This document shows positions 1-64,000 of a DNA stretch of 64,000 nucleotides, one piece after another. The notes under the pieces were generated by a model. The model made no database searches and was not told the origin of the DNA. It was given only the letters and a program-made list of their open reading frames with translations. Source of the DNA: Populus alba (lineage: Eukaryota > Streptophyta > Magnoliopsida > Malpighiales > Salicaceae). The position numbers and the translations under genes were made by a program. Each line of letters starts with the position of its first letter. The stretch's first letter is position 1. Where the stretch lies: NCBI RefSeq assembly GCF_005239225.2, contig NC_133297.1, positions 19,952,147-20,016,146 on the forward strand. Direction: 5' to 3'.

Positions 1-171
1 CTCTGCGAGGTTGCGATAATATAGATAAAATTATAATCCAACAATCATTGTTGATTACATTTTGAAAACCAATGAAGCTTCTTCGGTCTCCCAATTCTAG
101 AACTTCTCTCCTTCGGCTAGCTTTCGAATGAAAGTCCTGACGGTGACTTCTTCCAGAGTGTGGATGGTTAA

Positions 172-465
172 TTACGACATCTTTTCATCCCTTATTCCTG
201 ATTCAATTTTCTTAGCAATGTCCTCAACTTGATCTTCCTCTAGAGTGTTTGTGTTCATTGAAGAAAGCTTCTGAAGGAGGTTTCCATGTCCCTTGTCAAG
301 TTGCATCAAATATGTGGCCTTTGGAAATGAAATCCTGATTGGAGGGATGGCTAAGCTTTCTTCTTCAGGCTTCCTTCCTTCAATCCTAGCCATTCTCTTC
401 TCCCTTCTTGCACCAATAGCTCGCTCGTAATCCTCCTTCTTGGGCTTATATCCAAGCCCAAACCT
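172..465 (-). pseudogene. G-patch-like segment of Tat-like polyprotein
   Basis: Continuing on the minus strand after a TAG stop, the translation reads FGLGYKPKKEDYERAIGARR, the G-patch-like motif that follows the protease in Tat/Ogre elements. It is followed by an open 73-residue stretch starting MARIEGRKPEEESL and ending at a stop at 172. G-patch domains bind nucleic acid or RNA helicases; their role in these elements is not settled. Below 172 more weakly similar residues can be read to about 60, with stops. Confidence 0.6.
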
Positions 466-1074
466 CTATTCTACAGCTTTTAGTTTCATTATATCAATCC
501 ATTCAAGCCTTCCTTTCTCAATGTCATATGTGGAAGGAATCTTGTGTTTCAAAAAGCTTTTAGCAGCTATTTTGGTGGCCTTCGAGATTTCTAGCTTCCT
601 TACCACAGTGTTCTCAGGCATCCACTCGATATTCACAACCTCAAATGCATGAAGGTTTCCATCCTTACAATCTTCAGCTTCAATGAATGGAACTGCCACA
701 TTTCTTACCATTGATATGGTCTCCTCAGCCTTGACAGTATCCAGAACACCATTGGCAATGTACTTCAAAATTTGATGTAGCGAGGAGGTGACAGCTCCCG
801 CAGAATGTATCCATGGCCTTCCTAACAACATACTATAGGAAGGGTGGATATCCATCACTTGAAGGGTTACTAGAAAGACTTGTGGACCCACAGCTAGTTC
901 GACCTCAATTGTCCCTATCACTTGCCTTGGCGAGCCATCGCACGCTATAGCCATCATCACACTGGGTAGCATGTGTGAGGGATCTACCAACATTTCATCC
1001 AACATATGCCTTGGTAACACATTAAAAGCCGAGCCGTTATTGATGAGAAATTTACCGATGAGACAATCTTTGCA
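466..1074 (-). pseudogene. aspartic protease domain of Tat-like element
   Basis: The minus-strand translation runs CKDCLIGKFLINNGSAFNVLP, then a block with LLGRPWIHSAGAVTSSLHQ, a strongly conserved end of the retropepsin-like domain in Tat elements. The catalytic triad normally read as D(T/S)G appears as NNGSAFN here, so the catalytic aspartate looks replaced by asparagine and the enzyme is probably inactive. The protease would cut the Gag-Pol polyprotein. The domain is followed in frame by about 80 residues, then a stop (465 side) before the G-patch segment. The open part from 1020 to 466 is 184 residues. Confidence 0.75.
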
Positions 1075-1725
1075 TCAGACTGTGATATACAAGGGCTTGT
1101 TATGTCCAGTTCCTTCAGTGTCAAGTACATATTCCATGAAATATAAGTAATTGGCAGCATGGATCCTCCCTACTAGATGCTCCGTAGTCTTTTGTTCAAT
1201 ATCTTGGGGTATATAGGGCTCATTCAGTACTTTTTGCAAAGCATTACGATGCGGCTTGAAGCTGACTATTAATGACATGATGGAGAGCTTGGCAGGGGTC
1301 TTCTTTAACTGATCCACTATACAGTACTCACTATGCTTCATCAATTTCAGGAACTCATTTGTTTCTTCCTTAGTCACATGTTTATTTACCTCAAACTCTT
1401 TATCGAGGTCCAACACCTCCTTGCCCTTAGCCTTTCTTTGCTTCTCTAGTTCTTCAAGTGTGAAACAACGACCACTCCAAGTTAGCCCACTTAACTCAGT
1501 TCGGAACAACGGCAAAGGAGTTTCGATATTCGAGGTATAACCATAATCTCCAGGCATCACTCCATAGTCTACTTTGTTTGCATATGAGGGCTTAGTTAAT
1601 ACCAATTTCGAGAGCCTATTAGCTATTGATTGGACTCTACGTTTCCCCTGATTCTCTATCATCTCTAACTCTTCATTATCTCTTACAGCCTCAATCCTTA
1701 GCTCTCCTAAAGTTAGCATTCTCAC
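1075..1725 (-). pseudogene. gag-protease linker ORF of Tat-like element
   Basis: An open stretch of 216 residues on the minus strand that overlaps the end of the gag segment by a few bases in another frame, so a frameshift separates them. It contains the run EETNEFLKLMKHSEYCIVDQL, then KTPAKLSIMSLI and a block ending EGTGHNKPLYITV. These blocks lie between gag and the protease in Tat-type polyproteins. The segment has no independent enzymatic role known to me. It stops at a TGA immediately before the protease block (CKDC...), which continues in the next feature. Confidence 0.7.
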
Positions 1726-2240
1726 AACCTTTTGATGAAACTCAATGCATTCATCAATGTGATGCCCTTTCTTTTTATGGAATGGGAAAAATCATTTTCC
1801 CTCATGCAATGTTTAGATGGTTTCTCCAAATGTCCAGATTGTACCAACATCTCGTACAACCTCGTCATGGTCACTCTTAGCACCTTCTCTTTGCTACCGA
1901 CCTCCATAGTATTCACTCCACTACCACCTACAACATGTTTGGGTAAAGGGTTGGAATTCACATTATGCGAATCTTCAAAAGTGACCCATCTGATTTTGAT
2001 AAGCTGCGATACCCTCTTCTTAAAAGCTACGTAGTTTTTAATGCTATGACCCGTATTACCAGCATGGTATTCACAAGTCAACTCGGGGTTTTACCAGGTA
2101 GGGAAAGGTGGCTGCATAGGTGGTAGTGGTAGGGGAGCTATCTGTCCAATACTTAGCAATTTGGCATATAACTCTTTTAAGGTCATTGGCAAAGGTGGTA
2201 ATTGTTCTTCTGGTTGTTAGTTGTCTCTTCTTTGGTAAAT
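1722..2240 (-). pseudogene. gag C-terminal part of Tat-like element
   Basis: The minus-strand translation has a proline-rich stretch (around 2100-2220) followed by the segment beginning CEYHAGNTGHS, which matches the CxxH-GxxGHxxxxC signature of Tat gag proteins. The last expected cysteine is replaced by tyrosine (NYVAF), so the metal-binding knuckle is probably dead. A stop codon interrupts the frame just before the CEYH segment (near 2090). The following part up to 1722 is the usual low-similarity linker. In an active element this protein would form the particle core and bind the RNA. It is broken and without visible regulation here. Confidence 0.7.
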
Positions 2241-3141
2241 GTTTATGTTAATTGGCCAGGAATTTTATTTGATAGAGTTGGTTTGGGAGGTAGGTGTTTG
2301 GTAGTTTTTTCCTTTCCCTTGGTACCTGCTTTCTAAGTTATTCAATTAAAAGTATTAATATTAAAAATAGTATTACTTGTTTTATAAATATAATTATTTT
2401 TATTATAATTAATATTATTAATAAGATAATTAATAATTTTGAAAAAAAATATTATCAATATTTTAAAACAACCATGATTTGATTTGAAGTGTAAAAATTA
2501 ATGATAATTTTATTATTACTATTATTATCATTATCATTAATAAATTTTTAAAAACTATTATCACTATCAAAGAGAAACCATAATTTTTTTTGAAAGATTA
2601 AAAAAAATAAAAATTTTGGCAAAAAAAAAAAAAAAAAAATTGACTGCTTCAGAACCGTATCTTGGTAATGATTATTTGCATGTTGGTGATGGTAAGGGCC
2701 TTCTTATATCTCATCTCGGTTATACAAAAAAAATAAAACTTTTGGCAGATAAGTGAAATATTATTATTAATATTATAAATATTATTATTGGATTTGGCGT
2801 TGAAGTCAGATTCAATGCTTTTATAATGTTTTTAATCTTATATTTTTTTAATATTTTAAAAGGTGAATCCTAGCATAGCTAGGAAACCAGTTTATCGTAA
2901 TTGGTTTCTATTTGAAGTTTCACCGCCCATATTCTATAACAAGAATACATCCTAAGTCATCTTTACGCTTCTGCCCCCGACTTGTAGCATATTCTATATT
3001 TAATGCCTATTTTTAATATTAATACTTTTAATTTAAATAAAAATAATAATATTTATAACAATAATAATAATAATAATCATAATTTTTATATTAATAAATT
3101 TAATTATAATAAAAATAATTATAGTTAGAAACCTAAGACCC
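2241..3141. other. AT-rich filler with TTA/TAA-type low complexity
   Basis: No gene is visible. The stretch is dominated by runs of A, T and TTA/TAA triplets (for example 2370-2470, 2500-2560, 2755-2790, 3000-3120) and a long A run near 2620-2639. One short Copia-derived scrap (about 2640-2735) is listed separately. 2870-2990 is less AT-rich but I do not recognise it. Confidence 0.7.
2640..2735 (+). mobile_element. short scrap of Ale-like Copia protease region
   Basis: About 90 bases here match the stretch at 28600-28690 of the Copia element downstream almost base for base (the part coding ASEPYLGN and following residues), with a handful of differences. Neither side continues as Copia sequence. 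It is preceded by a long A run. It looks like filler DNA captured during break repair or a deletion remnant. Confidence 0.75.
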
Positions 3142-3330
3142 AAGAACCTTGGGTCTTGATACAACACCCATTAGCCTTGGGTACTGACGTCAGACCTAAG
3201 TGCTTTGGGTCTTGACTTAGCCAAAGAAAACTGGGTCCCGACACAGGACCCATTAGCTTTGGGTACAAACGCCAAACCCTAGTGCTTTGGGTCCTGACAC
3301 AGCCCAAGAAAATTAGGTCCTATCACAGAA
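3142..3330. repeat. 82-bp tandem repeat, about 2.3 copies
   Basis: The unit begins AAGAA and contains two GGGT-rich blocks (CTTTGGGT, CTTGGGT). Copies start at 3142, 3224 and 3306 (partial), so the period is 82 bp with clear divergence between copies. Any reading frame through it is a by-product of the repeat. Confidence 0.75.
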
Positions 3331-3497
3331 TCAATAATGTTGGGCTAAATCCAAAGTTATTTTGGCTTGGTTCGGTTCAGTTATTTAAGAACAAAAACCA
3401 GTTTTAATTGACCAGTTCTGGTTCGGTTTTATTTGGCTCGGTTTTTTGTAGTTTTTTTTTGTTTGGGTTCAGTTTGGTTTTTTCGGTTATTTCAATA

Positions 3498-3725
3498 GTG
3501 CCTTTTTAGTCGTCAAATTTTTTATTTATTTCATGTGATTTTTTTTAGTTGATGATATCTTATATTTATATATTCTTGGCAGTTAATTGTCCGAACTTGA
3601 TCCAAGGCAATGTTGATGAGATAAAGTTTAAATTTATAGCATAAAAGCATATTAAAAAGAAAAGAGACCAAACATTAAAAAAAAAATTAGCATGGCTTTT
3701 CTAGAATTCATGCGAAAATATACTT
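3498..3725. repeat. dispersed repeat, copy 1 (partner at 12622)
   Basis: About 225 bp that reappear at 12622-12845 in the same orientation, with scattered substitutions and small indels. Shared landmarks include GAACTTGATCCAAGGC and GCATGGCTTTTCTAGAATT. There is no coding signal. The identity of the repeat family is unknown to me. Confidence 0.75.
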
Positions 3726-3826
3726 TTGCATATTAATTTAGTCAAACCAAACTGATTAATTATTCTGATCATTAATTGTTTTTGTTGCCTTGGTTAATTT
3801 TTATAAAATGAACTCAAATCGATTGG

Positions 3827-4670
3827 AAAGTTATGGTACGATGACAAACACTTCAAAGCTAGCTTGTTAACGTATAGTTCCTCCAGCCCTAACAACTAAC
3901 ACTAAGCATTGTCAAAACCATTGCATCTGAACCTACTAATAAACATGCACAATTTTCCTTTATCTGATCCTACTAATACGTAGATGACGTTGAAATAAAC
4001 CGCGACCTCTAGATTTAGAAACGTGTGCTAACTAAGTACGCAACAACACAAAATTATTATCATAGTAATCAAATATATATATTGAACAATGAAGTACCAA
4101 AAAAAGCAGTTTGATCTTTGTTGAAACTATAAAAGCAGAGAATTAAAAAAAAAACCAACATTATTCTACATAAAAATAATAGAGTTAAATTCTTACCTTC
4201 GAAGACGGTTTATATATATATATATATATACACACACAAATCAAAGCTCAAACCAATTTTCAGAAGTTTACATAGCAATTTGATCTATGGATTTCACACT
4301 AATAACCCTTTGCGAGTCTCAAAAAAGAGGAACCTTCTCGTCTTCTCTGTTTCACTTGTAGGATTGAAGGGTGGAGAATGCTTTTCAGTTTTCAATACTT
4401 CTTTTCAACATTAACCTGGCCCCTAACGATCTACATACAGGATTTCAACGTCATCTACGTTGTGCCCACGTATGAGTAGGTTCAGATAAAGGAAAATTGT
4501 GCATGTTTATTTCTACAGAGAAGCTTTGAAACTTGGAAGGATAACTTGTCTTCAAAGAATTTATAAGCAGATGCAATTGTTGTGACAATGCTTAGTGTTA
4601 GTTGTTAGGGCTGGAGGAACTATACGTTAACAAGCTAGCTTTCAAGTGTTTGTCGTCGCACCATAACTTT
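3827..4670. mobile_element. 844-bp inverted-repeat (foldback-like) element
   Basis: The left arm (3827-3996) and right arm (4442-4670) are reverse complements. The outer 110 bases match with only a few differences. The right arm has an extra block of about 55 bp in the middle. Ends read AAAGTTATGG and CCATAACTTT. The 445-bp centre contains a (TA)n(CA)n microsatellite at 4210-4238 and no recognisable gene. I see no convincing target-site duplication, so a foldback transposon, a MULE-like relic or a simple inverted duplication are all possible. Confidence 0.7.
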
Positions 4671-5378
4671 TGTTAATGAAGACACGGGTGTTTTATGGTT
4701 TTATTTCCTTTTTTATCTTTTTATTAACCACCTGCAACAAGGCTATGTATATTTTATTGCTGTTTGTATTGATCAAATCACACTATCTTGCTGCTTAACC
4801 TCAAGCATTACTCAGTTGTAAGAAACTTGACCAACTAATTTCACAAATACGTGGAGGATAGGTCGTTCTAAAAAAAAAATACAGTATGAACATTTCCTTG
4901 CAAGCCTACACACACACACTGAATCTCCCTAATTTACTAGTAAAAAGATGATGGCTTCAACATTTTAAGTGAGAAAGAGAATGGTATAAAGCACCCATCA
5001 CCTCCAAAAGGCTCTGTACATGGGTCCTCTTCAGGTGCATTCACTAGGGTAAGTGCAAGCATTATAGCCTGCAGTTTATGCGCAAATGCAGTAACATGAA
5101 GTGGGATTAGTAAAACCAAAAAGGAAGTGTTTTGAGAAAACTTAGTGGGGTTGTTGGAAGAGAAAATGGCTGATTGTGAGAAATCACAGTTCCAAGGATT
5201 TTTATCAGAAGTTTGATAGAAGAGATTCATGGTAGAAGCAGCATGAGATGCTATTGTGTTCGGTTCAAAGCAAGCCCCGCCTGGTTGGATCGGACCACGG
5301 TCAATCCCTCAACCACAAACAAAATCCAGATTAGCCTGCAATTGTGCATCTGATACATCTGATTAAAAGTTTGGGTCT
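4671..5378. other. no recognisable gene or element
   Basis: Ordinary non-repetitive sequence. A 97-codon minus-strand ORF at 4937-5230 has no motif I recognise and is not called. A short CA run is at about 4911-4919. Confidence 0.5.
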
Positions 5379-5672
5379 GAGGACAGTTTCTGAAGCATTT
5401 TGTTTCTTTATGCTCACATTCAGTACTAATAACGAAGAGAGCAAGATGGAAATTATTTGTGACTAGACAGAAGCAAAGAATGAGTAAATAAAATACCTAA
5501 GAGCAAAACTTTTAATCAGCATGCCTGTCATTGTACGCAATTCTGGTACATCTGTTTAAAATTATTTGTGAGGACAGTTTCTGAAGCATTTTGTTTCTTT
5601 ATGCTCACATTCAGTACTAATAACGAAGAGAGCGAGATGGAAATTATTTGTGACTAGACAGAAGCAAAGAAT
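5379..5672. repeat. direct duplication, 103-bp copies at 5379-5481 and 5570-5672
   Basis: Both copies run from GAGGACAGTTTCTGAAGC to AGCAAAGAAT and differ at about one position (GAGCAAG versus GAGCGAG). They are 191 bp apart start to start. The second copy ends exactly where CACTA-like subterminal sequence begins. Confidence 0.85.
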
Positions 5673-5684
5673 AATTCTGTCAGT

Positions 5685-5955
5685 AAATTATGGTGATAAT
5701 TACCGATGGATATTATTCCATCAGTAATTCAGTCAGTATATACCGGCATACCAACTGAATTACAAATGAAAAATGTAGAATTTTTTTAAAAAAAAAAAAA
5801 TAGTTCGATGAGGTGGTAGTTTTTGTGGACAATTTTACCAACAGAATGACCGAAGGATTCACACTGGAATCTCTATACAGTGACATGACTAATTTCACTG
5901 TCAGAATTACTGAGGGAATCACCGACAGAAGTATTCCGTCAGTAAATCCCTCGGT
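5685..5955. repeat. CACTA left subterminal repeat region
   Basis: Contains short direct and inverted copies of the family motif (TTACCGATGG, ATTCCATCAG, CACCGACAGA, TTCCGTCAGT). The segment at 5919-5955 resembles the subterminal sequence at 63918-63960 of the second CACTA element in the same orientation. Transposase of this superfamily is known to bind such subterminal repeats. Confidence 0.7.
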
Positions 5956-6647
5956 AAGAGTTAATATATTACCACTCTGCCTACCCTCTCCTCCCCTATT
6001 TCTCCTTCTTCTTCCCCATCTCAACTCTCCCCACCCAAACTACAAACAACCACCCCCCTAAAAATATCCCCCTCTTCCCAACACAAGTCATGTCTCTATA
6101 ACGTTTGTGGTCACAACATCCGTGTTCTAATTTATTGTGGATTTTATCATTTTTTGTAAGTAAATCTATCTTTTTTAATTTTAACATTTAAATGTCAATT
6201 TTATTGTTTTTTATTGTTTTTTTAGTGTATATATTTTGTTAGTGTATGTACATGTTTTATTGTTATTTCTCAAACAAACTTGTAGTATGAATGTATAATT
6301 TTGTATTTGTTATGGTTTGTTTTAGATTTTGTAAAATTGTATTAGTTTGTAAATTGTTGAAACTTTGTTGAATTACCGAATTAAATGTGTTGTGATGAAA
6401 TAATTAATAGCTTGTTTAACAGGTCCGATTTAATTTTTATCAATGCTATTACGGAGCTGTAATTTCTGTAAATTTATATGTATAAATTTGTATGGATATT
6501 GATAATTGATAATAAATATTTAGGAGAAGTTTTAATTAGTTTGTTGAATAATCTCCAGGTAAACCAATAGTTTTGAAAATTTATTTACTTAACATAGTTA
6601 ATTAATACATGTTGTCATCATAATTTTATAGAGGTTCGATAGAAGTC

Positions 6648-7725
6648 ATGGATGATCGTTCATGGATATATCGAGATTCACCCAAAAGATTGTGGAGGAT
6701 GAGTTATTGTAATGGGGTTCAGGATTTTATTAATTTCGCAACATCTATTTCCAGAACTTTTACTGAAGGCGGTATTAGTTGTTCATGCAGGAAATGTAAA
6801 AATAAAAAGTATATGCATCCAAATGTTGTAATGATGCACCTTCTACACAAAGGGTCCATGAAAGATTACACATGTTGGTAAGCACACAGAGAACTATTTG
6901 TTTGTAATGAGAGCGTGGTAGAAAGGATGGTTGGGTCAACTCTTAGTTCTAGCAATGTGCATGGAGTTGCAAATGACAACAATAATCCTTACAGTAATAT
7001 GGTTATGGATGCAATGAGAATGAATTAAGGTAATGGCAGTCAATGTCCAATCATAGAAGAAGAACCTAATGCAGATGCAACAAGGTTTTTTTTATATGTT
7101 GAAAGATTCTGACGAACCATTATGAGATTGTTGCATGAACCACAGTAAATTATTGGTCATAGCACAGATGTTCACTATCAAGTCAGATCACAAGATGAGT
7201 GTGGCCGGTTATGAAAAAATTATCAAATGGGCTAGAAACATTTTACTTGAAGGGAACAAGCTAAAAAAGAACTTCTATGCTGCAAAGTCCATGATGAAAC
7301 CCCTCGGGTTAGGATACCATAAAATTGATATGTGCTCTAACTTCTGCATGTTATACTAACTTAAAAATGTTGAGCTGACCGAATGCATGACATGTGAGCA
7401 TTCGCATTACAAACCCATGAATGGCAGGGGAAAGACTCTTGTGACATATGAAAAACTTAGATACTTCACAATCACACCTAGACTGTAGAGGTTATTCATG
7501 TCACTAAGGACTATTGAGCACGTGACATGGCACCAATCACATGATGCGGTTGATAGAGTGATAGTGCATCCTTCTGACGGCGAAGCATGGAAACACTTTA
7601 ACAATATGCATCCTCACTTTTCAACTTAATCAAGGAACGTGCATCTTGGATTGTATACTGACGGATTCAACCCATTCAGGTCATTTGCCGCTCCTGCAAA
7701 CACTCATTTTGTAATTTAAGTGTTT
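6648..7725 (+). pseudogene. TNP2-type CACTA transposase, N-terminal remnant
   Basis: The ATG at 6648 opens a 77-residue stretch beginning MDDRSWIYRDSPKRLW, with SCSCRKCKNKKYMHP. This is the transposase-associated N-terminal domain of CACTA TNP2 proteins, including its CxCRKC cluster. After several stops, 7135-7359 (MNHSKLLVIAQMFTIKSD to IDMCSNFCMLY) and the following frame-matching stretch with TCEHSHYKP and ATNTHF-like text up to about 7725 match the next TNP2 region. The match ends at the phrase DGFNPFRSFAAP, where the catalytic transposase part should begin, so that part is missing. The protein would cut the element ends; this copy cannot. A CT-rich leader (5970-6130) precedes it. Confidence 0.8.
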
Positions 7726-7779
7726 GCAAGATGATAAATATGCCATACAAACACAATTTGTCATGAATAGTGTACCATT

Positions 7780-8215
7780 ACCTATAGATTTCTAAATGGA
7801 CATCATCCATCGGTATTTTATAGAGAGTTGAAAAATATTTACTACATATGCCACTATCACCGACGTTGATACCGACGAACATATTTCGTCGGTATTTTAC
7901 AGAGAGTTGCAAAATATTTACTACACATGCCATAATCATTAACGTCTCTACAAACAGATATAGTTCGTCGGTATTTGTCGATGCAGTTCACAATTACTGA
8001 CGAACTCACCGACAGACTTTGCAAATTCCAAAGGCCAGGTATTAATGCATCTCTGACTGCGTGAATATGCCGATGGACTACGAAAAATCTGGAGGGTCAT
8101 TTAAAAATTTGAGGGTCATTTAAAAATTTTAGTGTGAAATTCAAAATTTACAAATGGAATAATTAAAAATAATATTATTTAAATAGGTTGTTGGTGAGTC
8201 CATCGGTAAAACTGC
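7780..8215. repeat. internal CACTA subterminal-type repeat array
   Basis: Units of about 65-75 bp containing TCGGTATTTTA-AGAGAGTTG-AAAATATTTACTAC-ATATGCCA recur here at least three times and match the array at 10890-11190 in the same orientation. It lies between the truncated TNP2 and the TNP1-like gene, where a normal element would have no subterminal repeats. Confidence 0.75.
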
Positions 8216-8217
8216 AC

Positions 8218-8224
8218 TATAAAT
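8218..8224 (+). promoter_or_regulatory. probable TATA box of the TNP1-like unit
   Basis: TATAAAT lies just downstream of the subterminal repeats and about 40 bp upstream of a CT-rich leader (8255-8295), a usual arrangement for a plant promoter. No transcript evidence is available. Confidence 0.4.
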
Positions 8225-8976
8225 CTCAGTGACCGCCCATTCAGTTCATTTCTCTCCTCTTTCATTTCATATCATCTTTTTTCTCTCTTCTATTGCAAAA
8301 ATTTTCATTTTTTCCTTGTAATCTTTAGCTCCTTGTAATCTTCAACAAATTAAAAGATATGTATTTTCATTTAATATGCTTAATGATTTTATTTTTCTCA
8401 TTTTTTCTTTGTTTTATTAATAATATATTTTTGTTATGTTTTTAGTTTTTTTATATTGTATGTAGAAAAATATTGAAATAAATACACCATTAAGGTAAGC
8501 ATTTTTATTCCTCAAGTTTGTAGTTTTTTTTCTTAATTTGTTCAATATATTTTATTGTTTGTATTGCCACAATAATTGAATACTTTGTTGAATTTTAATT
8601 GTTATTGTTGAAGTTACCTTGTAAATGGTAATTGAATATATATGATTAAATTTAATTATTTTATCTCAATTTTACTCTATTATTGCATGATATGTGTTTA
8701 ATTATTTCCATTAATTTTAATTGTTATTGATGAATTTCTATAGATGTTAGTTGAATATATAAAATTAAATGTTATTCTTTTCTTTATTTTATTGTTAAAT
8801 TTGTATAGATGTTAGGTTATATAAAAAAAATTCAATAGAGTGAATTGGTTTGTGGATGTTGTTAATATTTACAGGTTTAACAACTTTGGATAGTCTCCAG
8901 TATAGGGGAGATGCTGCCAAATTGTTTTTTTAATAATCGATTTAAATTATGCTATTATTCATATAAATTTGTGTAG

Positions 8977-10696
8977 ATGCATAGAATGAAATCAACAGCA
9001 CGTCGTGAGCATATGGTTGCAGCTAGTTCTTCTAGCAACGAGGATGACTTGTCTTTAGGTGCCGATCAAGAAGAGGCACTTGCGCCAACTCATGATGCTG
9101 CCTCTTCGAGCACGGTTTCATAACGCAGAGGCGATGTGCCTTCATAATGGAATCTATTCACCCGCAAGTACCAAGCACATTGGAAGGATGACCTTTCAAT
9201 GTAAGTTTGTTTCGGTTTTACTTTTTTTTTTTTAATTATAACATAATTTATGAATAACTAATTAATATTTCATTAATTTAATTTTTTTCAGGTTCACAAA
9301 CATTGAGGCTGCCCGAGTAATAACATTGGCGTTTAAATCGCCGATGGAGATTCCATTATTTCAATGGAGTCAGGTTTCCATACATCGTGAATGGAGACCT
9401 TATATCAATGCATGGTTTCGAAGATTTTAGGTTGGTGTAAAATTCTAATTTCTAGCTTATTTTTAATATATTATTATTATAATTGTAGATAAATTATTAT
9501 TTTTATTTTAAATAAATTATTTATACACAGCACAAATTCGAGTGGGACAGTGCGCATGACAATGTTGCGAGAAGGGTGTTGGAAAATCACGCGGCAACTA
9601 AGTAACATATTCTGTTGCAATACGATATATATTTTTAAAAAAATTATGTTTTAAAATCTAATTTGTCACTATGGAAGTAGGTTGCGTGATTTTTGGTATG
9701 AATCACAAAAAAGAAACCAAAAAATACGTGAGAGATAACGGTCTCCAAGGCTAGAATGACGTGGTAGCTTGGAGGGATTTTAAACGGCCATATGTCCTGG
9801 GGGATTTATGGCCACAATATATTCATAACATGATGTCTAAGCGGTTCATGCGATGCTCATAGTCTGATGCCGACAACCGGAACCAGCAAATTCATGGTTC
9901 CGTGACCACGCACACGGGTGGCTCCGTTCCGTTTACTGCACATGTAAAACGGATGGTAAGATTAATTTAAATGAAATATATCATTAATTAATTTGTTGTT
10001 ACTTATAAATATATTTAACTTGCAACATTATTTTTTAAAGGCTACGTCTCTTAGACGTGAGTCGAGCCCAATATAGTTGTTTATAGAGACACGTGCGGAG
10101 TGAAGACCGCTAAAAAGGGGTGCAACAGTTCGTGAACAATCGCGCTCAACACTTTGTGGTATGTTGGTTATTTCATTTTATTTTGTAAGTTATTATTTTC
10201 TTGAATTGAATATGATTAATTTTTTAAAAAAATTCAGGAGACCTATAATAGTCGGTTAAGGGAGAGATATGGGGATGATCCTTCGATCCATTCAGATTTT
10301 GATCCGGATTTGTGGATGGAGGTAGGATCATTTGGTGAACCCAATAAAAATCGGGTGTACGGGCTCTCCATTACTACAGTCGAGAACTTGTGGGCAGCCC
10401 ATAGTGTCTCAATCGTTGGGAGCTCCTAATCAGTACCGCGCACCCAATCTGAGGAGTTCATGGCCTTGAAACAACAATATGAAAGACTCTTGGCGGATTA
10501 TGAACAACTCCGCCAAATGGTCATGGACATTAGATCACAGATGGATGATACATGTTGTAACGTGCACCCTCTTTTTGAAACATACGTTTTAATGATGTCC
10601 CTTGGGAAAAACCCGAGCCCGCCGAAACTCCGCCTGGACCTCCTGCCTCTATCTCTGCCATTGTTCTGGTTTAATTTTTTTTTTTTGGAAACATGA
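8977..10696 (+). pseudogene. TNP1/TNPA-like CACTA accessory protein (Transposase_24 type)
   Basis: Exon-like pieces on the plus strand line up with the second protein of plant CACTA elements. They are 8977-9200 (start MHRMKSTARREH, then NLFTRKYQAHWKDD), 9291-9430 (IEAARVITLAFKSPMEIPL), 9531-9605 (KFEWDSAHDN), 9680-9955, 10040-10160 and 10237-10690 (RLRERYGDDPSIHSDFDPD, then NRVYGLSITTVENL, then a coiled-coil-like MALKQQYERLLADYEQLRQM). AT-rich intron-like gaps with GT/AG-like edges separate them. In-frame stops occur after SSSTVS near 9121 and in the 9700-9900 part, so the gene is dead. The product would bind subterminal repeats and assist transposition. Confidence 0.7.
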
Positions 10697-10889
10697 CCAG
10701 CCCATGCATTTGGCAGGTTCGGCCCATAAATTTCAAAGTTTTTGTTTCAATCAATATTGGATGAATAATATTTAACTTTATTTTCATATTTTTAATGTTT
10801 CATACACTTTTATTTGCATAATTGGTTTTTTTTACTATTAATTTATAATAATTTATATTATTTATTCTAAATAATTTTTAATTTTTTTA

Positions 10890-11405
10890 AAATAACAACC
10901 GATGGATTTCTAGATGGAAGTAGTCCATTAGTATTTTATAGAGAGTTGAAAAATATTTACTGTATATGCCACTTTCACCGACGAATTTCCAGATGAATGT
11001 AGTTCATCAGTATTTTACTGAAAGTTGCAAATCCGTCAGTATTTTACCGAGAGTTGCAAAATATTTAGTATATATGCCGCTTTCACTGACGGATTTCCAG
11101 ACGAACATAGTCCATTGGTATTTTACCGAGAGTTGCAAAATATTTACTGCATATGCCACAAACACTGACAGAATAATTTTGTCGGTATATTTCCAGTGGG
11201 AATTATTTTTTGTATGTAAATCCATCGGTTTTTGAATTTTTTTTTTTGTCAATAGAATTAGTGACAAAATATTGAATTACTGACAAATGTTATCTCGACG
11301 AACAGTTTCTGTCGGGGAATTAGTTGGTAAAACTTTTACCGACGAAGTGATAATCTTACATCGACATAATATTTTCGTCGGTAAAACTGTTAAATGTTAC
11401 AATAA
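10890..11405. repeat. CACTA right subterminal repeats and decayed terminus
   Basis: Four to five diverged copies of a unit of about 65-70 bp (ACCGACG...TCAGTATTTTAC...GAGAGTTGCAAAATATTTA) followed by alternating CGACGAA and TCGTCGGT motifs at 11290-11390. The last recognisable family sequence is CGTCGGTAAAACTGTTAAAT; the expected TCTTGTAGTG after it is degraded. Confidence 0.75.
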
Positions 11406-11682
11406 CCTCTTATTTTGAAACAAATTTTTATGGCATGATTCAATTGTTGCTTTTTTTTGCTTTAGAGATGTGTTGCTGGAGTTTTTGGTTTAGTCGGAGT
11501 CTTAAAGCATAATAGATCAAGTTAATAAAACATTATAAACTATTGTTACGATGGATATAAACTGAAAGAAACAGTGGCAACAAGGAAGGCATGGATATGA
11601 ACTATAAAAGAAGCATCATGTAAAAATATTCACAATTCCACCAACGAAATCTACCAAATTGAGGTTTCTGATACTCATAAGA

Positions 11683-11945
11683 ATCAAATTTCAACCAAAT
11701 AAGCCAGTTGGTCCAGATATAAAATATATAAAGATGTCACAATGCCGAATACAACAACACCTTTCCTCGTCCCATTAAATTAGGAACTGAGCGCACCATG
11801 TAAAAGTGTAAATGAAGATTGCTTATAAACTTTACTTTTCCTTTGTTTTCTCTTTGGCTAATTTTTTTTTAATTAATAATAATACTCAACCACCAATTAT
11901 TCACTGAACTGATTTTTCAATTAATTTTTTCAATTTATTTCTAAA
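11683..11945. repeat. dispersed repeat, copy 1 (partners at 55040 and 60483)
   Basis: Shares GATATAAAATATATAAAGA, a following CGTCCCATT block and ACCATGTAAAAGTGTA with 55054-55310 and 60490-60613, all in the same orientation. No coding content is visible. It may be part of an unrecognised element. Confidence 0.7.
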
Positions 11946-12621
11946 CAATAGAATCGATAGAGAGACTTATAAAATAGAGAGAAAAACCCTAACCCATCTT
12001 CATTGTCTCTTTACAACTTTTAATTCTAAGTTTGCAAGTAAAAAAAAAAACAGGCAAATCAAATAAAGTCCCATAAACCCATACAAAAAACCTAAATTGA
12101 AAATCCTAATTAAGTATACCTTCGAAAACTCCAATCTAAAAATTTCCAATTCTAAAAAAACCCACCAAAAATTACTCCACATTTTGTTGTTGTTGCTGCT
12201 GGTGCTTGTGCAACAAAACTTAAACTATAATTGATAATGAAAAGATTATGAGGTATATTTATGTATTTTTTAGAAAAAATGATAAAATAAAAGTATTTGA
12301 GATGTAATTTATAATAAAGTAATACAATTGGAGTTAAATTTAAGGTATTTTTATAATGCATCAAGTCTTAATTTGACTATCAAACTTAAAAAAAAAAAAA
12401 AAAAAAAGAATGGTATTCTTATATGTTTAAATTTGTTTGTAAATGAGCGACTAATATTATTTATCTAAATATTTATTAAAATGAATTCTTTAAAATTTTA
12501 ATCATGCCTTGTTAAATTTCAATCTTTACTAGTTGTATATATAAAAACTAATTCTTTAAAGGTGTTTTACTAGGATGTTTGGCACTATGCTTCTCCTCAC
12601 AAAGCACATAAATTTCAATAT
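11946..12621. other. no recognisable gene; AT-rich
   Basis: Contains A/T runs (for example 12388-12407) and minus-strand ORFs at 12000-12182 and 12152-12364 that are hydrophobic by base composition only. Confidence 0.5.
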
Positions 12622-12845
12622 TGCTTTTTTAGTCATCAAACTTTTTATTTATTTCATGTGATTTTTTTGAGTTGATGATCTCTTATATTTATATAGTTTT
12701 GGCAATTAAAGGTACGAACTTGATCCAAGGCCGAGTTGATGAGATAAAGTTTAAATTTATAGCATAAAGACAATAAAAAGAAAAAAAGATCAAATGTAAA
12801 AAAATAGCATGGCTTTTCTAGAATTCATGCAAAAATGTACTTTTG
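12622..12845. repeat. dispersed repeat, copy 2 (partner at 3498)
   Basis: Same sequence family and orientation as 3498-3725. It ends about 85 bp before the dUTPase exon, so it may lie in what was once an intron or a mobile segment that moved with the gene piece. Confidence 0.75.
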
Positions 12846-12928
12846 TCCACATATCCTCCCTGGACTTATCTTTTGGTCCTTTTAATTCTAGCATTTTATA
12901 ATATGGTTCAAAACTTCATTTTCTTTAT

Positions 12929-13096
12929 GTTGGGTTTATCTTGTTTAACCCCTCTAGTGTTGATTTCGAGGTAAAGGTTGGCGATAGAATTGCGCAGTTG
13001 ATTCTTGAGAAAATTGTAACTCCTAATGTCATCGAAGTCGAGGATTTGGATGCAACTGTGAGAGGTGTTGGAGGGTTTGGATCTATTGGTGTTTGA
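12929..13096 (+). pseudogene. DUT: dUTPase C-terminal exon fragment
   Basis: A 55-codon open stretch on the plus strand ends in TGA at 13094-13096. It reads [19 protein letters not shown], then [13 protein letters not shown], and ends [16 protein letters not shown]. The blocks GDRIAQLI and RGxGGFGSxGV are the fourth and fifth signature motifs of trimeric dUTP diphosphatase, the enzyme that turns dUTP into dUMP and keeps uracil out of DNA. The final motif normally reads GSTG; here it is GSIG. Motifs 1-3, with the catalytic aspartate, are not found upstream within the window, so this is only the C-terminal part. A Copia LTR begins 25 bp after the stop codon. No clear acceptor AG was seen at the left edge. 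It could be the last exon of a broken host gene or a captured piece. Confidence 0.85.
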
Positions 13097-13120
13097 GCTT
13101 ATTGTGATTTGTAATGTTTT

Positions 13121-13571
13121 TGTTAAGATACTGTCATGCAAACCTGACAAGATAAAAGGCAATGAACATGATAAAATGAGAAATGAGACACGCAAGAATT
13201 TACTTGGTTGACCCAAATTTAGCTACGTCCACGGGCAAGTATAAAAGGATTTTACTAAGTAATGTGAGAATTACAACCTCTCTTTACTAATAGGAGAACA
13301 ATTGAGAATCTCTCTATTAATAAGAGAAAACACATCTTTTACTCTCTCACAAATACGTCACAACTTTGTGGGATTACTTTCCATCCTTTCTCTCTTCTTT
13401 CTCTCTTATGTGTACATCTTAAGACTTGGATGCATTGCCTATTTATAGGCAGGCATTCATTCCTTTGTCTTGCGAAAGACATGAGGCATTAATTGGTGCT
13501 GCAAGTGGCATTGAATTGTTCTTAACATTGTTGACTTAGGCAGCATTAATTAATGTCCAACTGGCTTTATA
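13121..13571 (-). repeat. 3' LTR of TNT1-like Copia fragment 1
   Basis: On the minus strand it is preceded by the purine-rich AGTGGGAGAAT and ends GTATCTTAACA. A TATAAATA box on the minus strand (about 13440-13447) would be its promoter. No second LTR was found in the window. Confidence 0.65.
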
Positions 13572-13599
13572 TTCTCCCACTTGAAGACTTTGATGATTT

Positions 13600-15100
13600 A
13601 ATCAAGTCTTCACACTTGATCATCTATGATTGTTCTATCCTTTTTATACTTGTCATCTTCATGTGCTTACATTTCTGTTAGGCCATAAAAGGATCTACAC
13701 CATATGTACTTGTCAGTGTTGACTGTTTGGTCAAAGCTATTGCTAGGTTTTTCTTAGTGTGAATCTTCTTAAAATCCACACTTCCATCTTTCACCACGTC
13801 GCAAACAAAATGATAGTGAACATCTATTTCTTTTTTTCTTGAACAAAACACTAAATTCCTTTTAATATGCATGCACACTGACAATCACAATACAAAAGAA
13901 TCTTCTTTTGTTTATATCTGAGCTCCTCTATAAGTTTCCTCATCCATATTGCTTATTTACAAGCTTGTATAGCTGCCATGTACTTAGCTTCTGTTGTGCA
14001 TAACGTTACAATAGTCTGAAGTTTAGAGACCCAACTTACAACTCCTCCTGCAATTATGAACATATAACCTGTAGTGGATTTTATTTTCTCAAGGTCACCA
14101 GCAAAATTTAAATCAACATAAACTCTAATAATAGATTTTGATCCTCCATAACATAATGTTGTATCTGAGGTACCCTTGATGTATCTCAAGACCCTCTTAA
14201 TAGTGTTCCAATGCTATCTACCAAGATTTGCATGTATAAACTAACTACATTTGCTACATGTGCAATGTGCAATGTCTGGTACATGATAAACATTAAACTT
14301 CCTACTACTAATGCATATGGTACTTGAGACATCTCTATCCTCTCTACTTCATTACTAGGAGACATACTTAAGGATAATTTAAAGTTAATAGGAAGTGGGG
14401 TGGAAATTGACTTACAATCTTACATGTTGAAGCATCGTAAAAGTTTCCTCAAATAATTCTTATGAGAAAGCAAAATCTTTCTCTTACTTTTGTCTTGGTC
14501 AATTTGCATCCCTAGAATCTTATTTGTTGGTCCCAAGTCCTTCATATCAAACTCCCTAGCCAATTGTGCCTTCAATTCTTGAAATTTATCTTTGTTGGGG
14601 CCTATTAACATGTCATCCACGTATAATAACAAAATGATTATATCATCATCTTTTACACACTTCTTGTAATACATATAACGGCCTGAACTGAGTATATTGT
14701 ACCCAAGGCTAGTTATGAAGGAATCAAATCTCTTGTACCAACACCTCAGTGCCTGTTTGAGACCATATAGAGATTTGTTCAACCTACAAACCAAGTTCTC
14801 CTTACCATTTTAAGCAAAACCTTCTGGTTGGAGCATATAAATTTCTTCTTCAAGTTCTCCATGAAGAAATCAAATTTTCACATCTAACTGCTCTAAGTGA
14901 AGATCAAATATAGCATATATCGCCTAGACTACTCTAATTATAGTAAGTCGTACCACCAGAGAAAATATTTCATTGAAGTCTATTCCTTCTTTCTGAGCAA
15001 TCTTGCACGATACCGCTCCATTTGATCATTACCATCACACTTTATCTTGTAAACCCATTTATTGCCAATGGTCTTCCTTCCTTGTGGTAGCAGAACAAGA
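13600..15100 (-). pseudogene. Copia reverse transcriptase/RNase H (fragment 1)
   Basis: The open part 14420-14794 reads VCRLNKSLYGLKQALRCWYKR, and then LLLYVDDMLIGP. YVDD is the catalytic motif of copia reverse transcriptase, and both aspartates are kept. The part 13953-14189 begins MRYIKGTSDTTLCYGGS and includes DLNFAGDLEKIKSTTGY and TTEAKYMA, the RNase H block (canonical D..DWAGD is altered to DLNFAGD). Around 13678-13884 lies the RNase H tail. Stops and frameshifts separate the three parts, so no enzyme can be made. In an active element this part copies the RNA into DNA. Confidence 0.85.
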
Positions 15101-15429
15101 TCCCAAGTGTTATTCTTGTGTAGAGTTTCAATATCCTCTTGTATTGTTGTCATTCATATAGATACATCTATGCTTTTATAGCCTCATGGAAAGTTGATGT
15201 CTCTCCATCCTCTATTAGAAGACAACATGCAATGTTGCTCCTAGTAACATATTTTGAGTGTCAAGCCGGTGGACTTCTTTCACAAGTTAAATGTCAAACT
15301 TCAGGAGTTTCAGACTTTATATGTTGTTGTTCTTTATGCTCTAGTATAGCTTCAAAAGAAGTATGATTCTGAGTGCTTACCATCTGGACTATTGTAGTCT
15401 ACTTTAAAATGCTATTATTTTCTTCCATT

Positions 15430-16440
15430 TGCATTTTATCTTCTACTGATGACAAACTTATGGGCAGTGGGATCCAACAAGCGATAGCCCTTCACGCCAT
15501 CAGCATATCTTAAGAATACATATTTTCTGGATTTTAAATCCAACTTGCTAACTTATTGAGTATTGTACATCACGTACACAGGACCTCCAAATATATGAAA
15601 TCGAGAATAATCAGCTACCTTCCCAGTCCACATCTTCATTAGTGTCTTCATCTCAATTAATCGATTTATCACATATCAGGCGGTTTTGACTGCTTTTGCC
15701 TAGAATGGCTTTCCTAGACCTATAGCCTTCAACATTGCTCTTGTTCTTTATAATACAGTTCTGTTCATCCTCTCTGCAACTCCATTTTGTTATTGAGTGT
15801 ATGTTATTGTGAACCACCTTTCGATACCTTCATGTTGATAGAAGTTATCAATTTCATCAATGGTTTACTCTTCTCCATTATCAATCCTCAAACACTTGAT
15901 CTTCTTTTTAGATTCAAGTTCTACCCGTGCTTTGAAGGTTTGAGGACTGCGAGCACATATGCCTTCCTTCTAATTGGATACACCCAACATCTCCTGGAGA
16001 AGTCATCTATAAATGATACAAAGTATCTTGCTCCTTCTAAGGATACAATCGATGCTTGCCAAATATTAGAATGAATCAAATCAAAGATGCATTTGCTCTT
16101 AGATGCTGATGTGCCAAACTTTAACCTATGTTGTTTACTTATAACACAGTGCTCACAAAAGGTTAGAGTAACCTTTGTAAGTCTATGGAGTAACTTTTTA
16201 TCAAAGAGAATTTTCAAACCTTTCTGCGACATGTGGCCTAGATTTTGATGCCACATCAACATCTTCTCTTCTGAAGGACTAACTGATACTATTGATGCCT
16301 CTACCTTATGATGTGTTTCTCTTATTAACATAAACAAGTTTGCAGCTATCTTTCTTGCCTTTAAAACTACTAGCACTCTTTTGATGATTTTCATGATTCC
16401 ATTGTCTATTTAAATCTTACAACCAAGATTATCAAATTGT
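15430..16440 (-). pseudogene. Copia integrase (fragment 1)
   Basis: The open part 15921-16394 reads KMLMWHQNLGHMSQKGLKIL, and later CEHCVISKQHRLKF. This is the HHCC zinc-binding GAG-pre-integrase block, with the histidines and the CxxC pair visible. It is followed by RYFVSFIDDFSRRCWVYPI of the catalytic core (an aspartate of the DDE triad). The rest of the core and the C-terminal part can be followed in broken frames down to about 15430, including the FGGPVYVM-type block. It would insert the element DNA into the genome but is broken by stops. Confidence 0.85.
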
Positions 16441-16457
16441 TTGGATCAAATTTTTTT

Positions 16458-16740
16458 CTATAAGCCTTTCACATGTTGAACTTCTAAAATAGGATGAATT
16501 GAGCCATCATACATCAATTTGATGGTGCCAATGCTAGCAATCTCTAAAGCATGATCATTACCCATGAACATTGAGCCTTCAAAGATGGGTTCATATGTAT
16601 GAAACCAATCTCGATTAGGAATCATATGCCATGTTGCTTTTGAATCCATTAACCAAACCTCTGTAAGCACTTTTGTATATGTAGAGACTGTTGCTACTTC
16701 ACTATATAAAACCTCCCCATCTTCTAGGGGGCTTGCAACA
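16458..16740 (-). pseudogene. Copia protease (fragment 1)
   Basis: The 70-residue open part begins MLTEVWLMDSKATWHMIPN and goes on to IFEGSMFMGNDHALEI. The protease active site in this family reads LDSGAT or MDSGAT; here it is MDSKAT, so glycine is replaced by lysine and the enzyme would be inactive. The corresponding part of fragment 2 lies at 20750-21010. Confidence 0.75.
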
Positions 16741-16975
16741 CATCCTTACCGTTTTGATAACTCTTCAAATATGTATTTTAGCCACCAAATGTTTTGATAA
16801 CTTTCTATCTGCATGTTTTGATAACATATCATGTATATTTTCAGAGTTAGTATCTTAATGTGCAAGTAATTGAATAATGTAGGCAATAGAACTATTTTTT
16901 TTAAAAGTCTGTTTACAACTTCTTAAATTTCATGTAGATGTCTGATGAGGAATATAGTTGATTGGTGGCCCTTGT

Positions 16976-19150
16976 TGCTACCCAATTTTTGACCCAAGTT
17001 TTGATAATTTTTCAGAAAAATCCAATAATAGAGAAAAACAATGAAAATCCAAAAAATATGTTTTTTAAGATATTTTCGTCATTTTAGCATTTTTAGCATC
17101 GTCTCAAAAGAATTTAAATTTTCAAAGATCTTGGGAATGAGTTCGACTTTTAATGTGTTATTTTTAAAACTCACCGATTTTCCTCATTGGAGGCGATGTT
17201 GATAAGAAAAATCCAAAAAAATAAGAAAAATCAAAATTTACAAAAGAAGAAAGAAGTTGAGGGACCAAGTTGGAAACCTATCAATATTTTTACATATAAA
17301 TAATGGTCTCCACAACACAAAAAAATAGGGGGGGCAATTTTGAAAAAAAAACACAAAAAGAAAACATAAACTTAAAACAACCATCCCCCTAGTTACTAGC
17401 CAAGACAACCCCTCTCTCCCAACAGTCGTCCCCCTCACCAAGCTGCCCTCTCCCAGCCACAACTCACTCTGCTCCTTCCTCCGTCCCCCAAAACCAGCCA
17501 AACCTCTCCCCTTCATCTAACCCGAGCAGACCAGCCCTCATTTTCCCTTCAACCCACAACTGATCTTCCCCCATTTCCTATCATTTTTAGCCAACGACAC
17601 AGAACCCCTCCTCGGTTTGAATTTTTCTACACACCAGACCTTCTCCATATCGCAGTCGCCCCATCTTCTCCACTAGAGCCACCGCCCACCGACATAGGAG
17701 ACCAGCCCCATAACGACTCCTTTCTTCTCCACCTCCACAGTAGCTCCATCGATTGCGGGCGACAAAAAATCTCTTCTCCAGCTCCGCCGGCCAGACTCGA
17801 CAAAAGCCTAGTAGCCGACAGCCTCCTAGGTCTTGCCGCCACCTGAAACAGAGAAGAATGGGAAAGAAAAGGAAAATAATCGATATGTAGAGAGAAGCAG
17901 ATCCAAAATGGAGAAGAAGAGAAAGAGAAGCAGATCTTTAATAGAAAAAAAATTAAAACCGATTGCTATTTGTGTGTTTTTTTATTGTTGCAAGTGACGG
18001 TGACCCTCACCACCGACGTAGGAAGACAGAGGAGAAGAAGCCGACCTCAACTACCTTGTTTCTTGGTTGCTTTCGCATATGGGATTTCAGGTTGACTAAG
18101 CTACACACATTCTTTGGTTTGGGTAAAAGAGGTTGCCAGATGGGATCTCAGGTTAACTAAAAAAATAGAAAAGAGAGAGAGAGAGAGAGAGAGAAAGAAG
18201 AGAAAGAAAAGATAAAGAAAAGAGAAAGAAGCAAAAAGAAAAGAAAAGAAAAAGTAAAGTCTTTAGATGAGTGGATATTGAGCAAGTTAAGAAGACAAGA
18301 AGACAAGTTTTCTTTACAAAGCTTACTATGCAAAACATTGAGGAGTTTTGCTTTGTTAGCATTGTAAAGAGGGGGCATCTACTGCTACCCAATTTTTGAC
18401 CCATGTTTGATAAATTTTCAGAAAAATCAAAAAATAGAGAAAAACAACAAAAATCCAAAAATTATTTTTTTAATATATTTTCATCATTTTAGCATTTTTA
18501 GCACCGTCTCAAAAAAATTTAAATGAAACACAAAAAAAAAAACATAAACCTAAACAACTGTCCCCCTAGTTGACCCTCATCGCCGACGTAGGAAGATAGA
18601 GGAGAAGAAGCCGACCTCGACTGCCCTGTTTCTCGGTTGCTTTCGCGGTGGCACGTGAATCCATGTGCCACTAGTGGCAGTGGTGCGTGGGAAAGACGCG
18701 CTACCACTATTCATGCAGGTCCAGAAGGTTCCCAGCACTGTTATGGATTTTTGGGGGTCTGTTTTGTAATTTTTAAAGCATTTAATGTAATTTTTGTTTA
18801 GTTGTATTTGAATTTGTCTAATTTGTAGTGTGTAAAAAAAAAGAAAAGAATAAATAAGAATTTAATATTTTGGTTTTATCACGGTCAAGAATTATGAACT
18901 TACACGTAAGTCATACTTCTAATATCCGATGAAAAGATAATTTTTAAAACTTCTTTAACACATCAAAGCCACGAAGCAGCTTATCTCAGGTAGGGTGCGT
19001 TAAGGGTGCTAATACCTTCCCTAATCACAACCAATCCCTTACCCATGAATCTCGGACAAGACTAGTACACCCGGGTTTCCTAGTAGCTCTCAATTAAATA
19101 CTAGGTGAGGACTCCAACGAACCAATCAAAGCAACGAAATGAAAAATCGC
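16976..19150 (+). mobile_element. gutted Tat-like gypsy element (two LTR pieces with about 300 bp between)
   Basis: TGCTACCCAATTTTTGACCC starts at 16976 and again at 18383; this is the usual start of Tat-type LTRs. The second start is preceded by a polypurine tract, AGAGGGGGCATCT (about 18367-18379), as expected for a 3' LTR. Both copies share the following sequence up to the GACGTAGGAAGA and GAAGAAGCCGACCTC blocks (about 18080 and 18650), the second with a large internal deletion. The right part carries the LTR tail (GGTAGGGTGCGTTAAGGGTG at about 18990, to about 19130). No protein-coding domain remains. Confidence 0.7.
18160..18250. repeat. GA-rich microsatellite
   Basis: A (GA)n run followed by AAAGA-type purine repeats. 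It creates long open frames on the minus strand that code only for Ser/Leu/Phe runs. Confidence 0.9.
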
Positions 19151-19635
19151 CAAGTATGTAATGGAGTTATAAGATGTTAATAATTCATTAGAGATGTTAA
19201 ATTGCTGGCTAAAATCCATGAATTCAACGAGATTGTTACAAAAGGTGAGATATCTAAGACAATAACAGTTCAGGTCTAAGAAAGTTACAGTTAGACTTTT
19301 AGGTGAATACTATATGTATATATATAAGAACTGAGTCATGCGGACACTTGCACATTAAGATACTAACTTTGAAAATATACATGATATGTGTATGTATGTT
19401 ATGATGAGGAAATGAACATGCATAGAAAGTAACATATGTGTAATGAATGAATATGGATTCTCGATAACATTCAGCTTGAAGGGATCATGACCAAAAACTT
19501 CCTTGTGATTCAGGAGAAGCGACCAAGATTGGATCAGGTGTGTGATTTTCCCTCCTTTTTGCACTTATGCAATTTAAAGTTCTTTTGGTGAATGCATAAA
19601 TGCCATGTTCAATGTAAATAAAGTCTAGCATATTT

Positions 19636-19998
19636 ACAAGATTAGCTTTAACTAATGGCATTTGTGATAGGATTGCCAGGAGATGAATTACAATATTAGC
19701 TTAGGCTAATGGCATCCGTGATAGGATTGCTAGGAGATGAATTACAAGATTAGCTTAAGCTAATGGCATTCATGATAGGATAGCCGGGAGATGAATTACA
19801 AGATTAGCTTAAGCTAATGGCATTCGTGATAGGATAACCGGGATATGAATTACAAGATTAGCTTAAGCTAATGGCATCCGTGATAGGATTGCTGGGAGAT
19901 GAATTACAAGATTAGCTTTGGCTAATGGCATCCGTGATAGGATTGCTGGGAAATGAATTACAAGATTAGCTTCGGCTAATGGCATCCGTGATAGGATA
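19636..19998. repeat. 54-bp tandem array, 6.7 copies, palindromic core
   Basis: Copies start every 54 bases from 19636 (19690, 19744, 19798, 19852, 19906, 19960). Each holds GATTAGCTTNNGCTAATGGC; in three copies the core is the perfect palindrome ATTAGCTTAAGCTAAT. The rest of the unit, including GTGATAGGAT, is well conserved. The array lies downstream of a Tat-type LTR, where tandem repeats are often found in such elements. It is not a CRISPR array: there are no unique spacers. Confidence 0.9.
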
Positions 19999-20237
19999 TA
20001 TTATGTGGATTGTATAAGGTGTTGAATATTGATAATTGAAATAAGGTTTGAAATTATGATACCTTGTGATGATGGGTTGATTGAGTAAATTGATAGTAGT
20101 CAATAACTTGGGATGTCCTAAATACAAAAGAAACTCTGTTGAAATTTTGGTAGAATTCTTTACAAAAAAAAATTACCCTCAAATTAAGAGCATATGTTAG
20201 GACCTTTTAGCATTGATCAAATCATACAGTCGGGTCT

Positions 20238-20745
20238 GTTATAGCCTTCCTTCTAATTGGATACACCCAACATCTCCTGAAGAAGTCATCTATAAATGAT
20301 ACAAAGTATCTTGCTCCTCCCAATGATATAACCAGTGCTTGTCAAACCTCAAAATAAATTAAGTCTAAGATGTATTTGCTCTTAGATGTTGATGTGGCAA
20401 ACTTTAACTTGTGCTGTTTACTTATAACACAGTGCTCATAAAAGGGTAGAGTAACATTTGTAAGCCTATAGAGTAACTTCTAATAAGAGAAAATTTTCAA
20501 ACCTTTCTCTGACATGTGGCCTGGTTTTGATGCCACATCATCATCTTCTCTTCTAAAGGACTGGCTGATGCAATTGACGCATCTACCTCATGATGTGTTT
20601 CTTTCATTAACACAAACAAGTTTGCAAATATCTTTCTTGCCTTGAAAACCATCAACACTCTTTTGATGATTTTCATGATTCCATTATCTATTTGAATCTT
20701 ACAGCCAAGATTATCAAATTATCCCATGAATAAAATTTTATTCTT
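20238..20745 (-). pseudogene. Copia integrase, N-terminal part (fragment 2)
   Basis: Nucleotide-level duplicate of 15945-16440 in the same orientation, with many substitutions and a few small indels. It covers the pre-integrase HHCC block and the start of the catalytic core. It ends without the second and third catalytic residues. The two fragments overlap in integrase, so they come from two copies of the family or from a duplicated one, not from one element split by an insertion. Confidence 0.8.
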
Positions 20746-20749
20746 TAAG

Positions 20750-21300
20750 CCTTTCACATGTCACACTTCTGAAATAGTATGAATTAAGCCATCATACATC
20801 TTTAATTTGATGGTGCCAATACCAGCAATCTCTAAAGCATGATCATTACCCATGAACATTGAGCCTTCACAGATGGGTCACATGTATGAAATCAATCTCG
20901 ATTAGGAGTCGTATATCATGTTGCTTTTGAATCCATTAACCAAGTCTCAGTAAGCTATTTTTTATCTGTAGAGACTGTCGCTGCTTCACTATATAAAACC
21001 TCCCCATCTTCTGAGGTACTTGCAACACATCCTTAAGGTTTTGATAACTCTACAATATTCTCTATAACCTTTTTAAACCAACAATCCCTTTTGAAGTGGC
21101 CTTTTCTACTACAGTTGTAGCATTTCACAGTCTTCTTACTTCTTGATTTGGACCTCCCTTACATTTGACTCCCATTAGAGCCACGCTCTGTTGATCTTCC
21201 TCTTTGACATCAACAATGCCTCTGCTTGGTTTGAACTATTTCTGTCTTTTTTGTTTTTTCGCTTATTTTCTTCTTTCAAATAGTAGCTATAACATCATCA
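20750..21300 (-). pseudogene. Copia gag zinc knuckle and protease (fragment 2)
   Basis: On the minus strand, CYNCSRKGHFKRDC (near 21090-21135) is a complete CCHC zinc knuckle, which binds the genomic RNA. It is followed lower down by a protease stretch homologous to 16458-16670 with FMGNDHALEIAGIGT-type text (20820-20860). Small indels relative to fragment 1 break the frame. It would join onto the integrase at 20740. Confidence 0.75.
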
Positions 21301-21361
21301 AATACTAAAATAGTCTGAGAGGATATTATTGGTCAAGTTGATAATGAGCTAATCATACGAA

Positions 21362-21800
21362 TTAGGAAGACTTTGAAGTAGGTTCTGCACACTCATTTTC
21401 CTCTATTTGTTGACTCGAATTAGTGAGTTGTGAAAATAGAGTTCTTATTGTGTTGATGTGGTCAGTTACCGACATGATTTCTATCATTTGAAGGGTATAA
21501 AGTCTCCACTTTAAGAAAATCTTATTGTGCAAAGACTTGAACTCATACAGCTTTGTCAAAGTATCCCATATCTCCTTAGCTATCTTCTTCTCTACCACAC
21601 TTGATAACACTTCATCAGCTAATGCTAAATGTATTTTAGTAATAGCATTGCCATCCATCTCATTCCATTTTGCATTATCAGTGATCTCTGCGAGCCTATC
21701 TCCAATTATTGCCAAGCAATTGTCTTTCCTTAAAATTGCATTGATTCTCATTTTCCATACTGAGAAATTGCTCCCATTGAACCTCTCAATCTTGAACTTT
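21362..21800 (-). pseudogene. Copia gag, N-terminal part (fragment 2)
   Basis: The minus-strand frame begins KFKIERFNGSNFSVWKMRI (about 21800-21730), then continues as 129 open residues including EIWDTLTKLYEFKSLHNKIF and LYTLQMIEIMSVTDHINTI. This is the UBN2-type gag of TNT1-like elements, which forms the particle core. The start codon and the first residues are lost because gypsy element A inserted at 21803. The frame closes with a stop at 21362. A zinc knuckle in the separate stretch below (CYNCSRKGHFKRDC, about 21090-21135) is complete, with the form CX2CX4HX4C. Confidence 0.85.
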
Positions 21801-21802
21801 TT

Positions 21803-23364
21803 TTTTAGTACTTAAAAGTGCATTTTTATCAAGGTGTTATATCATCATTTTGCACTTGAAGTATCAATAACTCCTTAACTAAACCATGTTTTTATAATAA
21901 CAAGTCTGATACTATAAGATACCTTTAATTTATGGTAAATGTTCATCATAAATGTAGGCCTATCACATAAATGAAAGGATTGATTGATGAGTTTAAGCAT
22001 TGAAATTGAAAGGACAAAGAGAGAGTCAAACTTAGAAAAGAGATGTTAGTTCAGTCCAAACTGGAACATTGTTTGGTTATTGGGTCATATCTGGAGCTGT
22101 AGATCTTGGATTTAGGTCTGCTCTATATAGATGGAAAGCTAAGACATATGCCTAAAACTTTCATGGGAGTCTAAGATTTAAAAAGGTCATTTTCAAGTCT
22201 AAATTGTAGCAACAAAAGAGAAGTTTGAATCTGTCCTGCAGCCCAGAAAGTATTCAGTGTTCAGCCCATATCTCGAGTTCTAGAGGTCCAAATGACCTCA
22301 AATTTTTTTTTTCTAGAAAGCGAAGACAATTTCCTAGAACTTTCATGAGTGAAGTCTATTCAAATTCTAACGTTATAAATGATGTTTTATTCAGACAAGA
22401 AGATAAGGATTGTCACTAAGTCAAGATGTGGCCACCCACTCAGCAATTAGTCATTAAATGAATAATTTTAAATTTTGGCCTATAAAAGGAGGCATTTGCC
22501 ATGCATTTAGGCATCTTGGTTTTTAGATCAAGATCATGCTTTTTATTTCTTTCTTTATATTTTTGTAATGTTTGAATTTTATTTCATGTTATATTTTCCT
22601 TAATCTCTTGTTTATGCTTTTCATTTCCTTTACTATACTTAAGTTCTTATGTTGTTTATTTATGTTTCTCTTCATCATTATGTTTAGCTAAGTTTATTAT
22701 GTCAAGGTGAAAAGGTTTCACTAATGGTGTTAGAATATGTATAATATAAACTCAACATGGGCTTCAATGTTTATATCCAAGAAAGTTTGTTATTAACATG
22801 TCTTATCTTTTTATCTTATTAATTCTTAATACCATGATTGTTAAATGGTTAATCTAGATTTGTGTTGTATAACACTTGGTACAATAAATGCTTAGCACTT
22901 TTATAGCCAACCTTATGGTATAACCTACACTTGTGCTATGAAAGGAACTTGATTTGTTGTTTACATTTGTTAGCATCATGAATTCCTGACAATATTTAAA
23001 AATTTGGTGTTACTTAAATAAGATAATTAATATGATCATGTTAAAAATTTATAATGAACTATTAAGGATAATTCATCCGATTGGAACCTCCTTTGTGTGT
23101 GGTTTCTAGTTGATTAATAAAAAGAGTTTATATTATATTTATTTTAATACTATTAGTGGATCTCTAACCTTGACATTTGTTTTTATCATTGTTTAATTCT
23201 CACATTAATCTTACATCTCAAAGTCCTCTGTAACTACTTATTATTATTATTATTTATAATTTATATAGTTAATCTCCTCGTGGTTCGACCCCAGTCTTGC
23301 CGCGTTATTTATTACTTTGACACTCCTACACTTAGAAGATGACATCAATTTTTTGGTCGTGTCA
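21803..23364 (+). repeat. 5' LTR of gypsy element A
   Basis: Aligned by eye with the LTRs of B, D and E. It starts TTTTAGTACTTAAAAGTGC (the expected TGATTAGTAC start has decayed) and ends GGTCGTGTCA. A TATAAAA box is at 22481-22487. It contains the shared motifs AATGATGTTTTATTCAGAC and ATTAATAAAAAGAGTTTATA. Confidence 0.8.
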
Positions 23365-23370
23365 AGTTTT

Positions 23371-23388
23371 TGATGTCGTTGCCGGGGA
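23371..23388 (+). other. primer-binding site of element A (mutated)
   Basis: TGATGTCGTTGCCGGGG follows the LTR end after a short spacer. In B and E the site reads TGGCGCCGTTGCCGGGG, which matches the 3' end expected for tRNA-Asp, the primer commonly reported for Athila elements. Confidence 0.65.
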
Positions 23389-23593
23389 GGTAAATTTATG
23401 TACAAATTATAAAGTTTGCTATATTTTTCTTTTTTCACTTTTCTGTTATCTAACTTTTGTTTGTTGTGTTTTGTCTCCTTTTCTTTTTCTTTTTCTTTTC
23501 TTCCTTTTATTCTCTTTTTACACGTGCATGAGAATTTGGTCACGTACATTAAATGATATACTTTGTAGGGTATCCTCATCTTCTTTACAAAAC

Positions 23594-25150
23594 ATGGCCG
23601 AAGAGGATAAGCAGTCGCTTTATAATGAGAATAATGAGAATAATCGGGTTAGAACACTTAAAGACTACATGAATCTAACAAGAACAAGTGCGCGATCATG
23701 TATCATTTTACCTCCTGATGCTTCTCATTTTAATTTTAAGCCAGACATTATTCAACTTTTACCTTCTTTTCATGGATTAGATCTAGAAAATCCATACTTG
23801 TATTTGAGAGAATTTGAGGAAGTTTGTAACACCTGTAATGACTTAAATTGTAGAATGAACACCATCAGATTAAAGCTTTTCCTTTATCATTAAAAGATAA
23901 AGCTAAAACATGGCTGCAAAATCTTAAGTCAGGATCCATTCGTGCTTGGGATGAAATGCAACAATAATTTTTAAAGAATTTTTTTCCGTCTCACAAAACA
24001 AACTATTTCAAAAGACAAATCATCACTTTCACTAAAAAATCAGGAGAAACATTTTACCAATGTTAGGATAGGTATCGAGACTTGCTTAATACTTGCCCTC
24101 ATCATGATTTTGAAACATGGAGATTAGTTTCACATTTTAATGAAGGGTTAACATATATAGATAGACAAATGGTGAAATTGATGTGCAATGGAACTTTTGA
24201 AGATAAAGACCCTAATGAAGCAATGGAGTACCTAGACTTGCTAGCTGAAAATGCTCAAAATTGGGACACTATAGACACTTATGAAGCACCAAGTAAAACT
24301 CAACTTCATACATCTAGTGGAGGAATGTACAAACTTAGGGAAGATCATGACCACCAAGCCAAGTTTGCATCTTTAACTAGAAAAGTCGAGGCACTAGAAT
24401 TACAAAAGAGTGGTCAATTAAAATCTGTTCAAGACATTGTGTGTTAAATCTGTGAAACTAATGAACATTCAATGAATGATTATCTAAATTTGCATTCTTT
24501 CAAGGAATGTCTCCATGAACAAGCCAATGCTTTAAATAGTTTCCAATGGCCAAATCATGATCCATACTCGCAAACATACAACCCTGGTTGGAGAAATCAC
24601 TCAAATTTCAGTTGGAAGAGTGATAATAATAATGCATAAACTTCATAGCCACCATTTCAAGCACACCATAATTTCCAAAATTCTCATGGATATGCACCTT
24701 CTTATGCTCTACCTCCTATAAGAAATCTTGTGGAAACATTGCATGTATTCATTGAAAAGCAAGAGACAATCAACACTCAACTTACTCAAAGCATGACAGA
24801 TTTTAAAGATGCTCTTGCAAAATTCATTTCTGCTCTAAGTTTTCAAGAGAAAGGTAAGTACCACAGCAAAATCCAAAGGGATAATACAATGCAAATGCAA
24901 GTAGTTCCGGAAGCCAACATATGGTTCAAGTCAAATCAGTCATCACTCTTCATAGCGATAAGGTTATTGAAAAACCCACTCTTGAACCTTGTGAGAAAGA
25001 TGATGAGTCAATCTCTAAGGGTAAGGAAGGGGTTGAATTTGAACATTGCAAAGAAAAGATCGATTCCCTGCCAGCACTTCCATTTCCGCATGCCATAACC
25101 AAACAAAGGGAAGTCAGTCACGATTCTAAAATCTTTGAAACTTTCAAACA
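23594..25150 (+). pseudogene. gag of gypsy element A
   Basis: Starts MAEEDKQSLYNENNENN at 23594, like the gag of element B. The core block FHGLDLENPYLYLREFEEVC is conserved. A small deletion shifts the frame at about 23880. TAA or TAG codons appear at 23967 and 24064 where B has sense codons. The frame picks up again at 24082-24447 (YIDRQMVKLMCNGTFEDKDPNEAMEY) and 24730-25098. Near 25150 gag joins directly to the RNase H tail (KGTKNVVADHLSKL), so protease and reverse transcriptase have been lost. Gag would package the element RNA; this copy cannot make a full protein. Confidence 0.85.
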
Positions 25151-25602
25151 GGAAGAAATCAAGGATGAAAAAGGCACCAAAAATGTTGTTGCGGATCATT
25201 TGTCAAAATTGACAATAGATTCGACATACGACATCACACCAATCGATGATTACTTTCCTGATGAATCTTTACTTTCTCTTCGTTCAAAAAAATATCAATT
25301 TTCTTACTTCAGGATTTTTGCCAGCTCATTTGGATAACCAAGACAAAAGAAAGTTTTTGAGTGATGCCAAAACTTTTATTGGGATGACCCTTACTTATTC
25401 AAATATTGTCTTAATCAAATATTTCAAGGATGTATTCTAGACAATAAGGTAAGTAGTGTTATTAAATTTTATCACTCTAAGGCATGTGAGGATCATTTCT
25501 TATAAAAAAACGACTGCAAAAATCTTACAAAGTGGATTTTACTGACCCACCATGTTCAAGGACTCACATGCATTCTGAAAAACCTATGAAAATTGTTAAA
25601 AT
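25150..25602 (+). pseudogene. RNase H tail and integrase start of element A
   Basis: After KGTKNVVADHLSKL come DDYFPDESLLSL, then a broken stretch with LPAHLDNQDKRKFLSDA and [14 protein letters not shown] in shifted frames. Next is the zinc-binding start of integrase (HSKACEDHF and FKDSHAF-KTYENC). At about 25615 the frame leaves integrase and enters the extra ORF, so the DDE core is deleted. Confidence 0.75.
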
Positions 25603-25614
25603 GTGGGATTTATT

Positions 25615-25840
25615 TCAAAACATAAAGAGTCTTTAGATAATCTTCTATTCACTCTTAAGTCTCATCATAGTGGAGATGTGAATCGTGCAATTCATGATTT
25701 ATGGCCCAATTTTCATAAAGAACATGCTAATCATAGTCTTGGGTATCTGACTAAAAAAAGACCATGTTTGTTAGTTTTTAAGAAAACTAGATGGGAAGCC
25801 TATCCCCGACCCATACTCGTGTTTAAGCCGTTCTTGGACA
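25615..25840 (+). pseudogene. extra ORF (ORFx) remnant in element A
   Basis: Translation KESLDNLLFTLKSHHSGDVN, then RAIHDLWPNFHKEHANHSLGYLTKK, matches the second half of the 192-residue ORF of element B (39462-40040). The first half, including the cysteine cluster, is lost with the integrase core. See the B copy for what can be said of function: none is known to me. Confidence 0.8.
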
Positions 25841-25983
25841 TAAAACCAAGGGAAGATGTGAGCCATAATCATAACTACATGTACATACACATGCTTTAAA
25901 AAAAACAAAACAAAGGGAAGAAAGAGAGAGAAACTCCAGCTAGCTTCCATATAGGTGATATGATTGCATTTTCTTTTTCTTAT

Positions 25984-25990
25984 CTATAAA
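25984..25990 (+). promoter_or_regulatory. TATA-like box upstream of the LOG copy in A
   Basis: CTATAAA lies 67-73 bp before the LOG start codon, followed by a CT-rich leader. The same box and much of the surrounding sequence (CATATAGGTG, ATGATTGCATTTTC) are kept in element B. Confidence 0.4.
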
Positions 25991-26056
25991 ACCTTCTTCT
26001 TCTTCCTTTCATTTCAACTCAACCCATACATTCTACAACCATAGACAGGTCTTGAA

Positions 26057-26708
26057 ATGGTAGGATCCTCAGCTATTAAAATAAAAAATATTTGTGTTTT
26101 TTGTGGATCTAGTCCTAGGAAAGAAAAAGAGTTTATAGAATTCGCAAATCATCTTGGTCAGATACTAGCTGAGAGAAAGATTGAGTTAGTATATGGGGGA
26201 GGAAGCTTGGGTTAATGGGGAGTGTGTCAACAGTTGCATTCTTAGGAGGAAGTCAAGTTTTGGGGGTCGTCCCCAAAGCTTTAGCAAAAGGGGACATCAT
26301 TGGAAAAATAATTGGAGAAGAACTACAGGTCTCCACAATGTCTGATCGAATGAATACAATGTTTAAACACAATGATGCCTTCATTGCCTTACCAGGTGGT
26401 CTGGGCACATTAAAAGATATATTTCATATTTCCTTTTGGGCCCAACTGCACATTCACCATAAACCTATAAGTTTGCTAAATGTTAATGGTTTTTATGATA
26501 ATTTATTGTCTTTTCTTGATCAAGCTGTGGAACAGGAATTTCTAACATCTTCGGCATGATAAATCATAATCTCTACTGCTACTGCTGAACAATTGATTGA
26601 CCAACTACAATCTTTCATCCCTGTAATTGATCCCTCTATGAGTCGCATAAATTGGTCAACTAAGGAAAGCCGTAAAAAGCTTAGATTGGATTTGAGTCTT
26701 CATTTGTG
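26057..26708 (+). pseudogene. broken LOG-like cytokinin riboside monophosphate phosphoribohydrolase in A
   Basis: Starts MVGSSAIKIKNICVFCGSS and matches the intact copy in element B over its whole length. Compared with B, one base is lost in the GGGSLG block near 26207, which shifts the frame and gives an immediate stop. From 26215 the frame reads on as VSTVAFLGGSQVLGVVPKAL to FLTSSA, where two adjacent arginine codons have become TGA and TAA (about 26557-26562). The catalytic motif reads PGGLGTLKD instead of PGGLGTLEE, so the motif's last glutamate is changed as well. The cysteine of ICVFCGSS, usual in LOG proteins, is kept here but is glycine in B. Clearly dead. Confidence 0.9.
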
Positions 26709-27097
26709 AAACCTTGTGTCTTTTAGTTTTATTAATAGCTTATTATTTTGTTTTGTTATTTCTTATATTTGTTTAAGTGTGTTTCAGGTTTATCATTGTT
26801 CGTTGTTTCAGGTGATGTCTTCTATACTCTATCTTTCTGCCCTAGAACATTAAGGACAATGTCTTGTTTTGGTTGGGGGGGGGGAGGGTAGTAGATGACA
26901 TTAAAAAAAAAACTAACTAACTGCTTTTGTTTTTAATAAAACCATTTAACAAAACTGTTATTACTAGGATGATAGAGTAAGGGAGAATTTTATTTACTCT
27001 TGAGATGCATCTTAGTAAACATTTTCCAATGGTTATTTGCAATATTCATAACAAGGTCTATCACATTCTTCTCTTGAAATATTCAGGTTTACAAACT
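26709..27097 (+). other. 3' untranslated part of element A
   Basis: Matches the minus strand of 38190-38550 in element B. It includes the phrase TTAAGGACAATGTCTTG and a G tract (about 26872-26886), a feature often seen near the 3' end of Athila-type elements. The match to B stops at 27097 with Copia element C. Confidence 0.7.
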
Positions 27098-27300
27098 CTC
27101 GTATTAGTATTAATTGATTTTATTATAGAATAGGATTCTAATATAGGATGTTGTAATCATTACAATTACTCATGTATCTATCAGAATAGGATTCTAATAT
27201 AGGATGTTGTAATCATTATAGTTATTGCAATGTTCTGCTGCCTCTATATAAATAGGAAGGTTGGCTAAGGCACAACCCAACACATTCCATTATTCTCAAC
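27098..27300 (+). repeat. 5' LTR of Copia element C
   Basis: Short LTR ending ATTATTCTCA. It contains an internal duplication of about 37 bp (AGAATAGGATTCTAATATAG..., at 27128 and 27183) and a TATATAAATA box near 27243. The left end is placed where the match of element A to element B stops. Confidence 0.65.
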
Positions 27301-27301
27301 T

Positions 27302-27313
27302 TGGTATCAGAGC
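27302..27313 (+). other. primer-binding site (initiator tRNA-Met)
   Basis: TGGTATCAGAGC directly after the LTR is the standard plant copia primer-binding site, complementary to the 3' end of initiator tRNA-Met. Confidence 0.9.
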
Positions 27314-27362
27314 CACAAAACCCTAAAATAAATTAAACCTACTTTTCTCATAACCTTCTTCA

Positions 27363-28556
27363 ATGGAACAACCACCACATACATCTTCAAATTCTGCAGC
27401 ACCAGCAGTCCAGCTTTCTTCTTCTCCGACAGTGCACCCCTCTTCTCTTGCAGCGCCTCCTCTGCTTTCCTTTGCTGCGTCACCGCTTGGATTCTCCTCT
27501 ACCATGGCTGGTGAACGCCTCCTTTTGCAGCCCACGTCTGCTGCCTCTACTGCCGCAAGCATTATCTCCCTTTCTCACACTCATCAAGTCACCTCCCTCA
27601 AATTAACAAACACCAATTATTTATATTGGCGTATGCAGATGCTGCCTTATCTCCTAGGCCAAAGAGTTTTTGGTTTTGTTGATGGCTCCAACACATGTCC
27701 ATCAACACATGTTCTTGCCCATGATGGTATCTCTCTTCAGGAAAATCCGCTTTTTCAAACCTGGAAACAACAGGACCAACTCATTCTAAGTGCTCTTCTT
27801 TCCTGCCTATCTATGGAAGTTTTGAATCTTGTTGTTGGCTGTCAAAGTTCTTGTTCAGGTTGGGGCACTTTTGAGCGAGCTCTTGCTTCCACCTCCAACT
27901 CTCGTATTATGCAACTTCACGGCTCTCTTCAGGATCTTCGACAGGATGATGAATCAGTAACTCAATTCATGCAAAAAGCGAAGGCCTTATTTGATGAATT
28001 GGCTGCTGCTGGTCGGCCAGGTTCGCTTGAAGATTTAAATTTATATGTGTTTTGTGGTCTTCGGGGAGAGTTTAAAGACTTAGTTACTAGTCTTATTACC
28101 AATGTTGAACCTTTATCATATGCAGATCTTCACAGCCATCTCCTCAAACATGAATTTCTTCACAAATCTTCTGCTGCCATACATGCTCCTCTGCTGCCCA
28201 CACCCAACATTCCATCTCTGCACTTGTTGCGTAGCGCCAGACTTTTGGCAATTCTGGCCGCAGTAGGGGCCACTTCAACGGTGGCTAGCGTCCCAACCAG
28301 TCCAACATCAGAGGCAACCAATTTGCTGGCTCCAGACCTGATCACCGCAGCTTCCAAAACTCCTCCTTCGGTGACAATAGGCAAGGCTCTTGGCAGCGCA
28401 ATAGGGGGCAGAATCCACGCTGCCAACTATGTCAGAATTTCGGCCATACAGCTCCCCATTGCCCTCAATTCCAGCAGCGAGGTTATGTCCAACAACCTAC
28501 TGCCAACCTGGTGCAGCCTAATCTCTCCTCAACCGGTTCTATTGATTGGTTTCTAG
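27363..28556 (+). pseudogene. Copia gag of element C
   Basis: Starts MEQPPHTSSNSAAPAVQLSS at 27363, 50 bp after the primer site. The Ale-type gag block follows: VTSLKLTNTNYLYWRMQMLP and later the ASTSNSRIMQLHGSLQDLRQ block. The zinc-knuckle part after residue 260 is read in another frame: the translation becomes low-complexity and the frame shifts before protease. The long open frame to 28556 is therefore partly out of register. The protein would form the particle core. Confidence 0.8.
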
Positions 28557-29290
28557 ATACCGGTGCCAATCAACACGTCACACCTGATCTTGCCACCTTG
28601 ATCGCTTCAGAACCGTATCTTGGTAATGATAATTTGCATGTTGGTGATGGTAAGGGCCTTCCTATATCTCATCTTGGTCATACAAAAATATATATAAACC
28701 ACATCGTTCTTTCACCTTATCTAATGTTCTTCATGTTCCTGCAATCACGAAACCTCTGCTCTTTGTTCAGAAATTTTATCTTGATAATAATGTTTATTTT
28801 GAATTTCACCCTCGTGTGTTTTATGTCAAGGATTTCAACACCCATGAAGTCCTTCTCTCAGGTCAGAGTAAAGATGGTCTCTATGCCCTGACCAAGTCTT
28901 CCGTCACGTCAGTTCCTCAAGCTTATTGATCTCCCTGCACTTCTGCTTCTGCCGATTTATGGCATCGTCGACTAGGTCATCCTACTTCACGTATTTTTCA
29001 ATTGTTAATCTCGAAAAATAAGATCATTTGTAACAACAAACGTCTTAATTTTCAATGTCAAAGTTGTCCTTTAGGAAAATCATCGCGTTTGTTTTTAGGA
29101 CCTACGGGTCACAAAACTTCTGCTCCACTTGAATTAATTTTTAGTGATGTATGGGGCCCTACTCCTTTTTTTTCTTCAGATGGCTATCGTTATTTTGTTA
29201 TCTTTGTTGATGCTTATACTAAATATGTATGGTATTATCCTCTCGTTGCCAAGTCTGATGTTTACTCTGTTTTTCATCAATTTTAGACTC
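28511..29290 (+). pseudogene. Copia protease and integrase N-terminal part of element C
   Basis: 28511-28690 reads GSIDWFLDTGANQHVTPDL; DTGA is the protease active site and is intact. After frameshifts, 28950-29286 reads LWHRRLGHPTSRIFQLLI, with CQSCPLGKSSRL, the HHCC pre-integrase block. It is followed by DVWGPTPFFSSDGYRYFVIF with the first catalytic aspartate region. A TAG at 29284 stops the frame. Confidence 0.85.
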
Positions 29291-30565
29291 TTGTCGAACG
29301 TCAATTTTCATTAAAAATAAAATCTGTTCAAACTGACTGGGGCAATGAATACCAAAAACTATCCATATTTTTTTCAAACCATTGGTATTCATCATCGTCT
29401 GATTTGTCCCCACACTCATGAACAAAATGGAACAGTAGAGCGTCGTCATAGGCATATTGTGGAAACAGGTCTTACTCTTTTAGGGCAATGTAAAGCACCT
29501 TTTCGATTTTGGAATTATGCTTTTGAAACCTCTGTTTATCTTATAAATCGCATGCCTATTCCTATTCTTGCCCATCGCTCTCCGTTTGATTGTTTATTTC
29601 AACGGTCTCCTGATTATTATTTTTTGCGTACCTTTGGGTGTCTCTCTTTTCCTTTTCTGCGTCCATATAATAATCATAAATTGGATTTTTGTTCCTCTCC
29701 ATGTGTGTTTTTTAGATATAGTTCCTCGCATCTTGGTTATCGATGTCTTGACATTGCATCTCACCGTATTTATATTTCTCGTCATGTCCGCTTCCATGAA
29801 CATGTGTTTCCATTTGATAATTCTGAACAGATTGCAAAGATCTCAACCACAACCCCCACCCCACCCGCTACTGTCACCCTCCCAAATTTGCTAAACCACC
29901 CACCGCCACCCACTTTCACTAGCCACCCAAACAACCTACAACACTCCACTTTGCCACTCCAAACAGCCACCCGACCACAGCCTCCACCCATCCCTTGGCC
30001 ATCATCCCATGCTTGTTTATCTAACCCTTATGATGCAGGTTCAGATCATCAATTGGTCTCCTCTCCTCATGGTCTTGGGGCACTTTCTAGTCCCTCCTCT
30101 GCTTCGCCCTCGCTGGCCAGCACTCCTGCAGCTTCAGTCTCTACTTCCAGCCCCTCCTCTGCTGACAGTCCTGTGCTTAAGGCTGCTTCTTTATCATCCT
30201 CTCCCGCTGGTCTGCAACTTATGGTTGATTTGTCTTCTTATCAGCTGCCACAAGTCTCCTCGCTACAACCATCTTCCCCTGCGTCTCCACCAGCACACAG
30301 CAGACATCCTATGACTCTTAGACCGCAGCAGCCGAAGACAGCTAATCTAGTTGCTTCCGCTACCGCTACTTCTACCTCCACATGGGTACTGTATTCTCCC
30401 TCTTCTGAGCCTTTTTCATTCTCTGATGCTGACCGGTATGCAGTTTGGCATAATGCTATGTGTGATGGTAGTATTGAGCGCTATAAAGCGCACCTTGTTG
30501 CTAGAGGTTTTACCCAACAGGAAGGTATTGATTATTCTGAAACCTTCAGTCCAGTTATTAAGTAG
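29290..30565 (+). pseudogene. Copia integrase C-terminal part of element C
   Basis: From 29320 the frame reads [10 protein letters not shown] (second catalytic aspartate), and from 29345 a 406-codon open stretch includes [20 protein letters not shown] (third catalytic residue region). Then come [19 protein letters not shown] text and FSGYRCLD-type text, and a long proline/serine-rich spacer. The end ([20 protein letters not shown]) is the start of reverse transcriptase. An internal deletion removed about 35 residues between WHNAM and DGSIERYK, judged against the copy at 61887-62360. TAG at 30563 ends the frame. Confidence 0.85.
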
Positions 30566-30985
30566 GCCACTGTCCGATTGGTTCTCTCTATCGCGGTTTC
30601 GCGAAGTTGGAAGATTCATCAGCTTGATATTCATAATGCCTTCCTCAATGGTGTTCTTACTGAAGAGGTCTACATGAAACGACCTCCAGGTTTCGTTGAC
30701 TCTTCTCTTCCATCTCATGTGTGCAAATTGCACAAATCATTGTATGGTTTGAAACAGGCACCGAGAGCATGGTACACTCGTCTAAGTGATTTTTTGCTCT
30801 CCATCGGTTTCCAAGCTTCCAAGGTTGACACCTCCCTGTTTATCTTATTTGATGGTACTAATATCTTTTATCTCCTGGTGTATGTTGATGATATTCTGCT
30901 CACGGGTAGCAACTCTGCTATGCTCCATCACCTTATACAGTTACTCAGCTTTGAGTTCAAGCTTCGTGACTTAGGTCCTCTGATT
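30566..30985 (+). pseudogene. Copia reverse transcriptase of element C, truncated
   Basis: Open stretch with [40 protein letters not shown] and LVYVDDILLTGS. The YVDD catalytic motif is intact. The text ends at FKLRDLGPL, where Copia should continue with HYFLGIEV; instead it runs into LINE sequence. It would copy RNA into DNA; this copy lacks the thumb and RNase H. Confidence 0.9.
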
Positions 30986-30994
30986 TATATGGCA

Positions 30995-33948
30995 CTCCCA
31001 TGTATCTTCTGTGTCGCAGGCTGAAGTATCTTAAAAGACCTCTTAAGGAGCTTAACCGGTTACACTTCCAGCACATCTCTGAATGTGTTACTCACCTTGA
31101 GACTGAATTGGCGGCTCACCAATTATCATTGCAGCATGATAAAGACAATTACCATTTATTGGAGCAAGAAAAGCTTCTTAGATCAAAACTCTCACATTTG
31201 AAATTTGCGGAGAAACAATTTTTCAGCTAAAAGATCAAATGCAATTTTCTCAAAGAAAGTGATAGAGGTTCCAAGTTCTTTCATGCACTGATGAATCATA
31301 ACCATCACAGGAATTTTATTCTAGCCATTAGGACATGCCAAGGTCATCGAACCTCCTCCTTGGAAGAAATTGGAGACGTCTTTGTTCATTATTTTCAACA
31401 GCAACTTGGCTCATCCAATCCCACTACCCCGCTTGATAGTGAGGTTATTCAAAGCGGTCCATGTCTTTCCCTTGATTCTCATGCCTTTCTACTCTCCCCA
31501 GTCACTCCTGATGATATTCGCAAGGCAGTTTTCAGTATTGGGGATGACAAAGCTCCTAGTTCGGATGGATATTCCTCATGCCTTTTCAAACGTGCCTGGC
31601 ATATAGATGGGGAAAATTTCTGTGATGTTATTCAAGATTTCTTCCTCTCTGGTCGACTCCTTTGATAGGTTAATCACTCCATCATTGCCTTAGTCCCTAA
31701 ATCAGCCCCTGTCACATCCCCATCTGATTTCAGACCCATTTCTTGCTGCAATGTAATTTATAAGGTCATTGCAAAGATTCTGGCTGGTAGACTAGCTCAT
31801 GCACTTACTGATATTATCCGCCCTTTGTAAAATGCTTTCTTAGGTGGACGCTTTATGAGTGATAACAACAATCTTGTCCAAGAGCTGCTCTGAACTTATG
31901 GCAGGAAACGTTCTTCACCTAGCTGCCTGATGAAAGTGGACTTTAGGAAAGCATTTGACTCTGTTCAATGGAGTTTTCTTGAAACTCTTCTTCTACAGCT
32001 TAGGTTTCCAAATCAGTTTGTCTCCCTTCTCATGCAATGTGTCTCCACTGCTTCCTACTCTATTGCTGTAAATGGTGATATCCATGGATTTTTTCTAGGC
32101 CAAAGTGGTGCCCGACAAGGGGATCCTTTATCCCCATATCTATTCATTTGTTGTATGGAATATTTTTCCAGGATGCTTAAACTAGCCTCCCAACATGTAG
32201 GATTTCGGTTCCACCCTAATGTCAGTCTCAAGGGCTTACACATCTTGCTTTCGCAGATGACATCCTCCTTCTTTCACGGGGTGATACTTCTTCTGTCAGG
32301 TGCCTTCTCCAGTAACTTCACCTCTTCGGTCAAACTTCAAGGTTGATTATAAATCCTTAAAAATTTTCTATATTTTTTGGTGAAGTCAGGGATGCTCACA
32401 GACAAGCCATACTTGCTGAATCAGGCTTTAGGGAAGGAATTTTCCCATTTACTTATCTAGGGGTTCCCTTGAGTCCCCACAGGTTACTAGCTAGTCAATT
32501 TACTCCTCTATTAAATGCCTTGGAGTTGACAGTTCAAGGCTGGATTGGTAAGCATCTCTCGTATGTTGGTCGCCTTGAGCTTTTTCGAACTGTGCTTTAT
32601 GGCAAAGTTCACTTCTGGCTAAACATATTTCCTATGCCAGAAGTTGTTCTCCACAAAATCACCAGCATCTGCCGGAATTTTTTATGGACAGGTTGGAGGC
32701 ATGGTTCTGCTCTAGTTGCATGGAAATTTCTCTGCCTACCTAAAAGGGAAGGAGGTCTTGGCCTCTTTGATCTTAGAGCTCGCAACAGAAGTTTTCTTGC
32801 TAAGCAACTTTGGAATCTTCATCTTAAAACGAATTCGGTTTGGATTCGTTGGGTGCATCACTATTAGTTGTGCAATACTGAACTCTGGACTATTCAACTC
32901 AATCAGCAATCCTCCCCATTGTGGAAATCCATCCTTTTTATTCAGGATCTCATTTCCCAACATAGTGGCAGTGTAAGCGCAAGTGTTCAGCTGATGACCA
33001 GTTGGTCTTCAAGTCCAGGCCTCTTCCTAGCTCATGCCTATCAATTCTTTAGGCCAGTGGGCGCTCCTATTTCATGGCATCGGGTGGTTTAGGAGTAATA
33101 GTCCTTGCCCAAGTACAACTTCATTTTATGGTTGGCTACTTTGGGAAAATTACACTCCTATCAATCACACTCGAGATCGATTAAAATTCATCCCTATTGA
33201 CCTCACATGTGTTTTTTGTAGGCGTGAGGAAGAATCCCACAGGCACCTATTCTTTCTCTGTGGATGGCCACACCAACTGTGGTCTAGGATCACAGCCTGG
33301 TTAGTGATATCTAGGGTTATGAACTCCTTGTCAAGTGCACTTCGCTCGTTTCACCAAAGAAAAAGAACATGACTTATAGAATGAGAAGGGTGTCACTAGG
33401 AATAGTGGTTTACTTAATATGGGAGGAGCAGAATCGCAGAAATTTTTATGGAAATTCAAGAGATGTCAGTATAGTCTTTAGGAAATTCCAAGTCTTGTTC
33501 TACACCATCTTCCACTTTCATGAGAGGGATCACTCCTTACTATAATTTATCTAAGTAGAGCTTCTGTTTTCGTGGCTTGAAGTCTCTGGTTCTTGGCAAA
33601 TTCCTTCAGCTCCGGTATTACATGTATGCATGCCCCATGCATACCTTGGTGGTTCTTTTTGTCTTTTGCTAGAGGGCCTGCGTGCTATAGGCCAGCTTTC
33701 TTTTGTATTTACATACTTGTCCTGTGTAAATGGTCATGTTGCTTGGTTTCATTTTGCTTGGTTATCCTTGGCACCTATAGTTTTTGGGTTCCTAACATAA
33801 CCAAGGCTTTGGTATATTTGTATTATTCTCATGCGCTTCTAGGAGCCTGTTTCCATAAGCTTGTTCTGTACAGATGTTTCTCTGTTGCTGGTCATCCAGC
33901 TTGTTTATATTTTGATATATAAATTCTTACATTTCAAAAAAAAAAATA
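30995..33948 (+). mobile_element. 5'-truncated LINE (L1-like non-LTR retrotransposon)
   Basis: Carries a reverse transcriptase, a zf-RVT-like C-terminal block and a 3' untranslated part ending in an A run at 33938-33948. The endonuclease is missing, as usual for a truncated LINE. The left edge abuts Copia reverse transcriptase, but Copia sequence does not resume after the A tail, so the junction is more than a simple insertion. No clear target duplication was found. Confidence 0.85.
31000..33400 (+). pseudogene. LINE reverse transcriptase ORF2 remnant
   Basis: Read in pieces: 31291-31665 (GDDKAPSSDGYSSCLFK), 31690-31830 (PSDFRPISCCNVIYKVIAKIL), 31930-32240 (MKVDFRKAFDSVQWSFLETL, then GARQGDPLSPYLFICCMEYF). 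The catalytic FADD box (LAFADDILLLSRGD) is at about 32240-32285 but in a shifted frame, so one frameshift lies just before it. 32469-32867 is the thumb-like part (FLWTGWRHGSALVAWKFLCL). 33130-33350 holds CVFCRREEESHRHLFFLC, a zf-RVT zinc-binding block. Several stops are present. This enzyme would reverse-transcribe at the nicked target. Confidence 0.85.
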
Positions 33949-34424
33949 TGAAGATATTGTTGGGATAAATAAAAGTACCATGCATGCAATGGTATACCTC
34001 CATTAGTTAGGATGATGTTTGAACGAATATGAGTACCTTATGTGCATTGTTATGTATCAAATTAATTATGTTATTATTACGATGAATATAATACCTTACA
34101 TTGATAGGAATCAAATTAGCCATAATAACCTTGGAATAGATGTTATATACCTCAGTATGGATTGGGTACACACAATGACTTGGAAATGGGGGGGAGAAAT
34201 GATAGATAATTGGTCACTATAGTGTCGGTGGCTAAGGATATATTATAATGATCCTTGGCACTACAACGAGGGTGACCAAGGTTATGTGAATGATGCTTAG
34301 TGATCGTAGTGTCGATAACTAAGTTTGTGTGTGAATGATACTTAGCAACCATGGTTACAATGCATATGATAATAATAAAAAAGGAAAAAAAAAAGAAAAG
34401 GGATCGGTACAAAGAGAAAATTCA
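33949..34424. other. no recognisable gene; weak hairpin-rich repeats
   Basis: Not Copia and not LINE. The part 34200-34380 has loosely repeated text (GGCTAAGGATAT...ATGATCCTTGGCAC, then ...ATGATGCTTAGTGATCG...) that may be diverged members of the array that follows. Confidence 0.5.
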
Positions 34425-35145
34425 GGTGACATTAATTAACTATTCGGGTTTGGATAACTAATGGTATCAATGAGGTTTCATTGGTACCAACATTTCTGGT
34501 GACATTGATTAGCTATCCAGGTTTGGATAGCTAATGGTATCAATGAGGTTTCATTGGTACCAACATTTCAGACGTTATTGATTAGCTATCCAGAGTTTAG
34601 ATTGATAATGGTATCGATGAGGTTTCATCGGTGTTGACATTTCTTGAATTGATTAGTCAATCCCGAGCAATTGGGTGACTAATGATGTTAGTAAAGATTA
34701 CTAACATCGGCATGGTTACTCCTAGTTTAGTGAAAAAGATAATTTGATTAACTATTCTGGGTCGAGAATAGTTAATGATATCAATGGGTCACATTGGTAT
34801 TGACAACCATTTCTGGTGTGATTAAATACTCCAAGTAAGGAGGCAATGATGTTAAGGGTTCTTGACATTGGCAACTTTGATGGTAAACCAGATATGAATA
34901 AGATTATATTAACTATTCTGAGGAAGGAATAGTTAATGATACTAATCGGTTGTATTGACATTGGCACATGAATGTAATTGATTAGTATAGCCCAATATTA
35001 GAAGACTAATGATGCTAATGAGATTTATTAGTGTCGTTGATTACTTTCTAGAAAATGAAAGGAAAAATATTGATTAGTTATTCCAAAAGAATAAGATATG
35101 TTAATGATACCAAAAGAGAAATATCTTGGTATAACATGAGAATTG
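34425..35145. repeat. tandem hairpin array, about 73-bp units, increasingly diverged
   Basis: Units start at 34425, 34498 and about 34571 (73 bp apart); further units to 35145 are of variable length. Each unit has two inverted repeats. Examples of the first stem: ATTAGCTATCC/GGATAGCTAAT (34507-34534) and ATTAACTATTCT/AGAATAGTTAAT (34745-34774). An example of the second: GATGTTAGTAA/TTACTAACATC (34684-34708). The sequences of the stems change from unit to unit while the pairing is kept. It shares a core with the 54-bp array at 19636. Confidence 0.8.
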
Positions 35146-35169
35146 TTTATAAGGAGATGGTGTTCGAAA

Positions 35170-35450
35170 ATCGTTGAGTAGTGCCAACGATTATTTTGGG
35201 TCAATGTTGCTAGGTCGTTCTGCTAAACTTGACCTAATGATGCTGGGTCCTGCTACGCAGCAGGACCACCGTTGCTGGGTTCTTCTACCAAGCATGACCC
35301 AATGATGCTGGGCCCAAATGGATACCTAACTGCTACGTCATTCTGCCAAGCATGACAAAGTCATGTTGGGCCCTACTACCGAGCAGTGTTGGGCCCAGAT
35401 GGATACCCGACTATTGGGTCCTTTTACCAAGGTCTGAGTTTATTGGGCCT
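35170..35450. repeat. GC-richer irregular repeat (GCTGGGTC / GTTGGGCCC motif)
   Basis: Motifs of the type ATGATGCTGGG(T/C)CC, TACCAAGCATGAC and CAGATGGATACC recur every 50-100 bp. It ends at the LTR of element D at 35453. Similar in style to the 82-bp repeat at 3142 but not an obvious match. Confidence 0.6.
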
Positions 35451-35452
35451 GG

Positions 35453-35706
35453 TGACACGACCAAAAGATTGATGTCTTCTTCCAAGTGCAAGAGTGTCGA
35501 AGTAATAAAAAACTCAGCAAGACCGGGGTCGAACCACATGGAGGTGAATTATATAAAATTATAAACAACAAATGAAAAGGAGTTGAAGAGAACTTTTGAG
35601 ATGTGATATTGGTGTGAGTATTAATCAAAGATAAAAGCAATTGTCAAGGTTAGAGGATCCACTAATAGTATTAGAAATAAGTATAGTATAAACTCTTTTT
35701 ATTAAC
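35453..35706 (-). repeat. LTR of gypsy element D, left part
   Basis: Begins TGACACGACC, the minus-strand end of this LTR family. It is interrupted at 35706 by insertion of element B and continues at 47454. Together the two parts make an LTR of about 1.55 kb. Confidence 0.9.
35702..35706. other. target-site duplication of element B (left)
   Basis: TTAAC, repeated at 47454-47458 on the other side. When joined across B, the sequence is a continuous LTR of element D. Confidence 0.9.
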
Positions 35707-35976
35707 TGACACGACCAAAAGCTTGATGTCTTTTCCCAAGTGCAGGAGTGTCGAAGTAATAAATAACCCGGTAAGACCGGGGTCGAACCACAGAGAGGTT
35801 AATTGTATAAATTATAAATAACAACACAACAATAACAATAACAATAATAATAACAATAGTAGTACTAGTACTAGTAATAATAATAATAATACTCAGTACG
35901 TGGCGTTGTTATACCTGAGAATGATCTAAAAGATCGGGTCACAGGTTTCCAGCCTATATACTGAGTTTATGAACAG

Positions 35977-36019
<43 letters not shown>

Positions 36020-37327
36020 TAACAATAACAACAATAATAATAAAGAAGAGAAGGAAGAAATTAATGAGAACTTTGAGTTGAAAGATTAATGTAAGGATTA
36101 AACAACGATAAAAATAAATGTCAAGGTTAGAGGATCCACTAATGGTACTTCAAACAAGTATAGTATAAACTCTTATTACTCAATTGGAAACCACACATAA
36201 AGGAGGTTCCCATCAGATTATAAATTGTTAACATGATTACATTAGTTATCTTATTCGAATAAAGCTAATACTTGTAAATGTTGACAGGCATTCATGATTA
36301 TAACTTATGTTAACAACAAATCAAGTCCCTTTCATAGCTCAGGTGTCGGTTATACCATACAGTATGGGCTATGAAAGTACCAAGTATTTGTTGTACCAAG
36401 TGTTATACAACATAAATCTAGACTAACCATTTAACAAGCAAAGTATTAAAAGTGAACAAGATAACAAATATAAAACATGTTAGTATCCAACGTTAAGGTC
36501 CATGTTAAGTTTATATTATACTTATTCTTACACCATTAGTGTACCCTTTTCACCTTGACATAATTAACTTAGCTAAACATAATGAAAGAAAGAAACATAG
36601 ATGAACAAGATAAGAACATAAATGAGAAAGAAGTTAACTAAGTAAAGGAAAGGAAATGAAGTGCATAAACTTGATATTAATGAAAGCAAAACATAAGCAA
36701 TACAAAGAGAGAAAGCAAGAGCATGATCTTGATCTGAACACCAAGATGCCTCAATACATGGTAAGTGCCTCCTTTTATAGGCCAAAATTTGGAACTATTG
36801 ATTTGTTGACTAATTGATGAGTGGGTGGCCACATCTTGACTAGATAACAATCCTTATCTTCTTGTCTGATCAAGACGTCATTGCTAACATCATAATTTGC
36901 CCAGAATCCTCAAGAATGTTCTAGGAAATTGTCTCAGCTTTCCAACAAAAAAAAGATGAGGTCATTTGGACTTCTAGAACTCAAGATATGGGCTGAACAC
37001 TAAATAGTGTTTGGGCTGCAGGACAGCTTCGGACTTCTTCGTTGTTCCTTCAATTTGGACTTCAAAACGACCTTTTCAAATCTTGGGATCCTCATGAAAG
37101 TTTGGCCATCTCTTTGTCCTTTAACTTTCAATGCTTAAACTCATCAATCAATCCTTTTATTTATGTGATAGTCCTGCATTTAAAATGAGCATTTACCTTA
37201 AATTAAGGTATCTTATAATATCAAACTTGTTATTATAAAACATGCTTTAGTTAAGGAGTTATTGATACTTCAAGTGCAAAATGATGATATAAAACCTTGA
37301 TAAACATGCACTTTTAAGTACTAATCA
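35707..37327 (-). repeat. 3' LTR of element B
   Basis: Read on the minus strand it starts TGATTAGTACTTAAAAGTGC at 37327 and ends GGTCGTGTCA at 35707. Compared with the 5' LTR it lacks about 125 bp near 37110. It contains a TATAAAA box (minus strand, 36773-36779), a TAA/AAC microsatellite (35820-36045) and the 74-bp insert at 35892-35965. CACCCCCC at 37326-37333 is the purine tract on the minus strand. Confidence 0.95.
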
Positions 37328-38550
37328 CACCCCCCAACCAGCTTGTTACTAGTCCCTAGTAATCTAAACCGTTAAAATAGAGAAACAATTTGCAAGTTCC
37401 ACAAAGCAAGGCATTCATCATTCAACTTCCATTAATCTATCCAGATAAACAAACTCTCATTAAATTTATATTCCTGCTTCATACTTCGTAAACAAGATAT
37501 TAATAAACCTTCTTTTTGTGTACTCAATGAAAACATAGATGATGGGGCTTTTGTTGGAAGAAAACAATATTATGTTCAAATGTTTAAGGTGAACTTCCTT
37601 GGGTTGGGATTTTTTTTTCTTCTTTTTTTTTTTTTTTTTATTTATATACACATACAACTTAAAACACAATGTATCTTTAACCCATGTAACGAGTTTTAGG
37701 CTAATGACTCCCAGACCAGTTGGTCTTAGGGCATTAGGTGTTGAGACACCCCTACGAGCTTAACAACTCGGGTTACAGATACTGATACGTAGATAGTGCA
37801 ATGTTTGATTCCCTTAAGCTTTTCTTCTTAACCCATGTAACAAGCTTTGGGCCAATAGCTCCCAAGTCAGTTGACTTTAGGGTATTAGGTGTTAAAACAC
37901 CCCTTCGGGCTTAATTGCTTAGGTTAGGGAGGCTACGAAACCAAACTTATCCACATTTTATTATCATCAATACTATCTTCTTTTTTTTTTTTTCTCTTTT
38001 TTTTTTCTTTGCAAATTATATACTATCCTTTTCCCTTAGTTGTTACCTTCAACAAAAGAACATAATTAATGTAATAATCCAATGTGCAACCCACAATCAT
38101 ATGTTAAAGTGTGTGTGTGAAAATGAAGGTTTAATAATACTTGTTAAATGAGTATAGGAGCAGAATCAAGTGATAACAATGTGAGAGTTTGTAAACCTGA
38201 ATATTTCAAGAAGTATTATGATAGACCTTGGTAATGAAACTTACTAAGATGCGTCTCTAGAGTCAATAAAATTGATTCCATACTCTGCCATCCTAATAAC
38301 AATTTTGTCAAATGGTTTTAATAATAGCAAAAACAGTTAGCAAGTTAGTATTTTTTTTTTTTTTAAACTACTACCCTCCCCCCCCAACCAAAACGAGACA
38401 TTGTCCTCAATGTTCGAAGGTAGAAAGATAGAGTATAAAAGACATCACCTGAAACAGCGAACAATGACAAACCTGAAACACACTTAAACAAACATAAGAA
38501 GTAACAAAACAAAATAATATGCTATTAATAAAACCAAAAGACACAAGGTT
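37328..38550 (-). other. 3' untranslated region of element B
   Basis: No ORF of interest. On the minus strand it contains GGGGGGG-rich sequence (38373-38390) after TGAGGACAATGTCTCG, a feature typical of Athila-like 3' regions. T runs lie at 37608-37640 and 37978-38005. Two related blocks of about 60 bp are at 37680-37760 and 37826-37900 (CCCATGTAAC...AGCTTTGGGC, then TTAGGTGTT-AAAACACCCC). The actual polypurine tract lies at the LTR edge. Confidence 0.7.
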
Positions 38551-39204
38551 TCACAGATGAAGGCTCAAATCTAATCTAAGCTTTTTACGGCTTTCCTTAG
38601 TTGACCAATCTAGACGACTCATGCAGGGATCAATGACAGGGATGAAAGATTGTAGTTGGTCAATCAATTGTTCAGCAGTAGCAGCAGAGATTATGATTCG
38701 CCGTGCCGAAGATGTTAGAAATTCCTGTTCCACAGCTTGATCAAGGAAAGACAGCAACTTATCATAAAAACCATTAACATTTAACAAACCTATAGGTTTA
38801 TGGTGAATGTGCAGTTGGGCCCAAGATGAAATATGAAAGATCTCTTCCAATGTGCCCAGACCACCTGGTAAGGTAATGAAGGCATCAGCATGGTTAAACA
38901 TGGTATTCAGTCGGTCAGACATTGTTGGGACCTGTAGTTCCTCTCCAATTGTTTTTCCAATGATGTCCCCAGTTGCTAAAGCTTTGGGGACAACCCCCAA
39001 AACTTGACTGCCTCCTAAAAATGCAGCCATTGACACACCTCCCATTAACCCAAGGCTGCCTCCCCCATACACTAAATGAATCTTTCTCTCAGCTAGTACC
39101 CGACCAAGATGATTTGCTGATTCTAAAAACTCTTTTTCTTTCCCAGAACTGGATCCACCGAAAACACAAATATTTCTTATATGATGACTTGAGGAACCTG
39201 CCAT
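38551..39204 (-). CDS. LOG-like: intact LOG-like cytokinin riboside 5'-monophosphate phosphoribohydrolase carried by element B
   Basis: A 217-residue ORF without introns. LOG enzymes release free, active cytokinin bases from cytokinin nucleotides, in the cytosol and nucleus. Landmarks: NICVFGGSSSGKEKEF at residues 11-26 (usual ICVFCGSS; the cysteine is glycine here), VYGGGSLGLMGG at 45-56, the MSDRLNTM helix with arginine 98, and the family motif PGGLGTLEE at 113-121 with the catalytic glutamate kept (usual PGGYGTLEE). The C-terminal half (WAQLHIHHKPIGLLNVNGFY and ITTS-type text) is typical. Length equals that of plant LOG proteins. It sits between ORFx and the 3' LTR, in the same direction as gag-pol. 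Plant LOG genes normally have several introns, so this is a processed copy. Older annotations would call it lysine decarboxylase-like. Expression and activity are unknown. Confidence 0.93.
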   Translation of the reverse strand: MAGSSSHHIRNICVFGGSSSGKEKEFLESANHLGRVLAERKIHLVYGGGSLGLMGGVSMAAFLGGSQVLGVVPKALATGDIIGKTIGEELQVPTMSDRLNTMFNHADAFITLPGGLGTLEEIFHISSWAQLHIHHKPIGLLNVNGFYDKLLSFLDQAVEQEFLTSSARRIIISAATAEQLIDQLQSFIPVIDPCMSRLDWSTKESRKKLRLDLSLHL

Positions 39205-39270
39205 TTCTACACACTTCTATATTTGATGAATATATGGGATGAGTAGAAATGAAGGGAAGGAAGAGAAGAA

Positions 39271-39277
39271 TTTATAG
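39271..39277 (-). promoter_or_regulatory. TATA-like box upstream of the LOG-like ORF in B
   Basis: CTATAAA on the minus strand, 67-73 bp before the start codon, followed by a CT-rich leader. The element A copy has the same box at the same distance, and conserved sequence upstream of it. It might act as an internal promoter; there is no expression evidence. Confidence 0.45.
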
Positions 39278-39339
39278 ATGAAAAAGTGAAAATGCAATCA
39301 TACCACCTATATGTAGGCCAGCTGTAGTCTCACAAACTC

Positions 39340-39362
39340 TCTCTCTCTCTCTCTCTCTCTTT
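39340..39362. repeat. CT/GA microsatellite upstream of the LOG-like ORF
   Basis: About 11 CT units. Element A has a much shorter GAGAGAGA run at the matching place (25924-25932), so the run expanded in B. Confidence 0.9.
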
Positions 39363-39461
39363 ATTAATTATTTATTTTGAAAAAGCATGTATGTACAGGT
39401 AGTTGTGATTGTGGCTCACATCTTCCCTTGGTTTTACGTCCAAGAACGGCTTAAATGCCCT

Positions 39462-40040
39462 CTATGGGTCGGGGATAGGCTTCCCATCCAGTTTTCTTAA
39501 AAACTGGCAAATAGGGTCTTTTTTAGTCAGATTCCCAAGACTAAGTCGATCATGTTCTTTATGGAATTGTGGCCATAAATCATGAATTACACGATGCACA
39601 TCTCCACTAGGATGCGTCTCAAGGGTCAACAAAAGATTATCTAAAGACCCCTTACTCAGGCCATCCTTAATGAATTGTATCTTATCTTCACGGTTTACAG
39701 ATACCATTCCTAAAGAACGACATGTCGTATTACAAGTCCATCTGGCACATCGATGACAGAGTTTCAGTCGTTTTGCACGACGTTTCTTTGCAAAAGTGCT
39801 TTTACCTGTTCCAGGCATGTGTGAAATGAAAGAATTGGATGACTCACCTGATAATCGAACCTTTGCTTCAATTAACCAACGGATATCTTCAGGAATTCCA
39901 TGATTCATTAACAACCTCAATCTTGCACACCTAGCACGGTAAATTTTATTAATCGCATGTGGAGGCAAAGCGGGAAAATACCTTTTCAACTTTTCAAGAG
40001 TGGTGTCCATTTTCAAAAGAGAATTAGAGAAGCGATTCAA
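39462..40040 (-). CDS. extra ORF (ORFx) of the gypsy family, 192 residues, unknown role
   Basis: I do not recognise a function. The frame starts MNRFSNSLLKMDTTLEKLKR (a second ATG at residue 11 is possible). It contains a basic stretch, KSTFAKKRRAKRLK, directly before a cysteine cluster, CHRCARWTCNTTC (C-x2-C-x4-C-x3-C), that could bind zinc or RNA, and then THPSGDVHRVIHDLWPQFHK. The basic run could be a nuclear-localisation signal. It lies between integrase and the LOG-like ORF, the place where Athila elements often have an env-like gene, but there is no signal peptide or membrane segment. Element A keeps its second half (25615-25840). Open for its full length in B. Confidence 0.75.
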   Translation of the reverse strand: MNRFSNSLLKMDTTLEKLKRYFPALPPHAINKIYRARCARLRLLMNHGIPEDIRWLIEAKVRLSGESSNSFISHMPGTGKSTFAKKRRAKRLKLCHRCARWTCNTTCRSLGMVSVNREDKIQFIKDGLSKGSLDNLLLTLETHPSGDVHRVIHDLWPQFHKEHDRLSLGNLTKKDPICQFLRKLDGKPIPDP

Positions 40041-40204
40041 AGAAGGAAGAAAGAGCTAAGAATTATACAAACATATACAGATATCAGTTATTTGGGAAAC
40101 TGAAAGAACCGACTTAAGTCACGGAGTACCGTTATCCGCCATTTGACCGGGGTGAAAGAGAGACTAGCAAAACAACAAAACACAAAATAATGTGAGAAAA
40201 AGAA

Positions 40205-41494
40205 TCAATCTTTATATATAGGATCACTCAATTCAATAGAGTCATTTTCAACCGAAAAATTGTCAAAATAAACTTTCAAACGATGCCCATTTACCTTGAA
40301 AACATTGCCATTCTTTGGATTCTCAATATCACAGGCCCCATATGGATACACATGTTTCACAATAAAAGGACCACTCCATCTTGTTCTTAGTTTTCCAGGA
40401 AATAAATGGAGTCGAGAATTATAAAGCAAGACTTTTTGACCAACATTGAATGTTTTTCTCAGTATTTTTTTGTCATGAAACTCTTTAATTCTTGCTTTAT
40501 GAATTTTTGAATTGTCATATGCATCATTTCTTATTTCCTCAAGCTCATTTATTTGCAATTTTCGCAGCTGACTAGCATCATCAAGGCTTGAATTGAAAGC
40601 TTTAATAACCCAATAAGCTTTATGTTCAATTTCCACAGGCAAGTGACAAGGTTTTCCATAGACTAGTCTATAAGGTGACATACCTAATGATGTTTTATAA
40701 GCAGTTCGATAAGCCCAAAGTGCATCATTAAGTCTTAAAGACCAGTCTTTCCTATTAGGGTTCATTGTTTTCTCCAAGATCTGTTTGATCTCCCTATTAG
40801 CAAGCTCTACTTGTCCACTTGTCTGAGGGTGATAAAGGGTGGCAACTTTATGTGTGATTCCATATTTCTTCATTAAAGACTCAAATGGCTTGTTGCAAAA
40901 GTGTGTTCCACCATCACTTATCATGGCTCGAGGGATTCCAAATCGACTTAAAATGTTTTCTTTCAAAAACTTTATCACTATTTTGTGATCATTGGTTCGA
41001 CTTGGAATTGCCTCTATCCATTTTGAAACATAATCTACTGCGACCAATATGTACAAGAAACCAAATGATGGAGGAAATGGACCCATGAAATCTATACCCC
41101 AACAGTCAAAGATCTCAATGACAAGAATAGGATTTAAAGGCATCATGTGACGTTTCGAAATAGATCCCAACTTTTGACAATTTTCACAAATCTTACAGAA
41201 TGCATGTGGGTCTTTGAACATGGTGGGCCAATAGAATCCACTTTGTAAGATTTTTGCAGTTGTCTTTCTTGATGAGAAATGACCCCCACATGCCTCAGAA
41301 TGACAAAATTTAATGACACTACTTACCTCATTGTCAGGAATGCATCTTCGAAATATTTGATCAGGACAATATTTGAATAAATAAGGGTCATCCCAATAAA
41401 AGTTCTTTACTTCGTTCAAGAACTTTCTTTTGTCTTGGGTACTCCAATGAGCTGGCAATTGTCCTGAAACAAGAAAATTAACAATATTAGCAAA
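40205..41494 (-). CDS. integrase of element B
   Basis: Same frame as the preceding pol part, separated from it only by the private TAG at 41495. It begins [20 protein letters not shown]. The zinc-binding part reads [15 protein letters not shown] and FCKICENCQ (HHCC-type). The catalytic core has [25 protein letters not shown] and [16 protein letters not shown], giving the three acidic residues D, D and E. The C-terminal part contains [20 protein letters not shown] and NGHRLKVYF, the usual end of gypsy integrases. Stop at 40205. Together with the LTR ends it would insert the element DNA. The extra ORF follows 165 bp downstream. Confidence 0.95.
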
Positions 41495-43807
41495 CTAAGG
41501 CATCGTAGAGACAGAAAATAAAGATTCATCAGGAAAGTAGTCATCGATTGGTGTAATGTCAGATCTCGAATCGGTTGTCAATCTTGACAAATGATCCGCG
41601 ACAACATTTTCGGTGCCTTTCTTGTCTTTGATTGTGATATCAAATTCTTGAAGTAACAAAATCCACCGCACCAATCTAGCCTTAGAATCTTTCTTAGAGA
41701 GAAGATATTTCAATGCTGCATGATCACTAAAAACAATAACAGGTGAGCCAACAAGATAAGATCTGAACTTGTCACATGCAAATACTACTGCAAGTAATTC
41801 TTTTTCAGTGGTAGTGTAATTCATTTGAGCACTATTTAAAGTTTTACTTGCATAGTAAATCACATAAGGTTTCTTATCTTTCCTTTGTCCCAAGACAGCA
41901 CCCACGGCATAATCACTAGCGTCACACATTATTTCAAAAGGTAATGACCAATCAGGAGGTTGAATGACAGGAGCAGAAGTAAGCAAGTTTTTAAGTTTAA
42001 CAAAGGCTTCCTCACAATGTTCAGTCCATTCAAAAATATTATTCTTTGTTAGAAGGTTACTCAAGGGCTTAGATATTACACTAAAATCTTTGATGAACCT
42101 TCTGTAAAAACCAGCATGTCCTAAGAATGATCTAACATCTTTAACAGATTTTGGTGTTGGTAAGTTGGCAATTAACTCGATTTTAGATTTGTCAACCTCA
42201 ATTCCTTTCGATGAAACAATGTGACCAAGTACAATGCCGTTTGTTACCATAAAGTGACATTTTTCCCAATTCAGTACAAGATTCTTCTCTTCACACCTGC
42301 TCAAAACCTTTTCTAAGTTAGTCAAACAATCATCAAATGAATCACCAAAAACAGAAAAATCATCCATAAAAATTTCAAGAAAACGTTCAACCATATCACT
42401 GAATATGCTAAGCATGCATCTTTGAAACGTGGCTGGTGCATTACATAATCCAAAAGGCATCCTTCGATATGCAAAAGTACCAAATGGACATGTGAAAGTA
42501 GTCTTCTCTTGATCTTCCAATGCAATTTCAATTTGATTGTAACCTGAATAACCATCTAGGAAACAATAAAATTCATGACCTGCAACTCTTTCTAGGATTT
42601 GGTCCATGAAAGGTAAAGGGAAATGATCTTTTCTAGTCATTGAATTAAGTTTCCTATAGTCAATGCACATGCGCCAACCCGTAACAGTTCTAGTTGGAAT
42701 TAACTCATTTTTCTCATTTGTTATCACAGTGACTCCAGACTTTTTGGGTACAACTTGGGTAGGACTTACCCATTTGCTATCAGAAATAGGATAAATGATT
42801 CCATTATCTAGAAGCTTAATGACTTCATTTTTCACTACTTCTTTCATATTAGGATTAAGCCTTCGTTGCATTTCTCTAGAGGGTTTCGCATTTTCCTCCA
42901 AATAAATCCTGTGTGTGCAAATCAAAGGGCTAATTCCTTTTATGTCAGCTATGGTCCATCCTAATGCATTTTTGTGCATTTTCAGAGTCTGTAATAACTT
43001 ATCTTCTTGATGCGCATTAAGTTTGGAAGAGATTATTACCGGAAAAGTTTCATTTTCTCCCAAAAATGAGTATTTGAGATTAAATGGTAACGGCTTCAAT
43101 TCAGGTTTTGGTGGTTGAACACTTGAAGGTATGGGCTCAATTGATCGTGGTGGCAATTCTTCAATTTGTGGTCTCCAATTGCATGCCTTTGATTCCTGAA
43201 AGTAGACCATTTGCAAATCATCAGATTCATCAATCTCAGTTTCACTAGAAGTGGTTTGAAATTGATCATGAACTAATTTTTCAATAAAGTCCACTTCTTG
43301 TAAATCATTATCATCTCCAGGTTGCTTGTAAATGTTGAAAATATTCATCTCCAATGTCATGTTTCCAAATGATAGCTTCATCAGTCCATTCCTACAATTA
43401 ATCAATGCATTAGAAGTGGCAAGAAATGGACATCCTAAAATGACAGGAATTGAATTACATGCTTCAACAGGTTGCGTGTCCAAGACAACAAAATCCACAG
43501 GATAAATGAATTTATCAACTTGTACCAACACATCTTCAATTATTCCTCTAGGCACTTTTACAGATCTATCGGCGAGTAAAAGAGTTACAGAGGTTGGTTT
43601 TAACTCACCTAGATTGAGACTCTGAAAAACTGAATATAGAAGTAAATTCACACTAGCTCCAAGATCAAGTAAGGCTCTTTCAATTTTATGTTCTCCAATA
43701 AAGCAAGAAATTGTAGGACAACCAGGGTCTTTATATTTCAAAGCATTATTGTTCTGAAGAATGGCACTTACTTGTTCGGCTAAAAAGGCTTTCTTTTTCA
43801 CATTCAG
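41495..43807 (-). CDS. pol of element B: protease, reverse transcriptase, RNase H
   Basis: An open frame of about 770 codons, directly after the shared stop. Protease: ERALLDLGASVNLLLYS, active site DLGA, about residues 45-60, and the PVILGCPFLATSNALI block. Reverse transcriptase: WRMCIDYRKLNSMTRKDHFP, then EFYCFLDGYSGYNQIEIALE, and FMDDFSVFG near residue 475 with both catalytic aspartates. RNase H: IMCDASDYAVGAVLGQ and TTEKELLAVVFACDKFRSYL, and FSDHAALKYLL, with acidic residues present. It ends at TAG 41495-41497, where E has TGC and F has TGG. The enzyme would copy the RNA into DNA. Length and order are normal for Athila-type elements. Confidence 0.95.
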   Translation of the reverse strand: MNVKKKAFLAEQVSAILQNNNALKYKDPGCPTISCFIGEHKIERALLDLGASVNLLLYSVFQSLNLGELKPTSVTLLLADRSVKVPRGIIEDVLVQVDKFIYPVDFVVLDTQPVEACNSIPVILGCPFLATSNALINCRNGLMKLSFGNMTLEMNIFNIYKQPGDDNDLQEVDFIEKLVHDQFQTTSSETEIDESDDLQMVYFQESKACNWRPQIEELPPRSIEPIPSSVQPPKPELKPLPFNLKYSFLGENETFPVIISSKLNAHQEDKLLQTLKMHKNALGWTIADIKGISPLICTHRIYLEENAKPSREMQRRLNPNMKEVVKNEVIKLLDNGIIYPISDSKWVSPTQVVPKKSGVTVITNEKNELIPTRTVTGWRMCIDYRKLNSMTRKDHFPLPFMDQILERVAGHEFYCFLDGYSGYNQIEIALEDQEKTTFTCPFGTFAYRRMPFGLCNAPATFQRCMLSIFSDMVERFLEIFMDDFSVFGDSFDDCLTNLEKVLSRCEEKNLVLNWEKCHFMVTNGIVLGHIVSSKGIEVDKSKIELIANLPTPKSVKDVRSFLGHAGFYRRFIKDFSVISKPLSNLLTKNNIFEWTEHCEEAFVKLKNLLTSAPVIQPPDWSLPFEIMCDASDYAVGAVLGQRKDKKPYVIYYASKTLNSAQMNYTTTEKELLAVVFACDKFRSYLVGSPVIVFSDHAALKYLLSKKDSKARLVRWILLLQEFDITIKDKKGTENVVADHLSRLTTDSRSDITPIDDYFPDESLFSVSTMP

Positions 43808-43810
43808 TTA
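43808..43810 (-). promoter_or_regulatory. shared gag-pol stop codon (possible readthrough site)
   Basis: TAA between AAGAAA and CTGAATGTG. Protease lies in the same frame directly after it. E (52248-52250) and F (55915-55917) have TAA at the same place. The frame needed for pol is thus interrupted by one stop inherited by three copies. Readthrough is an inference; the next bases CTG do not form the well-known strong readthrough context. Confidence 0.4.
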
Positions 43811-44536
43811 TTTCTTAACAGTGCATAGATCTTTTAAAAATTTAGCATAGGAAGGAACCTGTTTAATAGCATCCAACAAAGGTATATTGATCCTTACCTG
43901 TTTGAAAATTTCAAAGATTTCAGAGTTGTGACTAACTTTCCTTTGTTTGATCATGGCATGAGGAAATGGAAGTGCTGGCGGGGAATCAGCCTTTTCTTTG
44001 CAGTGTTCAGGTTCAACCCCTTCCTTACCCTCAGAGATAGACTCATCATCTTTCTCACAAGGTTCAAGAATAGGTTTTTCAATAACCTTACCACTACGAA
44101 GAGTGATGACTGATTTGACTTGATCCATGTGTTGGCTTCCAGAACTACTTGCATTTGCATTGTATTGCCCCTTTGGATTTTGCTGTGGTTGAGAAGAAAA
44201 CTTACCTTTCTCTTGGAAACTGAGAGCAGATGTTAATTTTGCAAGAGCATCTTTAAAATCGGTCATGCTTTGAGCAAGTTGAGTGTTGATTGTCTCCTGC
44301 TTTTCAATGAATGCATGCAATGTTTCCTCAAAATTTCTTCTAGGAGGTGGAGCATAAGGAGGTGCATATCCATGAGAATTTTGGAAATTATGGTGTGCTT
44401 GAAACGGTGGATGTGAAGTTTGTGCATTGTTGCTATCACTCTTCCAACTAAAATTTGGGTGATTTCTCCAACCAGGGTTATATGTTTGTGAGTATGGGTT
44501 ATGGTTGGGTCTTTGGAAACTGTTTAAAGCATGGGC
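43808..44536 (-). CDS. gag of element B, C-terminal part after a private stop
   Basis: Continues the gag frame after the TAA at 44537. The text includes NSHGYAPPYAPPPRRNFEET, then EKQETINTQLAQSMTDFKDA, the LRSGKVIEK block, a charged stretch (KDDESISEGKEGVE) and FKQVRINIPLLDAIKQVPSY-AKFLKDLCTVKK. It ends at TAA 43808-43810, a stop found at the same place in E and F. In Athila-type polyproteins this segment leads straight into protease, so the part up to here is the gag-protease linker. Confidence 0.85.
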   Translation of the reverse strand, partial: AHALNSFQRPNHNPYSQTYNPGWRNHPNFSWKSDSNNAQTSHPPFQAHHNFQNSHGYAPPYAPPPRRNFEETLHAFIEKQETINTQLAQSMTDFKDALAKLTSALSFQEKGKFSSQPQQNPKGQYNANASSSGSQHMDQVKSVITLRSGKVIEKPILEPCEKDDESISEGKEGVEPEHCKEKADSPPALPFPHAMIKQRKVSHNSEIFEIFKQVRINIPLLDAIKQVPSYAKFLKDLCTVKK

Positions 44537-45466
44537 TTATTCATGGAGGCATTCCTTGAAAGAAGGCAAAGTTGGACAATCATTGGTTGCATGCTCATTT
44601 GTTTCACAGATTTGACACACAATGTCTTTAACAGATTTTAATTGACCACTCTTTTTTAATTCTAGTGCCTCGACTTTTCTAGCTAAAGATGCAAACTTGG
44701 CTTGGAGGTCATGATCTTCCCTAAGGTTGTGCATACCCCCACTAGATGTATGAGGTTGAGTTTTACCTGGTGCCTCATAAGTACCTGTGGTGTCCCAATT
44801 TTGAGCATTTTCAGCTAGCAAGTCTAGGTACTCCATTGCTTCATTAGGGTCTTTATCTTCAAAAGTTCCATTGCACATCAATTCAACCATTTGCCTATCT
44901 CTAGGTGTTAAACCCTCATAAAAATGTGAAACCAATCTCCATGTTTCAAAACCATGATGTGGGCAAGTATTAAGCAAATCTCGATACCTATCCCAACATT
45001 GGTAAAATGTTTCTCCTGGCTTTTGAGTGAAAGTGATGATTTGTCTTTTGAAAGAGTTTGTTCTGTGAGATGGAAAAAACTTCTTTAAAAATTGTTGTTG
45101 CATATCATCCCAAGCACGAATGGATCCTGGTCTCAAATTTTGTAGCCATGTTTTAGCTTTATCTTTTAATGAAAAAGGAAAAAGCTTTAATCGAATGGTG
45201 TTCATGCTACAATTTGAGTCATTATAGGTATTACAGACCTCCTCAAATTCCCTTAAATGCAAGTATGGATTTTCTAAGTCTAAGCCATGAAAAGATGGTA
45301 AAAGTTGAATAATGTCTGGCTTAAAATTAAAATGAGATGCATCAGGAGGGAAAACTATGCATGAGGGTGCACTTGTTCTTGTGGGATTCATGTGGTCTCT
45401 AAGTGTTCTCATATGGTTATTCTCATTATTCTCATTATGAAGTGATTGATTATCTTCTTCGGCCAT
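44537..45466 (-). CDS. gag of element B, N-terminal and core part
   Basis: The chosen start is MAEEDNQSLHNENNENN at 45466, because relatives A and E begin alignable sequence there; the open frame extends further to 45592. The core reads FHGLDLENPYLHLREFEEVC and later MNTIRLKLFPFSLKDKAKTW, the retrotransposon gag block. It ends with a zinc-knuckle-like CQICETNEHATNDCPT (CX2CX4HX4C). Gag forms the particle and packages RNA. The frame stops at TAA (44537-44539) where element A has CAA, so this stop is private to B; the same frame resumes to 43808. It is the first gene after the 5' LTR. Confidence 0.9.
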   Translation of the reverse strand: MAEEDNQSLHNENNENNHMRTLRDHMNPTRTSAPSCIVFPPDASHFNFKPDIIQLLPSFHGLDLENPYLHLREFEEVCNTYNDSNCSMNTIRLKLFPFSLKDKAKTWLQNLRPGSIRAWDDMQQQFLKKFFPSHRTNSFKRQIITFTQKPGETFYQCWDRYRDLLNTCPHHGFETWRLVSHFYEGLTPRDRQMVELMCNGTFEDKDPNEAMEYLDLLAENAQNWDTTGTYEAPGKTQPHTSSGGMHNLREDHDLQAKFASLARKVEALELKKSGQLKSVKDIVCQICETNEHATNDCPTLPSFKECLHE

Positions 45467-45674
45467 ATTTTCTGAAAATGATGAGGATACCCTACAAAGT
45501 CTACCACTTAATGTACGTGACCAAACTCTCATGCACGTGTAAGAAGAGAATAAAAGCAAGAAAAGAAAATAGAAGAAAAAGAAACAAAACAAAACAAAGG
45601 AAACAAAAATAGATAAAATGAAAAGTGAAAAGAGAAAATAAATTAAATATTATAATTTATACAAGAATTTACCT

Positions 45675-45691
45675 CCCCGGCAACGGCGCCA
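45675..45691 (-). other. primer-binding site of element B
   Basis: TGGCGCCGTTGCCGGGG on the minus strand, seven bases after the LTR end. This matches the expected 3' end of tRNA-Asp, the primer commonly described for Athila elements. Confidence 0.8.
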
Positions 45692-45698
45692 AAAAACT

Positions 45699-45968
45699 TG
45701 ACACGACCAAAAGCTTGATGTCTTTTCCCAAGTGCAGGAGTGTCGAAGTAATAAATAACCCGGTAAGACCGGGGTCGAACCACAGAGAGGTTAATTGTAT
45801 AAATTATAAATAACAACACAACAATAACAATAACAATAATAATAACAATAGTAGTACTAGTAATAGTAATAATAATAATAATACTCAGTACGTGGCGTTG
45901 TTATACCTGAGAATGATCTAAAAGATCGGGTCACAGGTTTCCAGCCTATATACTGAGTTTATGAACAG

Positions 45969-46008
<40 letters not shown>

Positions 46009-47453
46009 CAACAACAATAACAATAACAACAATAATAATAAAGAAGAGAAGGAAGAAATTAATGAGAACTTTGAGTTGAAAGATTAATGTAAGGATTAAA
46101 CAACGATAAAAATAAATGTCAAGGTTAGAGGATCCACTAATGGTACTTCAAACAAGTATAGTATAAACTCTTATTACTCAATTGGAAACCACACATAAAG
46201 GAGGTTCCAATCAGATTATAAATTGTTAACATGATTACATTAGTTATCTTATTCGAATAAAGCTAATACTTGTAAATGTTGACAGGCATTCATGATTATA
46301 ACTTATGTTAACAACAAATCAAGTCCCTTTCATAGCTCAGGTGTCGGTTATACCATACAGTATGGGCTATGAAAGTACCAAGTATTTGTTGTACCAAGTG
46401 TTATACAACATAAATCTAGACTAACCATTTAACAAGCAAAGTATTAAAAGTGAACAAGATAACAAATATAAAACATGTTAGTATCCAACGTTAAGGTCCA
46501 TGTTAAGTTTATATTATACTTATTCTTACACCATTAGTGTACCCTTTTCACCTTGACATAATTAACTTAGCTAAACATAATGAAAGAAAGAAACATAGAT
46601 GAACAAGATAAGAACATAAATGAGAAAGAAGTTAACTAAGTAAAGGAAAGGAAATGAAGTGCATAAACTTGATATTAATGAAAGCAAAACATAAGCAATA
46701 CAAAGAGAGAAAGCAAGAGCATGATCTTGATCTGAACACCAAGATGCCTCAATACATGGTAAGTGCCTCCTTTTATAGGCCAAAATTTGGAACTATTGAT
46801 TTGTTGACTAATTGATGAGTGGGTGGCCACATCTTGACTAGATAACAATCCTTATCTTCTTGTCTGATCAAGACGTCATTGCTAACATCATAATTTGCCC
46901 AGAATCCTCAAGAATGTTCTAGGAAATTGTCTCAGCTTTCCAACAAAAAAAAAGATGAGGTCATTTGGACTTCTAGAACTCAAGATATGGGCTGAACACT
47001 AAATAGTGTTTGGGCTGCAGGACAGCTTCGGAATTCTTCGTTGTTCCTTCAATTTGGACTTCAAAACGACCTTTTCAAATCTAGGGATCCTCATGAAAGT
47101 TGTAGGCTTTTGTCTTACCTTTCCATCCATATAAAGTGGACCTAAATCCGAAATCTAGAGCTCCAGATATGATCCAATTACCGAGCAATGTTCCGGTTTG
47201 GACTGCACCGACATCTCTTTTCTAAGTTTGGCCATCTCTTTGTCCTTTAACTTTCAATGCTTAAACTCATCAATCAATCCGTTTATTTATGTGATAGTCC
47301 TGCATTTAAAATGAGCATTTACCATAAATTAAGGTATCTTATAATATCAAACTTGTTATTATAAAACATGCTTTAGTTAAGGAGTTATTGATACTTCAAG
47401 TGCAAAATGATGATATAAAACCTTGATAAACATGCACTTTTAAGTACTAATCA
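45699..47453 (-). repeat. 5' LTR of element B
   Basis: Full-length copy, 1755 bp, beginning TGATTAGTAC at 47453 and ending GTGTCA at 45699 on the minus strand. Same microsatellite and 74-bp insert as the 3' LTR (insert at 45884-45957). Confidence 0.95.
46771..46777 (-). promoter_or_regulatory. TATA box in 5' LTR of element B
   Basis: TATAAAA on the minus strand in GGCCTATAAAAGGAGGC, conserved in the LTRs of A (22481), E (49891) and D (48070 region). It would drive the genomic RNA of the element. Confidence 0.65.
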
Positions 47454-47458
47454 TTAAC
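47454..47458. other. target-site duplication of element B (right)
   Basis: TTAAC, the partner of 35702-35706. Confidence 0.9.
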
Positions 47459-48751
47459 CAACTAGAAACCACGCACAAAGGAGATTCCAATCGAATGATT
47501 TATCCTTAATAGTTCATTATAAAGTTTTAACATAATTATATTAATTATCTTATTTTAGTAACACCATACTTTTAAATATTGTAAGGAATTCTTGATGTTA
47601 ACTTATGTTAAAAACAAATCAAGTTCCTTTCATAGCACATGTGTTGGTTATACCATATGGTTGGCTATGAAAGTGTCAAGCATTTGTTGTACCAAGTGCT
47701 ATACAACACAAATCTAGATTAACCATTTAACAAGCAAGGTATTAAAAATTAATAAGATAAAAATGATAAGACATGTTAATAGCTAACTTTCTTGGATATA
47801 AACATTGAAGTTCATATTGAGTTTATATTATACTTATCCTAACACCATTAGTGAAACCTTTCCACCTTGACATAATAAACTTAGCTAAACATAATGAAGA
47901 AGAGAAACATAAATAAACAAGATAAGAACATAAATAAGATATAAGTTAACTAAGTATAGTAAAGGAAATGAAAAGCATAAACATAAAATAAAAATAAAGA
48001 TTACAAAATACAAAGAAAGTAAGTAATCTTAATCTGAACACCAAGATGCCTAAATGCATGGCAAATGCCTCCTTTTATAGGCCAAAATTCAGAACTATTG
48101 ATTTGATGGCTAATTGGAGTGGGTGGCCACCTCTTGACTTGATAACAATCTTTATCTTCTTGTCTGCAGAAAACATCATTGGTAACATCAGAATTTGAAC
48201 AGATAGTCTTCATGAAAGTTATGGAAAATTGTGTCATTTTTCCAACAAAAAAAGAATGAGGTCATTTGGACTTCTAGAACTCGAGATATTGGCTAAACAC
48301 TTAACAAAGTCTGGGCTGTAGGATAGATTCAGAATTCTCTTTTGATGCTAAGATTTGGACTTCCAATCAGCAGAATTGAGTCTTGTCTCTCATAAATGTT
48401 TTAGGCCTATGTCTTAGCTGTTCAACCATATAAACCAAACTGACATCCAAGATCTACAGCTCTAGATATGACACAATAACTAAATAGTGTTCCAATTTGA
48501 ATTGAATCAACATCTCTTTTCTAAGCTTAACCTTTTCTTTGTCCTTTCACTTTCAATAGCTAATCATATAATCAATCCTTTGAATTGTGAATATGCTTGC
48601 ATTTAAAATGAGCATTTACCATAAATTAAAGCTATCTTATATTATCAGACTTATTAGTATAAAACATGTTATAGTTAAGGAGTTATTGATACTTCATGTG
48701 CAAAATGATGATGTAAATTCTTAATAAAAATACACTTTTAAGTACTAATCA
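47459..48751 (-). repeat. LTR of gypsy element D, right part
   Basis: Continues the LTR started at 35453 after the B insertion. It ends at 48751 with the same TAAGTACTAATCA edge, followed by a C-rich (purine on the minus strand) tract, so it is a 3' LTR on the minus strand. It lacks the 74-bp insert seen in B. Confidence 0.9.
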
Positions 48752-49456
48752 CACCCCCAACCAGCTTATTACTAGTTCCTAGTAATCAAAGCGTTAAAAT
48801 AATTTGCAAGTTCCACAAAACAAGGCATTCATCATTCAACTTCTATTAATCTATCTAAATAAACAAACTCTCATTAAATTTATATATTTGCTTCATACTG
48901 TTGAAACAAGATATTAATAAACCTTCTTTTTATGTGCTCAATGTATGAAAACATAGATGATAGGGCTTTCATTGGAAGAAAAAAAATATTTTATTTTAAT
49001 GTTTTTCTATGGTTAACTTCCTTGGGTTGGGATTACTATTTTTTTTCCTTTTTTTTTAATATATATACATATAACTTAAAACACAAGGCATATTTAACCC
49101 ATGTAACGAGCTTTTGGCTAATGACTCCCAGACTAGTTGGTCTTAGGGCATTAGGTGTTGAGACACCCCTACAAGCTTAGTAACTCTGGTTGCAGATACT
49201 GATATGTAGATAATGCAATATTTGATTCCCTTAAGCTTTTCTCCTTAACCCATATAACAAGCACTGGGCCAATAGCTCTCATGTCAGTTGGCTTTAGGGT
49301 ATTAGGTGTTAAAACACCACTTCGAGCTTAATTGCTTAGGTTAGGGAGGCTACGAAACCAAACTTATCTACGTTTTTATTATCATAAATATTTTTTTCTT
49401 GAAAATTATATACTATCCCTTTCCCTTAGTTGTTACCTTTAACAAAAGAACATAAA
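48752..49456 (-). mobile_element. 3' internal remnant of gypsy element D
   Basis: Matches 37328-38055 of B (3' untranslated part) with many differences. The match stops near 49456, where a plus-strand LTR of element E starts without its first 65 or so bases. The rest of D is missing. Confidence 0.8.
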
Positions 49457-50797
49457 TAACTCCTTAGCTAGAGCATGTTTTATAATAACATATCTAATAA
49501 TATAAGATACCTTTAATTTATTGTAAATATTCATCTTAAATGCAGGCCTATCACATAAATCAAGGGATTGATTAATGAGTTTAACTACTGAAATTGAGAA
49601 GACAAAGAGAGGGCTAAGCTTAGAAAAGAGATGTTGGTTTAGTCCAAATTGGAACACCATTCGGTTATTAGATCATAACTAGAGTTGTAGAACTTGGATT
49701 TAGGCCTACTTTATATGGATGGAAAGCTAAGACATAGGCCTAAAACTTTCATTGGAGTGCAAGATTTAGAAAATCCATTTTCAAGTTCAAATTGTAGCAA
49801 CAACGGAGAAGTCCAAATCTATCCTATAGCCCATACACTATTCAATGTTCAACCAATTAGTCATCAAATCAATAGTTTTAATTTTTGGCCTATAAAAGGA
49901 GGCATTTGCCATACATTTTATTATCTTAGTTGTTCAGATCAAGATCTTGCTCTTGCTCTTGCTCTTGCTCTCATTATTTGTATTTTGTAATGTTAAAGTT
50001 TTATTCCATGTTATATTTTCATTAATCTCTTGTTTATGCCTTTCATTTCCTTTACTATACTTAAATAATCATATTCTCCTCTTGTTTATTTATGTTTCTC
50101 TTCTTCATAATGTTTCGCTAAGTTTATTATGTCAAGGTGAAAAAGTTTCACTAATGGTATTAAAATAAGTATAATATAAACTCAACATGGGCTTCAATGT
50201 TTATATCCAAGAAAATTTGTTATTAACATGTCTTACCTTTTTATCTTACTAATTGTTAATACCTTGCTTGTTAAATGGTTAATCTAGATTTATGTTGTAT
50301 AACACTTGGTACAACAAATGCTTGTCACTTTCATAGCCAACCGTATGGTATAACCTACACATGTGCTATGAAAGGAACTTGATTTGTTGTTAACATAAGT
50401 TAGCATCATGAATTCCTGACAATATTTAAGAGTTTGGTGTTACTTAAATAAGATAATTAATATGATCATGTTAAAAATTTATAATGAACTATTAAGGATA
50501 AATCATCCGATTGGAACCTCCACTGTGTGTGGTTTCCAGTTGATTAATAAAAAAAGTTTATACTATACTTATTTCTAATACTATTAATGGATCCTCTAAG
50601 CTTGACACTTGTTTTTATCATTGTTGAATCCTCACATTAATCTTACATCTCAAAGTCCTCTTTAACTTATTATTATTATTATTATTATTATTATTTATAT
50701 AGTTAAACTCCCTATGGTTCAACCTCGGTCTTGCTGGGTTATTTATTACTTCGATACTCCTGCACTTGAGAGAAGACATCAATCTTTTGGTTGTGTA
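49457..50797 (+). repeat. 5' LTR of element E, 5'-truncated
   Basis: Begins TAACTCCTTAGCTAGAGCATG, which corresponds to about base 65 of a full LTR, and ends GGTTGTGTA. TATAAAA box at 49891-49897. A small GCTCTT hexamer run lies at 49947-49970. Confidence 0.85.
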
Positions 50798-50804
50798 AAG
50801 TTTT

Positions 50805-50821
50805 TGGCGCCGTTGCCGGGG
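50805..50821 (+). other. primer-binding site of element E
   Basis: TGGCGCCGTTGCCGGGG, identical to that of B. Confidence 0.8.
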
Positions 50822-51019
50822 AGGTAAATTCTTGTATAAATTATAATATTTATTTTATTTTATTTTTTCACTTTTCTTGTATCTAACTTTTGTTTCTTTT
50901 GTTTTCTTTCTTTTTATTTTGTTTTATTCTTCCTTTTATTCTCTTTCTACTCGTGCATAAGTGTTTAGTCACATACATTAAGTAGTAGACTTTGTTGGGT
51001 ATCCTCATCATTTTTAGAA

Positions 51020-52250
51020 AATATAGCTGAAGAAGATAATCAGTCGCTTCATATTGAGAATAATGAGAATAACCGAGTTAGAACACTTAGAAACCACATG
51101 AATCCTACAAGAACAAGTGCACCCTCATGTATAGTTTTCCCCCCTGATGCATCTCATTTTAATTTTAAATCAGGCATTATTCAACTTTTACCTTCTTTTC
51201 ATGGCTTAGATCTAGAAAATTATACTTGTATTTAAGGAAATTTGATGAGGTCTATAACAGCTATAATGGCTTAAATTGTAGCATGAACACCATAAGATTA
51301 AAGCTTTTTCCTTTTTCATTAAAAGATAAAGCTAAAACATGGCTATAAAATTTGAAACAAGGATGCACTCGTGTTTGGGATGAAATGAAACAAAAAATTT
51401 TAAAGAAGTTTTTTCCGTCTCACAGAACAAACTCTTTCAAAAGACAAATCACCACTTTCACTCAAAAGCTAGGATAAAGATTGTACCTATGTTAGGATAG
51501 GTAAAATATGTTCAAGACATTACGTGTCAAATCTGTGAAACCAATGAACCTGCAACCAATGACTGTCCAACTTTGCCTTCTTTCAAGGAATGTCTCCATG
51601 AACAAGCCCATGCTTTAAATAGTTTCCAAAAACCCATTCATAACCCATGCTCATAAACGTATAACCCTGGTTGGAGAAATCACCTAAATTTTAATTGGAA
51701 GAGTGATAACAACAATCCACAAACTTCACATCCACCGTTTCAAGCACACCATAATTTCTAAAATTCTCATGGATATGCACCTCTTTGTGCTCTACCTCCT
51801 AAAAGAAATCTTGAGGAAACATTGCATGCATTCATTGAAAAGCAAAGACAATCAACACTCAACTTGCTCAAAGCATGACAACAAATCCCAAGGGACAATA
51901 CAATGCAAATGCAAGTAGTTCCAGAAGCCAACATATGGATCAAGTCAGTCATCACTCTTCCTAATGGTAAGGTTATTGAAAAACCCACTCTTGAACCTTG
52001 TGATAAAGATGATGAGTTAATCTCTGAGGGTAAGGAAGGGGTTGAATCTGAACATCACAAAGAAAAGATTGATTCTCCGCCAGCACTTCCATTTTCTCAT
52101 GTCATGACCAAACAAAGGAAAGTCAATCACAAATCTGAAATCTTTGAAACTTTCAAACAAGTAAGGATCAATATACCTTTGTTGGATACTATTAAACATG
52201 TAACTTCTTATGCTAAATTTTTAAAAGATTTGTGCACTGTTAAGAGATAA
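51020..52250 (+). pseudogene. gag of element E, decayed
   Basis: The start codon is lost (ATAGCTGAAGAAG in place of ATGGCCGAAGAAG near 51023). The text then follows B: IENNENNRVRTLRNHMNPTR and PSFHGLDLEN, then is broken by many stops. A deletion removes the middle between about 51495 and 51510 (from the CWDRYR region to the QICETNE knuckle). The last part, 51903-52250, is open (SVITLPNGKVIEKPTLEPCD to LCTVKR). It ends at the same TAA as B (52248-52250). Non-functional. Confidence 0.85.
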
Positions 52251-55036
52251 CTGAATGTGAAAAAGGAAGCCTTTTTAGTCGTACAAGTAAGTTTAATTCT
52301 TCAGAACAATAATGCTTTAAAATATAAAGACCCTGATTGTCCTACAATTTCATGCTTTATTGGAGAACATAAAATTGAAAGAGCTTTACGTGATCTTGGT
52401 GCTAGTGTGAATTTACTTCCATATTCAGTCTTTCAAAGTCTCAATCTAGGTGAGTTAAAACCAACCTCTGTAACTCTTTTACTTGCTGAATGATCTGTAA
52501 AAGTGCCTAGAGGAATAATTAAGGACGTGTTAGTACAAGTTGATAAATTCATTTATCCTGTGGATTTTGTTGTTTTGGATACATGACCTGTCGAAGCATG
52601 TAATTCAATTCCTGTCATTTTAGGACGTCCATTTCTTGCAACTTCTAATGCATTGATTAATTATAGGAATGGGCTGATGAAGTTATCATTTGGAAACATG
52701 ACATTGGAGATGAATATTTTCAACATTTGCAAGCAACATAAAGATGATAATGATTTATAGGAAGTGGACTCTATTGAAAAATTAGTTCATGATCAATTTC
52801 AAACCACTTTAAGTGAAACTGAGATTGATGAATCTGACAATTTGCAAATGGTCTATTTTCAGGAAGAATCAAAGGCATGTAATTAGAGAACATAAATTGA
52901 AGAATTGCCACCATGATCAATTGAGTCCATACGTTCAAGTGTTCAACCACCAAAACCTGATTTGAAGCCGTTACCATTCAATCTTAAATACTCATTTTTG
53001 GGAGAAAATGAAACTTTTCTGGTAATAATCTCTTCCAAACTTAATGCACACTAAGATGGTAAGTTATTACAGACTTTAAAAATGTACAAAATGCATTAGG
53101 ATGGACCATAGCTGACATAAAAGGAATTAGCCCTTTGATTTGCACATATAGGATTTATTTGGAGGGAAATGCCAAACCCTCTAGAGAAATGCAACGAAGG
53201 CTTAATCCTAATATGAAAGAAGTAGTGAAAAATGAAGTCATTAAGCTTCTAGATAATGGAATCATTTATCTTATTTCTGACAGCAAATGGGTAAGTCCTA
53301 CCCAAGTTATACCCAAGAAGTTTGGAGTCACTGTGATAACAAATGAGAAAAATAAGTTAATTCCAACTATGAGTATTAGTGGTTGGTGCATGTGCATTGA
53401 CTATAGGAAACTTAATTCAATGACTAGAAAAGATCATTTCCCTTTACCTTTCATGGAGCAAATCCTAGAAAGAGTTGCAGATCATGAATTTTATTGTTTT
53501 CTAGATGGCTATTCAGGTTACAACCAAATTGAAGTTGCATTGAAAGATCAAGAGAAGACTACTTTCACATGTCCATTTGGTACTTTTGTATATAGAAGGA
53601 TGCCTTTTAGATTATGTAATGCACCAGCCACATTTCAAAGATGCATGCTTAGCATATTCAGTGATATGGTTGAACGTTTTCATGAAATTTTTATGGATAG
53701 TTTTTTTGTTTTTGGTGATTCATTTGATGATTATTTGACTAACTTAGAAAAGGTTTTGAGTAGGTGTGAAGAGAAGAATCTTCTACTGAATTGGGAAAAA
53801 TGTCACTTTATGGTAACAAACGGCATTGTACTTGGTCATATTGTTTCGTCGAAAGGAATTGAGGTTGGCAAATCTAAAATCAAATTAATTGTCAACTTAC
53901 CAACACCAAAATCTGTTAAAGATGTTAGATCATTTTTAGGACATGATGATTTTTACAGAAGGTTCATCAAAGATTTTAGTGTAATATCTAAGCCCTTGAG
54001 TAACCTTCTAACAAAGAATAATATTTTTGAATGGACTGAACATTGTGAAAAAACTTTTGTCAAACTTAAAAAATTGCTTATTTCTTCTCCTGTCATTCAA
54101 CCTCCTAATTGGTCATTACCTTTGAAAATAATGTGTGATGCTAGTGATTATGCCATAGGTGTTGTATTAGGACAAAGAAAAGATAAGAAACCCTATGTGA
54201 TTTACTATACAAGTAAAACTTTAAATAGTGATCAAATGAATTACACTACCACTGAAAAGGAATTACTTGTAGTAGTATTTGCATGTGACAAGTTCAGATC
54301 TTATCTTGTTGGCTCACCTGTTGTCATTTTTAGTGATCATGCAGCTTTGAAATATCTTCTTTCAAAAAATGATTCTAAGGCTAGATTGGTATGATGGATT
54401 TAGTTACTTCAAGAATTTGGTATCACAATCAAAGACAGGAAAGACACCGAAAATGTTGTCGCAGATCATTTGTCAAGATTAACAATAGATTCAAGATCTG
54501 ACATCACACCAATCGATGACTACTTTTCTGATGAATCTTTATTTTCTGTCTCTACAATGTCTTGCTTTGCTAATATTGTTAATTTTCTTCTTTCAGGATA
54601 TTTGCCAGTTCATTGGAGTACCCAAGATAAAAAAAACATTTTTGAATTAAGTGAACTTTTATTGGGATGACCCTTATTTATTCAAATATTGTCCTAATCA
54701 AATATTTTGAAGATGCATTCCTGATAATGAGGTAAGTAGTGTCATTAAATTTTGTCATTTTGAGGCATGTAGGGGTCATTTCTCATCAAGGAAGACAACT
54801 ACAAAAATCTTACAAAGTGGATTTTACTAGCCCACCATATTCAAGGACTCACATGCATTCTGCAAGACTTGTGAAAATTGTCAAAAGTTAGGATCTATTT
54901 CAAAACGTCACATGATGCCTTTAAATCCTATTCTTGTCATTGAGATCTTTGATTGTTGGGGTATAGATTTCATGGATCAATTTCCTCCATTATTTGGTTT
55001 CTTGTATATATTAGTCGCAGTAGATAATGTTTCAAA
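52251..55036 (+). pseudogene. pol of element E: protease, RT, RNase H, integrase start
   Basis: Protease 52257-52760 (RALRDLGASVNLLPYSVFQS) has a TGA at 52491-52493. A linker with several stops follows, then a long open reverse transcriptase/RNase H stretch, 53135-54394. The catalytic motif reads FMDSFFVFG, so the second aspartate of FMDD has become serine, and the enzyme is dead even where open. RNase H text (MCDASDYAIGVVLGQ and FSDHAALKYLL) is kept, then TGA at 54392. Integrase starts at about 54580 (GYLPVHWSTQDKK) with stops, and its core ([20 protein letters not shown]) runs to 55036 and is cut there. Confidence 0.9.
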
Positions 55037-55039
55037 ATG

Positions 55040-55311
55040 GGTAAAGTTTCTATCAAAAGAGCTAGTTGGTCCATATATAAAATATATAAAGAAGTCACAA
55101 TGTCGAATACACAACACCTTTCATCGTCCCATTGGATTGGGAACTGAGCACACCATGTAAAAGTGTAGATGAAGCTTGCTCATAAACTTAACTTCATTTC
55201 TTTTCTCTTTAGCTAAATTGTTTTTTTTATTATAAAAAAAACATTAATAATAATTCTCGACCAGCAAATATCCCCTAAACTGATTTTCTAATTATTTTTT
55301 CAATTTACTCC
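55040..55311. repeat. dispersed repeat, copy 2 (partners at 11683 and 60483)
   Basis: Starts right after the integrase text of E stops (AAGTTTCTATCAAAAGAGCT). The same start, in the form AATTTCTATAAAATGAGCT, is seen at 60487. It runs on to about 55311 in parallel with 11683-11945. Confidence 0.75.
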
Positions 55312-55803
55312 ACATTCGGACTTCTCCGTTGTTGCTATAATAATTGATCTAATTTTCTAATTATTATTAGGACAAATTCGGACTTCTCCGTTGTTGCTAT
55401 ATTTTGGAATTGAAGACGACCTTTTTAAATCTTTGACTCCACATGAAAGTTATAGGCATATGTCTTACCGAATCTGTCCAAATAATTGAGGTCATTTGGA
55501 CATCTAGAACTCGAGATATGACCCAATTACCGAACAATGTTCTAGTTTGGACTGCACCGACATCTCTTTTCTAAGTTTGGCCCTCTCTTTGTCCTTTCAA
55601 TTTCAATAATTAAACTCATCAATCAGTCCTTTTATTTATGTGATAGGCCTGCATTTAAGATGAACATTTACCATAAATTAAAAGTATCTTATATTGTTAG
55701 GTATGTTATTATAAAACATGCTTTAGTTAAGGAGTTATTGATACTTCAAGTGCAAAATGATGAAATGAAACCTTGATAAAAATGCACTTTTAAGTACTAA
55801 TCA
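55312..55803 (-). repeat. LTR fragment of the gypsy family, minus orientation
   Basis: Matches the first 480 or so bases of the LTR, read on the minus strand from TGATTAGTACTTAAAAGTGC at 55803. It contains a short internal duplication (TTCGGACTTCTCCGTTGTTGC at 55315 and 55377). The right edge is a precise LTR end joined to interior sequence of F, so it marks an insertion into F. Confidence 0.85.
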
Positions 55804-55917
55804 GAAATCTTTGAAATTTTCAAACAGGTAAGGATCAATATACCTTTGTTGGATGCTATTAAATATGTACCTTCTTATGCTAAATTTTTAAAAGATCTAT
55901 GCACTGTTAAGAAATAA

Positions 55918-56880
55918 CTGAATGTGAAAAAGAAAGCCTTTTTAGCAGAACAAGTAAGTGTCATTCTTCAAAACAATAATGCTTTGAAATATAAAGACCC
56001 TGATTGTCCTACAATTTCATGCTTTATTGGAGAACATAAAATTGAAAGAGCTTTACGTGATCTTGGTGCTAGTGTGAATTTACTTCCATATTCAGACTTT
56101 CAAAGTCTAAATCTAAGTGAGTTAAAACCAACCTCTGTAACTCTTTTACTTGCTGATAGATATATAAAAGTGCCTAGAGGAATAATTGAGGACGTGTTAG
56201 TACAAGTTGATAAATTCATTTATCCTGTGAATTTTATTGTCTTAGATACACGACCTGTCGAAGCATGTAATTCAATTCCTGTCATTTTAGGACGTCCATT
56301 TCTTGCAACTTCTAATGCATTGATTAATTGTAGGAATGGGCTTATGAAGTTATCATTTGGAAACATGACATTAGAGATGAATATTTTCAACATTTGCAAG
56401 CAACATGGAGATGATAATGATTTATAGGAAGTGGACTCTATTGAAAAATTTGTTCATGATCAATTTCAAGCCACTTTCAGTGAAACTAAGATTGATGAAT
56501 CTGATGATTTGCAAATGGTCTATTTTAAGGAAGAATCAAAGGCATGTAATTGGAGACCATAAATTGAATAATTGCCACCACGATCATTTGAGTCCATACC
56601 TTCAAGTGTTCAACCACCAAAACCTGATTTGAAATCGTTACCATTCAATCTTAAATACTCATTTTTCGGAGAAAATGAAACCTTTCTGGTAATAATCTCT
56701 TCCAAACTTAATGCACACTAAGATGGTAAGTTATTACAGACTTTAAAAATGTACAAAATGCATTAGGATGGACCATAGCTGACATAAAAGAAATTAGCCC
56801 TTTGATTTGCACACAGGATTTATTTGGAGGAAAATGCTAAACCCTCTAGAGAAATGCAACGAAGGCTTAATCCTAGTATT
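55918..56880 (+). pseudogene. protease and linker of element F
   Basis: The open part 55924-56427 reads RALRDLGASVNLLPYSDFQS and PVILGRPFLATSNALINCRN; active site DLGA kept. It stops at TAG 56425, which E also has (52758), whereas B reads on at this place (DLQEVDFIEKL). The linker to about 56820 has further stops shared with E, for example TAA in the block matching IEELPP. So E and F share a more recent ancestor with each other than with B. Confidence 0.85.
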
Positions 56881-58100
56881 AAAGAAGTAGTGAAAAATGA
56901 AGTCATTAAGCTTCTAGATAATGAAATTATTTATCCTATTTCTGACAGCAAATGGGTAAGTCCTACCCAAGTTGTACCCAAGAAGTTTGGAGTCACTGTG
57001 ATAACAAATGAGAAAAATAAGTTAATTTCAACTAGGGCTATTATTGGTTGGTGCATGTGCATTGACTATAGGAAAATTAATTCAATGACTAGAAAAGATC
57101 ATTTCCCTTTACCTTTCATGGATTAAATCCTAGAAAGAGTTGCGGGTCATGAATTTTATTGTTTCCCAGATGGCTATTCAGGTTACAAGCAAATTGAAGT
57201 TGCATTGAAAGATCAAGAGAAGACTACTTTCACATGTCCATTTGGTACTTTTACATATAGAAGGATGCCTTTTGGATTATGTAATGCACCAGCCACGTTT
57301 CAAAGATACATGCTTAGCATATTCAGTGATATGGTTGAACGTTTTCTTGTAATTTTTATGGATGATTTTTTTGTTTTTGGTGATTCATTTGATGATTATT
57401 TGACTAACTTAGAAAAGGTTTTGAGCAGGTGTGAAGAGAAGAATCTTCTACTGAATTGGGAAAAATGTCACTTTATGGTAACAAACGGCATTGTACTTGG
57501 TCACATTGTTTCATCGAAAGGAATTGAGGTTGGCAAATCTAAAATCGAGTTAATTGCCAACTTACCAACACCAAAATTTGTTAAGGATGTTAGATCATTT
57601 TTAGGACATGCTGGTTTCTACAGAAGGTTCATCAAAGATTTTAGTGTAATATCTAAGCCCTTGAGTAACCTTCTAACAAAGGATAATATTTTTGAATGGA
57701 ATGAACATTATGAAAAAGCCTTTGTGAAAGTTAAAAACTTGCTTACTTCTTCTCCTGTCATTCAACCGCCTGATTGGTCATTACCATTTCAAATAATATG
57801 TGATGCTAGTGATTATACCACTGAAAAGGAATTACTTGTAGTAGTATTTGCATGTGACAAGTTTAGATCTTATCTTGTTAGCTCACCTGTTGTCGTTTTT
57901 AGTGATCATGCAGCTTTGAAATATCTTCTTTCAAAAAATGATTCTAATGCTAGATTGGTATGATGGATTTTGTTACTTCAATAATTTGATATCACAATCA
58001 AAGACAGGAAAGGCACCGAAAATTTTGTCGCAGATCATTTGTCAAGATTGACAATAGATTCAAGATCTGACATCACACCAATCGATGACTACTTTCCTAA
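56824..58100 (+). pseudogene. reverse transcriptase and RNase H of element F
   Basis: 56824-57126 reads MQRRLNPSIKEVVKNEVIKL and MCIDYRKINSMTRKDHFPLP. TAA at 57124 interrupts. 57205-57963 holds GTFTYRRMPFGLCNAPATFQ and FMDDFFVFG, with both catalytic aspartates intact. RNase H lacks about 33 residues (ICDASDYTTEKELLVVVFAC; the part AVGAVLGQ to QMNYT is gone) and the deletion edges share the bases GATTATRCCA/ACCACTGAA, so it is probably a short-homology deletion. TGA at 57961 ends the frame, as in E. Confidence 0.9.
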
Positions 58101-58912
58101 TGAATCTTTATTTTCTGTCTCTACAATGCTTTGGTTTGCTACTATTGTTAATTTTCTTGTTTCAGGACATTTGCCAGCTCATTGGAGTACCCAAGACAAA
58201 AGAAAGTTCTTGAACGAAGTGAATAACTTTTATTGGGATGACCCTTATTTATTCAAATATTGTTCGAATCAAATATTTTGAAGATGCATTACTGACAATG
58301 AGGTAAGTAGTGTCACTAAATTTTGTCATTCTAAGGCATGTGGGGGTCATTTCTCATCAAGAAAGACAACTGCAAAAATCTTGTAAAATGGACTTTATTG
58401 GCCCACCATGTTCAAGGACTCGCATGCATTCTGCAAGACTTGTGAAAATTGTCAAAAGTTGGGATCTATTTCAAAACGTCACATGATGCCCTTAAATCCT
58501 GTTCTTGTCATTAAGATCTTTGATTGTTGGGGTATAGATTTCATGGGTCCATTTCCTCCATCATTTGGTTTCTTGTACATATTAGTCGCAATAGATAATG
58601 TTTCAAAATGGATAAAGGCAATTCCAAGTTGAAACAATGATCACAAAACAGTGATAAAGTTTTTGAAAGAAAATATTTTAAGTCGATTTGGAATCTCTCG
58701 AGCAATAATAAGTGATGATGGAACACATTTATGCACAAGTCATTTGAGTCTTTAATGAAGAAATATGGAATCACACACAAAGTTGCCACCCCTTATCACC
58801 TCACACAAGTGAACAAGTAGAACTTGCTAATAGATAGATCAAACAGATCTTGTAGAAAACAGTGAACCCTCATAGGAAAGATCGGTCTTTAAGACTTAAT
58901 GATGCACTTAAT
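58100..58912 (+). pseudogene. integrase of element F, truncated
   Basis: 58140-58281 reads [20 protein letters not shown] with [14 protein letters not shown], and 58408-58632 reads [20 protein letters not shown] to [20 protein letters not shown]. The zinc-binding and first catalytic parts are present, with a stop at 58279 and at 58630. The match continues in broken frames to RSLRLNDAL at about 58908, then stops. Non-functional. Confidence 0.85.
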
Positions 58913-60482
58913 TTTTTTTATTTTGTCTTTCTATGAGGTTAGTGTGGTTTGAAAGTTTGTAGAGGTAACCCAAGATGCCCTGGTTTATGGATTTGGTGGG
59001 TTTTTTGTTAATTGAACTTCACTTTTTATCATCTATTGTTTTCTCGTATAGTTAAAAAAATATAGTTTTAGAAAAAAAATTATGTTATTAAACTTTATAA
59101 AATCTATGGACTTATTTATAGGGTGGGCTGGTTGACTTGGTTCACGGGTCTAGCAAGTTTAACTTTTTTAAATTATTTATTTTCATCCTTAGATACTAGG
59201 TTAATTGAGAATTCAATTTGATAATTGATTTCGTTTTGTCTTTTATAAGGTTATCGCGATCTAAAAAAAGCATCTCGGTATTGGGTTGGTGTTTGATTTC
59301 ACATTAATCTATTTTTTTTATCATATAGTCAAATAAATTATAGTTTTTTAAGAAAAAACAAATTATAATCTCAGTAGAGTCTATAACCCAGTTTACAAGT
59401 TTGGCGTACTAGCTTGGCTTACCCAATTCACAGGTTTGACAAGTTTACCCACCGATAGGATATGATTTTTTTTGTTTTTGGTCTTTTAATTGTTTTTAAT
59501 TTTTTTTTCAATTTCATCATTTTATATTAAATTGCTTGAGAAATGAATTGCATTATTGAATTTTGTTTGCTTTCTATGGATAATTGTCTCTAATAAGTGT
59601 TTATTTTTAGGTTGGTGCTCAATTTTGTGAGCATATGCTTTTATCATATAATTAAATAAAATTTATTAAACCTAATCGAGTCCATGACCTAGGTTATGAG
59701 GGAGCCAAGGTCGATCCAATTTATCAGTGTCTCAATATTTTAAAAAAATTATCATCTTGAAATTCTTTAAAAAACTAAATCAAGTTTTTATTGATTGTCA
59801 AGGTTGCATTTGAACCTATGAAATTGATCCATTTAAGTTGAGTTAACTCTTACATAGCGTAACTAAAAACTTGAGTTAGGCAAAGAGTCAGGAGGTTTCA
59901 AAATTAACTCACTTTATCAGGTTGAATAATACTATTAAAAAAATCTTAATGCTTTAGAGAAAAATTAATATTTTTAAAAAAGATCAAACCCGCGGTGAAG
60001 CATGGGGAATATTCTAGTAAACTTGAAAGCATGGATCATGATGCATGGAACATTTACACGTGGTGACATGAACCGAAAATTGCTTTAATGCAGGGGAAAT
60101 TAATGACATGAATGCCTCCCTGGAATGACCTTAATATTATGCCCATTTTGGATTTTATTAGTCCACTAAAGGGATAATCAAAGGAACATTATGATTTTAA
60201 GTGTTTGAACTTATTGATTTTTAAAATTGGGTATTTGAACTTTATTTTTATTCAAATAAGTATATTCTTTTATTTTACACAATTAAGTGTCTAAGTGGAT
60301 GTATATTAGTTAAAAGTTTAGTGTCAATAAAGAGTTAAAACAAAAAATTTATATACATGAATTAATTTGTCTGTTAAAATTTTTTTATCACAAGTTAACT
60401 AATAGCGTCCAGAAATCTAGTTTGCATGTCCAACACATAAACAATTAGTTGTGTTTTCTAGTCCCTAAAACCTCTTCCAAAT
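58913..60482. other. no recognisable gene; AT-rich dispersed-repeat-like sequence
   Basis: Text such as GGGCTGGTTGACTTGGTTCACGG and GAGTTAGGCAAAGAGTCAGG resembles non-coding dispersed repeats common in plants, but I cannot name a family. No ORF of interest on either strand. Confidence 0.55.
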
Positions 60483-60613
60483 GAATAAAATTTCTATAAA
60501 ATGAGCTAGTTGGTCTAGATATAAAATATATAAAGAAGTCACAATACCGAATACGCAACACCTTTCATCATCCCATTGGATTGGGAACTGAGCACACCAT
60601 GTAAAAGTGTAGA
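60483..60613. repeat. dispersed repeat, copy 3, cut by a Copia element
   Basis: Matches 55040-55170 until TGTAAAAGTGTAGA, then is interrupted at 60614 by the LTR of the Copia element. This dates the repeat as older than that insertion. Confidence 0.8.
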
Positions 60614-60731
60614 TGAGAATAATTGGGAGGCTTAACCTAATGGTTAACCAACCCTTTATATATATATGTGTAGGGAAATATACAATAGCAATGGTGGAGG
60701 TATTTCCTATATAAGTACATTCTATAATATG
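60614..60731 (-). repeat. 3' LTR of Copia element G
   Basis: About 118 bp, placed between the polypurine tract and the interrupted dispersed repeat. The minus strand starts TATTATAGAATGTAC, with the first G of TG apparently mutated. A TATATATATA run lies in the middle. Confidence 0.65.
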
Positions 60732-60736
60732 CCCCC

Positions 60737-61860
60737 TCAAGCTGAGGGTGGAGGATCAACCTGAAGCTTGAAACGAAAAGCAGTAAAAGAAGAAGTAGGA
60801 AGTGGCTTAGTGAAGATATCAACAAGTTGATCCCGAGAGGAAATAAAATGAATCTGAATTTCCTTCTCGACAACTCTATCTCGGACAAAATGATAATCGA
60901 CCTCAACATGTTTTGTGCGAGCATAAAAGACAGGATTCGCAGACAAATAGGTGGCACCAAGATTGTCACACTAGATGATAGGAGTAGAAGCAGACAGAAT
61001 CTGGAGATCTATTAATAAGTACTGAAGCCAGATAAGCTCAGCAGTGCCATCGGCTAAGGCTTTGTACTTAGCTTCAGTAGAAGAGCGAGCAACTGTGCGT
61101 TGCTTACTGGATTTCCACAAAATCGACGTCTGACCAAAGAACACAAGGTAACCACCTATAGATTTTCTATCCTCAACACTGCCTGCCCAATCTGCATCTG
61201 TAAAGGCAAAAGAGGAACTGCGAGTAATATGTAAGCCATGGGATGTCGTACCCCGAAGATACTGCAGGATGCGTTTCACGTCAGCCCAATGAGAATCTGT
61301 AGGAGCATGCATAAACTGACAGACTCTGTTAACAACAAAACCAATATCCGAGAGCGTAAAAGTGAGATATTGAAGAGCACCCATAATTTGACGAAAGCGT
61401 GTAGCATCAGAAAATAATGGATCGGGCAGAATGGTAGCTTTGGATGTAGAGATAGGAGTATCAACAGGTTTGCAAGATAACATACCAGCCCGAGTGAGGA
61501 TATCAAATGTATATTTATGCTGGCGGAGCATAAGACCCATACTAGTAGACTGAACCTCAATACCTAAAAAATAATGAATAGAATCCAAGTTGCGAAGCTT
61601 AAATTCTGAGCTCAGTAGCTGAATGAGGCGGTGGAGCAGAAGAGAGTTGCTACCCATAAGCAAAATATCATCAACGTAGACCAGAAGATAACAAATATCA
61701 GCACCAATAGAGAAGATAAACAATGAGGTATCCACCTTAGATGCACGAAAACCAATAGATAACAGGAAATCATTTAGACCAGTGTACTAAGCCCGCGAAG
61801 CCTGTTTTAAACCATATAAAGATTTATATAAGCGACACACATGAGAGGGGAGAGCAGAAT
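60737..61860 (-). pseudogene. Copia reverse transcriptase C-terminal part and RNase H of element G
   Basis: 60971-61735 is open: MDTSLFIFSIGADICYLLVY, VDDILLMGSN (YVDD catalytic motif), HYFLGIEVQSTSMGLMLRQH, RILQYLRGTTSHGLHITR, and the RNase H text FTDADWAGSVEDRKSIGGYL and ARSSTEAKYKALADGTAEL. 60737-60946 is the end ([19 protein letters not shown] and [12 protein letters not shown]) in another frame. TAG near 61787 separates the upstream part (SLYKSLYGLKQA). RNase H acidic residues are kept. The element is broken only by few changes and looks younger than element C. Confidence 0.9.
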
Positions 61861-61886
61861 CAACAAAACTTGGAGGTTGTTTTCAT

Positions 61887-62360
61887 TTAGACCTCCTTGT
61901 CAAGAACACCGTTAAGGAAGGCATTATGGATATAAAGCTGATGAATTTTCCAACCACATGAAACGGCAATAGAGAAGACTAATCTGACGGTCGCTTGTTT
62001 GATGACAGGACTAAAGGTTTCAGAGTAATCAATACCTTCTTGCTGAGTGAAACCCCTAGCAACCAGACACGTTTTATACCTCTCAATGCTACCATCAAAT
62101 CTGCATTTAATCTTGTACACCCACTGACTACCAACAACATTCATGGAGGGCTTAAACGGTACTAAGGTCCAAGTTCTATTTGCGCGTAAGGCCTGAATTT
62201 CCTCATGCATAGCACTATGCCATGCCTCATATATATTAGCATCATTAAAAACAAGTGGCTCATGAGAGGGAGGAGAAACTACCCGGCTGAAAGAGGCAAC
62301 AGAGCTTGAGGTAGTGGCAGTGGACAACGCTGTTTTGGGCTGTCTTGGACGGAGGACCAT
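61887..62360 (-). pseudogene. Copia reverse transcriptase N-terminal part of element G
   Basis: Open 157-codon stretch reading [40 protein letters not shown] and [20 protein letters not shown], to [13 protein letters not shown]. This is the start of reverse transcriptase and includes the block deleted from element C. It ends in a frameshift near 61887 where VYMKRPPGF should follow. Confidence 0.9.
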
Positions 62361-62414
62361 GGGATGTTGACGAGCTGCTGGACATGGAGAAGTGTGACCT
62401 GTAACTGGAAGGTG

Positions 62415-63605
62415 CTAAAGAGGATATGAAGAGAGATCTACACAAAGCTGCAGACCAGCTGGAGACGCAATGGATTGACTGGTCGGTACTACAGAAGATG
62501 GGGAGGCTGCGACAGAGCTGGGATGTTCTGCAGTAGAGCCTGGCTGCTCTGTTGCAGCAGACCGAAGAACATGTGCATCTAGTGATGGAGAACCTATTCC
62601 TGCATAATAATCATTAGAAAGACAAGCATATGGTGACAATATGGCAGTGTGGGATAGGGATGAAGGGGTGGCAGAAGCTATGGTTAAAGGGATGGTCTGG
62701 TGGGGTGCGACAGAGGGTAGAATTGGATTATTTGGAGGAACAGTTTGGGGAGTAGTAGGGGGAAAACATGGAGGAGGGTTCAAGGATGGAAGATAGGTAG
62801 GTGGTGTGGGAGGTACTGGTGAGGATGTTACCTGTTTAGACTTCTCAAAAGGAAAGACAGTTTCATGAAAACGAACATGACAACAGACATAAATATGATG
62901 AGATTCTAAATAAAGACAACGATAACCAAGATAGGATGAGCTATAGCCTAAAAACACACAAGGAGAAGACTAGAAATATAATTTATGAGCATGATATGGA
63001 CGCAAAAAGGGGAAACAAAGACACCCAAAAGTATGTAGGAAGTTATAATCAGGAGTGCAACGAAACAGACTCTCAAACAGAGATTTATTTTGGAGAACAA
63101 GAGTAGGCATGCGATTAATAAGGTATACCGATGATTCAAAAGCATAGTTCCAAAATCACAATGGTGCACTACACTGGCCTAAAAGTGTGAGGTCAGTTTC
63201 GACAATATGTCAATGACGACGTTCAACAGTGCCATTTTGTTCACAAGTATGAGGACAAATTAATCGATGATGAATACCAATGGTTTGAAAAAAATTATTT
63301 AATTTACAATATTCACCACCCCAATCAGTTTGAACAGATTTAATTTTAAGAGAAAACTGACACTCAACAAGTGTTTGAAAACGTTGAAAAGTGGAAAAGA
63401 CATTAGATTTTACAACAAGCGGATAATACTATATATGTTTGGTATGCGCATCGACAAAAATTACAAAATAGCGGAAGCCATCAGAAGAAAACATTGGGGC
63501 AGAACCCCAAACATCACTAAAAATTAATTCAAGTGGGGCAGAAGTTTTGTGACCTGTAGGTTGTAATGACAAACGGGACGACTTTCCTAAAGGATAAGCT
63601 TGACA
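62415..63605 (-). pseudogene. Copia integrase of element G
   Basis: 62415-62957 reads FLGYSSSYLGYRCLYLESHH with VRFHETVFPFEKSKQ, then a proline/serine-rich spacer. Above 62960 the core can be followed in other frames: text matching [13 protein letters not shown] at about 63205-63240 and SVQTDWGGEY at about 63320-63345. Stops and shifts break it. It would insert the element DNA. Confidence 0.8.
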
Positions 63606-63835
63606 CTAAGTAAGAGAACGTCTAGAAGTACAAACGATTTTATTGCCAGAAACTAACAAATTAAAAATGCAAGGGGTTGGATGACCCAAACGACGATGCC
63701 ACAGGTCGGTAGTAGCGGAGATGCAAGGAGACCAAAAAGCTTGAGGAACTGACGTGGTAGAAGACTCGTGACTCTGACCAGAAAGAAGAACTTCCTTGGT
63801 GACGAGATCCTTCACATAAAACATAAAAACATGAA
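63606..63835 (-). pseudogene. Copia pre-integrase block of element G
   Basis: Reads DLVTKEVLLSGQSHESSTTS, then TDLWHRRLGHPTPCIFNLLV, with the histidine pair of the HHCC block. It stops at 63606. The upstream end is the CACTA insertion point at 63836; Copia sequence matching element C (28800-28860 region) reaches the insertion point exactly. Confidence 0.85.
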
Positions 63836-64000
63836 CACTACAAGATTTAATAGTTTTACCGATGGAATTTTTCCGTCGAAGTAAGACACATATTTCATCG
63901 GTAATCAATTTACCAAAGAAATCACCGACGAAAATTATCCGTCGGTGAATCTTTCTTCGGTAATTTTTTGTCCGTCGGTAAATCCGTTGGTAATAAAAAA
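63836..64000 (+). mobile_element. CACTA (En/Spm-type) transposon end, rest outside the window
   Basis: Starts with the terminal inverted repeat CACTACAAGA at 63836-63845, preceded by GAA, the likely 3-bp target duplication. Subterminal motifs follow: TTACCGATGG, CACCGACG with CGTCGGTG (63921-63945, an 8-bp stem), TTCGGTAATT, GTCCGTCGGTAAA. It inserted into Copia element G and belongs to the family of the 5673-11405 region. Confidence 0.9.

What the first reader, a model, noticed from the sequence alone, without database searches (positions are those of the whole stretch)
38551..39204. Intact LOG-like cytokinin-activation gene carried inside a young Athila-like retrotransposon
Element B has both LTRs and a TTAAC target duplication, and between integrase and the 3' LTR it carries a complete, intronless 217-codon LOG-like ORF with the catalytic PGGLGTLEE motif, in the direction of the element. 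A second element of the family (A, opposite orientation, different site) carries the same gene at the same place. The gene was therefore captured before at least two separate insertions and has moved with the element. A mobile gene for the last step of cytokinin activation could change hormone levels or help the element. I do not know of a description of this system, but could not search the literature.
Basis: partly seen in the sequence, partly recalled or inferred. Interest (0 to 1): 0.88.

Follow-up and report, generated by a model that had tools for sequence, protein, structure and literature searches.

The report
Poplar jumping gene carrying two helpers
A young retrotransposon of poplar (very likely white poplar) carries, besides its own machinery, an intact gene for a LOG-type enzyme (the family that makes the plant hormone cytokinin active) and, beside it, a gene for a protein likely related to plant-virus silencing suppressors; variants shared among copies suggest that selection kept both, so they likely help the element, but the enzyme's changed pocket means that its substrate may no longer be cytokinin.

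Summary
The ORF at 38551-39204 lies on the minus strand of a complete Athila-like element (LTRs 35707-37327 and 45699-47453, TTAAC duplication). It is intact, intronless and LOG-like. Element A's copy is a pseudogene. The genome matches Populus alba; its one answered search gave 1,779 first-look candidates. Of the 150 scored, 138 have no stop inside. In 38 of 40 sampled copies the order is integrase (whole or part)-ORFx-LOG-LTR, at mostly different sites: LOG is genuine cargo. That part is in print: LOG (YgdH) domains in Citrus and poplar Gypsy elements (PMC9289625).

Not found in print: (1) ORFx matches flexivirus nucleic-acid-binding proteins (PF05515, PF01623), a family that includes silencing suppressors. 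(2) Variants shared between copies show purifying selection on ORFx and LOG; singletons do not. (3) Poplar-type copies keep both catalytic residues, but three of five residues proposed to hold cytokinin's prenyl group are replaced (His to Ser/Phe/Tyr, Lys to mostly Leu/Met, Glu to mostly His). Xanthoceras relatives keep the canonical pocket. So 'cytokinin activation' is doubtful in poplar. (4) 24 of 40 copies (sampled by LOG) lack the integrase core.

The parts
35702..35706 (.). target-site duplication TTAAC, left
35707..37327 (-). 3' LTR of element B (1,621 bp)
   Evidence: 7 mismatches to the other LTR, K2P 0.0043
37328..38550 (-). 3' non-coding region, LOG to LTR
38551..39204 (-). LOG-like ORF, 217 aa, intronless
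39205..39461 (-). NABP-LOG spacer with CT/GA repeat and a TATA-like site about 70 nt before the LOG ATG
   Evidence: no more conserved between A and B than neighbouring non-coding DNA
39462..40010 (-). ORFx = NABP-like protein, 182 aa (ATG start), basic stretch plus C-x2-C-x4-C-x3-C
   Evidence: PF05515 1.8e-7 and PF01623 3.9e-6; conserved family
40208..41458 (-). integrase (zinc-binding and core domains)
   Evidence: PF17921, PF00665
41498..43801 (-). protease, reverse transcriptase, RNase H
   Evidence: the protease match, PF13650, is below its curated cut-off
43811..44320 (-). ORF between gag and pol, same frame, no Pfam hit
44540..45592 (-). gag
   Evidence: PF03732
45674..45691 (-). primer-binding site, complementary to the 3' end of plant tRNA-Asp (recalled)
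   Evidence: sequence; tRNA identity recalled, not searched
45699..47453 (-). 5' LTR of element B (1,755 bp)
47454..47458 (.). target-site duplication TTAAC, right
25591..25812 (+). remnant of NABP in element A
   Evidence: 46% over residues 96-182
26057..26709 (+). LOG pseudogene in element A
   Evidence: 1-nt deletion and two stops; dN/dS to B 0.36

Best explanation
This is a young Athila-like Ty3/gypsy retrotransposon that carries, between integrase and its 3' LTR, two accessory genes: one for a protein likely related to the nucleic-acid-binding silencing suppressors of flexiviruses, and an intronless LOG-type gene whose protein is predicted to cleave an adenine-type nucleotide. Shown: the pair (whole or in part) sits at the same place in 38 of 40 sampled genomic copies, at mostly different insertion sites, and variants shared among copies are depleted in amino-acid changes in both genes, the mark of purifying selection during transposition. 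Inferred: the first protein binds RNA or DNA and blunts host silencing of the element, or acts in the nucleus as a viral counterpart does; the LOG protein changes a nucleotide or hormone pool of the cell in the element's favour. In the Xanthoceras relatives, which keep the canonical pocket, this would be cytokinin activation. In poplar copies the phosphate, ribose and catalytic residues remain, but three of five proposed prenyl-binding residues are replaced, so the substrate has likely changed.
Against: No activity, expression or phenotype was tested. The copies compared were taken from the 150 best by similarity to the LOG protein, which favours intact LOG; a sample chosen without LOG could not be drawn. 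With variants in 2 or more copies counted as shared, the LOG contrast has p 0.07. NABP is intact in only 29 of 60 copies. LOG as a whole differs between A and B by 71 of 650 sites (10.9%), no less than the non-coding DNA beside it (40 of 379, 10.6%). The NABP model is poor (pLDDT 57), its viral Foldseek hits are not significant (best E 0.34), and its cysteine spacing differs from the carlavirus finger. LOG residues that bind the base are changed, so poplar LOG may be inactive on every known substrate.
Confidence: 0.6

Rival explanations
1. The LOG gene is an ordinary cytokinin-activating enzyme, and the element raises active cytokinin directly.
For: Both proposed catalytic residues kept (112 of 119 and 115 of 119 poplar-type proteins; 41 of 41 genomic copies); LOG fold; the 12 Sapindales-type rows of the tree (8 Xanthoceras, 1 Acer, 3 unnamed) keep His, Lys and Glu.
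Against: The His97, Lys100 and Glu125 equivalents are replaced in all 119 poplar-type proteins. In CgLOG Lys100 is also listed at the adenine site, and the authors report that alanine changes at AMP-binding residues, Ser19 excepted, almost abolish activity.
Confidence: 0.25
2. LOG and NABP are passengers with no use to the element, kept because the copies are young.
For: The sampled copies are close to one another (mean LOG divergence 2.2%); NABP is broken or truncated in 31 of 60; A-B divergence of LOG equals the flanking non-coding DNA.
Against: Shared variants are depleted in non-synonymous changes and singletons are not; near-full-length proteins persist across LOG lineages down to 55% identity.
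Confidence: 0.12
3. ORFx only looks viral: a basic stretch plus a CxxC zinc finger made by convergence.
For: Cysteine spacing C-x2-C-x4-C-x3-C, not C-x2-C-x12-C-x4-C; the Carla_C4 match ends at the finger; no significant fold match.
Against: Two curated viral families above their cut-offs, over 85 residues for PF05515; none of 7 shuffled or reversed controls matches either; 8 of the 15 viral structure hits listed are named flexivirus proteins, 6 of them called nucleic-acid-binding protein or silencing suppressor (that these viruses are flexiviruses is partly recalled).
Confidence: 0.3
4. The copies spread by segmental duplication rather than transposition.
For: 2 of 18 LTR ends run into a primer-binding site (tandem or shared LTR), and one pair shares an overlapping flank in opposite orientation.
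Against: Apart from one further 32-column match, the other flanks show no match to one another; B has its own target duplication.
Confidence: 0.02

Closest known systems
LOG/YgdH-bearing Gypsy elements of Citrus and Populus trichocarpa (PMC9289625, section 12 and passages read; Steinbauerova et al. 2011, not held, recalled as reporting two Athila-like elements similar to LOGL4)
   Same: LOG-type extra domain in a plant Ty3/gypsy element, including in poplar
   Different: The parts read say nothing of NABP, of changed pocket residues or of selection on the LOG domain
Flexivirus (carlavirus, trichovirus, vitivirus) nucleic-acid-binding / cysteine-rich proteins, PF05515 and PF01623
   Same: Basic stretch, CxxC finger, profile match over about 85 residues
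   Different: Encoded by an LTR retrotransposon, 182 aa, other finger spacing, conserved ends of its own
Plant LOG enzymes (AtLOG3 2a33, AtLOG8 1ydh)
   Same: Fold, catalytic Arg and Glu, PGGxGTxxE
   Different: About 50% identical; intronless; three of five proposed prenyl-pocket residues replaced in poplar
Orchid Gypsy elements with an AlkB-type demethylase (PMC9289625)
   Same: Retrotransposon with an accessory enzyme whose relatives also occur in flexiviruses
   Different: Other enzyme, other elements; activity shown there, not here

Membership tests
Ty3/gypsy LTR retrotransposon | two LTRs, target duplication, gag, then protease-RT-RNaseH-integrase order | tested here: met
   (protease match weak)
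Athila lineage | reverse transcriptase groups with Athila in a tree | not tested
LOG (type I) phosphoribohydrolase | LOG fold and PGGxGTxxE with catalytic Arg and Glu | tested here: met
LOG, cytokinin-activating | prenyl pocket Met-His-Lys-Glu-Trp as in AtLOG3 and CgLOG | tested here: not met
   poplar copies keep Met and Trp only; the Xanthoceras proteins listed meet it
LOG, cytokinin-activating | hydrolyses iPRMP or tZRMP | not testable with these tools
   needs an assay
Flexivirus nucleic-acid-binding protein | profile match above curated cut-off | tested here: met
Flexivirus nucleic-acid-binding protein | carlavirus C4 finger C-x2-C-x12-C-x4-C | tested here: not met
Flexivirus nucleic-acid-binding protein | fold shared with viral members | tested here: inconclusive
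Flexivirus nucleic-acid-binding protein | nucleic-acid binding and silencing suppression | not testable with these tools
   needs an assay

The most novel reading that the evidence does not exclude
A lineage of plant retrotransposons carries a two-gene host-manipulation kit: a silencing suppressor shared with RNA viruses and a LOG enzyme that, after capture, was retooled from cytokinin activation to another adenine nucleotide (perhaps a stress or immune signal), and both are kept by selection even in copies that have lost integrase.
Probability: 0.25. Interest if true: 0.88.

Novelty: new variant of a known kind. Interest (0 to 1): 0.62.

Why it matters
Extra genes in plant retrotransposons are common but seldom explained. 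Here is an abundant family with two such genes, both with signs of selection, one likely of virus type and one of known enzyme chemistry, so two plain assays could show whether a retrotransposon uses virus-like counter-defence and hormone or nucleotide chemistry. It also warns that some 'LOG' annotations in poplar (LOGL10, for example) are probably transposon genes with an altered pocket.

Tried and rejected
Segmental duplication and chance ORF were rejected. A special internal promoter for LOG was considered (TATA-like site about 70 nt before the ATG in A and B), but the spacer is no more conserved than its neighbours (13 of 106 against 40 of 379 differences), so it is left as a lead. IMG/VR scans found no relatives of LOG or NABP. 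No PDB relative of NABP (one hit each, E 0.39 and 8.9, taken as chance). The donor LOG gene was not found: in the tree (74 of the 188 LOG proteins held plus three PDB chains) the 59 rows of the cargo clade stand together (SH-aLRT 93, not starred) beside the 17 rows taken as cellular plant LOGs. That cellular set came mostly from one search, three of its rows are unnamed, and AtLOG8 sits on a long branch, so neither the donor nor a single capture is proven. Host LOG genes could not be searched. Equal contig lengths as a sign of NABP-LOG linkage in metagenomes were weak (5 exact against a mean of 1.3 and a maximum of 4 with shifted lengths). Two reviews or surveys of extra ORFs were checked by passages only (PMC7264820, PMC6317226): no mention of LOG, cytokinin or carlavirus.

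Full report
Observation. Its 217 residues match Pfam Lysine_decarbox (2.6e-38) and LDcluster4 (SLOG cluster 4), TIGR00730 and, among solved structures, best AtLOG3 (5.6e-60). It lies in a complete LTR element: LTRs 35707-37327 and 45699-47453 differ at 7 of 1,621 aligned sites plus three gaps (the longest 127 nt), K2P 0.0043, and TTAAC flanks both ends. At rates of 1.3e-8 to 2.5e-9 per site and year (recalled) that is about 0.2 to 0.9 million years. The gag-pol frame has three in-frame stops, so B may have moved with help from other copies. Element A's copy is a pseudogene.

Genome context. Contigs C1, C8 and C15 of the window's genome have exactly the lengths (54,846,348, 20,300,730 and 16,454,697) of the contigs that hold Populus alba proteins D5086_001706, D5086_017310 and D5086_028131, so the host is taken to be P. 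alba. The only answered genome search gave 1,779 first-look candidates for LOG, of which 150 were scored. Of these 150, 149 cover residues 1-217 and one 1-213, and 12 have a stop inside. These are the best 150, not a random sample. I fetched 40 of them (mostly every fourth in rank) with flanks: 38 of 40 show integrase (whole or part), NABP (whole or part), LOG and LTR in that order; in one no integrase was found, and in one the best LTR match lay elsewhere. In most loci only the first part of the LTR lies inside the fetched stretch. Of 20 of these 40 copies examined beyond the 3' LTR, the LTR end was found in 18; two run on into a primer-binding site (tandem or shared LTR), and among the other 16 the only flank matches are one inverted overlapping pair and one 32-column match to a tandem copy. 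LOG is intact in 38 of 41 copies including B, and open in 55 of 59 gap-free copies including B when 20 more were added (60 loci; L045 and L046 dropped from this count for incomplete alignment). The integrase core is missing in 24 of 40; LOG is intact in 21 of the 24 copies that classes as truncated or without integrase, but the sample was drawn by LOG, so this says nothing of how often such copies lose LOG.

ORFx. The 182-residue ORF between integrase and LOG matches Viral_NABP (1.8e-7) and Carla_C4 (3.9e-6), both above Pfam's cut-offs; at E 0.01, 50 and 46 of 57 members do so (57 of the 121 proteins held were given). Six shuffles and one reversal give no match to either (the reversal gives one unrelated match below its cut-off). 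A search returned 549 homologues, named species among the 120 listed being Populus, Xanthoceras and Acer. The AlphaFold model is poor (pLDDT 57). Its viral Foldseek hits are not significant (15 at E 10, none at 0.001), yet 8 of the 15 are named flexivirus proteins, 6 of them called nucleic-acid-binding protein or silencing suppressor. Against kinship: the cysteine spacing differs from the carlavirus finger described in PMC8839810 (passages read). [quoted passage not shown] Searches for a link between LTR elements and these viral proteins found none (full-text open-access library only; listings read, and passages of PMC9289625).

Selection. Within the sample I contrasted variants found in one copy (mostly after insertion) with variants shared by three or more copies (mostly passed on through transposition). 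LOG, 59 copies: 51 non-synonymous to 26 synonymous singletons (0.90 of neutral) against 14 to 21 shared (0.35), p 0.013. NABP, 37 gap-free copies: 53 to 15 (1.63) against 11 to 18 (0.26), p 0.0003. One shared LOG variant is a stop. Sharing thresholds of 2 and 4 give p 0.07 and 0.02 for LOG, and 0.0005 and 0.00008 for NABP. A first count on 41 LOG copies gave p 0.02 and on 22 NABP copies p 0.0002; a NABP count that held a copy with indels is replaced. For the integrase piece (13 copies) singletons and shared variants did not differ (p 0.45; both below neutral). In the 24 copies without integrase core LOG singletons are 36 to 22 and shared 7 to 11 (no test). The LOG sample was chosen by LOG protein similarity, which can depress non-synonymous counts; NABP was not chosen so. 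A against B: dN/dS 0.36 for LOG and 0.28 for gag; in a neutral simulation 32 of 5,000 runs had as many synonymous changes. Against this, overall A-B divergence of LOG (71 of 650) is no lower than that of non-coding DNA beside it (40 of 379). Across 16 deep lineages (identity 55% and up) site variability follows that of cellular LOGs (rho 0.57; 74 of 92 cell-invariant sites keep the same majority residue). A first test on 118 poplar-type proteins gave a weaker contrast (148 of 20,000 permutations as large).

Known and new. LOG in Gypsy elements of Citrus and P. trichocarpa is in print (PMC9289625 section 12, citing Steinbauerova 2011, not held; its mention of LOGL4-like Athila elements is recalled). 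Verdict: observation right, LOG capture known, neighbour and pocket new; mechanism inferred, untested.

Noticed in passing
35453-35705 and 47459-48751: B sits inside an older relative: the left flank resembles an LTR end plus primer-binding region, the right flank an LTR (78%) followed by 3' non-coding DNA, as if elements stood in tandem sharing an LTR; 2 of 18 other copies also run from the 3' LTR into a primer-binding site.
   Followed up: partly
L009-L048, upstream of NABP: 24 of 40 sampled copies lack the integrase core; most of them retain both integrase ends, with NABP (or a piece of it) and LOG: a large, apparently non-autonomous subfamily.
   Followed up: partly
27363-31024 and 60971-63870: Two related copia-type elements (68-77% alike) in opposite orientation; the first lies directly after A's LOG region, and no 3' LTR of A was seen.
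   Followed up: no
19580-20065: Tandem repeat of a 54-nt unit between two 87% alike copies of a 0.8-kb stretch (15961-16768 and 20244-21055).
   Followed up: no
P0212, P0219 (Xanthoceras): Some Xanthoceras gene models hold two LOG domains in one protein.
   Followed up: no
P0218, P0273, P0241: Genes named 'LOGL10' of P. trichocarpa (P0218, P0273) fall inside the LOG clade of these elements; that of P. nigra (P0241) was not in the tree but is 81% identical to the window's LOG. They are likely transposon genes or derived from them.
   Followed up: partly
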